A stretch of DNA of 64,000 nucleotides. It comes from Metarhizium brunneum (taxonomy: Eukaryota; Ascomycota; Sordariomycetes; Hypocreales; Clavicipitaceae). Made by a program: the position numbers and the translations under genes. Shown piece after piece: positions 1 through 64,000 of the stretch. The DNA lies in assembly GCF_013426205.1 (NCBI RefSeq), contig NC_089426.1:310001-374000 (forward strand), given 5' to 3'. The notes below the pieces were generated by a model, which saw only the letters and a list, made by a program, of their open reading frames with translations, was not told the DNA's origin and ran no database searches. Within the stretch, counting starts at the first letter, position 1, and the number at the start of each line of letters is the position of its first letter.

Positions 1-287
1 GGCTTGGACAATGTGTATCATTTTCTTCAATCCCAACATGGGGAACTATCAGTACATGGGCAGTAGCCATAAAGAGAACCCGCATTGCGACGCTCCAGAG
101 GAACAGCATTCATATGCCCTCCCATTACCGCAGATGCTATTATCAATGTCCACACAGGTTCAGGGCGCTCTTTTTTTTATTGCTTCCTTGCTCCTTCCAC
201 TCCGTCGGTTATTTCCCACCGCCAATTCGCCGAAATAGATCGCTCATGATGAATTAAAATGTCGTACATCGCAAGACCTTGCGCTGT

Positions 288-660
288 TTATGCGCCACCC
301 ACGAGGATCTGGTTGATGGGGATGTGGACTGCAAGCGCATGGAGGTTAGTGTACGGCCATGGGGGAAAGGGAGAAACAGCGACATGTTGGGGCAGGATCG
401 CATACTCAGCTTGACAACATATCCTACAACACCCATAATCACGAAACCGGTGCCAACGGCCTGGCAGATCTTGGCAAACTCCTTCTTGTCGGCTGTGTCA
501 AGAAACAATGTTAGCATTCGTAGACGTGGTCGCGTGCGAGAAAGGAGAGGCATCGGCGCGAGGGTCGGGGCATACGCTTCTGGCACTTGTTCATGAATTG
601 GACGCCATCCTTCAAAAACTGGCTGGGGGTCTCGACAAGCTCCTGAATCTGATCGGACAT
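288..660 (-). CDS. SSS1: Sec61 gamma subunit (ER translocon)
   Basis: Small tail-anchored subunit of the Sec61 translocon, which moves secretory proteins into or across the ER membrane. Three exons are read on the minus strand: 660-576, 492-406 and 328-288, with introns of 83 and 77 nt that have clear GT..AG ends. The joined product is 70 residues, the usual size for the family. It runs from MSDQIQELVE through the conserved KPDKKEF segment and the hydrophobic stretch AVGTGFVIMGVVGYVVKL to the C-terminal IHIPINQILVGG signature. The start is the first ATG and agrees with the family N-terminus. The only doubt is the exact splice bases. Confidence 0.95.
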
Positions 661-1368
661 GTTGGCGGATTATGCGGTGCGTGGGACAATTGGGGGGAGC
701 AAGAAAGGAATAGGAACAGAAATATGAAATGTTGACGGCGACAGCTGGATGAGGAACTCGACGATTGGGCAGACGGATGTGCGCCCAGTGTCAAGCTGTC
801 CTCAATTTCGTGCACATGTGGTGCCGGGGCCGGATAAACTATCGCCGGAACCTGATCCAGGGGCGCGAGTAGGGGAGCAGGGGAGCGATGTGGGGGAAGA
901 AGACGTGGCCACAGCATGCACCATGATGCACAACGACCAGACCACTTCAATGTTGTCATCAGCGTCTTTCGATATCAATACTCCGTATGCTGATTGCCGC
1001 CGTCTTCTTGAACATGGCAGTTTGTTTGCAAGCCTAGTGCGTATCGATAGTCCCGCTCGTAACCCTAACCCTCAACCCTGCATGACCCTTCTCATCTCAA
1101 GGGTCGACATGGAGCATGTTCCAAGACGTCTTCCAAGGAGACAACATCATGCTGAGCGGTATATGGCAACCTCCTACCAGACAATCTTACATGACAGCCT
1201 CTCACACGTGCAAACTACAACGTGACGTCAGATATGCTGACACCTTCACACAAAATGGTCCGAAAACTCCCCGCCACTAGCCTAGCTGCTCATCCTCAAA
1301 ACGGCATCTTGGCTCTCCCACCATGGTCACAAAACATCACAACGTAGCATAAGCTCCATGTCAGCACA
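661..1368. other. Intergenic, between divergent Sec61-gamma and hydrolase genes
   Basis: No convincing coding signal in this stretch. It must contain the promoters of both flanking divergent genes. It includes a telomere-like AACCCTAACCCTC at about 1063-1076. Confidence 0.5.
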
Positions 1369-2370
1369 ATGACGCTCCAACTCCCTGCCCGCAACTCATT
1401 CGAGGCATCCAAGGGCCACACATACTCGTACATTCACCTTCGCCCCCAGACGCCAGCCAAACCGACCCTTCTCTTCCTCCATGGCTTCCCATCACATATA
1501 CCCGACTGGACGCGGCAAGTCGACCACTTCGCCTCCCTTGGCTACGGCATCCTCGCCTGCGACCTCCTCGGCTTCGGGCAGAGCAGCAAGCCCACAGATC
1601 CGTCCAGCTACCGCCTAAAGCCAATGGCCGACGAACTCTGCCAGCTACTAGACGCAGCCGGCATCAAAGTCGCCATTGGCATCGGACACGACATCGGCTG
1701 CACGATTCTCTCCCGCCTCGCAGCCTACCACCCAGACAGATTCACCGCCCTCGTCTTTCTCGCAGTCGGGCCACCAAAGCTAGGCACCCGCTTCGACCTC
1801 GACTTGATCAACGACATGACCAGGCGGGCCATGGGGTTCGAGCTACTGGGCTACATCAACTGGCTGAGCGACCGTGACGACGGCAAAACGCAGGCAATGC
1901 TCGAAAAGAACGCCGCGTCGGCCATGAGCCTGCTGTTTGCCCGTGACCGCCAAGCGTGGAACGAGTGGTTCCACCCGCTGCACAAGATGCGGCAGTTTGT
2001 GACTGAAGACAGACGCGTGCCCATCGGGGAATGGTACACGCACGACTTGCAGCGGCTGCACCTGGAGGCATTCCATAGAGAGGGCGGGTATACCGGCTCT
2101 ACGCGATGGTACCGCATGTGGCGAGACAACTTGTTTGCGCCCGATGAGAAGGGTTTTGAAGAGCTGCTTCTGACGCGCCCGACGCTGCTTGTCGCGCCGT
2201 CCGGGGCAGAACAACAAGAGCAAATGCTGGCTGCGTGGGCGCCGCAACTGACTGTTCACTATGTCGATGCGGGACACTGGGTCCATCTGGAAAGGGCCGC
2301 GGAGACGAATGCCGCCATGGAGAGGTTCTTGGATACTCTGAGTAGTAGTGGTGCACCAAGTTTATCCTGA
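1369..2370 (+). CDS. Alpha/beta hydrolase, epoxide hydrolase-like
   Basis: Single-exon 333-residue alpha/beta-fold hydrolase. The oxyanion-hole motif HGFP is at residues 38-41. The nucleophile elbow GHDIG carries Asp108, which points to the epoxide hydrolase/haloalkane dehalogenase branch rather than the serine esterases. The catalytic His is probably His303, in AGHWVHLE. A cap domain lies between about residues 140 and 240. There is no signal peptide, so it is probably cytosolic and acts on small epoxides or halides; the substrate cannot be read from sequence. The first ATG gives the expected N-terminus. It is divergent from the Sec61-gamma gene. Confidence 0.88.
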   Translation: MTLQLPARNSFEASKGHTYSYIHLRPQTPAKPTLLFLHGFPSHIPDWTRQVDHFASLGYGILACDLLGFGQSSKPTDPSSYRLKPMADELCQLLDAAGIKVAIGIGHDIGCTILSRLAAYHPDRFTALVFLAVGPPKLGTRFDLDLINDMTRRAMGFELLGYINWLSDRDDGKTQAMLEKNAASAMSLLFARDRQAWNEWFHPLHKMRQFVTEDRRVPIGEWYTHDLQRLHLEAFHREGGYTGSTRWYRMWRDNLFAPDEKGFEELLLTRPTLLVAPSGAEQQEQMLAAWAPQLTVHYVDAGHWVHLERAAETNAAMERFLDTLSSSGAPSLS

Positions 2371-2913
2371 CTGCCTATAGGGTAGCGTCGGCCTGGCGTC
2401 CATTACAACTCCATCCTAGGCATTGTCTGCTGTGGCCATATTCCGTATTGCGTAGGATGTAATTGCTTTTCGATCTTGGCTTGATGAAACGGGTTGAATA
2501 CATACCTGAGCGACTTGTGGTTGTGATTGCCGACTTGTTCGTCATGGATAAAACTTTGTTTTTCGTGAAATGAGCGCATTTATATTAAAAAACATAAACA
2601 AATGCGAAAATTAAAACATTCCTTCCACTCTAGCTACACAGTTGTTCCATCTATTTGTCTGACTACACAATCTTATACTATACTTGCAACTTATATTATT
2701 CCCAGGATGGCATTCGCCCTTCAAACCCCAAGTGCAGCGACAACATTCGACAGAGAGCGAACCTGACATGAATTATTCTCACTTTTCAATTTACTACCGT
2801 CCAAGCTAGCCTTGTCAACAAGCCGATCAAACAAACACACACACCCCTTCTCACAGCGCCCCCGACTCCAGCAACCGAATCACCAGCAACCGAATCACCA
2901 CCAACACATGCTC
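2371..2913. other. Intergenic, convergent gene ends
   Basis: AT-rich 3' flanks of two convergent genes. No coding or structural RNA signal is seen. Confidence 0.5.
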
Positions 2914-3373
2914 CTAGGCCGGGAAATGGCAAACAGCCTCAATGTTGTTCCCAACGGGATCCAGCACAAACGCCCCGTAGTAATTGGGATGATAATCCGG
3001 TCTCGGGCCCGGCGCGCCGTTATCCTTTGCGCCAGCCCCAACGGCCGCGGCGTGAAAAGCATCAACCGTCGCGCGGTCTACACTCACGCGTCAGCACCAT
3101 CTACCTGCTTCGGTCAAGTGGGCCAAGAAACCTACCCTCTGCCCTGAAAGCAATATGCGACCCCGAGGCCGTGGCTTCCTTTGTGCCCATGACCCAAAAG
3201 TCAGTCGGCTTGTAGTCCTTGACCGCGTCCTTTTTCGACCCCAGCCCGACAACGTGCGGGCCGAACTGGTAGACAATTTCGTAGCCGAGGGGTTTCAGGG
3301 CCGCGAGGTACACCTCGAGGCATGCTTGGAATTTATCCTCGGGGACATGGAGGCTGGTGTGGTCGATGGCCAT
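2914..3373 (-). CDS. VOC / glyoxalase-fold small protein
   Basis: Two exons on the minus strand, 3373-3136 and 3077-2914, separated by a 58-nt intron. The 133-residue product begins MAIDHTSLHV and ends with the VOC signature NYYGAFVLDPVGNNIEAVCH. The paired beta-alpha-beta-beta-beta motifs fit a single vicinal-oxygen-chelate subunit of the glyoxalase/bleomycin-resistance/dioxygenase superfamily. His5 and the Glu of NNIEAVCH are at metal-ligand positions. Such proteins are usually cytosolic dimers; the substrate is unknown. A frame upstream of this ATG is open but does not resemble the family, so the internal ATG at 3373 was chosen. Confidence 0.85.
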
Positions 3374-4079
3374 ATTGGGGACAGATGCTATGGGAGGAAT
3401 GGGTTTCGAGTGCTGAGAGTTGGGACGGGGGATCATCTGGCAAACGATGGAGAATATATGTACCGCGTTGAAAGGGTGACACAACGGTGCTCGGTGTCTT
3501 GAAATGTCCGATTCATGGTGTAAAGCTTAATATGGGAGGCGGAGCGTGAAGTCCAGCGCTCCTGGCAAATCGTCACGGTCGTGGCAGAACGGGTCTGCAT
3601 TGGTGGCGTTTTACCGTGAGTTTATCGCGGGGTCGACAAAATAAACTCGACACGACCCGGTGTTGTATCTGCAGTTGGGAATGGCGATATTTTGTACCCG
3701 CGCCGCGTCCCGATCACGGTGAGCTGGGCCTGCATCTCCTAGCCGTGAAAAGTAAAGCTCGCAGCTCAGCCATTACCGTCTTCCGTGCCGGGATAGAGCT
3801 TCCTGCATTTGGGTGCGCCCAATTTCGGTCTCCCGCGTTTCAAGTGGCACTTGTCAATATCATATTTTCATCTTAAAGCGTAAGATTAATAATTATATTA
3901 TGCTAATCGGAACAAGTACACGTCCCTGCTTTCCGGAGAATGCTCATGCTGAAACTCGCTTTAATGAATGTGGCGAATTGCCGCTTCCTTCAAGTCTTCA
4001 ACGTTATCAGGCGTTGTCCTTGTCCTTGGGGTCATTTTGGTGTGTTCCCGACTCTGTCGAGCGTCCATTCATGTCATCC
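3374..4079. other. Intergenic
   Basis: Nothing beyond the promoter of the VOC gene and an AT-rich patch near 3870-3905. Overlapping open frames here show no family resemblance. Confidence 0.45.
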
Positions 4080-5495
4080 TCAATCTTGGGCGCTGGGCCG
4101 GCTTGAACGTCTGATGTCTGTTTCCACCTCTTTTCCCCTGGCTTTGGCGGATGATGGCCCTGCCTCTTCTGGCACAGGCGGAAGTACCGAGTCTGAGCTG
4201 ACAGATCTACGATTGCGGCCCGCGAGTCGTGCTCGTGGCGGTAGCGGAGGAGTCTGGGACTGGCTTTGCGGTGGTGCCATTGGCATCTGTCCCGCTGCAT
4301 GCTGGTTCATGTATGTTGCGGGAATCTGAGGTCTGTCACCACTCTCGCCATACCAATCTTGGACCAGTTTTTCGCCTTGTGCGGGATTTCCATATGTATA
4401 CTTTGCATGGACGCCCAGCAGCTCCATGGGATATCGATAGCGCAAGCCCTATTGTCTCCAAAGTGAGAACTTCTGGCTAAACGTTTTCTCTTGCCACTGC
4501 GCACGCAGTCGCTCCTGGTCTTCCTCATTCCGGGCTGGGATATATCTGGTCAGAAAGATGGACGGGAGAAAAAGCAAGATCCACGATATTGTGCCTCCTC
4601 GGAGCGCGCCCTCGCCAGACATGAGGCAGATAAATCAATGGTAAGATTCCAAGAACCCAAGGAGAAAAACAGCAGGCAGGACAGTGAGGATGATTATCCC
4701 CCAGTACGGGGTATTGCCACAATTGCTCCAAGCACAGCTCCCCGGTATATGACGAACCTGGTTGATGCTGTTACCACTATCGTCACCATTGCTGGGTCCG
4801 CCCCTGCCGTCGCTTGTCGGTCTGGGAGTTGAGGTTGGATTTCTGCAGTCCGTAATGTAGGGCATGTATATGTAATTGCGAGTCGCAGCGGCACCGGTGG
4901 GACGAGAAGTGCTTGCCAAGAATGCAGAGACCAAGGTGTAGGTATATGCGGTGTCATCGTAGTCAATTGTAGTCCTGATCGTAGTTGCCGACTTGATGGA
5001 GACCTGGTCAATCACTTCCTCAGGTACCAAAACCTGGCTGCTAGCTGTGACTGTAAAGGGTGTCGGGCAACTCGAGGGTGCCGTAAGCTCCATGGTCTGG
5101 AAGAAATCGGTGCTCGTAAAATCCGTCTGGTTATAGTCACGCGTAGAACTTGTTAGATTCGAAGCGGGGATTGCTCCCGGCGAGTAAAACCGCTGGACAT
5201 ACACCACATCATCTGAGCCATCGCCAATGAGGTAGGCATGGCCGTCATAGTAGGAACTGCTGCTTGTCGTCGTGTAGGCCTTGATTGGTGTGGCGGTAAC
5301 AGTAATGGAGGGTTTCAGGGTGACGGGAGTACAGTGAGTGTGCGATGTGGTAATGGCCACAGTTCTGTCAGCATACCTATTCCTCTATGTGGATCGCGTG
5401 ACGGTCTGGATATAGACTCTTGTAATAGTCCACTTGGCGGCGTTCGCTGTGCTCGTAACCAAAATTGCCAGCCAAAGAACCTTGGTGGAAGCCAT
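4080..5495 (-). pseudogene. Secreted/membrane protein gene with three in-frame stops
   Basis: From the ATG at 5495 one frame runs unbroken by indels for 472 codons to a stop at 4080. Three internal stops interrupt it: TAG at 5387-5385 (codon 37), TGA at 4637-4635 and TAG at 4451-4449. The coding character continues across each one. There is an N-terminal signal peptide (MASTKVLWLAILVTSTANA) and then a Ser/Thr-rich extracellular region. Two hydrophobic segments follow, GIIILTVLPAVFLLGFLE and GGTISWILLFLPSIFL, and then a Pro/Ser-rich cytosolic tail. Two stops sit where a Trp codon would suit the surrounding residues (YH-stop-FICLM, WRQ-stop-GLRYRYP). The first would derive from CAG. I found no frame-compatible introns that remove the stops. 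The protein family was not recognised. Confidence 0.7.
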
Positions 5496-8400
5496 GGTGA
5501 TGACGGTTCGGGTCCTTTGCCAGTGTTTTGGGCGATGGGATGGAAGAGTAACGCTGGTAAAAGTATGAAATGTTGAGAAATTGCCCGCGAGTGTTTTTAT
5601 CTGTCTCTAGGGGGAGGCTCAAGGCCTCCGGATCCCAGGCCCATCGTGACGATGGCGGCTCGTGAGTAGGACTAGCGAAATCTTTCCAGCCCTTCCAGAC
5701 CACTCGGTTGACGAAGCTGAGGTCCAACTGAACGACGCTCGTGGACAAGGCCAGGGTGGTTTAGATCAATTGATGGTTCCTCGGACGGTGCCTGAGCCAA
5801 CATGGATGGATCATGCCGGGATTGCGACGGGCCTAGTGAGACGTAGAGCAAGCGGACTTTGAGTCTCAGATATTAGCCGCAAAATACTCCGTACTCCGTA
5901 GTGATTTTGTTCTTGGGAAGCACGGGGACCGCAGTTTCGGCTACATTCGAGTCGTAGCCCTCGTCGAGTTGGTGACGAGTTTAGTCATGGACGAGTCAGG
6001 GACAGACCAGCCCATACAAAGTGCAAGAGCAAGTGGATCCTGCCTCATCGCGGCTTCCCTCTTTGTGAAATCGCGACGTCCTTCCGCGACCGACATTAAA
6101 CCAACCTCCAAGTGCATCTTGTGTCGCGCCAACAACCAACTCCATCTGCTCAAGCTGGCTTCTCATTTCGCACAGAGCTAAGAGCAATTCCAAAGCGGAA
6201 CCCTTTGTTATTTGCCAACAAACACGGCCGACCCGTCACGTTGTGCATACGCCTCGCTCGGACAAGCATCATGCATGGGAAATTGGGCATTTCACCCTGA
6301 TCAAGCCAGTAGGCCCAGGCACGATAACGGCTCTTTTGTGCCAACGCGGACGGATTCTTTCTGGGACATGCAACCAGATCGTGCATTTATTCAACTCGAG
6401 CGAGTCGCGACAATATTCAGCCCAAGTCGCACAACGGTTGCCTCAATGTACGGAATACATAATGAATGCTGCCCTGCCTTCGAGGCCCCTGACTTCCAAT
6501 ATCGTAACCGAGGTTCCGGATTCGGCGCACCACATTATTGTGGCCTTGGCGTTTGTGCAACCAAATGATGAGCCTCCATCATGCCCTTGTCTGGTACAGT
6601 TTCTGCCAAGAAATAGATGGGCGACGTAACTCTGCTATGCAGAATACGGAGTTACATTGGCGGAAACACTGTGTCTCTGTGTATTGGCAGTAGGTCGCGA
6701 TGCCCTGTACGCGACTGGGGTTTCCTCTTGAGATGCGCCAACTTTCTGCTTCACCAGGTTAGTGATGAAGTTCGGTAGGTATTTTATCGAGGACTTTCGA
6801 TGTACTAAAGACTTCCCTTCCATGAGGGTCAATAGATTCTCAATTAGGCCAGACCATTGCCACGCCTGATGATTCATCTGTCAAAACGTCGCCGTGTCAC
6901 CCTCATCACAGTTGGTTGCCGCAACAAATCATACATCTATCCAAGCAATACCCAACTACACATAGCTGGGCCGACGAGCACACGAGTGCTAACGAGCTGG
7001 TAAAAACTGCCACACGCAGAAGCCGTGATGATTGTGACATTTAGGATGGAATATCACAATCATGTCTGCGCTTACCACAGCCCCAGAAATGCACAAGCTA
7101 TCAAAGACTACTTGAGTTATGGTCAAATTGGGCAGGCAGTCAAGGCGACAATCTCGAAAGACAGGATTTGTGAAGCACAGAAACGCATGTGTAAGCTGTC
7201 GCAGAGTGAAGAGCCGGAAGCCAGTTGACGGTGGTAGATTCGACGGACTTGCGAGCACATGAGATTGGCGTCGGCTTTCAACGAGTAATTCAGGCCTAAA
7301 GACAGCCAACGATGGTAGGCTACAAAGCCCCAAAAATATATGCGACAGCAGAGTGTTCCGTGTCGTTGAGGAACGTCGCTACAAAAGTCTGGGGCAGTGC
7401 ATCTGCGTGGATGAGATTAACTAGCCGAGAGTCAACGGGCGGGCTACAGAACAACTGAAGAGTCAAAATCCGGGGCATGATGACTGGGGAAAGATTTCGG
7501 CTTGGAAAATAACCGACAACAGTGGCACGCAGGGTGTATTGGTTTATCGGGCATGAGCCCAACACACTTAGCTCGTACTCAAAGCAATCCAGGTGAAGGT
7601 ACAGGGAGACTTATGTTGACCAATTCAGAGAGCAGACGGCACAGTATCTGGCAATATTGGCTATGGCCTGCGTCGTCTCATTAAAGAAACAAATCACTTT
7701 GGTCATACATGCTAGTATCTGGCCAATGGCTACAACCGAGTGTTTCAGACTCTTTTACAAGATCATCATGCATTGATGACCAAGTATGCAGTATGTGGCT
7801 ATGAGCATTGCTTCTCTGCTCAGGTCAATTAGTGTTGATGACGGAACTATTGGCGACAAAGTCTTTCGTCGGCTTAGCTATAGCTTGTCAAAAGCTTGGA
7901 ACACGACTTACAGAGGAGACCTATCAAAGAAGCGTGTTAAAATCTGGTCATATGACAATAACGAGGGGAGATATACACAAACTCGCTCAAGAGACTTCTG
8001 AAGACAAAGCCCTCAAAGCTCAAAGGCATGGAGAGCGCTTGTGTAACTGATCACAATATGTGCAACGAAGTAACACCAACAATTTTGACAATCGAAACTC
8101 TTCTTAGCAAGGAGTAGCAACCATATTCGCTTTCGGTCACCTGGTGCCTGACGTGTACAAAGAACGGTACAAAAACCGAGCTTTCTACAGAGTCAATTTC
8201 CTCAATAGTAGGCAAGTTGCTACCATATGTAGAAATAGATGGACAAAGGCAGGATCTCTATTACGAGAGCTGTAACCGTCGGTTCAACATTACTCTGTAG
8301 ACGCGCGGGCACCTACGACTTAGAAGGGCCAATAAAGTCGGGAACAGCGCTGTACTTTGAACAATACAACAGCCTCGTCAAGGTGTCTACAACATCCCAT

Positions 8401-9749
8401 GACGATGCCCGACCGAACGAGCCGGATGATACTATGCAAACTACCCCGATTGGAAACACATCGAGTCTTTCTTGTGACATCAAACTCGAGCAGCACAAGA
8501 ATGGCAGGGTTGCAACCTTGGGTATGATCATGAAACGGATGCCAGTCGAAATATTATAAGCAAATGTCACTACCAGCTTGAAACCTGCTTCGCCCTGAGG
8601 CACCAGACAAACCGGTCATATAGTTTCATTCCCGCGGCCAAACACTTGTTGCTACCACTATGGTTCCTGCAAAGCTAGGTACATACATATCCATTAGGGG
8701 GGGATGTTGGGCCAGGTCACGGATGCCGTTGGGCTTCAGAGCCTTTCGAGTACGTTGTATTCTTTGAAAGACACCTACTTTTATATACATGCTGAGTTTG
8801 GGTTTTGGTCATCCAAGCCCTCATCCATCGCCACACATCTTCAGCTATTCCCATCGCTGTTGGATTCCTTGTATACATTACGTCACACAATTAATCGTGT
8901 CTGCAAGATTGCAAGTACGTCTCTCTTTAGGCCTTGTACTCCCTCTGGTGCAACTACTGTCTTGAATCAATTCACTACTCTGTTCAATTGCAGCTACAGA
9001 CTAGGCTATAGATTCCATCCGCCATACGCTGTCATGAGTTACCTACCAACATGACACCATTGCGTCAAATACCTCTGGTCTACCGCTTCCCATGGAAATC
9101 GGCTAGTTCTGCCTCAACAACACTCAGTTAAAAGCCTCTGTTGGTATTCCGTCCACAAGCGAACAAGCAAAGATGCAGATAATCAGCGGTGAGGAGACTG
9201 GACATGCTAGAACCCGTCTTCGGTGGCGGCTGCATGAATTGAATGCATGTGGCTAGCTGCGTCTTCCATTTATGGAACATGCCGTCTCGGATCTTACCAC
9301 GGAGCAAGTTATGCCGTAATACGCGTCTTATTGGGCTTTTGCTGCGAGAATACCCAACGGTGCACAAATGGTTTCATGTCGGCTTTGGCTTGATTCACAA
9401 CTCACATCTGACCATTACGTACGTCGACAGAAAAGCTGAAGAAAACAAGCAATGGCTCATTCATACCCCCGACCCCGGGACCTCAAATCTGCCTAGCCTG
9501 TTTCTACATGCATTGCATGTTGCTTTGCAGAAATAGGAGCCGCCAAAAACTGCTACGGTGGGCTCCCACCACAACAAGACGATCCTCTGCGCACTTGAGG
9601 ATGCCGCCATCCAAGAGGGGAAAAAACAGGCTATTTCGTCAACTGTCCTCGCGCCAGAAACTTCTCTTCCCTATCCCGGTGTTGCTATCGACGCTGCTGT
9701 CCCAATAATCCCCTGAATAACCGGCGCCGAGCCCTTACGCACAAGCACC
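5496..9749. other. Gene-poor intergenic region, 4.25 kb
   Basis: Only short, non-conserved open frames are seen on either strand. There is no tRNA-like clover or transposon terminal repeat. The tandem motif TACTCCGTACTCCGTA occurs at about 5885-5900 and a related copy at about 6645. The stretch ends in the 5' region of the AspRS-like gene. Confidence 0.5.
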
Positions 9750-11411
9750 ATGCCCTCATCTGAAAACGGCGCTGCCATCAAGGCGAAGAGCACGGTAAGT
9801 CGTTGGTTCTATCATGGATGGTAGTCTTAACACATTTGACTAGGCCAATTTGGCGTTTCACGGCTTCAAGGAGGAGAAGATGGTCTTTGATGCCAGAGTC
9901 AATGCTGTCTTGAAACCCGAGCTCCCAGAGCAGCTGCGGTTGGAGCTTAGAATTTGCGAGACGTTTGTTGAAGCTACTATTGACGCCAAGGCTATTGCAG
10001 AGGCGGTGTGGCACAGGGCTCAGAAGTTGACACCGGAATCCATTGTCAGAGTAACAGGCCATGTCCAACTGGTCAATGGGAATTCCGGTGGACACAAGGC
10101 CTTCACAACAATCCATGTGAAAAACTTGGACATCATTGCTCTGGCGTCTCCGGACCTGCCAAAGTTGCGCGGCAAGGAACTCTCCGGAGTTGGGCTCGAG
10201 GAGCGGCTCGATCATCGCATTCTTGATGTGCGCCGCGCCGCCTCCGGAGCCATCTTCAAGCTCCATTCGGGCATGTGCCAGCTGATTGTCGAGTTCCTTT
10301 GTTTAAACGGCTTCCATTGGATTCACACGCCACGCATCATCACGGCCACCATCCCCGGCGACAACGAGTACTTCCATTTGCCATACTTTGGCCAGGATGC
10401 ATGGCTGGCCCAGAGCTCGCAGCATCACAAACAGATGGCTCTTTCTATGGACATGCAGCGCGTGTTTGAGATTGGGCCCGTGTTCCGTGCTGAAGTCAAG
10501 TCGAGCAAGTCTACGAGACATATGACCGAGGTAGGCTCACACCCCAACCCTCCCCTCTGCCTCAAACGCCCCTGCTCCCACGTTGTCATTGGGAAATGAC
10601 GGTTGACCAACCATGGGAATCCAGTTCACCGTCCTGGATATAGCCATGGCTTTTCAGGACGACTACCACGAGGTGGCCGAGCTGATTGAATCCATGCTGG
10701 TGTTTGTCTTTCGGGGTCTTCAAGAACGCAAACAGTACAAGCCGCTCGTTGAGATCGTTCAACATCTGTATCCCTGTGCCAGGCCGTTCCGAATTGGCCT
10801 GGATGAGCACGGCAAAGTCCCGCGCATCACATTTCTCGAGGCCAAGCGCATTCTGAGAGAGGAGCTTGGCCTCGAATCAGACGACGGAAAGAACTTTACG
10901 TAAGTCAGTCCACTGATGCCATGATGCATGTTGTGTGCCTTTTCCCCCAGCTCCAAGCACTGACGGGATGCCTCGAGCGTATAGAGACCAAGAAGAAGCT
11001 GCCCTTGGCCGGCACTTTCGCGAGTCTCCTCGTCTGGGGAGTACAGACGTCTTCACCATTGATCAGTATCCCGCGTCTATGCGCCAGTTCAACTCGCAAG
11101 CAAACGCGGATGCGCCGGGCTTCTCCAACACGTGGGATACCATTGTTGGCGGGCGGGAGATTTGCTCCGGCAGTCAGCGCATCAACTCGTATGACGAGCT
11201 GCGCGAGGCCATGCGCGCGGGAGTCTGTGGTCCGCCGCTGGACCCCGAGGCCGACGAGTGGCAGCCTTACCTGACTGCATTCAAGAGCGGCATGCCGCGG
11301 CATGGCGGTTGCGGATTGGGCGTGAACAGGCTGTTGCAGGGGTTCCTGGGGTTGGAAGATGTTCGTGAAGTCACACTATTCCCCAGGGATGTGAATAGGT
11401 TGAAACCCTAG
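9750..11411 (+). CDS. Divergent aspartyl-tRNA synthetase-like protein
   Basis: Four exons: 9750-9794, 9844-10530, 10625-10899 and 10958-11411, giving 486 residues. Class II synthetase features are plain: a remnant OB-fold (LTPESIVRVTGHV), motif 2 VFRAE..STRHMTEF (Arg230) and motif 3 ending GLGVNRLLQGFLGL..VTLFPRD (Arg460). It departs from ordinary cytosolic AspRS in several places. The N-terminal anticodon-binding part is short and atypical. The usual SEGGA amino-acid loop reads ATIPGDNEYF. LDxEM reads LDIAM, and the acidic residue before the motif 3 Arg is Asn459. It is therefore probably a specialised paralogue, not the housekeeping enzyme. The last intron needs a CAAG acceptor. It is the left member of a group of unusual biosynthetic-type genes. 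Confidence 0.85.
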
Positions 11412-12281
11412 GGGCTTGGGGGGACCGGCCGAAATACAAGAGTCAATGGTACTCCGTACAGAAGATCTCTAATCTAATCGATCTAGGGGTTGATTTGCAC
11501 TCTGCAAATGCTGCCCGTTGCGAATGTGGCCGTTCGGGTGGCTGGTAGGTATGTACGTAATGAGAGTCCCCGAATTCATTACGGCGTACTCCGTACTCCG
11601 TAAAAGTCCGAGAAATGAGACACGCTGTCCCTTGTGCCTCGTCGATTGGACCTCTCCATGCGTTTCGCTTGGCCATGGATTTGGTGCGCCGGATACGCCC
11701 AGATACCTTCGGGGCTTAGACACTCATGGCCAAGCAAAAGCCATCGTCATGTGTAGTATAACCACGGACATACGTAAGATGCGTGCTATAAGCGCCCGGC
11801 TGTAGTTGGTCTGTCCCTCGCCTCTGTAGAGTGAGATGATATATGTCATTATGCACGGGGAATCAAGGATCCTTGGATAGCCCACACGTCTTGTTCGCGG
11901 CTGAACGGCCGGTAGACCAGAGACATCAATGCATGAAAGGCGCACCCCCCTCCACGAGCCGAGAGTCAAGATCGGTCTACGGGGTACAAGGCTCCTCCCG
12001 CCCTTGACAAAAGCCACATGCATGAGGGAGGGATCCGACTTGCTGACATGGAGATGCTGGGTCTCTTCCGGCCCTCGAATTCCGGCGCTTATGCACATGC
12101 GGCCGGCCAGCCGTGTTTAATTCCGCAGATGAGGCTTTCCCAGTGTCGACCGCAACTACGTAAAGCCCAGCCTGAAGCAAGTATGTATTGTAGGTACATG
12201 TACGGAGTACGGAGTAGCAACGACAACATCTTCACATCTACTCGGCAGTATCCAGGCTAATAACACGCCTAGGTAAACTAG
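11412..12281. other. Intergenic, convergent gene ends
   Basis: No coding signal. It contains tandem copies of the TACTCCGTA motif at about 11587-11602 and TACGGAGTA at about 12201-12216. Confidence 0.5.
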
Positions 12282-13222
12282 CTAAACCTTGTACGGCCGC
12301 AAAAGATAGATAATTCCGTTCCTCACCCTCTTGGGACCTGGCGGAGCGACGACGCGATGCACAGTCGAGTGCAGGCGCCCGCCAGATTGAGCCGCAAGCT
12401 CATCCGCAACGTTGATGAGCACGGTACCATCGATGACGGGGACCGTCTCCCAGTCGTCCGTCTGCTTCCCCTCCTTGTCGTAGATGGGTATCTGAGTCGT
12501 CACCTCGTCATACCATAGCAGTGTGGCGAGGCCGAAATCCGTGTGCCACGGGTGAATAACGTGGCCAGGCTCGTGCATGGGAGGCTTGTACAACAGCTTG
12601 AGAGCGGTATCGCTGGGGACGGCGGCATCATCGCTCAGCTCGGGGATGCGGATATCCAGGGCGGCGCAGAGCTCGGCAACGACCGTCTGAATGGCACCGT
12701 GAAAGGAGTTGATGGTGCGCGTGATGCGCTCCTTTTCCGGCTCGAAAGTGGCGGGTAAGACCCATTTGCCAAGTTGATACTCATCGCGCGCAATCTGATC
12801 AAGGGGTTAGTAGATGAGGAGACTGACACGACGAGACAGCTTTGCCTACAAGGGCACACTCACTTCGTAATATTCGAACCCCTTGCCGGCATGATAACTA
12901 CCAGTTGGAAGGAGAAGCCGTCAGTAATAGGCAGGAGCTTAACGTGTCTTGACATTTTCTCTCACCCTCGCTCCATTCCCTCGCGAGCGCTCTGTGTCTT
13001 TTCGTTGCTATCATGGGGCAGATTGAAGAAGGCATGCCCGGTTTTGAAGATGGTTGGTATGTCCTCAAAGATGGCGTTCGTGCTGGGACCCTGGAGGTTT
13101 AGGTAAAACATGCCCACCGTTTGGCAGGCTGTTACTAGCTTCTGAACCTCGGCGGCATCTTTGTTTGCGAGGGCTTCGTAGTTGACTACGGCGAGAGAGG
13201 CCATCTTCTCGGGAGAAGACAT
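12282..13222 (-). CDS. 2-oxoglutarate/Fe(II) oxygenase, isopenicillin-N-synthase-like
   Basis: Three minus-strand exons, 13222-12966, 12897-12864 and 12794-12282, give 267 residues. The facial triad is visible: HTD at 181-183 and the distal His243 in STVHRV, followed by Arg255 at the 2-oxoglutarate-anchoring position (VRNGIIYLLRP). The N-terminal DIOX_N-type segment (AVVNYEALANKDAAE) is present, but the protein is shorter than the usual 300-350 residues. It is probably a cytosolic non-haem oxygenase that hydroxylates or desaturates a small metabolite. It is divergent from the diiron gene across about 830 bp, so the two could share a promoter. Splice choice is supported by an uninterrupted family pattern through GYHAGKGFEYYE. 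Confidence 0.9.
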
Positions 13223-14055
13223 GATGGTGGTATTGGGTGTGAATGTTCAAAGTACGACGAAAGGCAGAAGTCGGGAATGGTCTGTGAGACTAGAGACTAG
13301 ATGGAAAAGGAGCAACAGAAAAAGAAAGCAAAGAAAGGAAAGGAAAGGAAGAGAGGGGTAGGGGGATTGCCTGGTTTACAGCCCGTTGCAGAACAGATCA
13401 CGGACTATCTTCCATCCAGTTTCTCATAGCTACGACCCACGTTGATCCCCAAAAGACTTGGTTGATCTGCAACCATGTATGATTGCAATGCTGTCACGCA
13501 TGACGGCCCGCGATTCTTTGCCACAACATACTTGCATGCTCGTGCTTCTCGGGGCGGCCTACTCTGTACTCGTTGGAACAAGGGATCCCAAGCATTGACG
13601 CCAAAAGCAATTGTGGAAGAGACCGGCGAGAAACATGCATACGTACCAAGTTACTACCGCATTCACAATGGGACGGCACAAACGCCATCATGCATCTAGC
13701 CCAAAACACGACTGCAGTCTTGGAGAGTTGCACAATGGTTGGGACGGCCCCTTGCTGTGCCAACAAAGAACGAACCCCCATCAAGAGACAGGCTGAGACG
13801 AGACAGTAAGAAAGTACGGAACACAGCCAGCCACATGTTTGATCTTCCTTGCTATCCTTTCCGCAGAGACTGTCGATCGTGTGATTTGATGTGCTGTGAC
13901 ATACACGACGCTCGAATTCTCGATGTAGCAATAAGCCACTCGGCCGCAACCTTTGTTTCTTCAGGTGCAACACTCGTCATAGTAGCGCAGTCCAGATAGG
14001 AATTCCAATTTTGCCTCTTGCTAAGGCTTTCCTCTCTGTCAGCATTGTCGCCAGT
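13223..14055. other. Divergent promoter region of oxygenase and diiron genes
   Basis: No supported gene. A purine-rich AAAGG-type run lies at about 13317-13358, just upstream of the minus-strand oxygenase. The overlapping antisense frame at 13494-13973 has no recognisable family signature. Confidence 0.45.
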
Positions 14056-16347
14056 ATGGACTTGTCAGACGCCTTTGTCGTCTTGCACTATCCTTTTGTC
14101 CTTCCCTTAGCTGTCCTGTTGCCTGCAATAATTTACTGCCTGGGCTTGACCAAGAGACAGGACTTTTCTGCATCTTCTAGGAATGCCCAAGTCGCCCAGT
14201 CCAAGGATGCGAGGATATCAGAGTCTGCCGTCCGGGATCCCAAACCGACACAATGGTACCGAAACATGTTTTTCAAGCTTCAGCATCTTGAAGACCACCC
14301 TGAAATCCTCGGGCCGGCGCGGGATGAGCTCTTGGCCATGTTCTCGCAGGGCCTTGCGCTCGCCCTGAAGAAGCCACAAAACAATATCCTCCGCATCGAA
14401 CAGTACAATGTCGAAAGCGTCTGGAGCTTCCTCGAGGACGAGCGTATACGCATTCTCGCTGAGTGGGCTAGTTATCTGGAGCGACGAAGGCAGGGATGCG
14501 GTCCAGAGCTTTTCGGGACAGCCGAGGCCGCCAAAGCATGGCTGGTCCAGCAAGCGCCCGTCAAGTTTGTTGACGGTGCATGGCTTGGTCATATACACAA
14601 GATCACGACTCCCTTTGCTCTTCGTGGCGTCACCAAAGATGTCTGGCAGGTCCTGTCGGAAGAGCTCGGTGACGGCGACCTGTCCAAGCACCACGTACAT
14701 CTGTACCGCAAACTTTTGGAGGATGTTGGATGTCCTCTGCCGGAGGGCCACAGCGCCGACTTTATCAATTTCTGCGACTGGGATGTCATGGGCAATGACG
14801 GCGCCTGGGAGGCTGCAGTGGCCCAGCTTCTCATCTCGCTGTTCCCCAACGAGTTCCTCCCCGAGATTCTTGGGTACAACATGCACTTTGAGATGGTCAC
14901 GCTCAACACTATGCAAGCCGCTCACGAGCTCAAGGACCTCGGCATCGACCCTTACTACTTCCTCATCCATATTGCCATAGACAATGCTGATTCCGGACAC
15001 ACGGCCATGGCCACGCACGCTGTTACACGGTACCTGGACATGGTTCGCGCGACCGAGGGCGAGACGGCCTCGGAGCAGGCATGGAAGCGTGTTCAGGTCG
15101 GATTCATTTTGTCTCAGACACAGGGAGATCATTCTTGTAAACGCGAAAGCGCCGCTGCTTCTACGATGACGATGGCGGGATCGGGACTTGCAAGGCCCAA
15201 CATTCCCAACGTGCTGCTTGACCCTCTAAGCACTCAGGTAATTGACATCTTTAGAGCCAAGGCATTGGTATCGCAGCAGTTCCACTGTCAAAGCAGAGTT
15301 CGCATCGGGACACATACTCTCTCCGAGTGGTTGGACCCGAACAAGTGGAAACATTCGAATCCCCAATACCAACTGGAACTCCTGAATGCCCTCAGCCGAG
15401 CCAGGCCGTGGATTATTCCCGGAGCAAGCAGCAAGAGTCTATTGATACGGGAGCTCTCGTGGGGAGGGCGCATGTTTGGTGCGTTCACCCACAACGAGGT
15501 GGCTGCTCTTTGTTCCTGGATCGACGCCCTGGGCCCGGAAAACACAGCTTCGCCATATTGGAGATTCACCCACAGAAAACCGCTGGCCTCAAAAGACGCC
15601 GTAGCAGAGCTCCAAGACCCGGTTTGCCATCATCCGTTTGTGTTTCCCGCCAGCAGCCACGCGGCGGCCACGACAGACACGGCATCTCAAGAGGTTGACT
15701 CTGACGGCGAGCCCTGGAAAACCCAGCAGCCTTTGAACTCGCCCTCGATAGACCGACTACCAGACATCATGGCCCTTTGGTTCGCGCACATTAGCCTGTT
15801 GGAAAACACCATCAACGTGCCGTCCCGGACCGCATGCCAGCTCCACGCTAGTATCCTGCGCCTCCTCCGAGCGCAGGCCGGCTTCGAGGCGGAAACCGAC
15901 GTCGTCGCCGGCATGGACGAGTTAAATCGGCACTCGCACACCAGCCTGATAGACGTCGGGCTAGAGTTGGCCCGGCAGGTCGGCCAGTCCACCCATGCCA
16001 CACCGGCATCCTTACAAGACGTCTTTGTCCTGGCAGCTAGCAAGGGTCAGGGCGAGGAGAGCGCCAGATTGGCAAACGACGTGCTGCGGTGGAGTGTGCG
16101 GCCCGTTGCGAATCTCGGCCTGCTGCTGGGCCTGGCCCTGGCCTTTCTCGAGTTCAAGAAGGCCATTGGGAGAGCGCCCGGGCTGCTGGGCCGGGAGAGT
16201 CGTCTTGCGCTCGAGGCCATTGTGGCAAGGGAGAAGACGAGTCTAGACGAGTGTGCGCGGGAGCTGCGAAACACGGATGTGGAACAGTACAAACACCTAG
16301 AGAGGGGATTCCGGCTTGGTATGCGTTCTTTACAGAAGTGCTTGTGA
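14056..16347 (+). CDS. Haem-oxygenase-like diiron (HDO) protein with membrane anchor and C-terminal domain
   Basis: Uninterrupted 763-codon frame; the ATG at 14056 was preferred over an upstream TTG. Residues 7-30 form a hydrophobic anchor. Residues 195-320 match the iron-containing redox enzyme family (haem-oxygenase-like fold). Likely metal ligands are Glu203, His213, Glu270 or Glu279, and His305/Asp309/His315 in the pattern HIAIDNADSGH. Family members (UndA, BesC, SznF type) use O2 at a diiron centre for C-C cleavage, N-oxidation or desaturation; the reaction here is unknown. From about residue 385 a second domain follows. Its PGASSKSLLIRELSWGGRMF..FTHNEV..LCSWI pattern recalls cytochrome-c-like PSCyt modules but lacks CxxCH. 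The gene lies within the candidate biosynthetic group. Confidence 0.85.
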   Translation: MDLSDAFVVLHYPFVLPLAVLLPAIIYCLGLTKRQDFSASSRNAQVAQSKDARISESAVRDPKPTQWYRNMFFKLQHLEDHPEILGPARDELLAMFSQGLALALKKPQNNILRIEQYNVESVWSFLEDERIRILAEWASYLERRRQGCGPELFGTAEAAKAWLVQQAPVKFVDGAWLGHIHKITTPFALRGVTKDVWQVLSEELGDGDLSKHHVHLYRKLLEDVGCPLPEGHSADFINFCDWDVMGNDGAWEAAVAQLLISLFPNEFLPEILGYNMHFEMVTLNTMQAAHELKDLGIDPYYFLIHIAIDNADSGHTAMATHAVTRYLDMVRATEGETASEQAWKRVQVGFILSQTQGDHSCKRESAAASTMTMAGSGLARPNIPNVLLDPLSTQVIDIFRAKALVSQQFHCQSRVRIGTHTLSEWLDPNKWKHSNPQYQLELLNALSRARPWIIPGASSKSLLIRELSWGGRMFGAFTHNEVAALCSWIDALGPENTASPYWRFTHRKPLASKDAVAELQDPVCHHPFVFPASSHAAATTDTASQEVDSDGEPWKTQQPLNSPSIDRLPDIMALWFAHISLLENTINVPSRTACQLHASILRLLRAQAGFEAETDVVAGMDELNRHSHTSLIDVGLELARQVGQSTHATPASLQDVFVLAASKGQGEESARLANDVLRWSVRPVANLGLLLGLALAFLEFKKAIGRAPGLLGRESRLALEAIVAREKTSLDECARELRNTDVEQYKHLERGFRLGMRSLQKCL

Positions 16348-18277
16348 TGGAGAAGACGGGCTCCGTGGCATCTACTTCACATTGGTATCTAGAGGTGTTG
16401 TGAGCAAATCTCGGAGGCGTTATGAATAGAGATGGATCTGTGTCCAAAGTAGTCCATACAGTGGCTGATTATTCTTTGGCTAACCGCCACGAGCTGTCTC
16501 GTCTCACGAGGTCCCAGAAACAGTAGAATGCATTCCGCTGGTCCACGGGGCATGCTAGATTGACCTGGCTGATTATATTACTACTGCTTCTACTGGCCAT
16601 TGGCAATGTGCTTCACAGCGCGTTTGGCCTCTTGACGCTGGCAATTATACAGAGTACAAAAGAGGGACCGCCACTCAAAAAAGCTGTTCGAAATAAGTCT
16701 GAAGGCATTTCGGTGCTCGGGCTTCAACTGCGACTTGTTTTAGTCTAACCATGCGATATCTCGGCCGTGCAGATCTAGGTTAGCCTCAATGTTGTCTCAT
16801 GCAGGACTGAACCCGTTGCAGACAGGGATAAATGGAGGGGGGTGAATATATAAACGTGGCCGAGTACGGAGGACAGGACAATTTTGGGATAACTACTAGC
16901 TCAGCCAGCCACGGCTCAAGACTTGCATATTCACATCTCAATAGGCCCAGTATGCGGGAACTTGGGTGCTCTATTGGCTTGTTCCGCTGTGTCTCATTCA
17001 TGTGGTACAACGTCGATAAAGGGCAAAGGAAGGACAACCGAGACAACATGCTGAAAGTCCAAAAACATGAGGCATTTAGTAAACTGCAGTGTGACGTAAT
17101 TCACTCAAACTCTAAAGGCGAGTTAAAGAACTAGGCATTACGACTTTATCTGTAGACCGTGTAACTTTTGCTCGCGATGTTTTCAGAACTACCTGGCACT
17201 ACACCCATTCCACTGCATAGATCAGGTATTAGTAATGCTGCATTCTCTTTCAAGAGAGTACATAGCTCGTACGAATAGGGGGATGTGCAGAATCGTTTAC
17301 AAGTAAAACAAGCTTTACGGTTACACTAATTATAGATAGGAAAACACTATTTTACGATGTATGTCACTTCCCCCATATTATATTTTTAGAATAAAAGGAG
17401 AGATGAACACCATGGTAGTATGAAAGTGCAAAATCACCATCATGTAACGCTTAATGGACCTTTGCAGTGTACTTTTGTGAGGCAGCTTGGATTCGTCCGG
17501 CGATGGTTGCAACGTTGATCCATATTTCGATTCAAATGGGCTGTCGCCAAATCACGCGAATCGCATGACGAAATAGGAAGCTTTTGCCGCTGTGAACAGG
17601 CACTAGTACCAAGACATGATGGCTATTGTTGTCGCTGCCGAAGCAGGGGTGTGATATTCCGGGGGAGTCAGCCGGCATGGCATCATGGCATCTAGAAATC
17701 ACAGCCCGAACCCTGATAAGCTATAGTACTCCGTAAATACCCCGTACTTGCACCACAGTACATAGCCGAGGACCTCAGCTCTCCACGAATTCCTAGTGTA
17801 ACTTGTCTGCCTCGGAACCCTATTCCCCTGTCCAAACACAGCTCCCTCACTTGACGCCACAAGCATGCTTTTGGACCAATCCGATTCGAGGGCATGCTCT
17901 GTCGGGCCAGGGACGAGGCATATCCGATAGGTGGGCAAAAGTAGGCTGCCTGCATGATCGCAACTGACACTACCACCCGCGCGGTGGGAGGGAGGCACCG
18001 GATATTGCGTCCCTGAGATTGCGTGGTACGGGTTCGGTGTCTTGCTTCCCGCACGTGTCACAAGGCAGGGGCATGTGTCTCGCAAAATATTAAGAAGGTT
18101 TTCTGCAGTCTGGTGTATCACACCCCATCATCTTGTGCCCCAGCTTCAACGGCCGATTTGAGAGCCCTTGCGTGGTGGCGCATGATAATTAGCAACTAGG
18201 CATCTTCTGCCGGTTATATCGAATTCTGATATTACTAGTGGCATCTCTAGACGCAAATTCCAGAAAAAGCAATGCTC

Positions 18278-18308
<31 letters not shown>

Positions 18309-18814
18309 ACACCACCCCTGTCCGGCAAGTATCCCAGAAGGGATGTGACTCTGGGCCTTGCGAATACATCTGATTGGCGATACCTCACGACACACCAGGA
18401 CTAATAATGCACAAGGACTAAAAGGTTTTTTTCTTCCTCTCTAAAGCTCGACGTGCATATGAAGCACGGAGTAGAAAAATGGCTAGTTTGGAGATGCTCA
18501 GACATGCCAGTCACAATCCCGCTCCGTAGCTCACGAGAGGCTGAACTGCCACCTAGCATGTCTCACAGCACTACATAAAGTTTTCCGGCAATAGGAATGG
18601 CGGTGAAGGCGCTCTCCCCGGCCTGAAATTAGGAATCGAGGCACAGAGTACGGAGTACTCGATATTCTGCGCGGCCAAAGCCGAAAACGCCAACACCTTC
18701 GCCTCGCTCCGCATCGTTAGATGCACATGTCGCTCACATGTCGGCGCATTTAGTTGACCACCATCTGCGACGGTCCTCTCTTCTCAGACAAGCAACACGT
18801 CCAGCAAAGAATCA
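16348..18814. other. Intergenic, 2.5 kb
   Basis: No supported gene. The frame at 16560-16748 is hydrophobic but short and unlike any family. A run of 24 A lies at 18284-18307, and TACGGAGTA-type motifs at about 17727 and 18648. Confidence 0.45.
18284..18307 (+). repeat. Poly(A) run, 24 nt
   Basis: Uninterrupted run of A in intergenic DNA. It could be a retroposed tail or a slippage tract. No flanking target-site duplication was recognised. Confidence 0.9.
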
Positions 18815-20423
18815 ATGGCCACTTTGATGCAGCAAATCCATATCGGGCTCGGCCGCGAGGGCTACGTGCCCGTCGCCCACCACCACGCCGACAAGGCCAC
18901 CTACACGCAGGAGCACGAGGCAATGCAGGCCAGTCTTGTGAATAGCTGTCCGGCCCATTTGTGGCCGAAAAACTCTCACAGGGCCGCCTGTCCGCGCCCG
19001 ATCCTCATGACCAAACAGCACCAGACACAGCTGGCCGAGCTGCACGAGGCACTCACCGCTGCCATCGCCGACATTGTCGAGCGGTGGTGGCCGGACAAGG
19101 AGAGTCGGTTTCCGGAGCGAATGCCTCTGACGAGCAAGGAAGAAGACCTTTTACAGGTGAGCGCGGATCGTAACAAACACAGTCAGTGTGAGAAGCTAAG
19201 GCGTCGAATGCCTCATCGAGTAGTGGCTCGAAGAGCAAGTATCGCGCGGCACCCTGCCAAAGTACGCCCAGTGTCGCGGAGGATGGCGACCAGACTTTAT
19301 GATTGAGGATCCTTGCGACGACGGCCTCGGCATTGAGAACTTTCGCATCACCGAAATCAACGCGCGCTTCAGCTTCAATGGGTTTATGCACCAGGCGTAC
19401 GGGCAGCGAGCCCTCGACGACATGGGCGTCAAGGCTCACGGATTCGTGGCTGCCACCAACGCCGCCAGAGTAAGTCCCTCACCGTCAATCTGCCATGGTC
19501 TTGTTCAAGGTTCTGACGCGTCCCAGGCGCTGGACGGCTTATTGGGCCTCTTCCGCGTCGACGCTCCCCTTCATCTGTTGAAAGCCGAAGAGAAGGGCAT
19601 GGACATTCACATGATGATGCATGACTTGCAGCGACGGCTTGGCTTTAGGCCGCGGCTGATAACCCCCGCGGATCTCAGGCTGCTCCCCGATCCAGAAAAC
19701 AGCAGTCGGCAGAAGCTGTACTGCGTCGTCAGGACCAATGGCCATAATGGCTCTTGCGCGCTCAAAACTCATCACGGAGAAGTGGTCGAAGAGATCGTCC
19801 AGCTAGGGCTGGAGCTGCACCAGCGTGAGCTGCTGGCGTTGGAGCCCGAGATGCTTCGCCAAGTCTGTCTACTTGGTTTCAACGACATGAGGACGCTCCT
19901 GCTCGTCCATGACAAGCGCATGCTTGGTATTGTGCGACAGGAGCTTGGGCAGCTGGTGGCGAGAGGAGTACTCACACAGGCGCAAGCAGAGGTCCTTGAC
20001 AAGGGGATTGCCAAGACGATTCTTGCTGGTTCGGCAGAGCTGCGACAGCTCCTTGCCAAGTCGCGCAGCTGTCCTAAGCTGCGGCATCAGTATATCCTGA
20101 AGCCTATCCGTGGTGGAAAGGGGGCCGGGATTCTGTTTGGGGATAGTATTTCCATAGACGCGTGGATTCGTACGTTGGAGCGCATGCAGACTGCTGGCCT
20201 GGGTTCCGAGGCGTCCTACGTTGTGCAGCGACGCATTACGCCCCGGTTGTACGACATGGTGTTGGATAGCTCCGGTGATCGAGTACAGTACCCCCTTGTT
20301 GGGACATATCATGCCGTACATGGAACGCTGGTTGGGCTGGGGATATGGCGGACGAGCGGTGATCGCATCTGTGCCATTAGCACCGGCGGCTCTTGGCTCT
20401 GTTCTGTCTTGCGCGGAGACTGA
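18815..20423 (+). CDS. Circularly permuted ATP-grasp ligase-like protein
   Basis: Three exons, 18815-19156, 19224-19469 and 19527-20423, give 494 residues. The second intron is 57 nt and in frame, with good GTAAGT..CCCAG ends, so unspliced message would still be open. The metal-binding ExN pair (Glu158-Ile-Asn160 in RITEINARFSFNGF) comes before the ATP-binding lysine and glycine-rich loop (YILKPIRGGKGAGI, Lys388). This is the reverse of the standard ATP-grasp order and marks a circular permutation. Such enzymes join a carboxylate to an amine or similar nucleophile via an acyl phosphate. No close family member was recognised. It is in the same orientation as, and just upstream of, the PaaK-like gene, which suggests joint action. 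Confidence 0.8.
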
Positions 20424-21147
20424 TGGATTCGCATGTCATCGAATCGAGGTGATGGCAAATTTCGGTCTCGTTCTAGTCCTGCCACGCTCGCCTAGTAACA
20501 GAATGCGTCACAGTACGGTTGACGTCATCTGGCAAATGTCAGTATCCCAAAAATTTTGCATGAGACCTGGTGTCTGGTTGAAAGACATGAAGATTCGATG
20601 TGTGCTCGTCTCGTCTTGTTCTCCGCCTTGATTCTGTGTCTCTTAGAGTTTTGACGCTGGCCATGCCCCTGCTTATAGCTTTGCTTCCAGATGTCTCAAT
20701 GCGGCTGCATATCATCTTGTCTTGGGGGACGTCATTTTCGGCAGTTGGGTCATGCGGGAGGAGCTGAAGCATCACGAGGGGTAAAGAGCGGTGGAAACAT
20801 TGAAGCCTCAAAAAGAAAGACACGGCAGAAGGTTGCTTGGCATGGGTCTCAGGCGGCTGCAGAATATTTATGGTGCATGCACGTGCATCTTTGTGTTCGG
20901 CGACCTCCATGTCCCCAGATGTCCAGCTGTCGTCAACTGGTCTCAACATGCATGTAATGCCGCTTCTGGTTAGTCAGCCAAGTTTTGAACAAAAGGTCCT
21001 TGGAAAAAGAAAAACAAGAAACCTGTGTAACGGTAATGGATCCTCATAACAAATCTTCTCTGCCCGCCGTGCCTGACCTACCTTGCACCATGACGTCCAG
21101 CAGCACATGCCCCTCACATTGTCTTTTGCGCGTTTCATCATTGCATC
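20424..21147. other. Intergenic between ATP-grasp and PaaK-like genes
   Basis: No coding signal. It presumably carries the 3' end of one gene and the promoter of the next. Confidence 0.5.
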
Positions 21148-22642
21148 ATGGCACCTGAAAACTATACACTGAGCGATGTGCTGGCCGTTGCCAAGTCTCA
21201 CCCTTTTTATGACCAAGATATTCAGTATCCGCCCGACTCGGAGACGATCGAGAAACTTCGGGAACAGTCGAGGGAGCAGCCAGAGAGTGATGGCCTGAAA
21301 TTGCAACCATTGCTTCGAAAAAAAGACCTGTGAGAAGTCTGACAGAAATGCACAAGTATTCCGAGTCTAACCTGGCAGCTACACAACGATTGAGCGTCTC
21401 GTGAATGACCCGAGTCCCCAAAACACGTACCGCCACAGCATCTATGCGAGCATCACGGGGGGCGGGTTCGGATCCAAACCCTTGTTCTTTGCCACAGACG
21501 TCCATGAGAACCGTAGACATAGGGCCCAGTTTGGTGAGCTTCTCCGAGCTACCGGAGTGGTCAAGCATGGAGACTGGATCCTCACGACTCACTGCGCCGG
21601 TGAGCTTTACAGGTACTCGCGACCACCAGTCGAGCCGAGTGCGCGATTTGCTGACCAGCAAACTAGATCCCTAGACCTCATGTTGGAGATTCTGGAGAAC
21701 GCCGGCGCCTCCGTCCTCAGCGCCGGAAACCACATGCCCCCAGAAGAAGTGATTCATCTCCTGATCAAGTATCACATCAACGTCCTGGCCGGAGACAGCA
21801 GCCAGGTAGCCCAGCTTATCCACAGGATATCGGGCCTTGCGCCGGAATCTCGGGCCCTGCTGAGGCTAGACAAGATAATCTACACCTCGGAAGTACTCAC
21901 CGCCGCTCAGCGGGCACACATCAAGACTGTTCTCGGCAACCATGTCAAAATCTGCTCCATCATGGGCAGCGCCGAGGCAGGGCCCTGGGCGCTCAGCAAC
22001 CCAGACCTCACAGGACAAGAAGCGCACACAAGCCAAGCAGACTTCATCTTTGACACTCGCGCCATGCTGCTCGAGGTCCTTTCCCCGTCATCCCAGCAAG
22101 GCGAAGGCGGCTCTGATCCCGCGCCCGTGCCAGAGGGCCACGAGGGCATCGTCGTGCAAACGTCCCTGTCGCGGCTGCGCAATCCCCTCGTGCGCTACGA
22201 CACGGGCGACATTGGATCTCTTCACCCGCTTCCTGCGCAGGCTCGGGGCCTGGTTCCCGAGGAGTATTGGCCGTTTTTGCGCGTTCTGCGCTTCCAGGGC
22301 CGCGACCGGCGCTTCAGCTTCGACTGGGACGGCGAGTACCTCGACTTTGTTGACCTGACGGCCTTGCTGAATGCCGAGGCGTGCGGCGTCCTGCAGTGGC
22401 AGGTCATCCTGGACAAGCTGGAGCCGTCTTTGGAGTCGTCCCTTGAGATTCGGCTGCTGCGGTCCCCGCCAAATGTTAAGCTCTTGCCGGAGCAGGAGCT
22501 TGCTGAGCGAATTAGGACCTTTGTGCATGCGTATTCTGCGAATGAGCATCGCTTTCGGCTTGTTTTTGTGGATGGTCTGGATGGCTTCGAGCGGAGTTCT
22601 ACGGGAAGAAAGGTTATCAAGTTTATAGATCGCTATAATTAG
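21148..22642 (+). CDS. PaaK-like adenylate-forming enzyme
   Basis: Three exons, 21148-21329, 21379-21612 and 21667-22642, give 463 residues. The second intron (54 nt, in frame) has a clear TGCTGAC branch site. Adenylation motifs in order: the P-loop analogue SITGGGFGSKP (residues 86-96), GSAEAGPWA in the place of YGxTE, RYDTGDIG, the FQGRDRRF hinge region, and a C-terminal STGRKVIKFID carrying the usual catalytic-Lys region. This is the phenylacetate-CoA-ligase-like branch, which activates carboxylic acids as adenylates. Whether the acceptor is CoA or an amine is open. It is the right-hand enzyme of the candidate cluster. Confidence 0.88.
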
Positions 22643-23336
22643 ACTTCTTTTGCGTCGTTGCTTTGACTTGCGTAGGTTTGATGGCTTGGCGGTGCTGGGG
22701 AGTGCACATGCATGAGTTTGTTGGGAATTATTTACTAGCAGGTAGTAACCCCGAAAAAATAAAGTTTACTTTTTCTTATTTCCTTTTTTTTTTTTTTTTC
22801 CTTTTTAGCAGGAAATACGCAATAGGAATATCATTTAAGTTGGATAAAAGTATAAAACCAACAACCCCTCAAAACTCTCGAGTTGACGTATTAACTTTAT
22901 CCCACAATTCTCGGTAGTTTATTGGTTCATGTTAAATGCTAATATATTAAACTTATGCCACGACATCTAGACCAGACAAGACCATTCCAATAGGTGACTG
23001 AGAGTCACGACCTGGTATCCTGGCTGTCATGGGCTACGAGGCAAAAAGGGAACACTAGTAAAATCTGGATACGAGGCAAGCGTCGCTGTGGCTGCATCTT
23101 TCAAGTCTATGACTTAATAGCCAAACGAGTGACAATGGAAATACATGGACCATCTCATGCCGCTTTGAACAACGACAAAGGCAGCAGTCGTTTTCCAAAC
23201 AGGACCCTAATCAAGTATAAATATCTGCTTCATCTCACACGGCTGTCTTCTAAATTCTCTCGCAATTCATATTATTTACTCTAATCCTAATTTATTACTC
23301 TATCCCGCAAATTTCAAGCTCATAAATACAAATATC
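22643..23336. other. AT-rich intergenic
   Basis: A T-rich tract lies at about 22783-22806. A GGAGTGCACATGCATGAG segment near 22698 recurs near 24890. No gene was seen before the small secreted protein. Confidence 0.5.
23216..23223 (+). promoter_or_regulatory. TATA-like element of small secreted gene
   Basis: TATAAATA about 120 bp upstream of the ATG at 23337, in AT-rich sequence at a plausible promoter distance. Confidence 0.45.
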
Positions 23337-23593
23337 ATGCAGCTCACAAACTTGTTCGTTCTTGCATCCGTCACCCTGGGCGCTATTGCTCAGTACGACG
23401 ACCGTCTCTACAATGAGGCTGCCTACGGGGGTGCTTTCGACTACACAAACGCCGAAGAAGTGGTAGGTTATCCCATCCTTGCAAAGAATGGCCTTGGTCT
23501 CACACAACGCAGGCCGTTGCATATGGAGCACCTGGACAAGAAGAAGAGATTCTTGCACCTAACCAATGTAAAGTGCTTAAAGCCGGCGTGTAA
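23337..23593 (+). CDS. Small secreted protein, 68 residues
   Basis: Two exons, 23337-23462 and 23513-23593, with a 50-nt GT..AG intron. The product starts with a clean signal peptide (MQLTNLFVLASVTLGAIAQ). It continues as a short, acidic, Tyr/Ala-rich mature chain with a single Cys near the C-terminus (NQCKVLKAGV). Reading through the intron gives a basic, unlike tail, which supports splicing. No family was recognised. The size, signal peptide and position in a repeat-rich flank fit a secreted effector-like protein; that is inference. A TATA element lies 120 bp upstream. Confidence 0.6.
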
Positions 23594-24654
23594 GCTCTCA
23601 AAAGTCAAGCATGCCTTTTTTTTTCTTTACTAACAAAGATGAATAGAGGGGGCCAAGTCCACTCAGTCAAGGTTCTTAAACATGGTTATTGCCAGCTGTT
23701 TCTGTAGGTACACCCCTTCACACCTGCAACTTTGCGATTGGTGATAATCTGATTCATATTGCGTAGCGATAATAACTGCAATCCCACATATCTCCGTGGC
23801 ACGTACCGCTGGCATCACGGCAATCCCCGTCAGCCTGTGACCGGTGAGGCCACTCAATCTCACACAATCAGATGCCGCCCGGGCAGTCCCCATTAAACGA
23901 TTGATTCGATGTGAACGCCCGGAGGAAGCTAAAGGAGTGGCTAAGTCTTGCGGATGTGGGAAGAGGCGACATCGGAATGGCGGATTTCCGAGATGCCTTG
24001 GTGCAGGTTTTTATCCCCCCAGGGGTAATTATAGGGTTTTCCCTGTACTGTAATGCGAATGTAGAGGCATTATTTCCCATCAATTTGACAAGATGAACTT
24101 GATGAACTGGACAAGCAAATCGGGTGCAACTATATGTGCCTCGTCGATTTGGAAGTATACCGAGGGCGTCATGCAAACACCAGACATCAGGCAGCCGCTG
24201 CAACAGCGCCGCTTCCATCTCAGCCTTTATCGGCACTGTCTGTGACGCGGCAACATTTGGCATCAACATCAAGATCCAAGCCATTATTGATTAGGAATTC
24301 GGCAGTTTCTGGTCTGCGTGGTTTGAGAGGCCGTTCTGGAAACGCCCTGGTCTAAGTGTGGCTGTTAAAGGGGAGGACAACAATGTGCAACGATGCCGTG
24401 AGTAGCTCATGAGTCACTGCGACGAAGTGGAAATTCCCCTTAGTGGTAAAGAGCTAACATCAGGTCAAGGCCGTCCATGATCGGGCACATGGGGATTGGA
24501 TGACGAGTGTATGGCAAGTGTCGCCAAGCTCAAAGTCATCATCATGACGCTCGAGAATGTAGGGGCAGGAAATTCCTGGTGTTTTTGGCACATTCTCAAC
24601 CGTCAAACCATTGGCATGTCAACCCTCCGAGATGGCCATGTAGAGTTGGTTGGG

Positions 24655-24748
24655 GCTCAAGTCCCTCATCAAGACCGTCCAGGTCGCAGGTCACGCACGA
24701 GTCGGCACACCAGCGCCGTCAAGTCAAGTCGCCATGGAACTATGTCAT
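24655..24748 (+). pseudogene. Decayed fragment of subtilase propeptide
   Basis: The last 65 bp (24684-24748) match 27526-27590 of the intact subtilase gene at about 60 of 65 positions, including the SAHQRRQVKSPWN propeptide/mature boundary. The preceding bases resemble 27330-27357, so about 170 bp between the two parts of the live gene are missing here. The frame downstream is lost. Confidence 0.7.
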
Positions 24749-25035
24749 TGTGTCATGTAGCTTCAATGGCTTGGTGGTGCCGCAGTGACCAAGTTAGCCG
24801 AGCGGCCACTCTCAGAAACAATCAATGTGTAAACGAGATGTTCATAGTTAAAATATATGGATAAAAGGGTGGTTGGTGCATGTGGCTCCTTGGAGTGCAC
24901 ATGCATGAGTCGTGCAGAATTATTGCGTTTTTAGAATGCAGTATACTAATGTGTGATAAATGTTGGAATACTGGGCACTTGAAGTGACTTGTATGTACAT
25001 GGACTTGCCGTGGTCCATGTATATCCGCGTGGTAC

Positions 25036-25195
25036 AGGTAGTTATCAGGTTGCGTCTGATTGTTTTCGGTGTTTCCTATTAGTTGCTTGTAAGTGGGTTT
25101 AGGGTTAGGGTTTTCTTGCAGCTCGCATTAGCCGGGACTACAGAGAAGCAATAGCCTAAAGCGCCCTTCGCTAGAATTTACTATAAAAAGGCAGG
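25036..25195 (+). repeat. Copy 1 of subtilase 3'-flank repeat
   Basis: Diverged copy of 30200-30352. Both share GTGTTTCCTATTAGTTGCTTG, a telomere-like GGTTAGGGTT core, and the downstream AAGCAATA..AAAGCGCCCTT block. Confidence 0.75.
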
Positions 25196-26241
25196 CTTTA
25201 TCAGCTGTACGTGTCCAGTGTGTGTTCCTTGCATGCTTGAATCAACATGCCGCCAGCTATCCACTCTTCTACCGTTGACGCTTTTAAAACTATAGGGCCA
25301 CTGGGCCCGGGTCGAGGGAGGCGCGTTATTTGCTTAAAGAATCACGTCACTTGCCCAAAGAATGATATTTTTTGAAAGGTTGACTGAACTGATTTGGACA
25401 AGGGAACCAGTCGCCAGCCATCCCGGTCCGCTCCGCAGAACCACCGGACATCAGTCAGAATGTCACAGCTGTGAACAACCGGGGGGGCTGAGTCGGTCCC
25501 GGCGCGGATTGAACCGACATCAGGTTGTAAATACCTAGCAGCAGGCCATTGGATGTATTGAAACCGAGCAGTGGCCTGAGCACTTTCCTACCATGTCAAA
25601 GACTGAGTCATCGAATCTTAAAAACTCAGCACTGGCTACGAAGAAGCTATCTGACAACAAACCAGTTCTTGCTCACCTATTTTCAGCAATAAAAAACGGC
25701 GTCCGTAGCCGTCAATCTTGACATATCGCCATAAGCTCAAATGCAGCCGTTATACTTCCAATATGGAATATTGGAATCCAGGCATACGGCATCCTAACTG
25801 TGTAAGCCTCTCTCAGCATTATTAGCAGCACGTTCTTAGAGGGAAAACCCTCCCTGCGGCGATCAGGAATGGATAGCAATGGCAACGGACATTTTGCAGC
25901 ACACATGCGGGCGCAATAACGAAGCCTTGAACAATGAGGTACCCTAGTATAAAAATAGCCACAAGACCGTGTGGATACCCATAAAATCTAGTTGGGTTAA
26001 ATTTCAATGTTATATCTATATATATATATCTATATTACCTGCCCCATCCAGAACCCACGCTACCCACGCCAGGTACCCGTGGACTGGAGCTTTTAGACCT
26101 TCATTCTGCCACTTTCCGTGTCATACGGTTACACAAGGGATACGGTTATGAGACCTAGGGCAAAGTCCCTCACCGACTTCTTGTATTTAAAGACCCCTTT
26201 GGTCAACGAGGCCTTGAGGAAAACTGAGGACCTTTGATACC
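25196..26241. other. AT-rich intergenic
   Basis: No supported gene. Includes a short TA-rich run at about 26015-26036. Confidence 0.45.
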
Positions 26242-26298
26242 AAAGACTGTTATTAGATGAATTAAGTCATGTTGCTCCAAGCCTTTAGCCGTTGTCAC
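26242..26298 (+). repeat. Direct repeat flanking the subtilase gene, left copy
   Basis: Shares GTCATGTTGCTCCAAGCC and its surroundings with 29964-30027 on the far side of the gene, in the same orientation. Confidence 0.75.
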
Positions 26299-27076
26299 AT
26301 GACAACTCCACCAGTCACTTGACCAGACAGTATAACGAGTATGTTATAAAGGAAACCGTCCAACAGTGCCGTTTCGTACACAGCCTTTTACCCTTGTGCC
26401 ACTCGGAACAATAGGTCTCGGCACGAACTACTTTGGTGGACAGAGAACCTGGGCATGCACATGCCCTGAGATCCATTTATTAATAAACTATTGACTGCAT
26501 ATACGGCCCCTTATGTACCTTTAAGCTGCCTGAATCGATGTTGTAATTGTACTGACTCGGGCACCCCAGAGTGTTGGCTGATGACATGACCATGTTGGTG
26601 CTATATCGGGGTCTGGTTCGTAATAACCTGAGTGGAAAGTATGGAACCAGTGACTATCAGTGACATCGCCAACCCTGAGGCGCTTGCTTGGCCTCATCTA
26701 TTTACTTGCACAAAGCACAATGGCGTTTGCATGGTGACACATGTACCCCTTTTTAAAGTCGGAGCGAGTTACTTCAGTGCAGAGGAAGAATTGGACAATA
26801 CTGATGGCGGATTGAGTAGAAAGGAGGCAGCGCTTGGAACGCATGGGACTAAAAACAGGTGGGGGATGAATGTTCGCCATCCCAGTTACCCAAGCCCATT
26901 GCGGACCGTAGTATACGTATACCTGAACTGATTTTGAGATGGAGAGGTGATAATTCGACGCCGACTGACCTGGCTCTAATACGCTATACGCCTGCTTCAT
27001 GTTAATCAAATATATTGGACATGGTTGTATCATACAACGATGAAGTTGGGCTTACAATACGCTGGCCATCTCGTCA

Positions 27077-27084
27077 TATAAAAG
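27077..27084 (+). promoter_or_regulatory. TATA-like element of subtilase gene
   Basis: TATAAAAG about 113 bp upstream of the subtilase ATG. The degraded promoter copy at about 32245 reads CGTAAAGGGG, so the element is lost there. Confidence 0.5.
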
Positions 27085-27189
27085 GGCTCGACTAACCCGT
27101 ATACTCCGTCTGGTACCAAAGACCAAATCTTCCCTCCAGCTTCATTCACTTTGACATCCTGGAGCAACAAAACCTTTGTTTTTGACACA

Positions 27190-29857
27190 ATGGTTCGCCT
27201 GTCGGCTTCGGCCCTCGCCTGCCTTGCCGCGGCCACTGTCTCCTTTTCAACATCTGCAGTCGTACACGCCCAAGAAATTGCCCAGAATGCAGTTGCCGGA
27301 GCCTTCCTCCTCGAGTGCGACAGCCAGAGCCTCAAGCCTCTCATCAAGACGGTTCAGGAGCAGGGTGGAGAGATTCGTCGCGAGTTCAACTCCGAGGTCT
27401 TCTACGGCTTCTCCGCGCAGCTGTCCAACGCAAGCGTGGCCGGGGATGAGCTGCGACATATGCCAGGCGTTAAAAAGGTGTGGCAAGTACAGGTGTCGAA
27501 GCATCAGGAATCGCCACCCGCAGAGTCGCAGGCCACGCCCGAGTCGGCTCACCAGCGCCGTCAAGTCAAGTCGCCATGGAACCACGTCATGACACAGATA
27601 GACAAACTACACGCAGCCGGGTTTACAGGGAGCGGCATCCAGATTGCCGTTGTTGACACTGGCGTACGTATTTGTTTACATGGACAAGACAAGGGAGCAG
27701 TTACAGTTCAACTAACATGGTCGTCAGGTTGATTATACCCACCCGGCTCTGGGAGGCTGCTTCGGCAAAGGCTGCCGCGTGGCTCTCGGTGACAACTTCG
27801 CCAAAGACGGCAAGGATAACGACCCGATGGACTGCAGTGGCCACGGTACTGCAGTGGCGGGCATCGTTGCCGGTAGCGATGCGAATTACCTCGGCGTGGC
27901 CCCCAACGCCACGCTGGCGGGCTATCGGGTGCTTGACTGCTCCGCTACGATGGAAGAAGATGGCCTCATAGCCGGCTGGGTCAAGGCATATCAGGACGGC
28001 GCGCAAATCATTGTGTCGTCTGCTGGCTGGCCGGGCGCGGCCTGGGCTACGCGTCCTGCGGCGGCCGTCGTCTCGCGTATTGTCGACAGCGGCGTCCCGT
28101 GTATTGTAGGCCTCGGCAACGACAACAATTCCGGCCTCTTTAATACCCTGAATCCCTCCAGCGGCCGGGGCGTGACGTCTGTCAACGCGTTTGCCCGCGC
28201 CCCGGGAGCCATAGATGGCCATGTCACCGACGCCCCCGTGGCCCAATTCTCAACATTCGGCCCCAACTGGGACCTTGAAATCAAGCCCACTGTCGGAGCA
28301 CCGGGCGACGATGTCCCGGGAATCAAGATGGGGGGCGGGTACGAGGATATTACGGGAACGTCCTTTGCCGGCCCTCTTGTCGCCGGCATCCTGGCCCTCG
28401 TCGCCCAGGTTCGAGGCACCTTTGACCCCGTCTTGCTCAACAGCCTCCTCACGACCACGGCCGTGCCTCAGGGAAAGTATTACTCGGTTGCGCAGCAAGG
28501 TGGCGGCCTGGCCAGAGCATGGGATGCCGCTCACGCCACGACACTCATTGAGCCCGGCAGTCTCTCCTTCAACGACACTCTACATCGCGCCGATTCCCGC
28601 AGCCTCCGGATTACCAACACGGCCAGAGTCAAAGTCACCTACCATCTCGATACTCTGGCGGCCAAAACTATCTACACCCTCGAAAATGGCGGTGGCAGGG
28701 TGCAACACCTTGATCGTCCTGTTGACGAATCCGCCGATGTCAAGCTCAGCAGGCGCCTCCTCGTCCTGGGTCCCGGCGAATCGGCCTCGGTCGACGTCTC
28801 GGCCACAGATCCCAAGGGTCTTGACCCCGAGCGCCTGCCGGTGTGGTCTGGTTGTATTTCCATCCAAAGCTCCCACGGCGGCTCCTCGAAATGCTCCAAC
28901 AGCAGCAGTGTCTTGACGGTTCCGTACCTGGGTGTCTCGGGCTCCATGAAGGAGCACCAAGTTCTCCAACCACACGGAGTCGTGCTTTCAACTCTGTTGG
29001 ACAATGGGCGGGACCAGGTGCACACGGGTGGGCATCGGGTCGACTATGAATCGAAAAACGACGGCTCCGTGAGCATCGACTTGCCCGTACGCATCACGCC
29101 CGTCCTTGGAACTCGTCTTGTGCGCGCCGAGGTCGTGCCACTGTCGCCACGCAAGTGGTTGGCCGCCCGCCTGGCGGACAAGAACCTCAAGCTCGACGCC
29201 TTTTCCCTCGAGGCGCTGGCTCACGCCTATGCAACTCGCAAGACTTGGAGCGGGCGGCTAGAATCGGGCGACTATATCCCCGCGGGCGAGTACAGGCTCG
29301 CCGTACGCGCCCTCAGGCTCTTTGGCGATGCCGCGGTTGCATCCGACTGGGACCTGTCAGAAGATGTTAGTTTTGAAATTATCAGGCCCGCCGGCAGGAA
29401 AGCCTGCGAAAGGTATGAGTCCAGCAAGGGCGCTGTTCCCGCGGATGCCTTGTTTACCAGTCTCGAGGAGTGCCTCCAGGTTCACGGTGACAAGGTGGTG
29501 GACGCGCCTTGGGTTCCTGCGCCGCAGGACAAGGCCTTGAGGGACAGATGCGCCAACGGCGAGCTCACGGACGAGCTTTGCGGCACGTACGAGTTGTGCC
29601 GGAAGCACAAGGACATCGAGCTCTTGTCTGACGTCAAGTCCCCATTCACGTCGCTTAGCAGCTGTATCAAGAGCCACAAGACGTTTCCGTTTAAGCCTTT
29701 GGACTATTCGAGGATCCAAGAGTGCATGGCCAACCAGGATGATAAAAGTATCTGTGGCACTGACCTTTGGTGCAACCTCCATTTTGGGTCGCCGCAGCCG
29801 ACGGATGAATATGGCAGCAGCGAGGAGTGTCGTTGGGCCCATGGGAACTACTTGTAA
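27190..29857 (+). CDS. Secreted subtilisin-like serine protease (S8)
   Basis: Two exons, 27190-27663 and 27728-29857, give 867 residues. A signal peptide (to about residue 26, ..VVHA) is followed by an I9-type propeptide that ends near HQRRQVKSPWN. The catalytic triad is Asp156 (VVDTG), His197 (CSGHGTAVAG) and Ser370 (GTSFAGP), with the oxyanion Asn289 (GLGNDNNSG). The frame then continues through a large Fn3-like C-terminal region resembling Vpr-type minor extracellular proteases. It ends in a Cys-rich tail from about residue 715 with repeated CGTxxLC and SxEEC..H units. The upstream TTG is ignored in favour of the ATG that opens the signal peptide. Direct repeats and decayed copies surround the gene. 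Confidence 0.93.
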
Positions 29858-29963
29858 ATAGAGGTCTTGGACAGATGTGTAAATGTTGCTTCAGTCTTGG
29901 AAACATCAAGTTTAATGTGCACAGCTCCTATTGATATTCGCGGCTACTTTGTAGTCGGAAATG

Positions 29964-30027
29964 CAAGACTGTTATAACTTGTTGGATGAATTGAGTCATG
30001 TTGCTCCAAGCCTTTAGCCCTTGTCAT
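29964..30027 (+). repeat. Direct repeat flanking the subtilase gene, right copy
   Basis: Partner of 26242-26298, about 3.7 kb away in the same orientation. Confidence 0.75.
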
Positions 30028-30199
30028 AAAGCCACAGACTTGAGACTATCGCATATTGTAATTCAACTTGCGCAGTTTGTTGTTTATTCAGTAGGTGTAT
30101 TTGTCGAGAAAGCAAGGACTATAACCTTGGATATACTAGCAGGAGGTATTATGCGGATGCGATGATAGGATTATTGGATTCAGAGACCTAGTAGGTAGG

Positions 30200-30352
30200 T
30201 AGTTATTAGGTTGTTATTTTTGGTGTTTCCTATTAGTTGCTTGCAAGTAAGTTTAGGGTTAGGGTTTTTCTACAGCTAGTTTTGCCAGCCAGGCCTGCAA
30301 AGAAGCAATACCCCAAAGCGCCCTTGACCAGAATCAACTACAAAAAAGCAGA
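30200..30352 (+). repeat. Copy 2 of subtilase 3'-flank repeat
   Basis: Partner of 25036-25195, offset about 5.15 kb. It also carries the telomere-like core AGGGTTAGGGTT. Confidence 0.75.
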
Positions 30353-31006
30353 ATTCAAGTAGCCGTGTAATACATGTGATTTATAATAGCTATTATGGCC
30401 ATAAAGCTCTACATTAAGGGGCTAAATCCGGCCTATTAGCCAACTCCGAGAGTCCGAGCAGCTTCTACGTATGCCCCTGTTGATCAACTCCGGGACATGA
30501 CAACACTAGATGAAACCCTTGGCGTGATAGAAAATACCATTAGTACAGCTCAAGGAAGCCTTAGAATCAAGCCTCTGTCTTTTTGCAAGATATACATAGA
30601 ATCCTTGTCGCCGTTCGTGTTTGGCAAAGGCACATGGATGAAATTGGGCGTCGCATGAATTTCGCGCAGATACGAGATACGAGGCTTGCCCTGGAGAAGC
30701 TATTACTGTGGAGTGAGGCAAAAAAAAGTTTCCTATAGCCAGGGTACTGTTTGAGTGCGCATAAAGCCTAGATTCCTCATTTGACAAGTCAACTTGAACT
30801 TTGTCGGGAGACGGCGTCGACGCGACATGGTTTTCTAGCAATGTGGCAATCTAAAACGCTTCTAGCGGCGGAGCCGTTCTGTGTAACCCAAACTATATTG
30901 ACAAGTAGCTACACTATTCATATCGGAAAAGTATAGACAAGAAGGCAAAGTTCAACGAGCTCTCGAGCTCTGGACGCAGCTCATCTCGCATGCCGGGCCA
31001 GCGCGT
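30353..31006. other. Intergenic
   Basis: No supported gene. The minus-strand frame at 30506-30841 has no family features. Confidence 0.45.
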
Positions 31007-31407
31007 TTAGTAAACGTCGCCATTCCTGGCCTTTTGTTCGTCCTTGAGTTGCCAATAAATCATGTCGCTCTTCTCACGACAGAAATTCGACTTTGCATTT
31101 GCTGATGTGTAATCCTCCGGAAAGCGAAAGGCGGTGTTGTTTATGATCTGGACCTATAATTGCTGTGTAAGCACCTCGACGAATCGTTGGCGTGCTTTTT
31201 ATTTGTCAAGAGTTCCAATTAAAAACACATTCTTAGCGCGAATTCCTTATTAATGTTCATAATCTCCATCATAGTAGGCAGGTTGACTTCGGGCGCTGGT
31301 GCAGCCGGCACGGCGGACGCTTCTGTAGGATTTTGAGGTACCCTGGCCTCCATTCTCCCAGCAGAATCAAGACTGTCGAGAGCGGCGATGATAGCGATGT
31401 ACTTCAT
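31007..31407 (-). CDS. Possible small secreted protein, model uncertain
   Basis: The first frame (31407-31219) begins MKYIAIIAALDSLDSAG and is Pro/Ala-rich. A second open stretch on the same strand (31153-31007) reads VQIINNTAFRFPEDYTSAN..FCREKSDMIYW and ends in a stop. It looks coding and is preceded by a TATAG acceptor. The obvious donor (GTGTTT at the end of exon 1) is in the wrong phase for it. An in-phase donor (GTCAAC after residue ..APAPE) is weak. Either the join is unusual or the gene is decaying. The N-terminus is only weakly signal-like. No family was recognised. Confidence 0.35.
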
Positions 31408-31878
31408 GGTGTAGGATAGGCGTTGAAGAGACGTTGCGACTGAAGACGGGGTAAAGGCTTATAATTGAGTTGTAATCTAAAAGGTGAAGCAGAGAAGGGC
31501 CTTTCTGGCTTTATATTAATTTCGCGGCTAGGCGACCAAAGTTTCGAAATACAATAGCCGGTGATATATTTACTACCAAGCTGTTATTGGACAGTAGCTG
31601 ACCTGTGCCGGGATAATAGTTGTTGGCAAATGCTCCGAGATGATGGCTTGGCACTTATGCGACCCTGAGGGCCGGATTGCATTGGCCTAGGCCGGGGATG
31701 ATCGCAAGTTGCTGTTCTCAAGACAGACTCATCGGGTGACATGTGGAGGCCTTGCGGCCCCATGTAATTAAATGACGAACTCGTAGTAATCTATCTTGAT
31801 TAGATTTATTGATACTACTACTCTAGATATGCACACTGGTTGGTTCCTGTGGCCGTGTCACGACAACTCTATATGTAC

Positions 31879-32331
31879 GTCACTTCACCAGACGGCATAA
31901 CCTGTCAAGGCAGCATAACAAGTGTACTGCAATTATCCGTCGAGCAGTCCATGTCATTAGATTGATTCAATCTACAACACAGCCTTTGATCGCTCGGAGA
32001 ATTAGGTCCCGGCACGAACTGGAGTCGCCTGACTCGGGTGCTGGAACCCATAGGACAGTGATGCCGCATCGAGTAGAGACGAGGCAATGCCTAAGACTAA
32101 TAACAGGCAACCAACGAATGTCCTCGTACACCTGAACCGGTTTTCATGTCCATCAAGTATCGAGTAAAGTTTATGCGCACAAATGTATTGGACATGATTA
32201 TATCATATACCGACAAAGTTGAACTTACAACTATCTGCCCATCCCCCTCGTAAAGGGGCACAATAAACTCGTATACGAAATTATCACTCTAGTTTCATTT
32301 ACTTTGACATATCCGGGTAATAAAACCGTTA
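31879..32331 (+). pseudogene. Decayed copy of subtilase promoter and start region
   Basis: A series of collinear matches to 26315-27190 upstream of the live subtilase: TCACTTxACCAGACxG, GGCACGAACT, ACCTGAACxGxTTT, TATTGGACATG and ACTTTGACAT. The TATA element and start codon context are altered. The similarity stops just after the position of the start, next to the BBE oxidase gene. Confidence 0.65.
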
Positions 32332-32476
32332 TGACGGATGCCTTTGTTCAGGCCCCTTTTCCGTGTGACACCAGTGTCACACCACCAGCCAAAACATATC
32401 AATCTGATGCAAGAATAAGCAGGCCGCGGCCTCTTCGCCTGCATACACCATCTCCTCGTGTGATTTTCACCGGGCT

Positions 32477-34484
32477 CTACTTTATCTTGCATAGCTTGCC
32501 ATCCTCACCCTCCTGCCACCGCTCGTTACCAACACACGGCAGACACCAAAACACATCAGTCGGGTCAACGTTGCGCTTGAGCTCAAGTAAACGCTCATAG
32601 TTACTTCCCCAAAATGTCTGCTGAAAGTTCTTCTCAAATGGAAGCGCCTATGATACACAGTTAGCGTGGGGAGGGATGCTCGTAAGACAGCCATGTTGAC
32701 GGTACCTCGTTGATGTAGGAGCCAGACTCGGGCGTCAGGTCTCGGAGCGGTTGGAACGCCCTTTGCAGAATCTCAATCGCTTCAAGACGTGCGGTAGTAT
32801 TGAAATGCGGGAATCCAGCGGCGGTTACTACAATATGTTGTTGGCGGGCATGTTCTTCCTATGGCTACATCATCGCAACTTACTGGCATGGACATAGGCG
32901 TTTCGCCACGCGGGGTGGACGGCATTGCCTCCTCCTCTTGGTTTAGCATCATTGACACCCCTTCCTCCCACCATAAATACCGCGTATGAATTTGTGTACG
33001 GAATCGGTGCCATGAGCGCCTTGGTCAGCTCGGGAGAAGTGGTGGTCAGTGTCTTCTTGTCCAACAGCCGCGAGACAAGATAGCTACTATTTCCGGCGGT
33101 CTGCTGGTCATAGTAGTCGTCAAACCAGGCCAAAAATGACTTGTATGGGACTACCGAGTTGTAAAGCCCAACCTCGCCGGGCCACTTATTTTTCAGCGTC
33201 TCATTCAGTGGCTTGAGAATCTGGTCGACGTCGTCCTCGCTGTCGGCATCTTGGAGAACGGCATGGCCGAACATGCCGTTGATGGTATCTGGTAGGCCGG
33301 GGATCGGCACAGGCTTGGGCACTTGGTATCCCACAAAGCTGTATCCTGATAGACCGGCGTCCATCAAGCTAGGCACTTGAGATACCAAGTAAGTGATGAT
33401 GTCGCTGAAGTTGGTCGAGTTGGGCTGGATGAGCGCCATCCAATTAATCGCAAAGATCTTTGGGGTAGGATGTGTCTTGAGAGTAATAGAGGTAATGACA
33501 CCAAATGTCGAACCTCCACCCTGAGTTCAATCATTAGCATCAAGGGAGCAATGGTTACAAGTATAGTACTTACACCGCGCAGAGCCCAGAAGAGGTCAGC
33601 GTGTCGATCTTCATTGACAGTCAAGATTTCTCCTCTTGGTGTCACCACCTGCATCTCGAGTACTTGGTCTGCTGCAAGTCCAAATCGAGGAGCAAGGATG
33701 GAGTGACCGCCGCCCGAGATGTAGCCACTGATACCGACGGTTTTGCCACCGCCTCCGACGATGGTGTGGTTATGTTTGTCGGTTGCCGAGTAAATGTCGT
33801 ACATTTCGGTGCCGCCCCCAACAGTGACGGCGTCGCCAGTAATCGCTTTTCCTGAGCCATTGAGCTTGAACTGTCCCGCGTGATACTCGATGTTATTCAA
33901 GTAATGGGTCCAGATTGACAAGGCTCCGGGAGCAATCGATCGTCCTAGATAGTCGTGGCCGGTGCTCTTGACGACAAGTCTGATGTTGTGCCTGCGCGCT
34001 ACAGTACCGTCAGCTTCCCTCGCACGGCATTATATCTGAAAGACGAGGGGAGCCAAAATATGCACATACCAAAGTCCACCCCAGTCTTGACATGCTCGGG
34101 GGTGCTCGCGTTGACTACATAGGCCGGGTAGCCTTGCCCACTGCAAGGAGCCCTTGGATCCGGAAGACATGTATCATTGGCATATTGATCCCACATGATG
34201 GAAACGGGGCTCTTGGTGTGCCAATCGTATGTACTCCATCCTTTGACCACTTCGGCGCATTGCGTTTCGTTGTACGTTGCCTGTCCCGGATGGCAAACTG
34301 CCCCGGGCGGACTTGGGGTTATAAGCCGCCCGTCCAGGCTTTTGTTCAAGATTGCCCAGACTTGGGCAGACGGCCAGTTTCGAGTCCCTGGATATGCTTT
34401 ACATTTGTTGGATTCTGGCCCTGTTGCTGATGTTAGGCCAAGTAGGCCGGGAAGTGATAGGAGAAGTTGGCCCGGAACGCGCAT
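32477..34484 (-). CDS. Secreted FAD-linked oxidase (BBE family)
   Basis: Five minus-strand exons, 34484-34070, 33998-33574, 33520-32884, 32827-32706 and 32647-32477, give 589 residues. A signal peptide (RVPGQLLLSLPGLLGLTSA) opens the protein. The FAD-binding PCMH domain includes STGHDYLGRSIAPG, whose His is the usual covalent FAD attachment point, and GGGGKTVGISGYISGGGHS. The C-terminal BBE motif reads WGSNYERLLELKRNVDPTDVFWCLPCVG. Fungal relatives (isoamyl alcohol oxidase, 6-hydroxynicotine oxidase-like) oxidise alcohols or amines with O2 outside the cell or in the secretory pathway. The start is the ATG at 34484, since upstream bases give only TTG. It is transcribed in the same direction as the neighbouring permease. 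Confidence 0.92.
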
Positions 34485-35307
34485 AATGATCAATCCAGTG
34501 TGCGCTCTTGTTGATGGCTGTATGACTATCGCAGCTACATGAGTAAAGTGACTCCTAGAGCCACAAATATATGAACGAAGCGCACCTCAACCATGTAAGC
34601 CCGGTATGCTTACATCGTTACACCTGTCGTGCGTCACATGGCGGCGCGGACACCAGGAACAAGGCGCACGTACGTCACGGAGATTGGGTGCAACCGTAAG
34701 AATCCAATCCAAGCGAAGGCAGCAATCAGTGCCGTCACTTCTCCAGCAGATGCTGTCAAATGAACGTTGAGTGAGAAGGGGGCTGTGTGTCGATCTGCCC
34801 AGTCAGCATGTCATGGCGAGTGCGTATTCCTCGCTTACATCGGCAATCCGGGGGTTCCGAGAAGCTTCGGATTCGTTGCCTGTCCAAATTTATGGAGAAT
34901 TGTGGCCAAGTTATATGATATATCATCTCACACCCGGTGGCGTCGTCGGCCCGCTTCTTTATTTCAGCTCGGGTCATGATTCCGAGTTAGGGTTGGGCAT
35001 ATCTGAACTTGGATTTAAGACGCGAGCTGAAATATAATGAATCAAAAGTTGTAGACGTTCAGGCCGTAGGTATCCGTTAAGTCTGCGCATAGCAGTGTGA
35101 CCAATGGGGTACGACCTTTTGAGAAACGGAGGGTTTACTTCATAACACATTGTCAATATTTGCCAGCCAAGGAGATGACAATACGTAGAAAAATTATATG
35201 CACTCCACAGACTCGAGAACAGTCACATGGAGGCAGTTCAACAGTTCCAGTCTGCATGAACAGTACGAGCAGCAACTGTACATCAACGGTAGTAGCAACA
35301 TTTGAAA
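34485..35307. other. Intergenic
   Basis: Promoter of the BBE oxidase and 3' flank of the permease. No other coding signal. Confidence 0.5.
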
Positions 35308-37103
35308 TTACTCGAATCCAGCGGACAGTGCTCCTTCCAAATGGTAACCTTTGAACTTTCTCGCAGGAACGCCCTTGTCAAAGAGCAGATCCAACTCTTG
35401 GTAGCTGCGACCCATGGTCTCCGGAACACGGTAGTAGGCCCATATGAGACACAGCCCGGCCAGCCCCCCAAAGAAAAAGCCCAGTTTTCCCTGCCAGTTG
35501 GCCTCGCCGGGATTGATCATGTAAGGAATCGCAGCGGTCATGACGATACCCAAAAGCCCTTGAGCAGCGGTGGCAGTGGCAATGGTCTTGGAGCGAACGC
35601 GAGTGGCAGAGCACTCGGCGAGGAGAACGAAGCAGATGGGGCCGATGGAAACGTCGTAGAAGAAGTTCCAAACCAGCATAAGGGCCGATTCCGTCCAGAT
35701 GGCACCCGACGGCCGACCGGGAACGCAGTCGAGGATACCAATGACGAACTGGAGGACGACGAGCACAGCGAGACCGTAGTTGTACAAGACTCGTCTGCCG
35801 AATCTGACCATGAGGAACCAAGAGACAATAGTGCCAGCGAGGCCAAGAGCTGCCAACAGTCAGTGCGGAACCTTGCGTTTGACGACGTCTTCACGTACCC
35901 ATGAATCCAACAGACATGTTGAAGGCCTGGTCGGTCGGGAGACCTGCCTGCTGGAAGAAGTAAGTGCCATAGTTGACAAGGTAGATGCCGCTCAAAGCCT
36001 GCGTGCAGTAGACGCCCATGGAAATCTCGGTCCTTCGCCAATTCACCTTTGTAAAGCAGTCCACGTACGTGCTGCCGGCCTCAATCTCCTGCTCCAGCCG
36101 ATCCGTCTCCACGATAAAGGCCAACGTAGCCGCAACGTTGACCCCGGGCGACGCAAGCCTCCGGAGCGACTTGTCCGCATCCTCGGTGCGATTCTTGCGC
36201 ACCAGCCACCACGGGCTCTCTGGGATAAACAGCATGCCGGGGAGGATGGCCACGACCCAGAACCACTGCAGGGCAAAGGGGAGAGAGTACGCCCCGTGGC
36301 TGTGCATACGTTGCGTGCCGGCGGTGACGCCGTTGCTGAGGAGCTGCCCGATGACGAAGCACAGGTTCACAAAGGAGGTGAGATGGCCGCGGATGGCGGT
36401 AGGGCAGACCTCGGAGGCGTAGGCCGGCGCGATGACGACAAACATGCCCAGGACGAGGCCGGCGAGCAGTTCGCCCGCGAGGAGGACGGGCAGCGAGCGG
36501 GCAAAGAACTGGATGAAGACGAGGCCGGCGACGAGAATGACGCAGACGCCAAAGGTGCGCTTGCGGCCAAACACGTCCATGGGGTAGGCTGCGCATAATG
36601 CTCCGACGACCTGTCCTATGGGGTTGCCCATGGAGAGGGCGGTTTGCCACGCGGCGCTGATGATGTACTACGCGATGGGGGGTTAGCTGAAGCTCGCTGA
36701 GTGCCGAGTAGAGTCTCGAGACTTGGTGGGTGTAGGGGGTTGACTTGTCGTTGTTCAGGTTCCAAGACGCTCGACTTACCCCCTCGCCGCTGGGATATCC
36801 GAAATCCTTTTGGAACTGTGGCATGGCGTACAAGTTGCCGATGAGCTGCGGATCAAAGGCCAGCATGATGACACCCAGGGATACATAGGCGGACCATCCA
36901 ACGGCCTTTGGGTACAGCTTCAACGCCTCGAGGAAGCCCATCTGATGCTCGGCGCGGATAGCCTCGAGGAGCTCGGGGTCGGCAGGGGCTGACTTGCGCG
37001 GCAATGCCGCTGAGTCGTGGTGCGCGAGGCCCTCATCCGGATTCTTATCGACGTCGGCCATGGGGCGTGTTTTCTGCTCGGTGCTCTGCTCCGACTTGGG
37101 CAT
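35308..37103 (-). CDS. MFS sugar permease, alpha-glucoside transporter type
   Basis: Three minus-strand exons, 37103-36780, 36667-35899 and 35849-35308, give 544 residues. Twelve hydrophobic segments follow a charged cytosolic N-terminus. Sugar-porter signatures are present: DVFGRKRTFG between TM2 and TM3, PESPWWLVRKNR after TM6, and FGRRVLYNYG and VPETMGRSYQELDLLFDKGVPARKFK near the end. It matches the fungal maltose/alpha-glucoside proton symporter group at the plasma membrane; the exact sugar is inferred only. Translation from the ATG at 37103 gives a normal start, as the upstream extension begins with TTG. A TATATA lies near 37197. Confidence 0.92.
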
Positions 37104-38374
37104 CAGCAGCCGGTTCAACCTGGCCGCTTATGACGCCTCGACAAAGCAGGGCCAAGCTGGGAGCGGGGAAGAAGTTGGAGGTGCGCGATGCATCGACATA
37201 TATACTCTTTCGGACCGCCTCTACACGGTTCAAGTATGGATGGGCTGTTGGGGGCCGAGGGTGATGGCCTTGCCACGTTACTTCTAGTTGTCATGATTCC
37301 GGGGTTGAGGCGCACTGCAGATGGCATGCAGGAGTTTAGCTTCCAAAGTCTCCATCATTTTCCCGTCCATGAATAGACCCGTGTTTCCGCCGTCTTGTAC
37401 TCTCAATATCGCAGCCCCCCACATTGGGCAAAACAACCGGCACACGAGGTCATCTAGCCCCGGGCTATGGCTATCTTTGGGCAATGGGCTTCTCCAAGCG
37501 CTCCGAGATTAGCTGACGGATTACGGGGGGACTCAAGAGCCAGATGCCGCTAGACGGTCGGGACGCCAGCCGGAGGTTGGAGATGAACTGCATGGTTACG
37601 TTGCATCGCTCACGCCTTGGTACAACAACCGGTCACCGACGGCTCAAGTCAGACGGCAATCTACGACTGAATAATGGACTGTCCGAATCCCGTCATGGAC
37701 GATTTTCGGGTTCCCGATGGCGTTGCTTCAACCTGTTAGCGCTTAAGCCGGACGTGTGGTGTACATGTGCAACCGATGGCAGAATATATTTGCCTATCAA
37801 CCGGTATACACGAGTATATTACGGTATGCTATATTATAAAGCGCGATACCCAGGCACTTGTTGACGTCAAATACGTTTTGGCTCCTGCTGTGAGCCCTCC
37901 CATACCCCTCAGATGTCTGCACAAGTCACTTACGTACTTGCGTTTTGAGTCCCTGCGAGACCATTTGACATCCTGTAAGAGTGAGGAAACTTGCTCCTCT
38001 CAAAAAGGACGTAGGTAATGCGTCGAGCTGTGCACCGAGTCCTTTCGTCATCGACCCTAACACTATTCAGGCGCTTACCAACTAGAGATGCGGTACCTGG
38101 ACGGATCCCGTCAACCCGGCATAATAGTAGCTTTATTCTAAAGCTAAATCTAGTTGAATAGAGTTACGGCACACCATAGCCTCAAACTACGTAAATAGTG
38201 GTGTCTACCAAACACAACTTCAAATGTTAAATCACCTAACTTTGTATATAAACGACTCCGAGTCTCACACTAGCAAACTTGAAAACTTGTCGTGTGTCAA
38301 GCACGCCAGTCTCCTCGTTCCCCGTCCCGTTTGAACGGTGATAGCACGACTTGACGACGACAAGAGACTGCAGA
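37104..38374. other. Intergenic, 1.3 kb
   Basis: Promoters of the permease (minus) and of the doubtful membrane protein (plus). AT-rich at 37780-37850 and 38120-38250. No other gene supported. Confidence 0.45.
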
Positions 38375-39274
38375 ATGCGCTCGTTCAAATACCACGTCGC
38401 CTACTGGGCCGTTGCCTACGCAGCAAACATCATGTATCGGGCTTCAACCCTGACACTAGGGGTTCCCGAGGTTCTTTTCCAAGCGCTCCTCGTCCCTCTT
38501 CTGGTCTTTTTCGTCACGCTCGTCGTGCAAGGGCCGTCTCCCGAACCATGGCCACGCCTATATTACATCGCCTCCGGTGCCCTACTGGTTTCCTTGGGAT
38601 CCGTTTCCAGATATTTCTACATTCCGTCCGTGGGGGTGATTCAGCCCAATAATTTTGTCCACTGCTGCGTGGCATTCGAGGTCGCGGGCACCTTGGAATC
38701 AGTCAGACAGGATGTAAGTGAAGCAGGGTCCCCGACAATATACATGGCACAGAGTCGTTCTAACCTACACGTATCTCAGAGGCAAGACATCGAGCCTTGC
38801 AGCGTGGGAATCTTCATGGAAGCTGTACGCCGCAATTTGGGATCACGTCGGCGCGGTATCGTCGAGTTTTACTCGGTCTGGCTGTCTTATATGCTAACAT
38901 TGATGTTTGTTATATCTATTTTGGACCTCTTCTTAATCAGGTCATATGGTGCAAAGGCTACCTGCCTTTCCATCGTCGGTTACTATTTGCCTAACAACCA
39001 GGGGCCCGCCGGCAGTTTCGCCTTGCTGTTTTACGTCGCCGCTGCCGTGGAAGACGTGGCAGAAACGGTGCGTTCATCTCCCTCGCGCAAAATAGTAAAC
39101 ATGGTCAAAGGAACTGTACTAATAAGCATGGCGCCGTGGTCCAGCTGTTCCTCGTCATTCTCAAGCGCTGTGGCCTACGCCGGCCAAAGGTCGTTGAAGG
39201 AGCGACGCCGCTTCTTGATCCCAGATGGGGCTGGGACTGTTTTAGCTGTGAAATCGCGCAGACATCGTTTATGA
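38375..39274 (+). CDS. Hypothetical multi-pass membrane protein, possibly damaged
   Basis: From the ATG at 38375 the first about 110 codons encode three hydrophobic segments (YWAVAYAANIMY, VLFQALLVPLLVFFVTLVV, YYIASGALLVSLGSVSRYF). A GTAAGT..TATCTCAG stretch (38714-38779, 66 nt, with TTCTAACC branch) looks like an in-frame intron. Downstream the same frame gives another hydrophobic segment, LTLMFVISILDLFLI. A different frame there (GKTSSLAAWESSWKLYAAIWDHVG) also looks coding, so a frameshift or a wrong splice choice is possible. The C-terminus is low-complexity and unconvincing. Family not recognised. Confidence 0.35.
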   Translation: MRSFKYHVAYWAVAYAANIMYRASTLTLGVPEVLFQALLVPLLVFFVTLVVQGPSPEPWPRLYYIASGALLVSLGSVSRYFYIPSVGVIQPNNFVHCCVAFEVAGTLESVRQDVSEAGSPTIYMAQSRSNLHVSQRQDIEPCSVGIFMEAVRRNLGSRRRGIVEFYSVWLSYMLTLMFVISILDLFLIRSYGAKATCLSIVGYYLPNNQGPAGSFALLFYVAAAVEDVAETVRSSPSRKIVNMVKGTVLISMAPWSSCSSSFSSAVAYAGQRSLKERRRFLIPDGAGTVLAVKSRRHRL

Positions 39275-39842
39275 TGGTAGTCATGCTTCTCAGCACGATA
39301 TTTGAGTCGTGACCAGCATGCCGTGGCGGCAGGGTTGTGGTATCTCGAATCCCGACAAGCTTTGCGGTTGTACATTTACGTGTGACGCCGCATTGAATTC
39401 AGCTCAAGTGCGTCCAGCCCGGACTCCAGAACACGATTTGCCCCATCTATTGATCTAGAGCCGTCGTACAGGGTTATATAATAATCATTCATGGTTGGCC
39501 GGCTATTACAGTGATATATCATGTGTGGACTGCAAACCTCTCCGAGACAAACGACCAACACTTGTGGAAACTCAAGTATATTACCATGAATTACATGTTA
39601 AACAATCTACCGAGGGAGCGATGTCATCCTTGAGACCTGCGAAACACGCCTCCATGGAAACGCCCCATGGCCCCTTTTGTCTCCCCCGGACGCAGATATG
39701 GACCCCATCATGACACGCACAATTTAAGAGAAAAGCCGGCATTGGCTGGTAAAACTCAGCAAACAAATCCCTGTCAGGACCGGGAAGCCAAGGCGAACCC
39801 GGCCAAATTGCCCGTCGTACCCTAACCCTCGCCGAGCGTTTC
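39275..39842. other. Intergenic, convergent gene ends
   Basis: Nothing supported. It contains a telomere-like CCCTAACCCTC near 39822. Confidence 0.5.
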
Positions 39843-42560
39843 TCAATACGGGGGAACAGAAAGTGCCATCAAGATTCTCATCCAAGCAACTGGCCCATTG
39901 TAGCCCAACAGATCTAGCTCCTCTTCGATCCGACCGACTTGGTCCTGCAGCCAACTGCGTGCCTTGTCCACCATCAACTCCCACGAGTCCTTGTCAGCAG
40001 CCATCTTCTTCTGGAGGTGGGCGATGGCGCATAGCGTGGCCAGAACATCCTCCACGTCCGCCGGTATGGGGAATTGGATGGCGCTTACAGCCTCGGCCTT
40101 GGTGATGCCAAGGACAGTCTCGAGCTGCAGGCTCCATGTCCAGCTGCCGACATATGTTTGGAGATTTGCCAAGAGGGACAAGGCGTCAGGCTCGGCCTTG
40201 GCAACTCCAACATTATCCTCCTCCTCCTCCTCCTCCTCCTCCTCCTCTTCTGCTTCTTCCTCTTCCTCTTCTTCTTCTTCTTCTTCTTCGTCGTCGTCAT
40301 ACTCTACAGGCTCTGTCGCTCTTCTGCATGCCTTTGTCGCCATTGGACGGCCACGCCCAACCGGGCGCTTATACGAAACGCCATCGTCATCGCTGAGCTC
40401 GTCCGCCTCGTCGAGTGACGCACAAGAATCATCCCCAGCCTCGTCCGCCTCGTCGAGTGCCGCGGAAGAATCGTCACCAGCCTCCTGTTCCTCGTTGGCA
40501 TCCGACGATGTGGCCACGAATGAGCACCACTTTCCCGCAATCTGGTGCTCTACGCCCAGCCTAACAGCCTCTCTCTTGACGACCTGGGGGAACTTGCCGG
40601 GCCATTTCTCCCGGAGCGGCTTGCCTTGGGCATCCCTGGCGTGACGGAGCCAACCTTGGCCTTGTTCAAGCTCTTGGACTGCCTTTCTGGCCGCCAGCTG
40701 ATGCAGCGTCGTGGCTTTTTGGCCGAGTTTCGTGATTGGGATTTCGAGCTGGAGCGGTCCTTGGCAAGACGTACCCCTTACCACGACGGATTTTGGCTCT
40801 CGCGCAGGCGTTTCGTCAGACAGCATGATGTACACTGTCGTGCGGTTGAATGGGAAGAGCGCCGGGGTGGGCCACGGCGTCTGCAGGTACTTTGGAGCGT
40901 CGACCGGTGGCAGGTTCGTCTCGAGTGAGTCGAGTTCTTCAGAGGCGTCCTTGGTCTCGAGATGTTCATTCTTGACACTAGGGTCAAAGAGCGAGGTTGG
41001 AGGCTTGGCTTCCTTGGACCCGGGCTCTTCGGCTTCTTCCTCGGCATCATCAATTGTCAACGAATCCACAACCTTTTCAACCAGTTCAAACTCATCTGCT
41101 GCGGTGTCACTGTCGGGGGCAGTGTCTTGCTCGAATTTTTCGTACTTGATTTCCAGGGTGTAGTCCGAAACATGCGGCGTGAGTGCTCCCTTGAGCATTC
41201 GAACAATCTTCTTGTCAATCTTCTCGTCTTCTCCGGCAACTTGGGCGAAGCCATTGCCAGCCCTCGCGGCGCCATTGATCAGCGAATGGCTCACGCCCCA
41301 GCCGATGCCAAGGGTAAACACACGAATGGCTCCCTTGCTTGCAGCCACTTCGTGGTTGATGAGGTGAAACAGTCTGTCCTGGTCCCATATCTCTCCGTCC
41401 GTTAAGAGGAATACCTCAAGGTTGGATGCTTGAATTCTCTTCTCAAATGTTTTCCGCACAGGCGCAAGCATCTCCGTGCCGCCGTAATCGGCTTTGAAGG
41501 TCTCAACATGGCGGACAGCCTCGTCCAGCGTTTCCTGGGTGTAGTCGACGGATTTCGGCCAGAGAAAGGTGCACTCCCACCCGAAGCTGCAAATATTGAA
41601 CCGAACCCCGACTGGCAGGGACTTGAGAAAGATGTTGAGTGCCGAGATGAGATTAGGCATCGTTTTACCTCCTCCCATGCTTTCACTGCGGTCACATATG
41701 AAGACTATTTCTGGCTTTTCCACAGGCAGGTTGAATCTGGGGACGAGGGAGGCCATGATGGTACGGTGGTGAGCCTTGGTAGGATGGATTTCGAGCAGAG
41801 CGGCCGGCGCGCCGAGTCCCGTCGCCACGACCTGGAGGGTAAAGTCCTTTTCGAGCTCTGCGGAACCGAGAGACAGCGATGCAGACGCCATCTGAGGCGA
41901 CGGATCTTGCGAAGCACTCGCGCTCATTGTGCCGATGCTGACAGAGATGGGGTGTGAAGGCGACTGGACCGACTTGACAATACACCCCGGTCCCAGATTA
42001 ATGTCGACCGTGACGGCGATTTTCCCCTGGACTCTGACCTCGGGCGCCGAAACAAGGTCTCGATATGCGTGATACCCGTACCGCGGCGCAATAGCCGTTG
42101 GGATGGTAAATCGCAGCCCGTCAATCTCAGCGTCATGCTCCAGTTCCCCGAGATACGTCACGTCCACCTTGACCTCTTCACCGGCAGGCACATTTCCCAA
42201 CTTTGCGATGAAGACATCCGACGCCGAGAGACTCTGTTCCAGCAAGCCTGCGGCTTCGCCTCGTGCCGTGGCCCTGTCAAAGATGCGTTTTGCTTCTTGG
42301 CGTTCACGGACGACGCCCCTGATGACTCTTGGCCCGATGGTGCACGTGAACTCGACAACAGACACGCCGTCGTAAATTGGAAACATGTACCGTGCTTCTT
42401 TGACTAGAGAGCCTGTGTTGTTGACATAGGTCTGGGTGAGACGTGTGCGAGACGTGGTGGAAAGAATGGTGGTGTGGGCAGATGTAGCCGAGAGAGCGAG
42501 GTAGCGCTGCGTCTTGTCGGCAACGACGACGCACCCACACAGCATGCCTTGGTCTGACAT
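39843..42560 (-). CDS. VIT and von Willebrand A domain protein
   Basis: Single-exon 905-residue protein. The VIT domain (about 10-140, with YVNNTGSLVKEARYMFPIYDGVSVVEFTC-type features) precedes a vWA domain (about 283-450). Its MIDAS motif is intact as Asp290-Arg-Ser292-Glu-Ser294. Fungal proteins of this architecture resemble inter-alpha-trypsin inhibitor heavy chains and PARP4 tails; their role is poorly defined and probably involves protein-protein contact. The C-terminal third is hydrophilic, with two copies of an AGDDSxAxLDEADE unit and a run of about 30 acidic residues, followed by a helical end. No signal peptide is seen. A TATATA occurs about 140 bp upstream. Confidence 0.9.
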   Translation of the reverse strand: MSDQGMLCGCVVVADKTQRYLALSATSAHTTILSTTSRTRLTQTYVNNTGSLVKEARYMFPIYDGVSVVEFTCTIGPRVIRGVVRERQEAKRIFDRATARGEAAGLLEQSLSASDVFIAKLGNVPAGEEVKVDVTYLGELEHDAEIDGLRFTIPTAIAPRYGYHAYRDLVSAPEVRVQGKIAVTVDINLGPGCIVKSVQSPSHPISVSIGTMSASASQDPSPQMASASLSLGSAELEKDFTLQVVATGLGAPAALLEIHPTKAHHRTIMASLVPRFNLPVEKPEIVFICDRSESMGGGKTMPNLISALNIFLKSLPVGVRFNICSFGWECTFLWPKSVDYTQETLDEAVRHVETFKADYGGTEMLAPVRKTFEKRIQASNLEVFLLTDGEIWDQDRLFHLINHEVAASKGAIRVFTLGIGWGVSHSLINGAARAGNGFAQVAGEDEKIDKKIVRMLKGALTPHVSDYTLEIKYEKFEQDTAPDSDTAADEFELVEKVVDSLTIDDAEEEAEEPGSKEAKPPTSLFDPSVKNEHLETKDASEELDSLETNLPPVDAPKYLQTPWPTPALFPFNRTTVYIMLSDETPAREPKSVVVRGTSCQGPLQLEIPITKLGQKATTLHQLAARKAVQELEQGQGWLRHARDAQGKPLREKWPGKFPQVVKREAVRLGVEHQIAGKWCSFVATSSDANEEQEAGDDSSAALDEADEAGDDSCASLDEADELSDDDGVSYKRPVGRGRPMATKACRRATEPVEYDDDEEEEEEEEEEEEAEEEEEEEEEEEDNVGVAKAEPDALSLLANLQTYVGSWTWSLQLETVLGITKAEAVSAIQFPIPADVEDVLATLCAIAHLQKKMAADKDSWELMVDKARSWLQDQVGRIEEELDLLGYNGPVAWMRILMALSVPPY
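40216..40302. repeat. CTC/CTT trinucleotide tract encoding poly-Glu
   Basis: Near-perfect run of CTC then CTT triplets. Read on the minus strand it gives the GAG/GAA-coded acidic tract of the VIT/vWA protein. Such tracts are length-variable between strains. Confidence 0.95.
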
Positions 42561-44167
42561 GATCAGGTTGATAAAGCGGCGTGGGTATTAAGACCTATGG
42601 GCGGGTGTAGATGTATTTTAGCAAAGCGTGGGCGCCTCGGCAACAAATCTGCAGGACGACGAGTCCAGGAACTCACACGACAACGAGAGCGACCAACAGC
42701 TCTTATATATGTATAGCAGACGAGTCTGACGTGATCCACGCGGTCAACTTTATGATTTGACTATTTGCACCGATGTCAGCAAGATGGCGGTGCTTCGGGG
42801 AGCTTTGCAGTGAGGACTTGCGAGTAGTTGGTAGTTGTAACAGGGCTCTTGATGTTGGAAGAGATGAAGAGATGGAGAGATGAAGAGATGAAGGGACTCG
42901 TAGAGGGTAGACCGCGTTAATATATGTTGTGCGGTTATTTTAAGTTTATACAGTGAGTCACTTACATGAGCTATATCTTTCTTTCACGTAATCAGTGGTT
43001 GATAATATCACGAGATATCCCTAGACGGCGTGCAGTGATGAATCACTAATCCTGTTAGTATCGGGCGTATCGTGAAGCGTTTATATTGTCGCCTTATGTA
43101 GTGGTTGTACGATGCCTGCAGAATTATTTACATGGAGTAAAAGGTTAAATTAAGTAGAAAACTAAGAAGGAAGAAAAAGTATAGCAGCCACCAAGTGAGG
43201 GCTGGCGAGCCACTGGCTGTTGGTTGCCGAACAGGTCCATTCTCAGCTAATAGTTGTAGCATTGTTCGAGGCGCACTCGATGGAGAAGCGTGAAAGACGA
43301 TTGGTCAACAATGAGCCGTCCAACGACAAGTCGCCACATGTGTGCACTTTTTATCAGCCTGTTGCCTGCTGTTGCCTAGAGTAATGACGGCTACAAAGAA
43401 GGCAGATATACGGGATGGTGAGAACCATGAATCAACACGAAGTGAAGAATAGCGTGGCTGGCGTCTCACAGAAGGCTGCGTGGGTATAGAGTCAGACAAC
43501 GTACTCAAAGGGAGACGACCCAATACAAATCACACATCTATATATTGATGGTTTGCCTAAACAAGAGGCAACGAATGCAGACATGTCCCAGTTGTTGTGG
43601 ACATTACACCTTCATATATACCCATCCTCGAGGCCGAGGTCAGATGCTCCAGGACTGGCTCATACTTGAGGCAGCTATGATCCAAAAATGCAAGTCTGTA
43701 CAATTCCGTAATACTATTCAATCCTCCGGTCAAACACAGTACGCCTGACGGTATGTCGTCGGACGCCGAGGCCCCATCGTCTCCGGTCCAACTCGTCCCA
43801 TCTCTTACACAGCTGCAATTATACCTTGTCTATAAGCCGAAACTTGTATGCCCAAGCAGAATATTCCTCCCTCACCCCTCCCTCCCTAACTCGTCCGTAT
43901 ACACCTCACGTAGGAGCCCATCCAAGCGCATGTTCCCAGCATCAAACACCGCCAGGCCAGCTTGAGCGCAACGTCGCCAACAATGTCAGGTCCGATTTCC
44001 CCGCTTCTCTGACACATCCACGGAGGCATAGTTCATATACCCCCCGAGGATGGTAATACACGAGCTCTCGATGCCAAACGTCAAGTCAGGAGACCTGGTG
44101 CCACAGCTAAACGTGTAGCCGACTGGACGTTATCATACTGAGCACCGCCGACCTGGGCATACTAGTC
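42561..44167. other. Intergenic, 1.6 kb
   Basis: No supported gene. An imperfect AGAGATGA tandem repeat lies at about 42861-42895. Promoter of the VIT/vWA gene at the left end. Confidence 0.45.
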
Positions 44168-44386
44168 TCACGATATTATCCTCCAGCAGGAGGCGGCAAC
44201 ATCCAGGTGACGGGCTTGTCGAACTTGCAATGGGCCTTGGCAACAAGGACAAGTGGTCCGGACGTAGGCGTTGAAGCGGCGGTTATGAGTGATCAGTACC
44301 GACGCCCTGCCATGGTTGTCGGCAGGTAGAGCCGTAGCAAGGCTAGCTGCTACGAGACAGACGACAAAGGCGCCAAAGGTGTGCAT
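44168..44386 (-). CDS. Possible small secreted protein
   Basis: The ATG at 44386 opens a good signal peptide (MHTFGAFVVCLVAASLATALPADN). The continuous frame gives 72 residues with a CPCC motif. An alternative 64-nt intron (GTACTG..CCAAG, phase 0, after ..GRAS) gives a shorter product ending AHCKFDKPVTWMLPPPAGG with a stop at 44176, which looks more protein-like but uses a CAAG acceptor. Neither has a recognised family. Confidence 0.42.
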   Translation of the reverse strand: MHTFGAFVVCLVAASLATALPADNHGRASVLITHNRRFNAYVRTTCPCCQGPLQVRQARHLDVAASCWRIIS

Positions 44387-45684
44387 GGCGGTGATTTGAC
44401 GATGAGCTACTCCTGCTGTCCTGTGTTGTCAGTGGCGGATATTTCACTCGCCCTATGTGATCCAACAGTCAGGTATTTACACCGTGTGTCCATCATCATG
44501 GCGCGTAAAACAAGGCCAGGCAGTGTCCTATGACCGTTTTGGGGAGCAGAAGTGATTACAGTATAGTTGTACCATGTGCAAAGGGCCCTGCGTCAGACAC
44601 TCGGATTACACTTGGAGATGGGCAAGCTCCCGCAACCTAGGGTGTCCGCGCGAATAACCGACTACTTGGTTGATATTTCCCAAACGCAAAGGGTCTTTGA
44701 TACCAAACAAGGTCTCTGGTAAAAAATAAACAGTAGCCAGAAAAGCCCCCCTCCACGACGTCTGATATCGCGATGCCTTCGTGGGGTGTCTGCTGTCATC
44801 CTGGCAGAATATCTTTGCATAAACCTTGACACCTTTTATGCTATCACACTATCCCGTATCGTAGATCTTACTTCTCCGTGGTAAGCTTCTCCGTTATTTA
44901 ACGGCGTTTCAACCGGACATATCTCTAGGCCCCAGGTCCCACTGAACGCCAGGTCTTTAATTACCATCGTGTTAGTATCGCGTCTTCTAACGAGCCATGG
45001 CTGCCTACAGCTACATGTACCGAGCCTTGGACGGCTACACTGGCCTTGTCGCCAAAAAGCGCCGTCGAGCTAGTCGCACATGTGCCAATCTTAATCCTTG
45101 ACTGACTACAGCGTAATGCCCGTCTTCACCGAGGCAGAGAGCCTTCGACGTAACTCTGTATTCGCAAAGGATTGCCGCGACTACAGGCATTTTGTCAAAA
45201 AAAAACTGGATTTCTTCACTTCGTTACCGTCAATACCCCTTGTGGTCAATACGCTGTGTATTATGCATACAGACTTCCTTAACTACTATGCTCTCTATGA
45301 GATTTTAGCCGGCTACTTTTAAAACCTTGGCCACACTAGGCTCCCCTCCCATGAAACAAGATACACGACTCCGGTCAAGCTAACATGGCCTCATTTTCGC
45401 CTTTTTGCATTCTCTCACATAAACAAGCACAAGAGCCGAGGTCCACATCAAACTCGCTGAACCTCGCATGCTTCTTTTGCACCGTATTCCTCGCTAGTTC
45501 TGGCGCTAGTGGCCCTACTCGAGGTTGTCATCGTGTGCAAAGTACTGTCGCCCGAGCCGCTGGTGAAATCAGTGCTTTCCTCTGATTCCCTGCTGCTGCC
45601 GCCGGAGAGCCTCAGGTTATGGCTTCCGCGATAGCCATCTCGGCTGGCTGTTGCGCTGGCATTGGTACCTCGGTCTGATTCGCT
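44387..45684. other. Intergenic, 1.3 kb
   Basis: Short open frames only, such as 45098-45322, without family features. Nothing else supported. Confidence 0.45.
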
Positions 45685-46919
45685 CTACTCCGCGGACCGT
45701 TCAGTAGTAGCACCACCGCGCCACAAGCCGTAAAACCCATCACAATTTTTCCACATCTTGATCGTTCCATCCTCGGACGCAGTGGCATACAGTTTGCTGT
45801 CGGGTGAAAAGGCAATGGACCAGATCGGCCCGTGGTGTCCTTTATGTGTATCGAGTTCAACCCCATCGTCGTATCGAATCACCTTGGCCCATGTTCCAGG
45901 CTCTTCGCCAACCACCAACTTGCGGCCCTTGACATCCAGCCCGACACTAGCAATGGAATATGGCAACACAATGCGCTTGAGCTCATCCATGGCTTGATCG
46001 CCTCCCCAGAAATACACCGTCTTGCCGGCAGAGACAGCCAAAACAGGCTTTCCGCCACCAATGTCAGTCGGTGATGCTAACTCCTGTGCGACCGACACCA
46101 CTTCACATGACTTGATTTCCCCATCAAGAACTTCATGCTTGATGCACGATCTGCTGGGCAGGTCGAGCCAACGGATGGTCTTATCGGAAGCCGTAACAAC
46201 AATGTTTGGGTCTTTTGTCCAGCAAATGAACTTGATGGAGCTAGTATGAACACCCTCCCCGATTTCGAAGCCGGCCGAGGCGGGAATGGTGGCAGCTTTT
46301 CCCGGATACGTCTTGGCAAGTTCAGCAAGGTCGAAAACGCGAAGCTTCTTTTCCATGCCACCAGTCGCAACAAGATCCGAGTTATCGGGGGGGTAGGCAA
46401 CAGCTCGGACAATATGATCGTGCTGGAGGCTGTATAGCACCTCTCCGGTGTGGGTGTCCCAGATTTTGCTGAATGACGAGCCAGTGTTAGCCCAGGTATT
46501 GTGAAATATGAACAGTATAAAACGTACGCTGTGAAATCAGCCGATGCAGTGGCTGCGTTGGAAGCGTCGGGGCTCAACCTGGCTTGCCAGACCGCACCCT
46601 TGTGACCGATAAACGTGCCAATCCTGTCTTTCTTGTTAACACGGCTTTCGAAGGGCTCAAATCCTTTAGCAAGATCATACCAATCGCCAGTAACACCATC
46701 TCGAAGCATCGGGTTTCCATCTATAGCAACAGTTAGTCGTCAGTCCATGTTCTCGGGTCGTATGCAGCCACGACAAAGCAGCCTAGACCAACCTTTACAG
46801 GCCGAGATCATGTAGTATGTTTCCTCCTTCTCCAGGTGAGAGAAGCTCATGTGGGGGACCGGGCGAGAATGGCCATGGCAGGTCAGCGGCACATACTGCC
46901 GAGGAGCTTCGGAAGTCAT
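45685..46919 (-). CDS. STRAP-like WD40 repeat protein
   Basis: Three minus-strand exons, 46919-46793, 46720-46528 and 46468-45685, give 367 residues, close to human STRAP/Unrip (350). WD40 blades cover nearly the whole length: [40 protein letters not shown], ..[14 protein letters not shown], ..[13 protein letters not shown] and [35 protein letters not shown] binds SMN-complex and signalling proteins. In fungi the orthologue is a conserved cytosolic scaffold, probably linked to RNA metabolism or translation; that role is inferred. The start [17 protein letters not shown] agrees with the family. It is divergent from the Doa1 gene. Confidence 0.92.
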
Positions 46920-48405
46920 GGTGCGAGATATGGTCTAGTGTACAGGGGATTTTGCTGATTTCGAACGTGGGTTCAAATTCTAAAGGCAAGTCGAGTCCCG
47001 CTGCGAGCTTGACGGTGCAGAAAAAGCGCGGCAACCGCAAGGATTGTCTAGTGGTATAATTCTTGCAAGAGTGTATGGCAAAATGCAGTGTCGTTTAGAT
47101 CGTGATCGTCAGATGCGTAGCAAAGAGTCTTGAGACAAGGAAAGGCGTGGAGGTTAAACCACACGGTTGGGCGAGAAGAGACAGAACGAGGACTCGGTAA
47201 GCGGCGCGATTTCGTCCACCGTCCGCAAGAAATGAACGTGACAGCGACTGACGAGTCCGTCGAAAGCCAGCACGGGCCGGATGTTGTGGGAGCGGACGGG
47301 ACGTGAAAGGAGAGTGGAAAGACGAAGCGGCGATGAACACAGTTCTGGGAGAGGCTTCCAAAAGTTGAGCCGAGACTTTTGGCGTGACAGCATCTAGCCG
47401 TTTCGGCAGTGGGCGAAACAGAAGCAAGCGTGGGGCTGTCGGACTTGAGTCAAGAAGGAGCGAGGGACATGACATGGGGCGCCAGGTGAAAAGTGCAGGT
47501 GCAAGCGGACAAGACTCAAGAGCCTGAACCCTCTGACACGCATGACATGGCAACATGGAAGGCGTTTACTGTCGCGACGTCCAAGAATAACATGGGCGCT
47601 GTCTGCACTCATTTGGCCATTCAATTTATTTAACTTGGTACATATGAAGATACGTAGATTCTTACAAAGTACTCCTTACCAGACCTCATGTCCTTACATG
47701 TACCGGCACCACTTCACCGGAGCAGGAGGTTGATTGTCGGAGGGCAAGAGGGCAAGAGGGCAAGAGGGCAAGAGGGCAAGGGAAGCAACGGGGCTGGGGG
47801 ACCAGCCAAAGACTTGTTGAGCCACATGAGGCGGTTGGCGGGGTAGTTTCCTCCCCTCAGTTCTCTCCTGAAGCCAAGTGCCTCGCACCCCAGGTACCCA
47901 GTACTCCGTACCGAAGGCGTGAATGGCCATCCGGGCAGTTAGCCAGTGGCACTGACTAAGGAACCAGGTACAGGTACCTACTTAGACGCAAGCACCTTGG
48001 CCTATCAGACATCACCATCTCTTGAGATCTCCAAGCTTCCATCAACGTCCACCTCTCACCTCGGCCCCGTTCAACTTTTGCCTCCCAGTTGTGGCTTTGA
48101 CTCATGTCTCGTTCTGCCTCCGTCAAGCGTTGATGCTCTGCTGTGTTTTGATTCTTCCAGTCATTATTTGTGCACATTGGGCCCATTTGCTCCGTGCTAC
48201 CAGGCGCGGGGTATTAAAACAGTCTCCTTCTTGCTCCAATAAGAGAGCTCCACCAAAGCTCCGACTCCGCCAGTGACCAACCACGTCGACGTCACTGAAT
48301 AATCAGCAACTACATACCTGTTCTTTCGCGCTCTGCAATATCGAAACAGTTGTGCAAACAGGCTAGGAGAACCACCTTCACCAATTTCAAGCCGCAGCTG
48401 CCAAG
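46920..48405. other. Divergent promoter region of STRAP-like and Doa1 genes
   Basis: No supported gene in 1.5 kb. It includes an 8-bp tandem repeat and a TACTCCGTA motif near 47902. Confidence 0.5.
47741..47780 (+). repeat. AGGGCAAG tandem repeat, five units
   Basis: Five perfect head-to-tail 8-bp units in intergenic DNA. Confidence 0.95.
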
Positions 48406-50876
48406 ATGGCCCAAGACTTCAAGCTGTCCGCGCAGCTCATCGGCCATGAAGCAGATGTAGGTTTTACCAATGGCCGACAGGCTCAAACAAGCTCTTTCGG
48501 GGCTTTTTGAGGTCCTGGCCCCAGCTAACATCTTCTATGCAGGTAAGATCTGTCGCTTTCGCATCACCCGAAGTCATTCTATCCGTTTCCAGAGATTGTA
48601 CCGTCCGCAAATGGTCTCGAGGATCCCAAACTCCACCTTCCTTTGAAGGAACACTCGTCAGTCGTGGTTCCGAATATGTCAACTCGGTAACATTCTTCCC
48701 ACCGTCTGCCGATCACCCCAATGGCTTGATTATATCTGGAGGGAAGGATACTGTCATTGAAGTCAAATCACCAGCCGCCGCCTCAACCGATCACGCCGAG
48801 CGTTTACTGATTGGTCACGCGAACAATGTCTGTACTCTCTCCGTAGCCCCCAGCGGCTCATACCTGCTTTCTGGTGGTTGGGATGGTCAGGCCCGTATTT
48901 GGAATCTGCAAAAGTGGGAGACGGTATTGACTCTCGGTGGGCATGATGGTATGGCTGTTTGGAGCGTTGTCGCCCTCGACGACAAAACGGCCGTCACGGG
49001 CTGCGCCGACAAAAAGATTCGCATATTTGATCTCACTCAATCCACTGGGGGCGAGGTACAACCAAAATCTACAATATATACACCAGATGTTGTACGAGCC
49101 CTCTGCAAGATTCCCGATAACCACCCCAGCGGGGGAGACATCGCCAGCGCCAGCAACGACGGGACCATCAGACTATGGAAGTTGAATGGACAGCAAGTCG
49201 GGGAATTGCACGGCCACGAAAGTTTTGTTTATAGCCTGGCCAGCTTGCCGACGGGTGAGTTGGTTAGCTCTGGAGAAGATCGTACCGTGCGTGTGTGGAA
49301 AGGCACCGAGTGTATTCAGACCATTACGCACCCAGCCATTTCAGTGTGGACAGTGTCTACTAGCCAGGATACTGGTGATATTGTCACAGGTGCCAGTGAC
49401 AGCATCGCTCGCGTTTTTACTCGAAGACCTGACCAAGTGGCCGACAAGGAGACTTTATCTGAATTCGAGGCGTCCGTCAAGTCTTCGGCTATTCCTCAGC
49501 AGCAACTAGGCAGCATCAACAAGGAAAAGCTACCCGGACCTGAGTTCTTGACGACCAAGTCCGGCACCAAGGAGGGCCAGGTGCAGATGATCAAGGAAGA
49601 AAACGGCAATGTTACAGCTCACCAGTGGTCCGTCAGTCAACAGCAATGGATCAGTGTTGGCACTGTGGTTGATGCTGTAGGTAGCACTGGTCGCAAGGTT
49701 GCCTATCAGGGAAAGTCGTATGACTATGTTTTTGATGTTGATATTGAGGACGGTAAACCACCGTTAAAACTTCCCTATAACCTGTCTGAGAACCCCTATG
49801 AGCGAGCGACCAAGTTCCTCAACGACAATGAATTACCCCTCAGCTACCTCGACAACGTGGCCAACTTCATCACCCAAAATACCAAGGGCGCAACTCTAGG
49901 ACAAACGCAAAGCTCTGGGCCAGATCCATATGGAACAGAGAAACGCTATCGACCAGGGGAGGCGGAATCACAGCCTAAGGTTATCCCTCAAAAGGACTAT
50001 CTGAGTATTTCAGCCGCCAAATATGAGGGTAGGTCGAAAACATATATATCATTCTACCAACCACCCTTGGTTACGTCACTGACACTAATCGCATCAATAG
50101 GCATGTTCGCCAAAATATTAAGTGTGAACAATAACTTAGTCTCGTCCGGCCGAAAGGATGCCGCCTTGAATCCCGGCGAAGAAGCAGTGCTGTTGTCGCT
50201 TCGCGAGGCCCTGGAGGCAGGTCGACCAATTCCTATCAAGTCGATAGAACTCGTTGTAAGAAGTGTGACCCAATGGCCATACTCAGATCGCCTCGCGGCG
50301 CTCGATTTGTTTCGTTGTATCGCCAAATTCCCCTCGGTCGCGCAGTGGTCAGATGCCCAATACGGATCTGCCTTGGACCTGGCCATAACGTGCTCTATGC
50401 CGGCTGATGTCCAGCCGAATGAAAATGCGGTCATGATGGGCGCCCGTACGGTTGCAAACCTATTTGGCACCGCAGATGGACGTAGTCTAATAAGCTCGCA
50501 TGCTGACAAGCCAATTGCTTATCTCGAACGAATTACTGGAGTCAAGGGGGGAGAGGCTATTGGAAAGTTCAATCGCAACGTATTGATTGCGGTTACCACG
50601 GCAGCCGTCAATCTGTCGGTGCTCATAAACAAGGAAAAGCTGCTGAGTCCGGAGCAGAGACGTCGTCTCCTCGTGGTACTTGGGGTAGTGCTCAGTGGCC
50701 AGTCCGATTCTGAAGTATTATACCGAGCGTTGGTGGCACTGGGCACCATATTGGCAACATCTACGCAAGAAGCCGGTGGTCTTGACGTTGGCGGATGGAT
50801 TCGTGGAGCAAAGGATCGAGGTTCGGAGGACAGGGTGAAGTCGGTTGCGAATGAGTGCCTAGCTTTGGTGTCATGA
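48406..50876 (+). CDS. DOA1: Doa1/Ufd3/PLAA ubiquitin-binding WD40 protein
   Basis: Three exons, 48406-48456, 48543-50028 and 50101-50876, give 770 residues (yeast Doa1 715, human PLAA 795). Exon 1 encodes MAQDFKLSAQLIGHEAD, and the 72-nt second intron is in frame. A seven-blade WD40 propeller (residues about 10-300) is followed by the PFU ubiquitin-binding domain (NVTAHQWSVSQQQWISVGTVVDAVG..) and the armadillo-like PUL domain that binds Cdc48/p97. It works in ubiquitin homeostasis, ER-associated degradation and organelle quality control in the cytosol and nucleus. Housekeeping gene; no oddity seen. Confidence 0.96.
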
Positions 50877-51298
50877 CGGGCTTTAGCTTTTATCGTAGAC
50901 AAATGAGAATCAAATAGACTGGCACAACGGATAAAGTTGGACTGCCGCCAAGGACATCTCACTCGTGTGTCTCACACAGATTGGCGACATGGGGGCACAC
51001 TTGAACATGGACACTTGAGAAATGAAAAGATGTAGGGAAGTTTATTTCGTACCTACAATGAGGCAAAGGGGGGCTATGAAGATGTGCATGGTATATGCTA
51101 TTACTCGTCCTGCCGGCGCCCAAACTCCTTTGCGAATGCTATATCGCGTGTCAAGATATTTTAAATAAAATCAAAGGGGAATAAAAAAATGCAACCATCA
51201 ATCGATAGCATACCATATCCTAGTTGGAGGAGGTATTCCCTTCTTTCATGCCATTACTTGCATCATATTCCTCAAAATAAATCTGCCTTTTTTTTGGT
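50877..51298. other. Intergenic, convergent gene ends
   Basis: AT-rich 3' flanks. No gene seen. Confidence 0.5.
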
Positions 51299-52195
51299 TT
51301 ACAGCAGAGTCAGCAAGCCAGCAACGACCAGCGGCACGTAGCCCATCCAGCTGAGGGCTCGCAATGACGCCGCAGCAGAAGTGATGTAGGCGTCGGTGCC
51401 AGACATCTTGGTAGCAATGGTGTACATTTCGGCAAAGCCAATGTCGGTCGAGTTGAAGCAGTTTGTCTCGTTGACCTCGCCGATCTTGGGGTCGCCGGGG
51501 TCGGCAAAGATGATGTCGACGCACTACAATCTCCGAGTTAGATGCCAGCTCCTCGTCCTTGACCAAGGTGAACCCCTCCGGTCGATGCGCCGCCCGGCAT
51601 GGAGGGGGGGGGAAACATACCGAGAACAAAGCGGCCCCGTGCTGGGCAAGCTCCACGAGCTGGATGGTGGCCAGGTCGCCGGCCTTGACGGAGGCGTTGA
51701 TGGGCAGGGGAATCTGCGGGAGGCAGATGGTGCCCGGGTACGGGTTGTTGGTGGGACCCTGGATGGTGAAGGGGTGAACCATGGGGTTGGACATGTTCTC
51801 GGGGCCGTGATCGGGGCCGTTGGTGCCGAAGCCCAGGTTGACGTAGATGACGGCGAGGGAGTGGCCTCTGAACCAGCCGGGCTGGAAGGCGAGCGCGCCG
51901 CCCGTCGTGGGCCAGTATGTGCGGTTTTTGGTGGTTCCTATGCCGCCGCCTGCCGGTGTTTTAGTCCTTTCTTCTTCCATTTTCATGAATTCTTGTTTGC
52001 CGTAGTGATGGAGGCGTGGATGGTGTCGCGGGAGAGGGCTTGAGGGCGGGGAGACTCACATGGATACATCCACTGCATTCCGTAGGGGAAGGTGTCGTTT
52101 GTAATGAGGGAATTGCCTCTCCAGCCGGGATACGATATGACGCTATGTGCGGACGCGGTGGCCGCAAGGGCCAGTGTGATGAGTACCAGAAGCAT
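51299..52195 (-). CDS. X325/Bim1-like copper-binding, GPI-anchored LPMO-like protein
   Basis: Three minus-strand exons, 52195-52060, 51949-51621 and 51523-51299, give 229 residues. The signal peptide (MLLVLITLALAATASA) ends just before His, so the mature N-terminus is HSVISYPGWRGN. This is the histidine-brace arrangement of LPMO-fold copper proteins. Other X325 features follow: MYPCGGIGTTKNRTYWPTTGG, the HPFTIQGPTNNPYPGTICLPQIP segment and paired Cys. The C-terminal hydrophobic tail (YVPLVVAGLLTLL) after a Ser/Ala stretch fits a GPI anchor. Known relatives (Cryptococcus Bim1, Laccaria LaX325) bind copper at the cell surface and lack polysaccharide oxidation; a role in copper uptake is inferred from them. 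Confidence 0.92.
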
Positions 52196-53616
52196 GGCGG
52201 ATGGAGACTATGAAGACGTCGCGGAGCAGTTGTAACAGTTTTGGCACGATGCCGTCGCCGTCGGCCAAAGGTCGTATATGCTCACCCCAACGCAAGGGTT
52301 CAGGTGGTTTTACTTGTCTATCTTTTTGGTTCTTTTCCCAACGCTGGCGGTTACGATTTCAGGGTGATCTCGAGAAAACGTTTTAGTAGTAGCCGGAGCC
52401 AGCCCAGCTGAGACGTTTTACAGCAACAAGGCGCCGGGTGAGGGAAAGATGACGAAGACGGGTGTAAGGGTTTGGCAGGCAAGTGACATGGAGATGAAGC
52501 TCAGAGAGAGGCGCCGAGGAGGGAAGAGGTTGGAGCTATATGAAAAGGCGGCCCGTCTGCAAGACCACACTCTGTCGATGGGCGGCAAAGGGACGCAGTT
52601 GACAAGGCAAAGCACAGGGTGCCGGTTTATCCAAACGCACAACAGCATGCAAGCGACGAATCGGGAGAGGGGGTCTCGAAGCCCGCAGGCCAGACGACGG
52701 GGGAATATCTACGCATGGCACGAGAAAATGGCTTCCAAAGGCGGCCGGCGAAGACTGATGAGGGGGGAAGCGTGCAGCTTGGGTGATGATGGATCTGATT
52801 TGGCAGCTCGGCACACGGAAACAAGCAGGGCTGGGGGTCAAACCGGTCCCCCCTGGCGGAGAGAAGCAGCATCATTGGCCGTCGAGGGCAGCCAGCGTCG
52901 GCGGTTGCAAGAGATGCCAGGATGGCGGGATGGCAGGCATTGTGACGATGCGACTTGAATGTTGTGCAAAGGCCGGATTGTGACGCCTGATTGGAGGCTG
53001 CAGGAGGAGCGGCGACGATTTAAGCGCCCGTCATGGCGTGGAGGAGTGGGGCGCGGCACCACACAGCCAATCAGCATACACTTGCGTTTTGGACCTTGAA
53101 TATCGGGTTATCGTGGTGCCTTGGGCCCCTGTATTGCAACATCTGACATGGAACGAACTGGTCAAAGGGCGGAGAGAATCCTACGGTTGATGTCGAGAAT
53201 CGCAGCCGGAACTTAAGCCCCAAGGCGCCGTCGGATGGACAGCCGAGCTGCATTTAATAAACCTTACTTAAGTAGATAGGTAGCTTCGGCGGGTCCACTG
53301 TTGGTGATGGGCCAAGTCTTTTGCGCAGGCACTCGGTGAGGCCCACAGAACTGGTGGTAGCTTCAACCACGGCGAATTGTGAACCAGCACGAGAAACAGA
53401 GCCAAAAAAATCCCAGAGAAGAAATCACATTCAATTGAAGCCAAGCGTCTACGGAGTAAACTGCGTCGATAACAGCATTTCACTCGAAAGCCATCCAACA
53501 CCCGCGCCATCCCCAATCTCCATCCCCAACTAGCTACCCTGTAGAAAAACTCATCCTCAACCACCACCTCCACCACCACCAAACCATCACGAGATTCACA
53601 ACCCCCCAAAGAAACA
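52196..53616. other. Divergent intergenic region, 1.4 kb
   Basis: Promoters of the X325 gene (minus) and the SRR1-domain gene (plus). A CCA-rich 5' leader lies at 53554-53586. No supported gene. Confidence 0.45.
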
Positions 53617-54564
53617 ATGCCAGCCGCCGACGCCCAAGAATGGACGTTCCCCAAGCCCAAAAAGACGCGCAGACGCCCTCCCCCGCCACCAGCACCCCAG
53701 CGCACCGCACCCGCAATGTCCGCATCCGCCATCAGGGCAGAGCACCTCAGCGCGAAAAGGGACTGGGCGTCATCAACCTGCTGCACCTCCCTCCGCGAGC
53801 TCGTCGCCTCACACGGCCCGGCCCTGTCCCCCGTCACCAGCGCCGTCTGCCTCGGCCTCGGCACCTTCGACCCGCACGACGGCTCGTGCGAGTCCAAACG
53901 CCGCACCCATCGCCAGTTCATCGCCTTCCTCACCATGGTCGAAGAGCTGGGTACGTAATCCCCCCGCGTAGCCAGACGGCGAAGCACGCACTGACGGAGG
54001 CGTAGAGAAACTTGCCGGCACAAAGATCGAGTGCATCTTCCAGGAGCCGCTCTTCACGGATGCGGAGAGGACGTTTCTGACCGGCATGGGCTACCGCGTC
54101 GTCGACCACCCCGTTGCGTGCCGCGCCGTGACGGCCGACTCGCTGCTGTACGGGGTTCACTTGTATCGCGAGCTGTACGAGGAGGCGCTGCGTGCGGCGC
54201 TGCCGGCCGTGTTTGTCGGCACCGACTGGGACACGTGGGACGGGTAGGTGGTATTTTGTTTTTGTTTTGGCTTTGAAGTTTCTTCCCCCCCTTTCCTTTC
54301 TAATGTTTCTTTTTTTTTTAACCGCTAATGACAGAAAATTGCAATAGGGTGCTACTGGAGCGTGAGGCGGTGCAGGGCGTGAGGAGGATGCATGAGAGGT
54401 ACGAGAGGTTTGCGTTTCCCGAGGATGGCATTACGTTTTCGAGCACGTCTGTTTACTGGCGGCCCAGAGGGGCTTTGGCCAGCAGCAAGGGCGGAGGAGA
54501 AGAGCATGGCAGAGCAGAGAATGAGTTGGTGGATAGGTTGGACAAGGTGGACAAAAATGCGTGA
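53617..54564 (+). CDS. SRR1-like domain protein
   Basis: Three exons, 53617-53950, 54006-54243 and 54348-54564, give 262 residues. After a Pro-rich basic N-terminus, the SRR1-like domain shows VCLGLGTFDPHDGS..RRTHRQFIAFLTMVEEL, IECIFQEPLFTDAERTFLTGMGYRVVDHP and an AVFVGTDWDTW end region. Plant SRR1 affects circadian timing, and yeast Ber1 is linked to microtubules; the biochemical role is unknown. The last intron is 104 nt and contains T-rich tracts. Splice phases all agree. Confidence 0.85.
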
Positions 54565-55166
54565 AGATGAATGGTGTTGCTGGGTTTGGTCAAAGGAGGC
54601 CCTGATGATTTGCAATGAATAATAGCGTGGCGTTCAGCGACAGGACTGGCAATGCAAACATTTGCGTTATAGTACATTGGCTACGAGTTTGATTCGCAAA
54701 TGCCAAAAAGGGTGAGAAAGGCCCGGTGCTGCAAGGTAAAGTAAAGCCGAGTCTTGTATTTATCCGTATCTAATACTAATGCCTAATGCCGTGTCCGCTC
54801 ATATAATAGCAAAGCTGCCAATGCCGCTCGCTTCAAACCACAAGATATACCACACAATAAACGTATAATACCTCTGTTCCCTCGTCTTCCCTGGAAAAGA
54901 AAACAAATCAAGTCGCATGTATATGCACAGGGAACAAGATGTCAAATCCATATTTTCTACAAGCTCCATAACGCCAGAAGCAACCAAGTAACCAAACTAA
55001 AAGGACCAACTGGTAAACAATGTTTTCGGCGTCGGGGTCAAAGTAATAACATTGGTCATGGTGTCGCGTGTGGAGGCGAAGTGATGTAGCAGCCAAGTTA
55101 CTGCCCAGTGCTGGTGGTCGCTTTGAAAGGCTTCCCAGCGTCGGTCGTTCTTTGTTTCTGACCCAG
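54565..55166. other. Intergenic, convergent gene ends
   Basis: No coding signal seen. Confidence 0.5.
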
Positions 55167-57392
55167 CTATACCGTCTTGCCGCCGCAATCAGGAATCTTG
55201 ACACCACTCTTGAGCTTGCGGTTGACGTCCATCAGACCCCACTTGTCTTCCCATTCCTTGTCCTTCTCATTGAACCGAATTTTCCAAGGCTCGTCAAATG
55301 CCTCGAACCAAAAGTAATTGGTGCCATTGGCAAGCGCCTGACACACCCAGTCGTTCATGAACCGATTCATGCCGTCGACACTCGCGACTGCACCCGGCGT
55401 TGAGGGGCCGCATGTTGTAGCGGCACCACAGTCCTTGCCGCCATCGCTGGGCCAGCCCGTCTCTGAAATGACATTTTTCGACGTCTCAGATTTCCAGTAT
55501 TGCTTATCCCTATTAGTCCAAAAACTGTATGTCCAAGACGCCGCCTGCTCTGCCGACACTCCGGCGAAGAATGGATGAATATTGGCCATGATGTAGTCGC
55601 TCTTATCGGCCAAACCCTGCTGCCAATTGTCACCAAGGTCTGACGACGCCACGGGCAAGCTGATCTTCTTGGTTGTCAGGTTGGTTCGAACACCATCAAG
55701 AACGGTACCGAGCTGGGTTATAGACATCTCTTTACGGAAGAGGATTTCATTGGCAACAATAACGCCTTCGAATGGTTTCTCGCCATATTGATCAAGGATG
55801 TCCCACATCTGTGCTAGTTGTCGCGTGTTGGTTGTCGTATTGCCGTCTTGCCATACGCCTAACCAGATCTTGATATCGTTCTGCATCTTAAGCTGATTGA
55901 CAGCATGAATCACCATCTGAGTCTGATTACAGTCGGTGCCGTATAAGCGAATTTTGTTGGTCAACTGGCTGAGAACTGCAACGTCACGGGTAATATTGTT
56001 TTGCGACGGCGGATTGTGTATGCAGTCGGGATATTGTGTGTTCAGAGGTGTGTAGTCCATTCCAGGAAACACCTTGTGGAGGTCCTTGTTGTTGAGAAGC
56101 GCCTTGATCTCTTTGCTGTTGATGTCGAGGTCACCATTCTTGTTCGTGTCATCCGCCGCCGAGTCACCACTGCCGCTGCTGCTACCACCAGACTTCTTGT
56201 TGCCAGCAATCATACTTCCGACAACACCACCCACGATGGCGCCGGCAACTACGAGGAAGACCAGAATAATCACGAGCCATTTGCACTTCTTGCTGCGACC
56301 TTTGTCGGGCGCTACCCAATTGTCCGGCTTTTCGCGCGCAAGTTCGGACTCACTGCGACCTACATCCAAGAGTCAGTTGCTAAGACTTAACTCACTCAAC
56401 CGCCGTTTCATGGATAGAAACTTACCGCTTCGATTCAACATACCTCCAGCAGCAGCCGCGGCCCCAATCCCAGCGGCGCCCGCACCAGCCGCAGCACCAA
56501 GCCCTGCTCTTGCTCGGTCAGAGTGTGGTAAACTGAGCATCGAATTTCTCTGGCTGTGCCGTGCGTAATTCAGGCCGTCATCACCGTCATCAACAATGTC
56601 ATTCGGATTAACGACTCCCAGGCTGGCGTCGTGGTATCTGTGTCCGTTTGTTGGCATTGCTTGGTAGGGCTCGTCTCCAAAGGACTCGCCACCAAAACTT
56701 CGAAGACTTCTTGTCGGGGAGTGTGTGGCAGAGGGAGTACTGAAAGGATTGAGACTTGACCCAGAACCCTGCGCGGGAAGTTGAGGTTGCCCTGGGCCAC
56801 GGTTGTAAACCGTTTCTGGAGCATACCCACCAGGCTGTGAGTTGTTGTATCCCGCATCGTGCGTATTGGGATACTGACTTCGCGATGGTGGAGGAGGTAG
56901 TTGACCGATGCCTCCCGCAGCCTCCATTCCGCCTTCATGAGCCCTGTGATCAGCAACGCTATAAGCAATACCAGCCATGCCCCCAGATGCATGCTCGCCA
57001 AAGTTGTCGGCCCCTGGGGTAATGTTGTTTTGGGCCACGTGTTGCGCATACGGGTGATCCTGGCCATGCTGGGCAGGATCTCTATTGTACGCGGTGAAAT
57101 CATTGTGCTGAGGAGGCGCCGGTGCAACCGCTTCGTGGCCATAACCACGACTGGCAGACGGAGCATCGTGTCCTACATAAGACTGATATGGCTGGTAAGG
57201 TTGATGTTGCTGCTGCATTCTGAATGCGTCTTGCGGTCGCGGCGGAGAGGCGTCGTCGTAATATGGTGAATCTGCAGCAGCATAATCATAATTGTAGACA
57301 TTTCCGCCGGCTTGTCTAGGGGGCGTGTTGTAGTCGGGTGGGCCGCCTAAGGGCTCTCTCTCTTGATGGTCGTCCCTTCCGTATCGCTGCAT
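55167..57392 (-). CDS. btgC: GH17 glucan endo-1,3-beta-glucosidase, BtgC type
   Basis: Two minus-strand exons, 57392-56426 and 56359-55167, give 719 residues. A long Tyr/Gln/Pro-rich cytosolic N-terminus (about 1-345) is followed by one transmembrane helix (about 350-375, WLVIILVFLVVAGAIVGGVVG). A Ser/Gly linker then leads to a GH17 catalytic domain. The acid/base Glu527 (VANEIL) and nucleophile Glu622 (ISETGWPS) are intact. The type II membrane layout and length match Aspergillus BtgC, a wall beta-1,3-glucan remodelling enzyme at the plasma membrane. The single intron lies just before the transmembrane helix. Confidence 0.94.
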
Positions 57393-60300
57393 GTCGGGCA
57401 GAAGGGTGTCTATAATGTATTATGGTGTCGAAAGGCGCGCGCCTACGAATGAGATGGCTGCCGGAGAAGAGGGCGCAGGGTGAAGTGAGAGTGGCAGCGA
57501 AGGAGAACGGAGCAACGAATTGACCAGAAATTGAGAAGCACGAACTATTTCATTGGCAGACTCCGCGACCATGTACTACTGCAAGCCGGGAGTGCCTCAG
57601 AAGTGCCGCAGAGAGGACATGTGATGGATGCTCCGCAGCACTTGCCTTTGGATCCGGGAGTTGAAAGAGAAGCAGTTTCGAAACGTCTCGATGGTCTGCT
57701 CTCTAGTCGATTTTGCCAACTTCTGCAGTAAAAAGGTTTGATGGTCGCCGGAAACGTAGTCTTTGTCGAACTCAATACAAATCAAGCGCCCGCGGGTTGG
57801 GTGTCGTCAGCCAAGTTGGATGATGGGACAGCCACTCGCTGGTGTTGGGCGAGTGACGGGGTGGCGGTCGCTGCGGTGATGAGGCCGGCGTGTTGCCCTA
57901 ATGGAAGGCCGGCGTGTTGCGATGGCGGACTAGCTTACACGCGCTAGTCCCAGGGCAGCGATTACGGCCCCTTGCTGTGCAATGATGTCTGCGATGACAA
58001 GTAGAGTCAATACAGAGCGGGCTCGGCGATGGGCTGAAGATGGTTTGAGAGTTGAGAACAATTCAGTCGAGCGTCGACGACACCTGTGCATTCGACGTCT
58101 GGTTGTGTGAGGGGAAAGGAACACGGAAGGAGCGAGGGACAGCGCAAATCAAATGGGAAGGCGGGTGAGCACTGCGGCGGAGGCGTGACCCTGGTGAGTG
58201 CGGTGATTGAGGCTGAGACAAGCCCTCGACTCTTCCTTACCACAAGCCGGACATCTGGATGGAGACAGACAATGAGACGGACACGACCAGAGACTGGGGG
58301 TTGCCTTGGAATGCACAATGCCCCGTGCATGGAGTCGCTCGCCTCATGCACGCCGTTCAACCTGCTGTGCAAATACGATGCAACCAACGGCCATGGGAGA
58401 CAGCTGGCCTTGGACTTTTCAACCGTCGCCTCCCAAAACTGCCATTCAACTCCCCTTTCTCGATTCTGCCAACTCCAAGTGTTGGCCTTGGCCTGCCGCT
58501 CTTACCTTTGACGGTCCTGCCCACGAATTCCAACTTGTCGTCGCTGCGCCTCAAATATGTACCACGATGTGGCATGTCGAGGCCTGCAGTTGGTCCCTCC
58601 TCTCCCCCCGGCAACGTCTGGCATCCAGAGTGGGTGCTCGCGTGTTTGAGAGTGGCCTGCGGGTGTCTGAGGTGGTCAGGCCATGAATCAGATCTACCAG
58701 GAGATCTACGGGGTCCCAGGTAAGAAACACGCATTGGAACCTGAGAGCAATGCAAACTTTATTAAACGCCTGGCTGATACTTGACCGCTTCCCCAATGGC
58801 TATGAGCCTTATCGAGTGCGGGCGGCCAATATAAGATTCAGTTCGACCCCCAGCAATACTCCGTACCATGCCTCGCCTTTGCACCCAGTCCATCCAACAT
58901 CGAGATGGAGGGTGACGACATCCGCAAACACGAGCTCCACAAGCCACTTCGGCCGCTTTGGGCCAATGTCGGCCAGTACTTGAGCCCACCAGTAACCAGG
59001 GGCTTGGGCGCCTGTACAAGTACTTACTACTCCGTACTAGGCAGTGGTAGTTCCTGGATTTGAATTGGAGTGGCAATTAATTTCCTTAGGTTTCCCAGCA
59101 TCCCAGGAACCGACCGTCTTTGCACTTCACGCTGATGGCCAAAATCGAATCTTTCCAAACAATTTCATCTTTCGCACCACGCTGGTCATGTTATCGCCTA
59201 ACAGATGAAGCCACCTACGGAGTAGTGCAGATTTGCAAACCCAGATGTTGTTTTTCCTTGGATTTGCATCAGTCTAACTATCGATTCTTGTTAAGGGGAT
59301 CTCCAAACTCCGAAGCGCCACACCATAGGATCTCGTATAATTCTTCCCTGATGGGGCAGGTCCAATATTGGACATGACAGAGTCACCATCCGGCAATATT
59401 ACGGAGTACTTTGTGCCATGAAATAGGGGTCATGGAGAAAGGCGGCCCAATACGTACTCCGTACAGAGCATATTGAAACACTTATCCCATGTGTGAATTT
59501 TGGACCCTGCAACATATTTCCAGCTTGACTCGCTCCGTACTCCGCACTATCATCCTTGATTAAAGCCACACAGGTTGGCTTCAGCGCTTTTGCGACTTTT
59601 GACGCGACATCTCCCAGGCCGTAGCGATGGCTTCATCCGATATACACTTCCAGGGTTAATGATCGACAGCAGGTGATTCCAGCAAGCTGTTAACGACCTG
59701 CCATGCTATGAAGGAGCATGTTGTAGAACGCATCAAGGTGTGTAATCAGGATTGCAATACGGGCATGATACTCATGTGTACGGAGTACTACTACTACTAC
59801 TACTACTACTCCTGTGGCAGGGTTCTCCGTACCTGCAATTGATGTCAGGCCGACCGTAACGACCGGAAAACTGGATCAAGATGATCGCCAGGAGGTCCAC
59901 AAGTGGCGCATATTCTTGCTCTCCCCATTCCTACAGTTTCCTGGCCCCCCTCCCATTCTAATGGGCCCGCGTATCTCGACGCCCTTGTGCAATCCATACA
60001 TTTTTACGGGCCGGTATGGGTGCTTAACTGACCCCACGGAAACCCTCGGCAGCTATTCAAAGGGCTCTCGCCGTCCCGTCTAGGACAGTGTTGAGTGGCG
60101 CAGTATTTCTTGCGTCGTCCGATCTGGTCGCTGGTTGAACAGCGGGAAGAGCTGAGAAGTCCTGGCCGTGAAGCTCAATTCCGTTGGATGTCACTAATAT
60201 TCAAGTTTAGTCCAAGGCTTTGGTCCTCGCTCTTCTGCGCCGGTCAAAACCCAGGCCATGGCATCGCCCGTTTACCGCCGACTGCCATGAATCGATAGTG

Positions 60301-62210
60301 CAGGCACTCTCCATGGGCGATCAATTTGCCACAAGACATTTGAGCCTGCCGCTTCTCGGTGCATGTGCTAAAGAATACGTCTTTTTCGAACTCGCCAGGA
60401 CATAACTGGTCTACTTGTTGGGATAGGACTGTGAGCAGCAAGGCGATGTGTAACCACACTGGAGATAGCCCCAGCGCGAGTTAAATTGGCATCAGACATG
60501 TACCACCCATTGGTACGGAAATCCGTGGCAGCTCTACCGTCGCGACGACTCCGAATGATTCAATTCAGCCCATGGGTTTCAGGATCAACAGTTTAAAGAA
60601 CTTTTGTCTTACATATGAAGAGCTCGAATGACATCGTTCATCAAGAAGCGAAGCCATAGTTTCTCCTTGACCGTTGTTAATCGTGTCTGCGTAACAACTT
60701 GGCTTGGGTTGCTTGGATAATGTTGGACAGTCATACGGCGCGGTTCTTCCAAGATGGCCGCAAACTCTGGTTGTGTCTGCCACGGCTACCCCTAGAAAAT
60801 CACAAATTATTGGCTGCATCTTGACAAGTGGCATGGGAAGAGCCGTTCTCGATCGCTGAAAAAGGGGCAGCCACGCGGGACTACGTCGTGCGAGCCATTA
60901 AGCTCAATCAGACGTGTTGGTCAGAATCAATATTACAACACGCCATCATGTGATTGGAAATAGTGTTAAGCCCCCAAAATTCTTTCTGCGGTCCGCGGCA
61001 CTACTTCCCTTGGCATGGCTACGGGGCCATGTGGTCAGCGGCTGTTGTTTTCAGCTCATGTCGCTGATGGCCTGCATCTATGAATAGATGAGAGTACTAT
61101 CATCTGGCAAGGAAGGGTATGAGGTCATGATCCGACACAACAAGAATAGGGCTTTATGGCCACTAAGTGGCTAGTCCACCTAGTTGCCAACGGGTAGTAC
61201 CTTGAATGCACACGAGGAGGCATGGGCTGAGTTGGATCCTCCCATGGTTCACGCGCAGATTTCACATCTCCAGCTTCTTGCGGAGAAGGCATACCGGAGT
61301 TCGTGGCCGAGACGCAGCCGCAGAGCCGCAGGACTCCTTGTCCAAGAGAAGAAGCCTTTCAACTGTTTTGATAATTTCGCCGCTAGAGTTGCCCCAAACG
61401 TGCGGTTGGTGGATCTCACGGTCGTTATATCTTGTCGTGGCAACAGTTCTTTTAGCAAGATAGGCGAGAAGAGACGATGCTACATTGCCCAAAGATCCCT
61501 TGACACCCAATGCTACCTGTTATTTCTCCGCTGATCCCTCGTTCTTTTCTCCGAAGGGTTCAATGGACACTCATTCTCAATCCGGCACAACTCTTCTCTT
61601 AAGCAGCCGCGTCTGATGCTGGGGAAGTGAATTGAGCCATTGGCCTCAATCCAAGGAACCTTCAGGGAGTCCTGCAGCTTCCGAAGACTCCGTCGCTTTC
61701 AACAATGCCATCATGTCCACAATCCTTGGCCCGTCCCCGGATGCGCGCTCCCCGCCCCCTTCCCCATGATTGGCCATGAACCCAAGGCTCTCGACTTTGC
61801 CTGCCGCGTCGACATGTCAGTATGACAGATAATATGCCCGTCCCGTCATGCATAGAGTTTTGTGGTGGTGCCTTGAATCGAGCCACCGCTTGCCGTCCTC
61901 TGTGGCTGTTGGTTGTTTTTCTTTTTAACCTTCTTCCTTGTTAAATTCGACCGCCATTGAAGGGGTCCGATGCCTCACTACAGACTATAGCCTGCAGCCA
62001 CACTATAAACGATCCGGAGAGAGAGGCTTGGGGGTTTCTAACCAAATACACTGAAGAGAGTGAGAAAACTCGGTTGTCAAGGTGCTTCTCCAATACAACG
62101 CTGTGGCGTCTCAGACCGCACGACCCCAGGCCTTGCTCTCAGAAACGACAGACCACTATCACCGACCCAGACATTGCCCAGAGAGCTGACTTCAGGGCCC
62201 GCAAGGCGTC
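57393..62210. other. Gene-poor intergenic region, 4.8 kb
   Basis: Only scattered, overlapping open frames without family features. The TACTCCGTA/TACGGAGTA motif is dense here: about 58857, 59029, 59217, 59400, 59457, 59535 and 59779. A CTA trinucleotide run lies at about 59786-59810. It may contain long leaders of the Zn2Cys6 gene or unannotated non-coding transcripts. Confidence 0.5.
59786..59810. repeat. CTA trinucleotide microsatellite
   Basis: About eight CTA units directly after a TACGGAGTA motif. Confidence 0.9.
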
Positions 62211-64000
62211 ATGGAGATCCAGTTCTCTCTCCCCATCAATACGGCCAAGCAGAGCAAGTCTCCTGAGTAAGTTTTCTCCGTTTGATATGTCTGCCGAGTC
62301 GCGATCGGCTCAATAGTATTGGCGACCAAGACTTGCATGGACTGACACACTGGGAACCACAGGTCCTCTGGATTGTCATCACCTTCGAAACCCTCGCCGC
62401 CATCAGGTCGGGGCAGCACCCATAGGTTTGCGCTCGAAACTAGAACACGGCATACAAGACGAAGTTCAACGCGAGCCCGGACCGGCTGTGCCACTTGTAA
62501 GTACATAGCTCTCTTCCTTCCATCACATTTAGTCGCCATCAAACTGGAAACAAGGCCTCCTTGCTAATTATTGTCAATGTGTAGGCAAGTGAGTCAAAGG
62601 CAATACCAAACATTTTTCCATCATTACGTCTAGTTGCCCACTGGAATATCTGCGATGCAAAGGGAGAAGACCAACACCCAGACTTACTTTCTTCTAGAAA
62701 ACGACACGTAAAATGCGACGAAACCAGACCTGCATGTCTGAACTGCCTCAAGTGGCGTGGCTACTGTGACGCTTACAGCGATGGTGCCGAGTCTCAGCCT
62801 CCAAAAGCTACTCCTGCTGCGAATCAAGGTGTTAAGCTCATCCACACAAAGAAAGCGCCGCTGTTGCTCACGGAACCCGCCGTCAACACCATCCGCTTTG
62901 CCAATAGCGAGCAGAGGGCGTATTTTGACGAATGGTCCAAACTGTCCGTGGGCTTTCTGAGTGGCGGACTAAATCAAACGCGCTTGTGGACAACGACTAT
63001 GCCGCAGGTATCCTTGGAAGAGACGGCATTGCGATACGGAGCGATGGCTGTGGGCGCATTGCGGAAGGCATACGAGCTTGGGAGTCCATCTACGGCACTG
63101 ACAAACGGGAACAAGCATTATCTCAACGCTGTCATCTACTACTGCGAGGCACTGCGACTACAAGCGAAAGCTAAACCTACTAGGGAGGGCTTGCGAACAG
63201 CCCTTCTATCATCCCTTTTGTTTATTTGTTTCGAGGCGCAGCGAGGAAACATGCCTGCCGCTCTAAAGCATGTCACGCACGGATTCAGCATGTTGAACGA
63301 GCTGGCTGCTTGTACGGACCTCGCTCCAAGCCTGGTTAGCATTGCGCCGGCACCGCCAGCACTGGTGCAGGAAATTCTAGATTGTTACAAACCACTCGAA
63401 CTCCAGTCGAGATCTTTCATGGGTTCATACAAGAAATTCTTCTTCCCGCCGACCCCAACCAAAGCTGTGCCTGGCGCATTAGCACCAGGAGTTTGGGGGA
63501 TTGCCACGACGAACCAAGGCAGTCCGGCTGCGAGTTCTGATACTATGCACTCGATTCCCAGTCCACCAAGTCATCCAGGAACCCCATGGCAAAGTCCACC
63601 GTCATCAAGTACACTGGCATCTCAGACGGGGCTACCGAGCCCGCAGAGCCAAAGCAGCAACCCAGGGACACCACCCGGTCACTCGCCTCTCCAGGGCGCT
63701 CGACGGTTTGCCAGCATTGCGCCCTTTACGAAACACTCTCCATACTTTCGACCGAGACAATCGAACATCACTACGCTGGATAATTTGCCACAAGTGTTCA
63801 AGGATCTGGACGAGGCCCAGGGATATTGGAGTTTGGTCCAGAAGGCCATGGTTGCACATCTCCCCATGTTGACCATGGTGACCTCACAACTCGGTCTAAC
63901 GAGAGCAGCCAGCGAGGTGGAGCTAGACATGAAGCTTTCCAGCGTCAAGAAGAACCCTCAGATCACCAAATTCATCGCAGAAGTAAGATACTGGATCTCC
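62211..64000 (+). CDS. Zn2Cys6 transcription factor, partial at right edge
   Basis: Exons 62211-62266, 62363-62500 and 62698 to beyond the window. The join restores the full zinc cluster CATCKKRHVKCDETRPACLNC..C, with Cys at 61, 64, 71, 78, 81 and 88. The second intron is long (197 nt) for this locus. The third exon stays open to the last base. It encodes a fungal-specific transcription factor middle region (YYCEALRLQ, ALLSSLLFICFEAQRGN..ALKHVTHGFSMLNEL) and a Ser/Pro/Thr-rich linker. Nuclear DNA-binding regulator; targets are unknown. It is not adjacent to the candidate biosynthetic cluster, so a link would be guesswork. Confidence 0.9.

Follow-up and report, generated by a model that had tools for sequence, protein, structure and literature searches.

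Among the systems described so far, the closest is the biosynthesis of the protease inhibitor E-64, whose type of assembly depends on a three-gene cassette that was described in 2025 and occurs in >40 fungal genera (PMC12568646). Cp1A, a TauD-type (2S,3S)-epoxysuccinate synthase, was proven essential for E-64, and Cp1B and Cp1D are the two NRPS-free amide ligases of the pathway, shown to activate carboxylates as acyl phosphate and as acyl adenylate, respectively (PMC12568646). The fold of Cp1B was likened to homoglutathione synthetase, polar amino acids were poorly tolerated by Cp1B and Cp2B, L-Asp-L-Phe and L-Asp-L-Leu were amidated by Cp1D with moderate activity, and a host without cp1A produced malic and fumaric analogues (PMC12568646). 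The fungal NK13650 (ank) pathway with AnkG/AnkE also uses no NRPS for these bonds; its ATP-grasp enzyme, about 30% identical to Cp1B (PMC12568646), is proposed to add aspartate, and the pathway differs in using a tRNA-dependent cyclodipeptide enzyme and a NIS synthetase. Belactosin of Streptomyces combines the haem-oxygenase-like diiron oxidase (HDO) BelK, the nonheme iron cyclase BelL and ATP-grasp ligases, and the part of PMC10764440 considered here mentions no AspRS-like enzyme.

The window analysed here is a 64,000-nucleotide stretch of contig C5 of Metarhizium brunneum. Five intact genes were found from position 9750, the first start codon of the set, to position 22642, its last stop codon, and encode an AspRS-like protein (AspRSL), an IPNS-like Fe(II)/2OG oxygenase, an HDO protein, an ATP-grasp ligase and an ANL (PaaK-like) enzyme. 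All five genes and both ends agreed exactly with the first-pass annotation, as did the divergent orientation of the 2OG and HDO genes, with 833 bases between them, and the collinear orientation of the ATP-grasp and ANL genes. The reading frames were intact in all five genes, and the introns were GT-AG with a length of 49-94 bases. Two splice sites were set by homologues, resulting in 477 aa for AspRSL and 463 aa for the ANL enzyme, compared to 456 aa in the deposited M. brunneum model of the latter (P0122). The Pfam search, the ANL and AspRSL homologue searches and the SEGG-loop comparison were run with earlier models, longer by 9 or 18 residues.

Half of the gene set is the already described E-64-type cassette. 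The ATP-grasp gene (exons 18815-19156, 19224-19469 and 19527-20423 within 18815..20423, plus strand; 494 aa) matched the ligase Cp1B in the PDB (9cjn) with an E value of 5.1e-173 over 489 of 494 residues, and the catalytic R139, D141, E163 and N165 of Cp1B were all identical (4/4); judged by its sequence, it is a Cp1B orthologue. The ANL gene (exons 21148-21329, 21379-21612 and 21667-22642 within 21148..22642, plus strand; 463 aa) showed weak PaaK-type matches, and its predicted product, a Cp1D-type amide bond synthetase, is placed with Cp1D through its homologues and its ATP-grasp partner. In the Pfam copy used, neither protein scored above cut-off with any model, and the identification came from Cp1B and from homologues. 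The pair resembles the cp1 and cp2 clusters of Aspergillus flavus and A. oryzae in having a Cp1B-type ATP-grasp beside a Cp1D-type synthetase and no NRPS (PMC12568646). It had been proposed from the sequence that the locus builds an amide without NRPS or PKS, with carboxylates activated as acyl phosphate and acyl adenylate; the pathway type is backed by the roles of Cp1B and Cp1D in E-64 biosynthesis, and the activation matches their demonstrated chemistry (PMC12568646). An altered amino acid pocket was considered for the ATP-grasp of the window, which has H at the position of F175 of Cp1B, and was rejected because H is usual there (101 of 121 rows). That the genome gained its two Cp1B-type copies by recent duplication was also rejected, as the copies fell in separate supported clades of a tree with weak deep forks.

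The window differs from the cp1 and cp2 clusters (PMC12568646) in that it has no Cp1A and no PF02784-type decarboxylase, and has AspRSL, the IPNS-like 2OG oxygenase and HDO instead. No PF02668 (TauD) match was found within the window, and tblastn with three TauD queries gave no match in the window or in the 7 kb before it, with matches of 56-77% on contig C1. A search for PF02784, the family of which we take Cp1C to be a member, gave none in the window and a sole genome match on C1 at 6.56 Mb. A complete TauD, ATP-grasp and ANL cassette is present on C1 of the same genome, as is a gene pair resembling ank near 295 kb, outside the window. From the TauD set on C1, epoxysuccinate could arrive in trans, which would speak against the main reading given below.

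AspRSL (exons 9750-9794, 9844-10530, 10625-10899 and 10985-11411 within 9750..11411, plus strand; 477 aa) matched PF00152 with an E value of 9e-57. It shares the class II core, motif 2/3 and aspartate-binding residues with AspRS, asparagine synthetase A and ErdS, and differs from these in its separate clade, its replaced SEGG loop, its scores below the NCBIfam AspRS cut-offs and its iron oxygenase partner. In a quick tree, the AspRSL clade was separated from canonical AspRS and from the ErdS-like protein of the genome by a branch of 0.72 (SH-aLRT 100). The identity of AspRSL with ErdS was rejected, as the genome has its own ErdS-like ORF of 921 aa on C1, which is separate and falls with canonical AspRS. 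Curated AspRS models, which are bacterial/archaeal, scored AspRSL below cut-off, with 293.7 vs 368.4 bits for TIGR00458 and 293.6 vs 353 for NF003483. The aspartate-site residues (S, Q, K, D, R, H), the motif 2/3 Arg and the ATP/Mg residues were kept in 19-20 of 20 main-clade AspRSL, with residue roles as in E. coli and yeast AspRS. Changed canonical features included the SEGG loop, P of QSPQ, E after the aspartate-site D and the first E of GEE, and R of RGEE was altered in 18 of the 20; the pocket Lys and Asp were lost in the A. fumigatus-type AspRSL. The OB-fold anticodon domain PF01336 reached only E 0.1 and 13 bits against a cut-off of 27, and was annotated in none of 44 AspRSL homologues (P0241-P0284). 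Asparagine synthetase A is described as being without a tRNA-binding domain in the part of PMC9437257 considered here. Among the matches listed (best 120 of 3947), AspRSL occurred in some 30 named fungi, A. fumigatus being one of them. The earlier suggestion of an aspartate-derived product gains weight, as most of the residues that recognise aspartate are kept in AspRSL. In titles and abstract openings, no literature on AspRSL within a cluster or on this locus was found besides PMC12568646, which names Metarhizium twice, each time for the cpA-cpB-cpD cassette.

The 2OG oxygenase (exons 12966-13222, 12864-12897 and 12282-12794 within 12282..13222, minus strand; 267 aa) matched PF03171 (E 8e-10) and PF14226 (E 1e-8), both above cut-off. 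HTD (H-x-D) and STVHRVV (distal H) were seen by eye in its translation, and no other match in the genome exceeded 39% identity. HDO (14056..16347, plus strand, single exon; 763 aa) matched PF14518 with an E value of 1e-33 and 117 bits (cut-off 28.9); judged by eye, its N-terminus has a hydrophobic stretch, and the domain follows at about residues 160-350. The diiron ligand set of HDO enzymes includes H-x3-D-x2-H on the third helix; the candidate stretch here, read by eye, is HIAIDNADSGH, which differs from that motif. A bacterial HDO relative was not confirmed in one contig scan, a single-protein scan of a kind that detects close kin only. The single PDB match for HDO (E 0.059) was at chance level and was rejected. 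The grouping of the five genes exceeds chance, since a search of the genome found no PF14518 match besides HDO, the 2OG oxygenase has no other match above 39% identity, and subsets of the genes lie side by side in other fungi as well.

Conservation of the neighbourhood was assessed from the best 120 of 475 matches for the ATP-grasp, 120 of 492 for the ANL enzyme and 120 of 3947 for AspRSL. The best 120 + 120 ligase matches listed shared 20 positional tag prefixes, and for 15 of these the ATP-grasp and ANL tags differed by ≤3; nine of these 15 pairs had exactly one tag number between and three had two, and the two genes adjoin each other in M. album, Conoideocrella and Ophiocordyceps. The non-neighbour prefixes were ACHAP5, FDECE, MY3296, RU639 (A. 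parasiticus) and CDV56, the last with both genes on contigs of equal size. Tag numbers of JGI type do not reflect position, and this count excludes them; 14 of 16 such prefixes had equal contig sizes. Overall, contig size was equal for both ligases in 30 of 36 shared prefixes among the matches listed (31 sizes common in a recount), the sizes being those of the longest contig in each 90% cluster. TauD fusions occurred on ATP-grasp and on ANL homologues among the matches listed. For the other genes, nine joined 2OG-AspRSL entries from three species (A. fumigatus, P. cinerascens and Curvularia) were found among the matches listed, and the window 2OG oxygenase was 58-67% identical to their N-terminal part. 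The recurrent units are ATP-grasp with ANL, often with TauD, and AspRSL with 2OG.

Linkage between the two units was also found. AspRSL, ATP-grasp and ANL were consecutive in Conoideocrella (QQS21_001576, 001577 and 001578). Taken with the recurrent pairs, the locus merges two conserved modules; with no annotated gene between AspRSL and ATP-grasp, 2OG and HDO are elsewhere or absent in Conoideocrella. All three were on contigs of equal size in M. album. In a metagenome, contig size (66.6 kb) was equal for AspRSL and an ANL homologue, which probably lie on a single contig. In M. rileyi the AspRSL and ATP-grasp contig sizes were equal but the ED733 tags were 118 apart. The first-pass annotation had treated the five genes as one unit and had asked for the same families together elsewhere. 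This reading is partly supported: both pairs do recur, and AspRSL stands with the ligases in Metarhizium, Conoideocrella and probably the metagenome contig, but AspRSL and the ligase pair were unlinked in five species where both were listed.

The locus is best read, with a probability of roughly 0.55, as a variant E-64-type cluster in which the ligases and an aspartate route through AspRSL and 2OG yield an E-64-like di-amide with an aspartate-derived part. With the E-64 amide ligases present, Cp1A missing, and AspRSL and two iron oxygenases beside them, it may make a relative of E-64. By homology, the ATP-grasp would use a small dicarboxylic acid, phosphorylating one of its carboxylates and joining that carboxylate to an L-amino acid, and the Cp1D-type enzyme would adenylate the free carboxylate of the pseudodipeptide and join an amine. 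Aspartate is unlikely as the amino acid of the ATP-grasp, unless its specificity has changed, since polar amino acids are poorly tolerated by Cp1B and Cp2B. AspRSL, with kept ATP and aspartate residues and an apparently degenerate anticodon domain, would most likely form aspartyl-AMP, with a small molecule and not tRNA as the acceptor of the aspartate. From its pairing with AspRSL, the IPNS-like oxygenase would oxidise the aspartate unit; the probable substrate of HDO, in the weakest step, would be a building block, either an amino acid or an amine. The aspartate-derived part of the product would perhaps be the warhead. Points against the main reading are the five species with AspRSL and the ligases unlinked, the low number of AspRSL rows sharing a contig size with a listed ligase, the Conoideocrella gene order and the canonical residues that AspRSL has lost. 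A more specific form, which we consider a long shot, is that the aspartate route replaces the Cp1A step, with AspRSL loading L-aspartate and the iron oxygenases converting it to a reactive unit such as aziridine-2,3-dicarboxylate, giving an "aza-E-64" class of cysteine protease inhibitor whose assembly would involve a ligase derived from a tRNA synthetase. Aziridine-2,3-dicarboxylate is the nitrogen analogue of epoxysuccinate, and an aziridine-dicarboxylate warhead is known from compounds such as miraziridine; we know of no fungal genes for such warheads.

It is unlikely, though the most serious of the alternatives, that two unrelated modules are chance neighbours, in which case the Cp1B/Cp1D pair would have lost its TauD or would borrow epoxysuccinate from C1 for an ordinary E-64 analogue, AspRSL and 2OG would form a separate pathway and HDO would belong to neither. 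The unlinked sets in five species, the complete cassette in the same genome and the few AspRSL rows whose contig size equalled that of a listed ligase (4 of 50) favour this, whereas the consecutive Conoideocrella tags and the equal contig sizes in M. album and the metagenome argue against it. It is improbable that HDO and 2OG act like BelK and BelL of belactosin and produce an unusual amino acid, with the ATP-grasp joining it to epoxysuccinate or fumarate and AspRSL adding aspartate as a further residue; the enzyme combination of belactosin, compared by description, and the divergent 2OG/HDO pair are consistent with it, but 2OG recurs with AspRSL. That AspRSL is a self-resistance copy of AspRS in a cluster making an AspRS inhibitor, an aspartyl-adenylate mimic, is very improbable: AspRSL is AspRS-derived with altered loops, and extra target copies within clusters are a known pattern, but its clade is deeply separate, PF01336 is annotated in none of the 44 homologues, other loci also pair it with a 2OG oxygenase, and it could hardly replace AspRS in translation.

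Read as a variant E-64-type cluster, the locus looks like a natural variant of E-64 biosynthesis that has lost the warhead gene and has an AspRS-derived enzyme next to the ligases. Should AspRSL prove to be a free-standing amino acid ligase, asparagine synthetase A and ErdS would be joined by another kind of AspRS paralogue. The locus also provides a short gene set for a candidate new protease-inhibitor-like compound from an insect pathogen.

The genome holding the window is 37.77 Mb in 7 contigs, and the window lies at 310001-374000 of contig C5. Positions 9750-22642 carry five genes, all with intact frames and small, ordinary introns. Gene models placed an AspRS-like protein (AspRSL, + strand), an IPNS-like Fe(II)/2OG oxygenase (- strand), a haem-oxygenase-like diiron oxidase (HDO) protein (+ strand, divergent from the oxygenase gene), an ATP-grasp enzyme (+ strand) and a PaaK-like ANL enzyme (+ strand; the same protein in M. 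brunneum record G6M90_00g081810) within this interval. The HDO protein was the sole PF14518 match found in the genome. The divergent oxygenase-HDO intergenic region (13223-14055, 833 bases) is a candidate for shared regulation of the two genes. Pfam matches were found for 5/8 neighbour ORFs scanned in the window (alpha/beta hydrolase, subtilase, sugar transporter, VIT/VWA protein and GH17 protein) by an ORF-based scan that may overlook intron-split genes such as regulators, and none of the five was clearly part of the cluster. Four small nearby ORFs had no Pfam match. Neither a TauD gene nor a PF02784-type decarboxylase was found within the window.

A single PDB sequence, 9cjn ('Ligase Cp1B'), matched the ATP-grasp enzyme, covering 489/494 residues with 580 bits. 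R139, D141, E163 and N165, described as important in Cp1B by its authors (PMC12568646), were identical in the window protein. Across an alignment of 121 ATP-grasp sequences, three of the four were invariant; R139 was present in 120 rows and fell in a gap in the remaining one. The ANL protein showed only weak PaaK-type matches and no Pfam match. Comparison of the best 120 of 475 ATP-grasp and best 120 of 492 ANL homologues showed that the two tags were ≤3 apart in 15/20 positional locus-tag prefixes common to both lists, and that both genes were on an equal-sized contig, a proxy for the same contig, in 30/36 common prefixes of all kinds. Among the matches listed, TauD was fused to the ATP-grasp enzyme in homologue rows P0029 and P0117 and to the ANL enzyme in P0148, P0160, P0164 and P0197; fusions on either ligase tie the three proteins together.

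According to the published E-64 work (PMC12568646), Cp1A is an Fe/2OG oxygenase converting fumarate to (2S,3S)-epoxysuccinate, Cp1B is an ATP-grasp ligase joining epoxysuccinate and an L-amino acid, and Cp1D is an ANL amide bond synthetase joining the pseudodipeptide and an amine. The three form the minimum E-64 set, and the cassette is reported there from >40 fungal genera, Metarhizium among them. From the TauD fusions we infer that Cp1A belongs to the TauD family. A second, complete E-64-type set was found in M. brunneum at C1:5399060-5405210 (loci L022 and L023), with TauD at about 5399060-5399872 and divergent ATP-grasp (5401049-5402679) and ANL (5403557-5405204) genes. Its ATP-grasp enzyme fell in the clade of P0018, whereas the window enzyme fell within a five-row Metarhizium and Conoideocrella clade (SH-aLRT 100). 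Among the matches listed, ATP-grasp and ANL numbers were adjacent in M. album, Conoideocrella and Ophiocordyceps australis, whereas exactly one number separated the pair in 9 of the 15 linked prefixes and two in 3, which suggests that the TauD gene was lost from the locus in the window clade. Since the defining gene Cp1A is absent here, the locus is most aptly classed as an E-64-type variant, not as a member. A third ATP-grasp relative (37%; C1:295161-296564, positions 6690-7983 of locus L025) adjoins ORFs with IucA/IucC and FhuF domains (an NIS-type synthetase); this arrangement resembles that of AnkG and AnkE in the NK13650 pathway.

Near homologues of AspRSL numbered 50 among the best 120 of 3947, with 53-94% identity and some fragments. 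A quick midpoint-rooted tree of 57 rows, using a selection of these 50, grouped the AspRSL rows and five more distant paralogues into a 40-member set, separate from both canonical AspRS and the fungus's own ErdS-like protein (SH-aLRT 100, branch 0.72). The latter, a single-ORF AspRS of 921 aa with a C-terminal extension (C1:2351094-2353859, positions 2094-4859 of locus L026), we take by resemblance to be probably ergosteryl-aspartate synthase ErdS. Nine entries among the matches listed ran from the oxygenase directly into AspRSL (A. fumigatus 7, Penicillium cinerascens 1, Curvularia clavata 1), and their oxygenase part was 58-67% identical to the window protein. They may be true fusions or gene models merging neighbours; the genes are adjacent either way. 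The orientation is head to tail in the joined entries and tail to tail in the window, therefore the pairing survived rearrangement. The species with the pairing span three classes of Ascomycota. The A. fumigatus entries (P0272, P0274, P0277, P0279-P0282) have an altered aspartate pocket, and a literature search of titles and abstract openings found no publication on the pair.

All 20 main-clade AspRSL sequences kept the motif 2 Arg and Glu, two acidic Mg ligands, the motif 3 Arg and the aspartate-site S, Q, K, D (19, one gap), R and H, residues that in AspRS contact ATP, Mg and the side chain of aspartate. Two positions were changed in all 20: the P of QSPQ, and the Glu that follows the Asp of the aspartate site (one gap at this second position). 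E1 of GEE was Arg in 20/20, the R of RGEE was changed in 18/20, and the motif 3 Glu was Asn in 20/20, as in 2/11 canonical rows. The mobile loop SEGG was replaced by I-P/A-G-D or similar. A. fumigatus-type sequences had lost the aspartate-site Lys and Asp in 4/4, therefore their substrate probably differs. The key aspartate-binding Arg was lost in 4/4 more distant paralogues examined; these paralogues are P0288, P0294, P0295, P0298 and P0304 (Fusarium, Trichoderma, Apiospora, Eutypa), the four examined being all except P0295. The anticodon OB domain of AspRSL scored under the Pfam cut-off and was annotated in 0/44 homologues (P0241-P0284), and AspRSL was below the NCBIfam AspRS cut-offs. Together, these features fit an adenylating enzyme no longer serving translation. 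It is comparable with asparagine synthetase A, described in a review as an AspRS-like enzyme without the tRNA-binding domain and tabulated with ErdS among AspRS paralogues (PMC9437257).

The first-pass annotation had treated the five genes as one pathway, and linkage bears this out in part. Consecutive tags (QQS21_001576-001578) hold AspRSL, ATP-grasp and ANL enzyme in Conoideocrella luteorostrata, and AspRSL is on a contig equal in size to that of both ligases in M. album, to that of the ATP-grasp enzyme in M. rileyi and to that of an ANL homologue in a metagenome (66,576 bases). However, among the matches listed, unequal contig sizes and distant tags showed AspRSL and the ligases unlinked in A. 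felis, P. fimorum, Beauveria gryllotalpidicola, Cordyceps javanica and Lecanicillium saksenae, and among the best 120 of each family only 4/50 AspRSL rows shared an equal-sized contig with a listed ligase. As zero annotated genes lie between AspRSL and ATP-grasp in Conoideocrella, the HDO and oxygenase genes are elsewhere or missing there.

The chemistry proposed in that annotation came close. Of the E-64 enzymes, the ATP-grasp ligase couples a dicarboxylic acid with an amino acid and the ANL enzyme couples the product with an amine (PMC12568646). In the window, AspRSL would make aspartyl-AMP and then couple the aspartate to a small molecule through an amide or ester bond, the oxygenase would act on the resulting aspartate unit, and the HDO protein may oxidise an amine or an amino acid, in the way that BelK oxidises lysine in the belactosin pathway (PMC10764440). 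In the E-64 report (PMC12568646), L-Asp-L-Phe and L-Asp-L-Leu were substrates on which Cp1D had moderate activity, and a host strain without Cp1A made fumaric and malic analogues, thus the ligases tolerate other four-carbon acids. Both observations make an aspartate-derived part in the product plausible. The poor tolerance of Cp1B and Cp2B for polar side chains (PMC12568646) argues against aspartate being the amino acid that the ATP-grasp enzyme attaches. In the product, aspartate may form the warhead, add a further residue or have another role. Overall, the locus is real and unusual, and half of it is already explained by the E-64 work.
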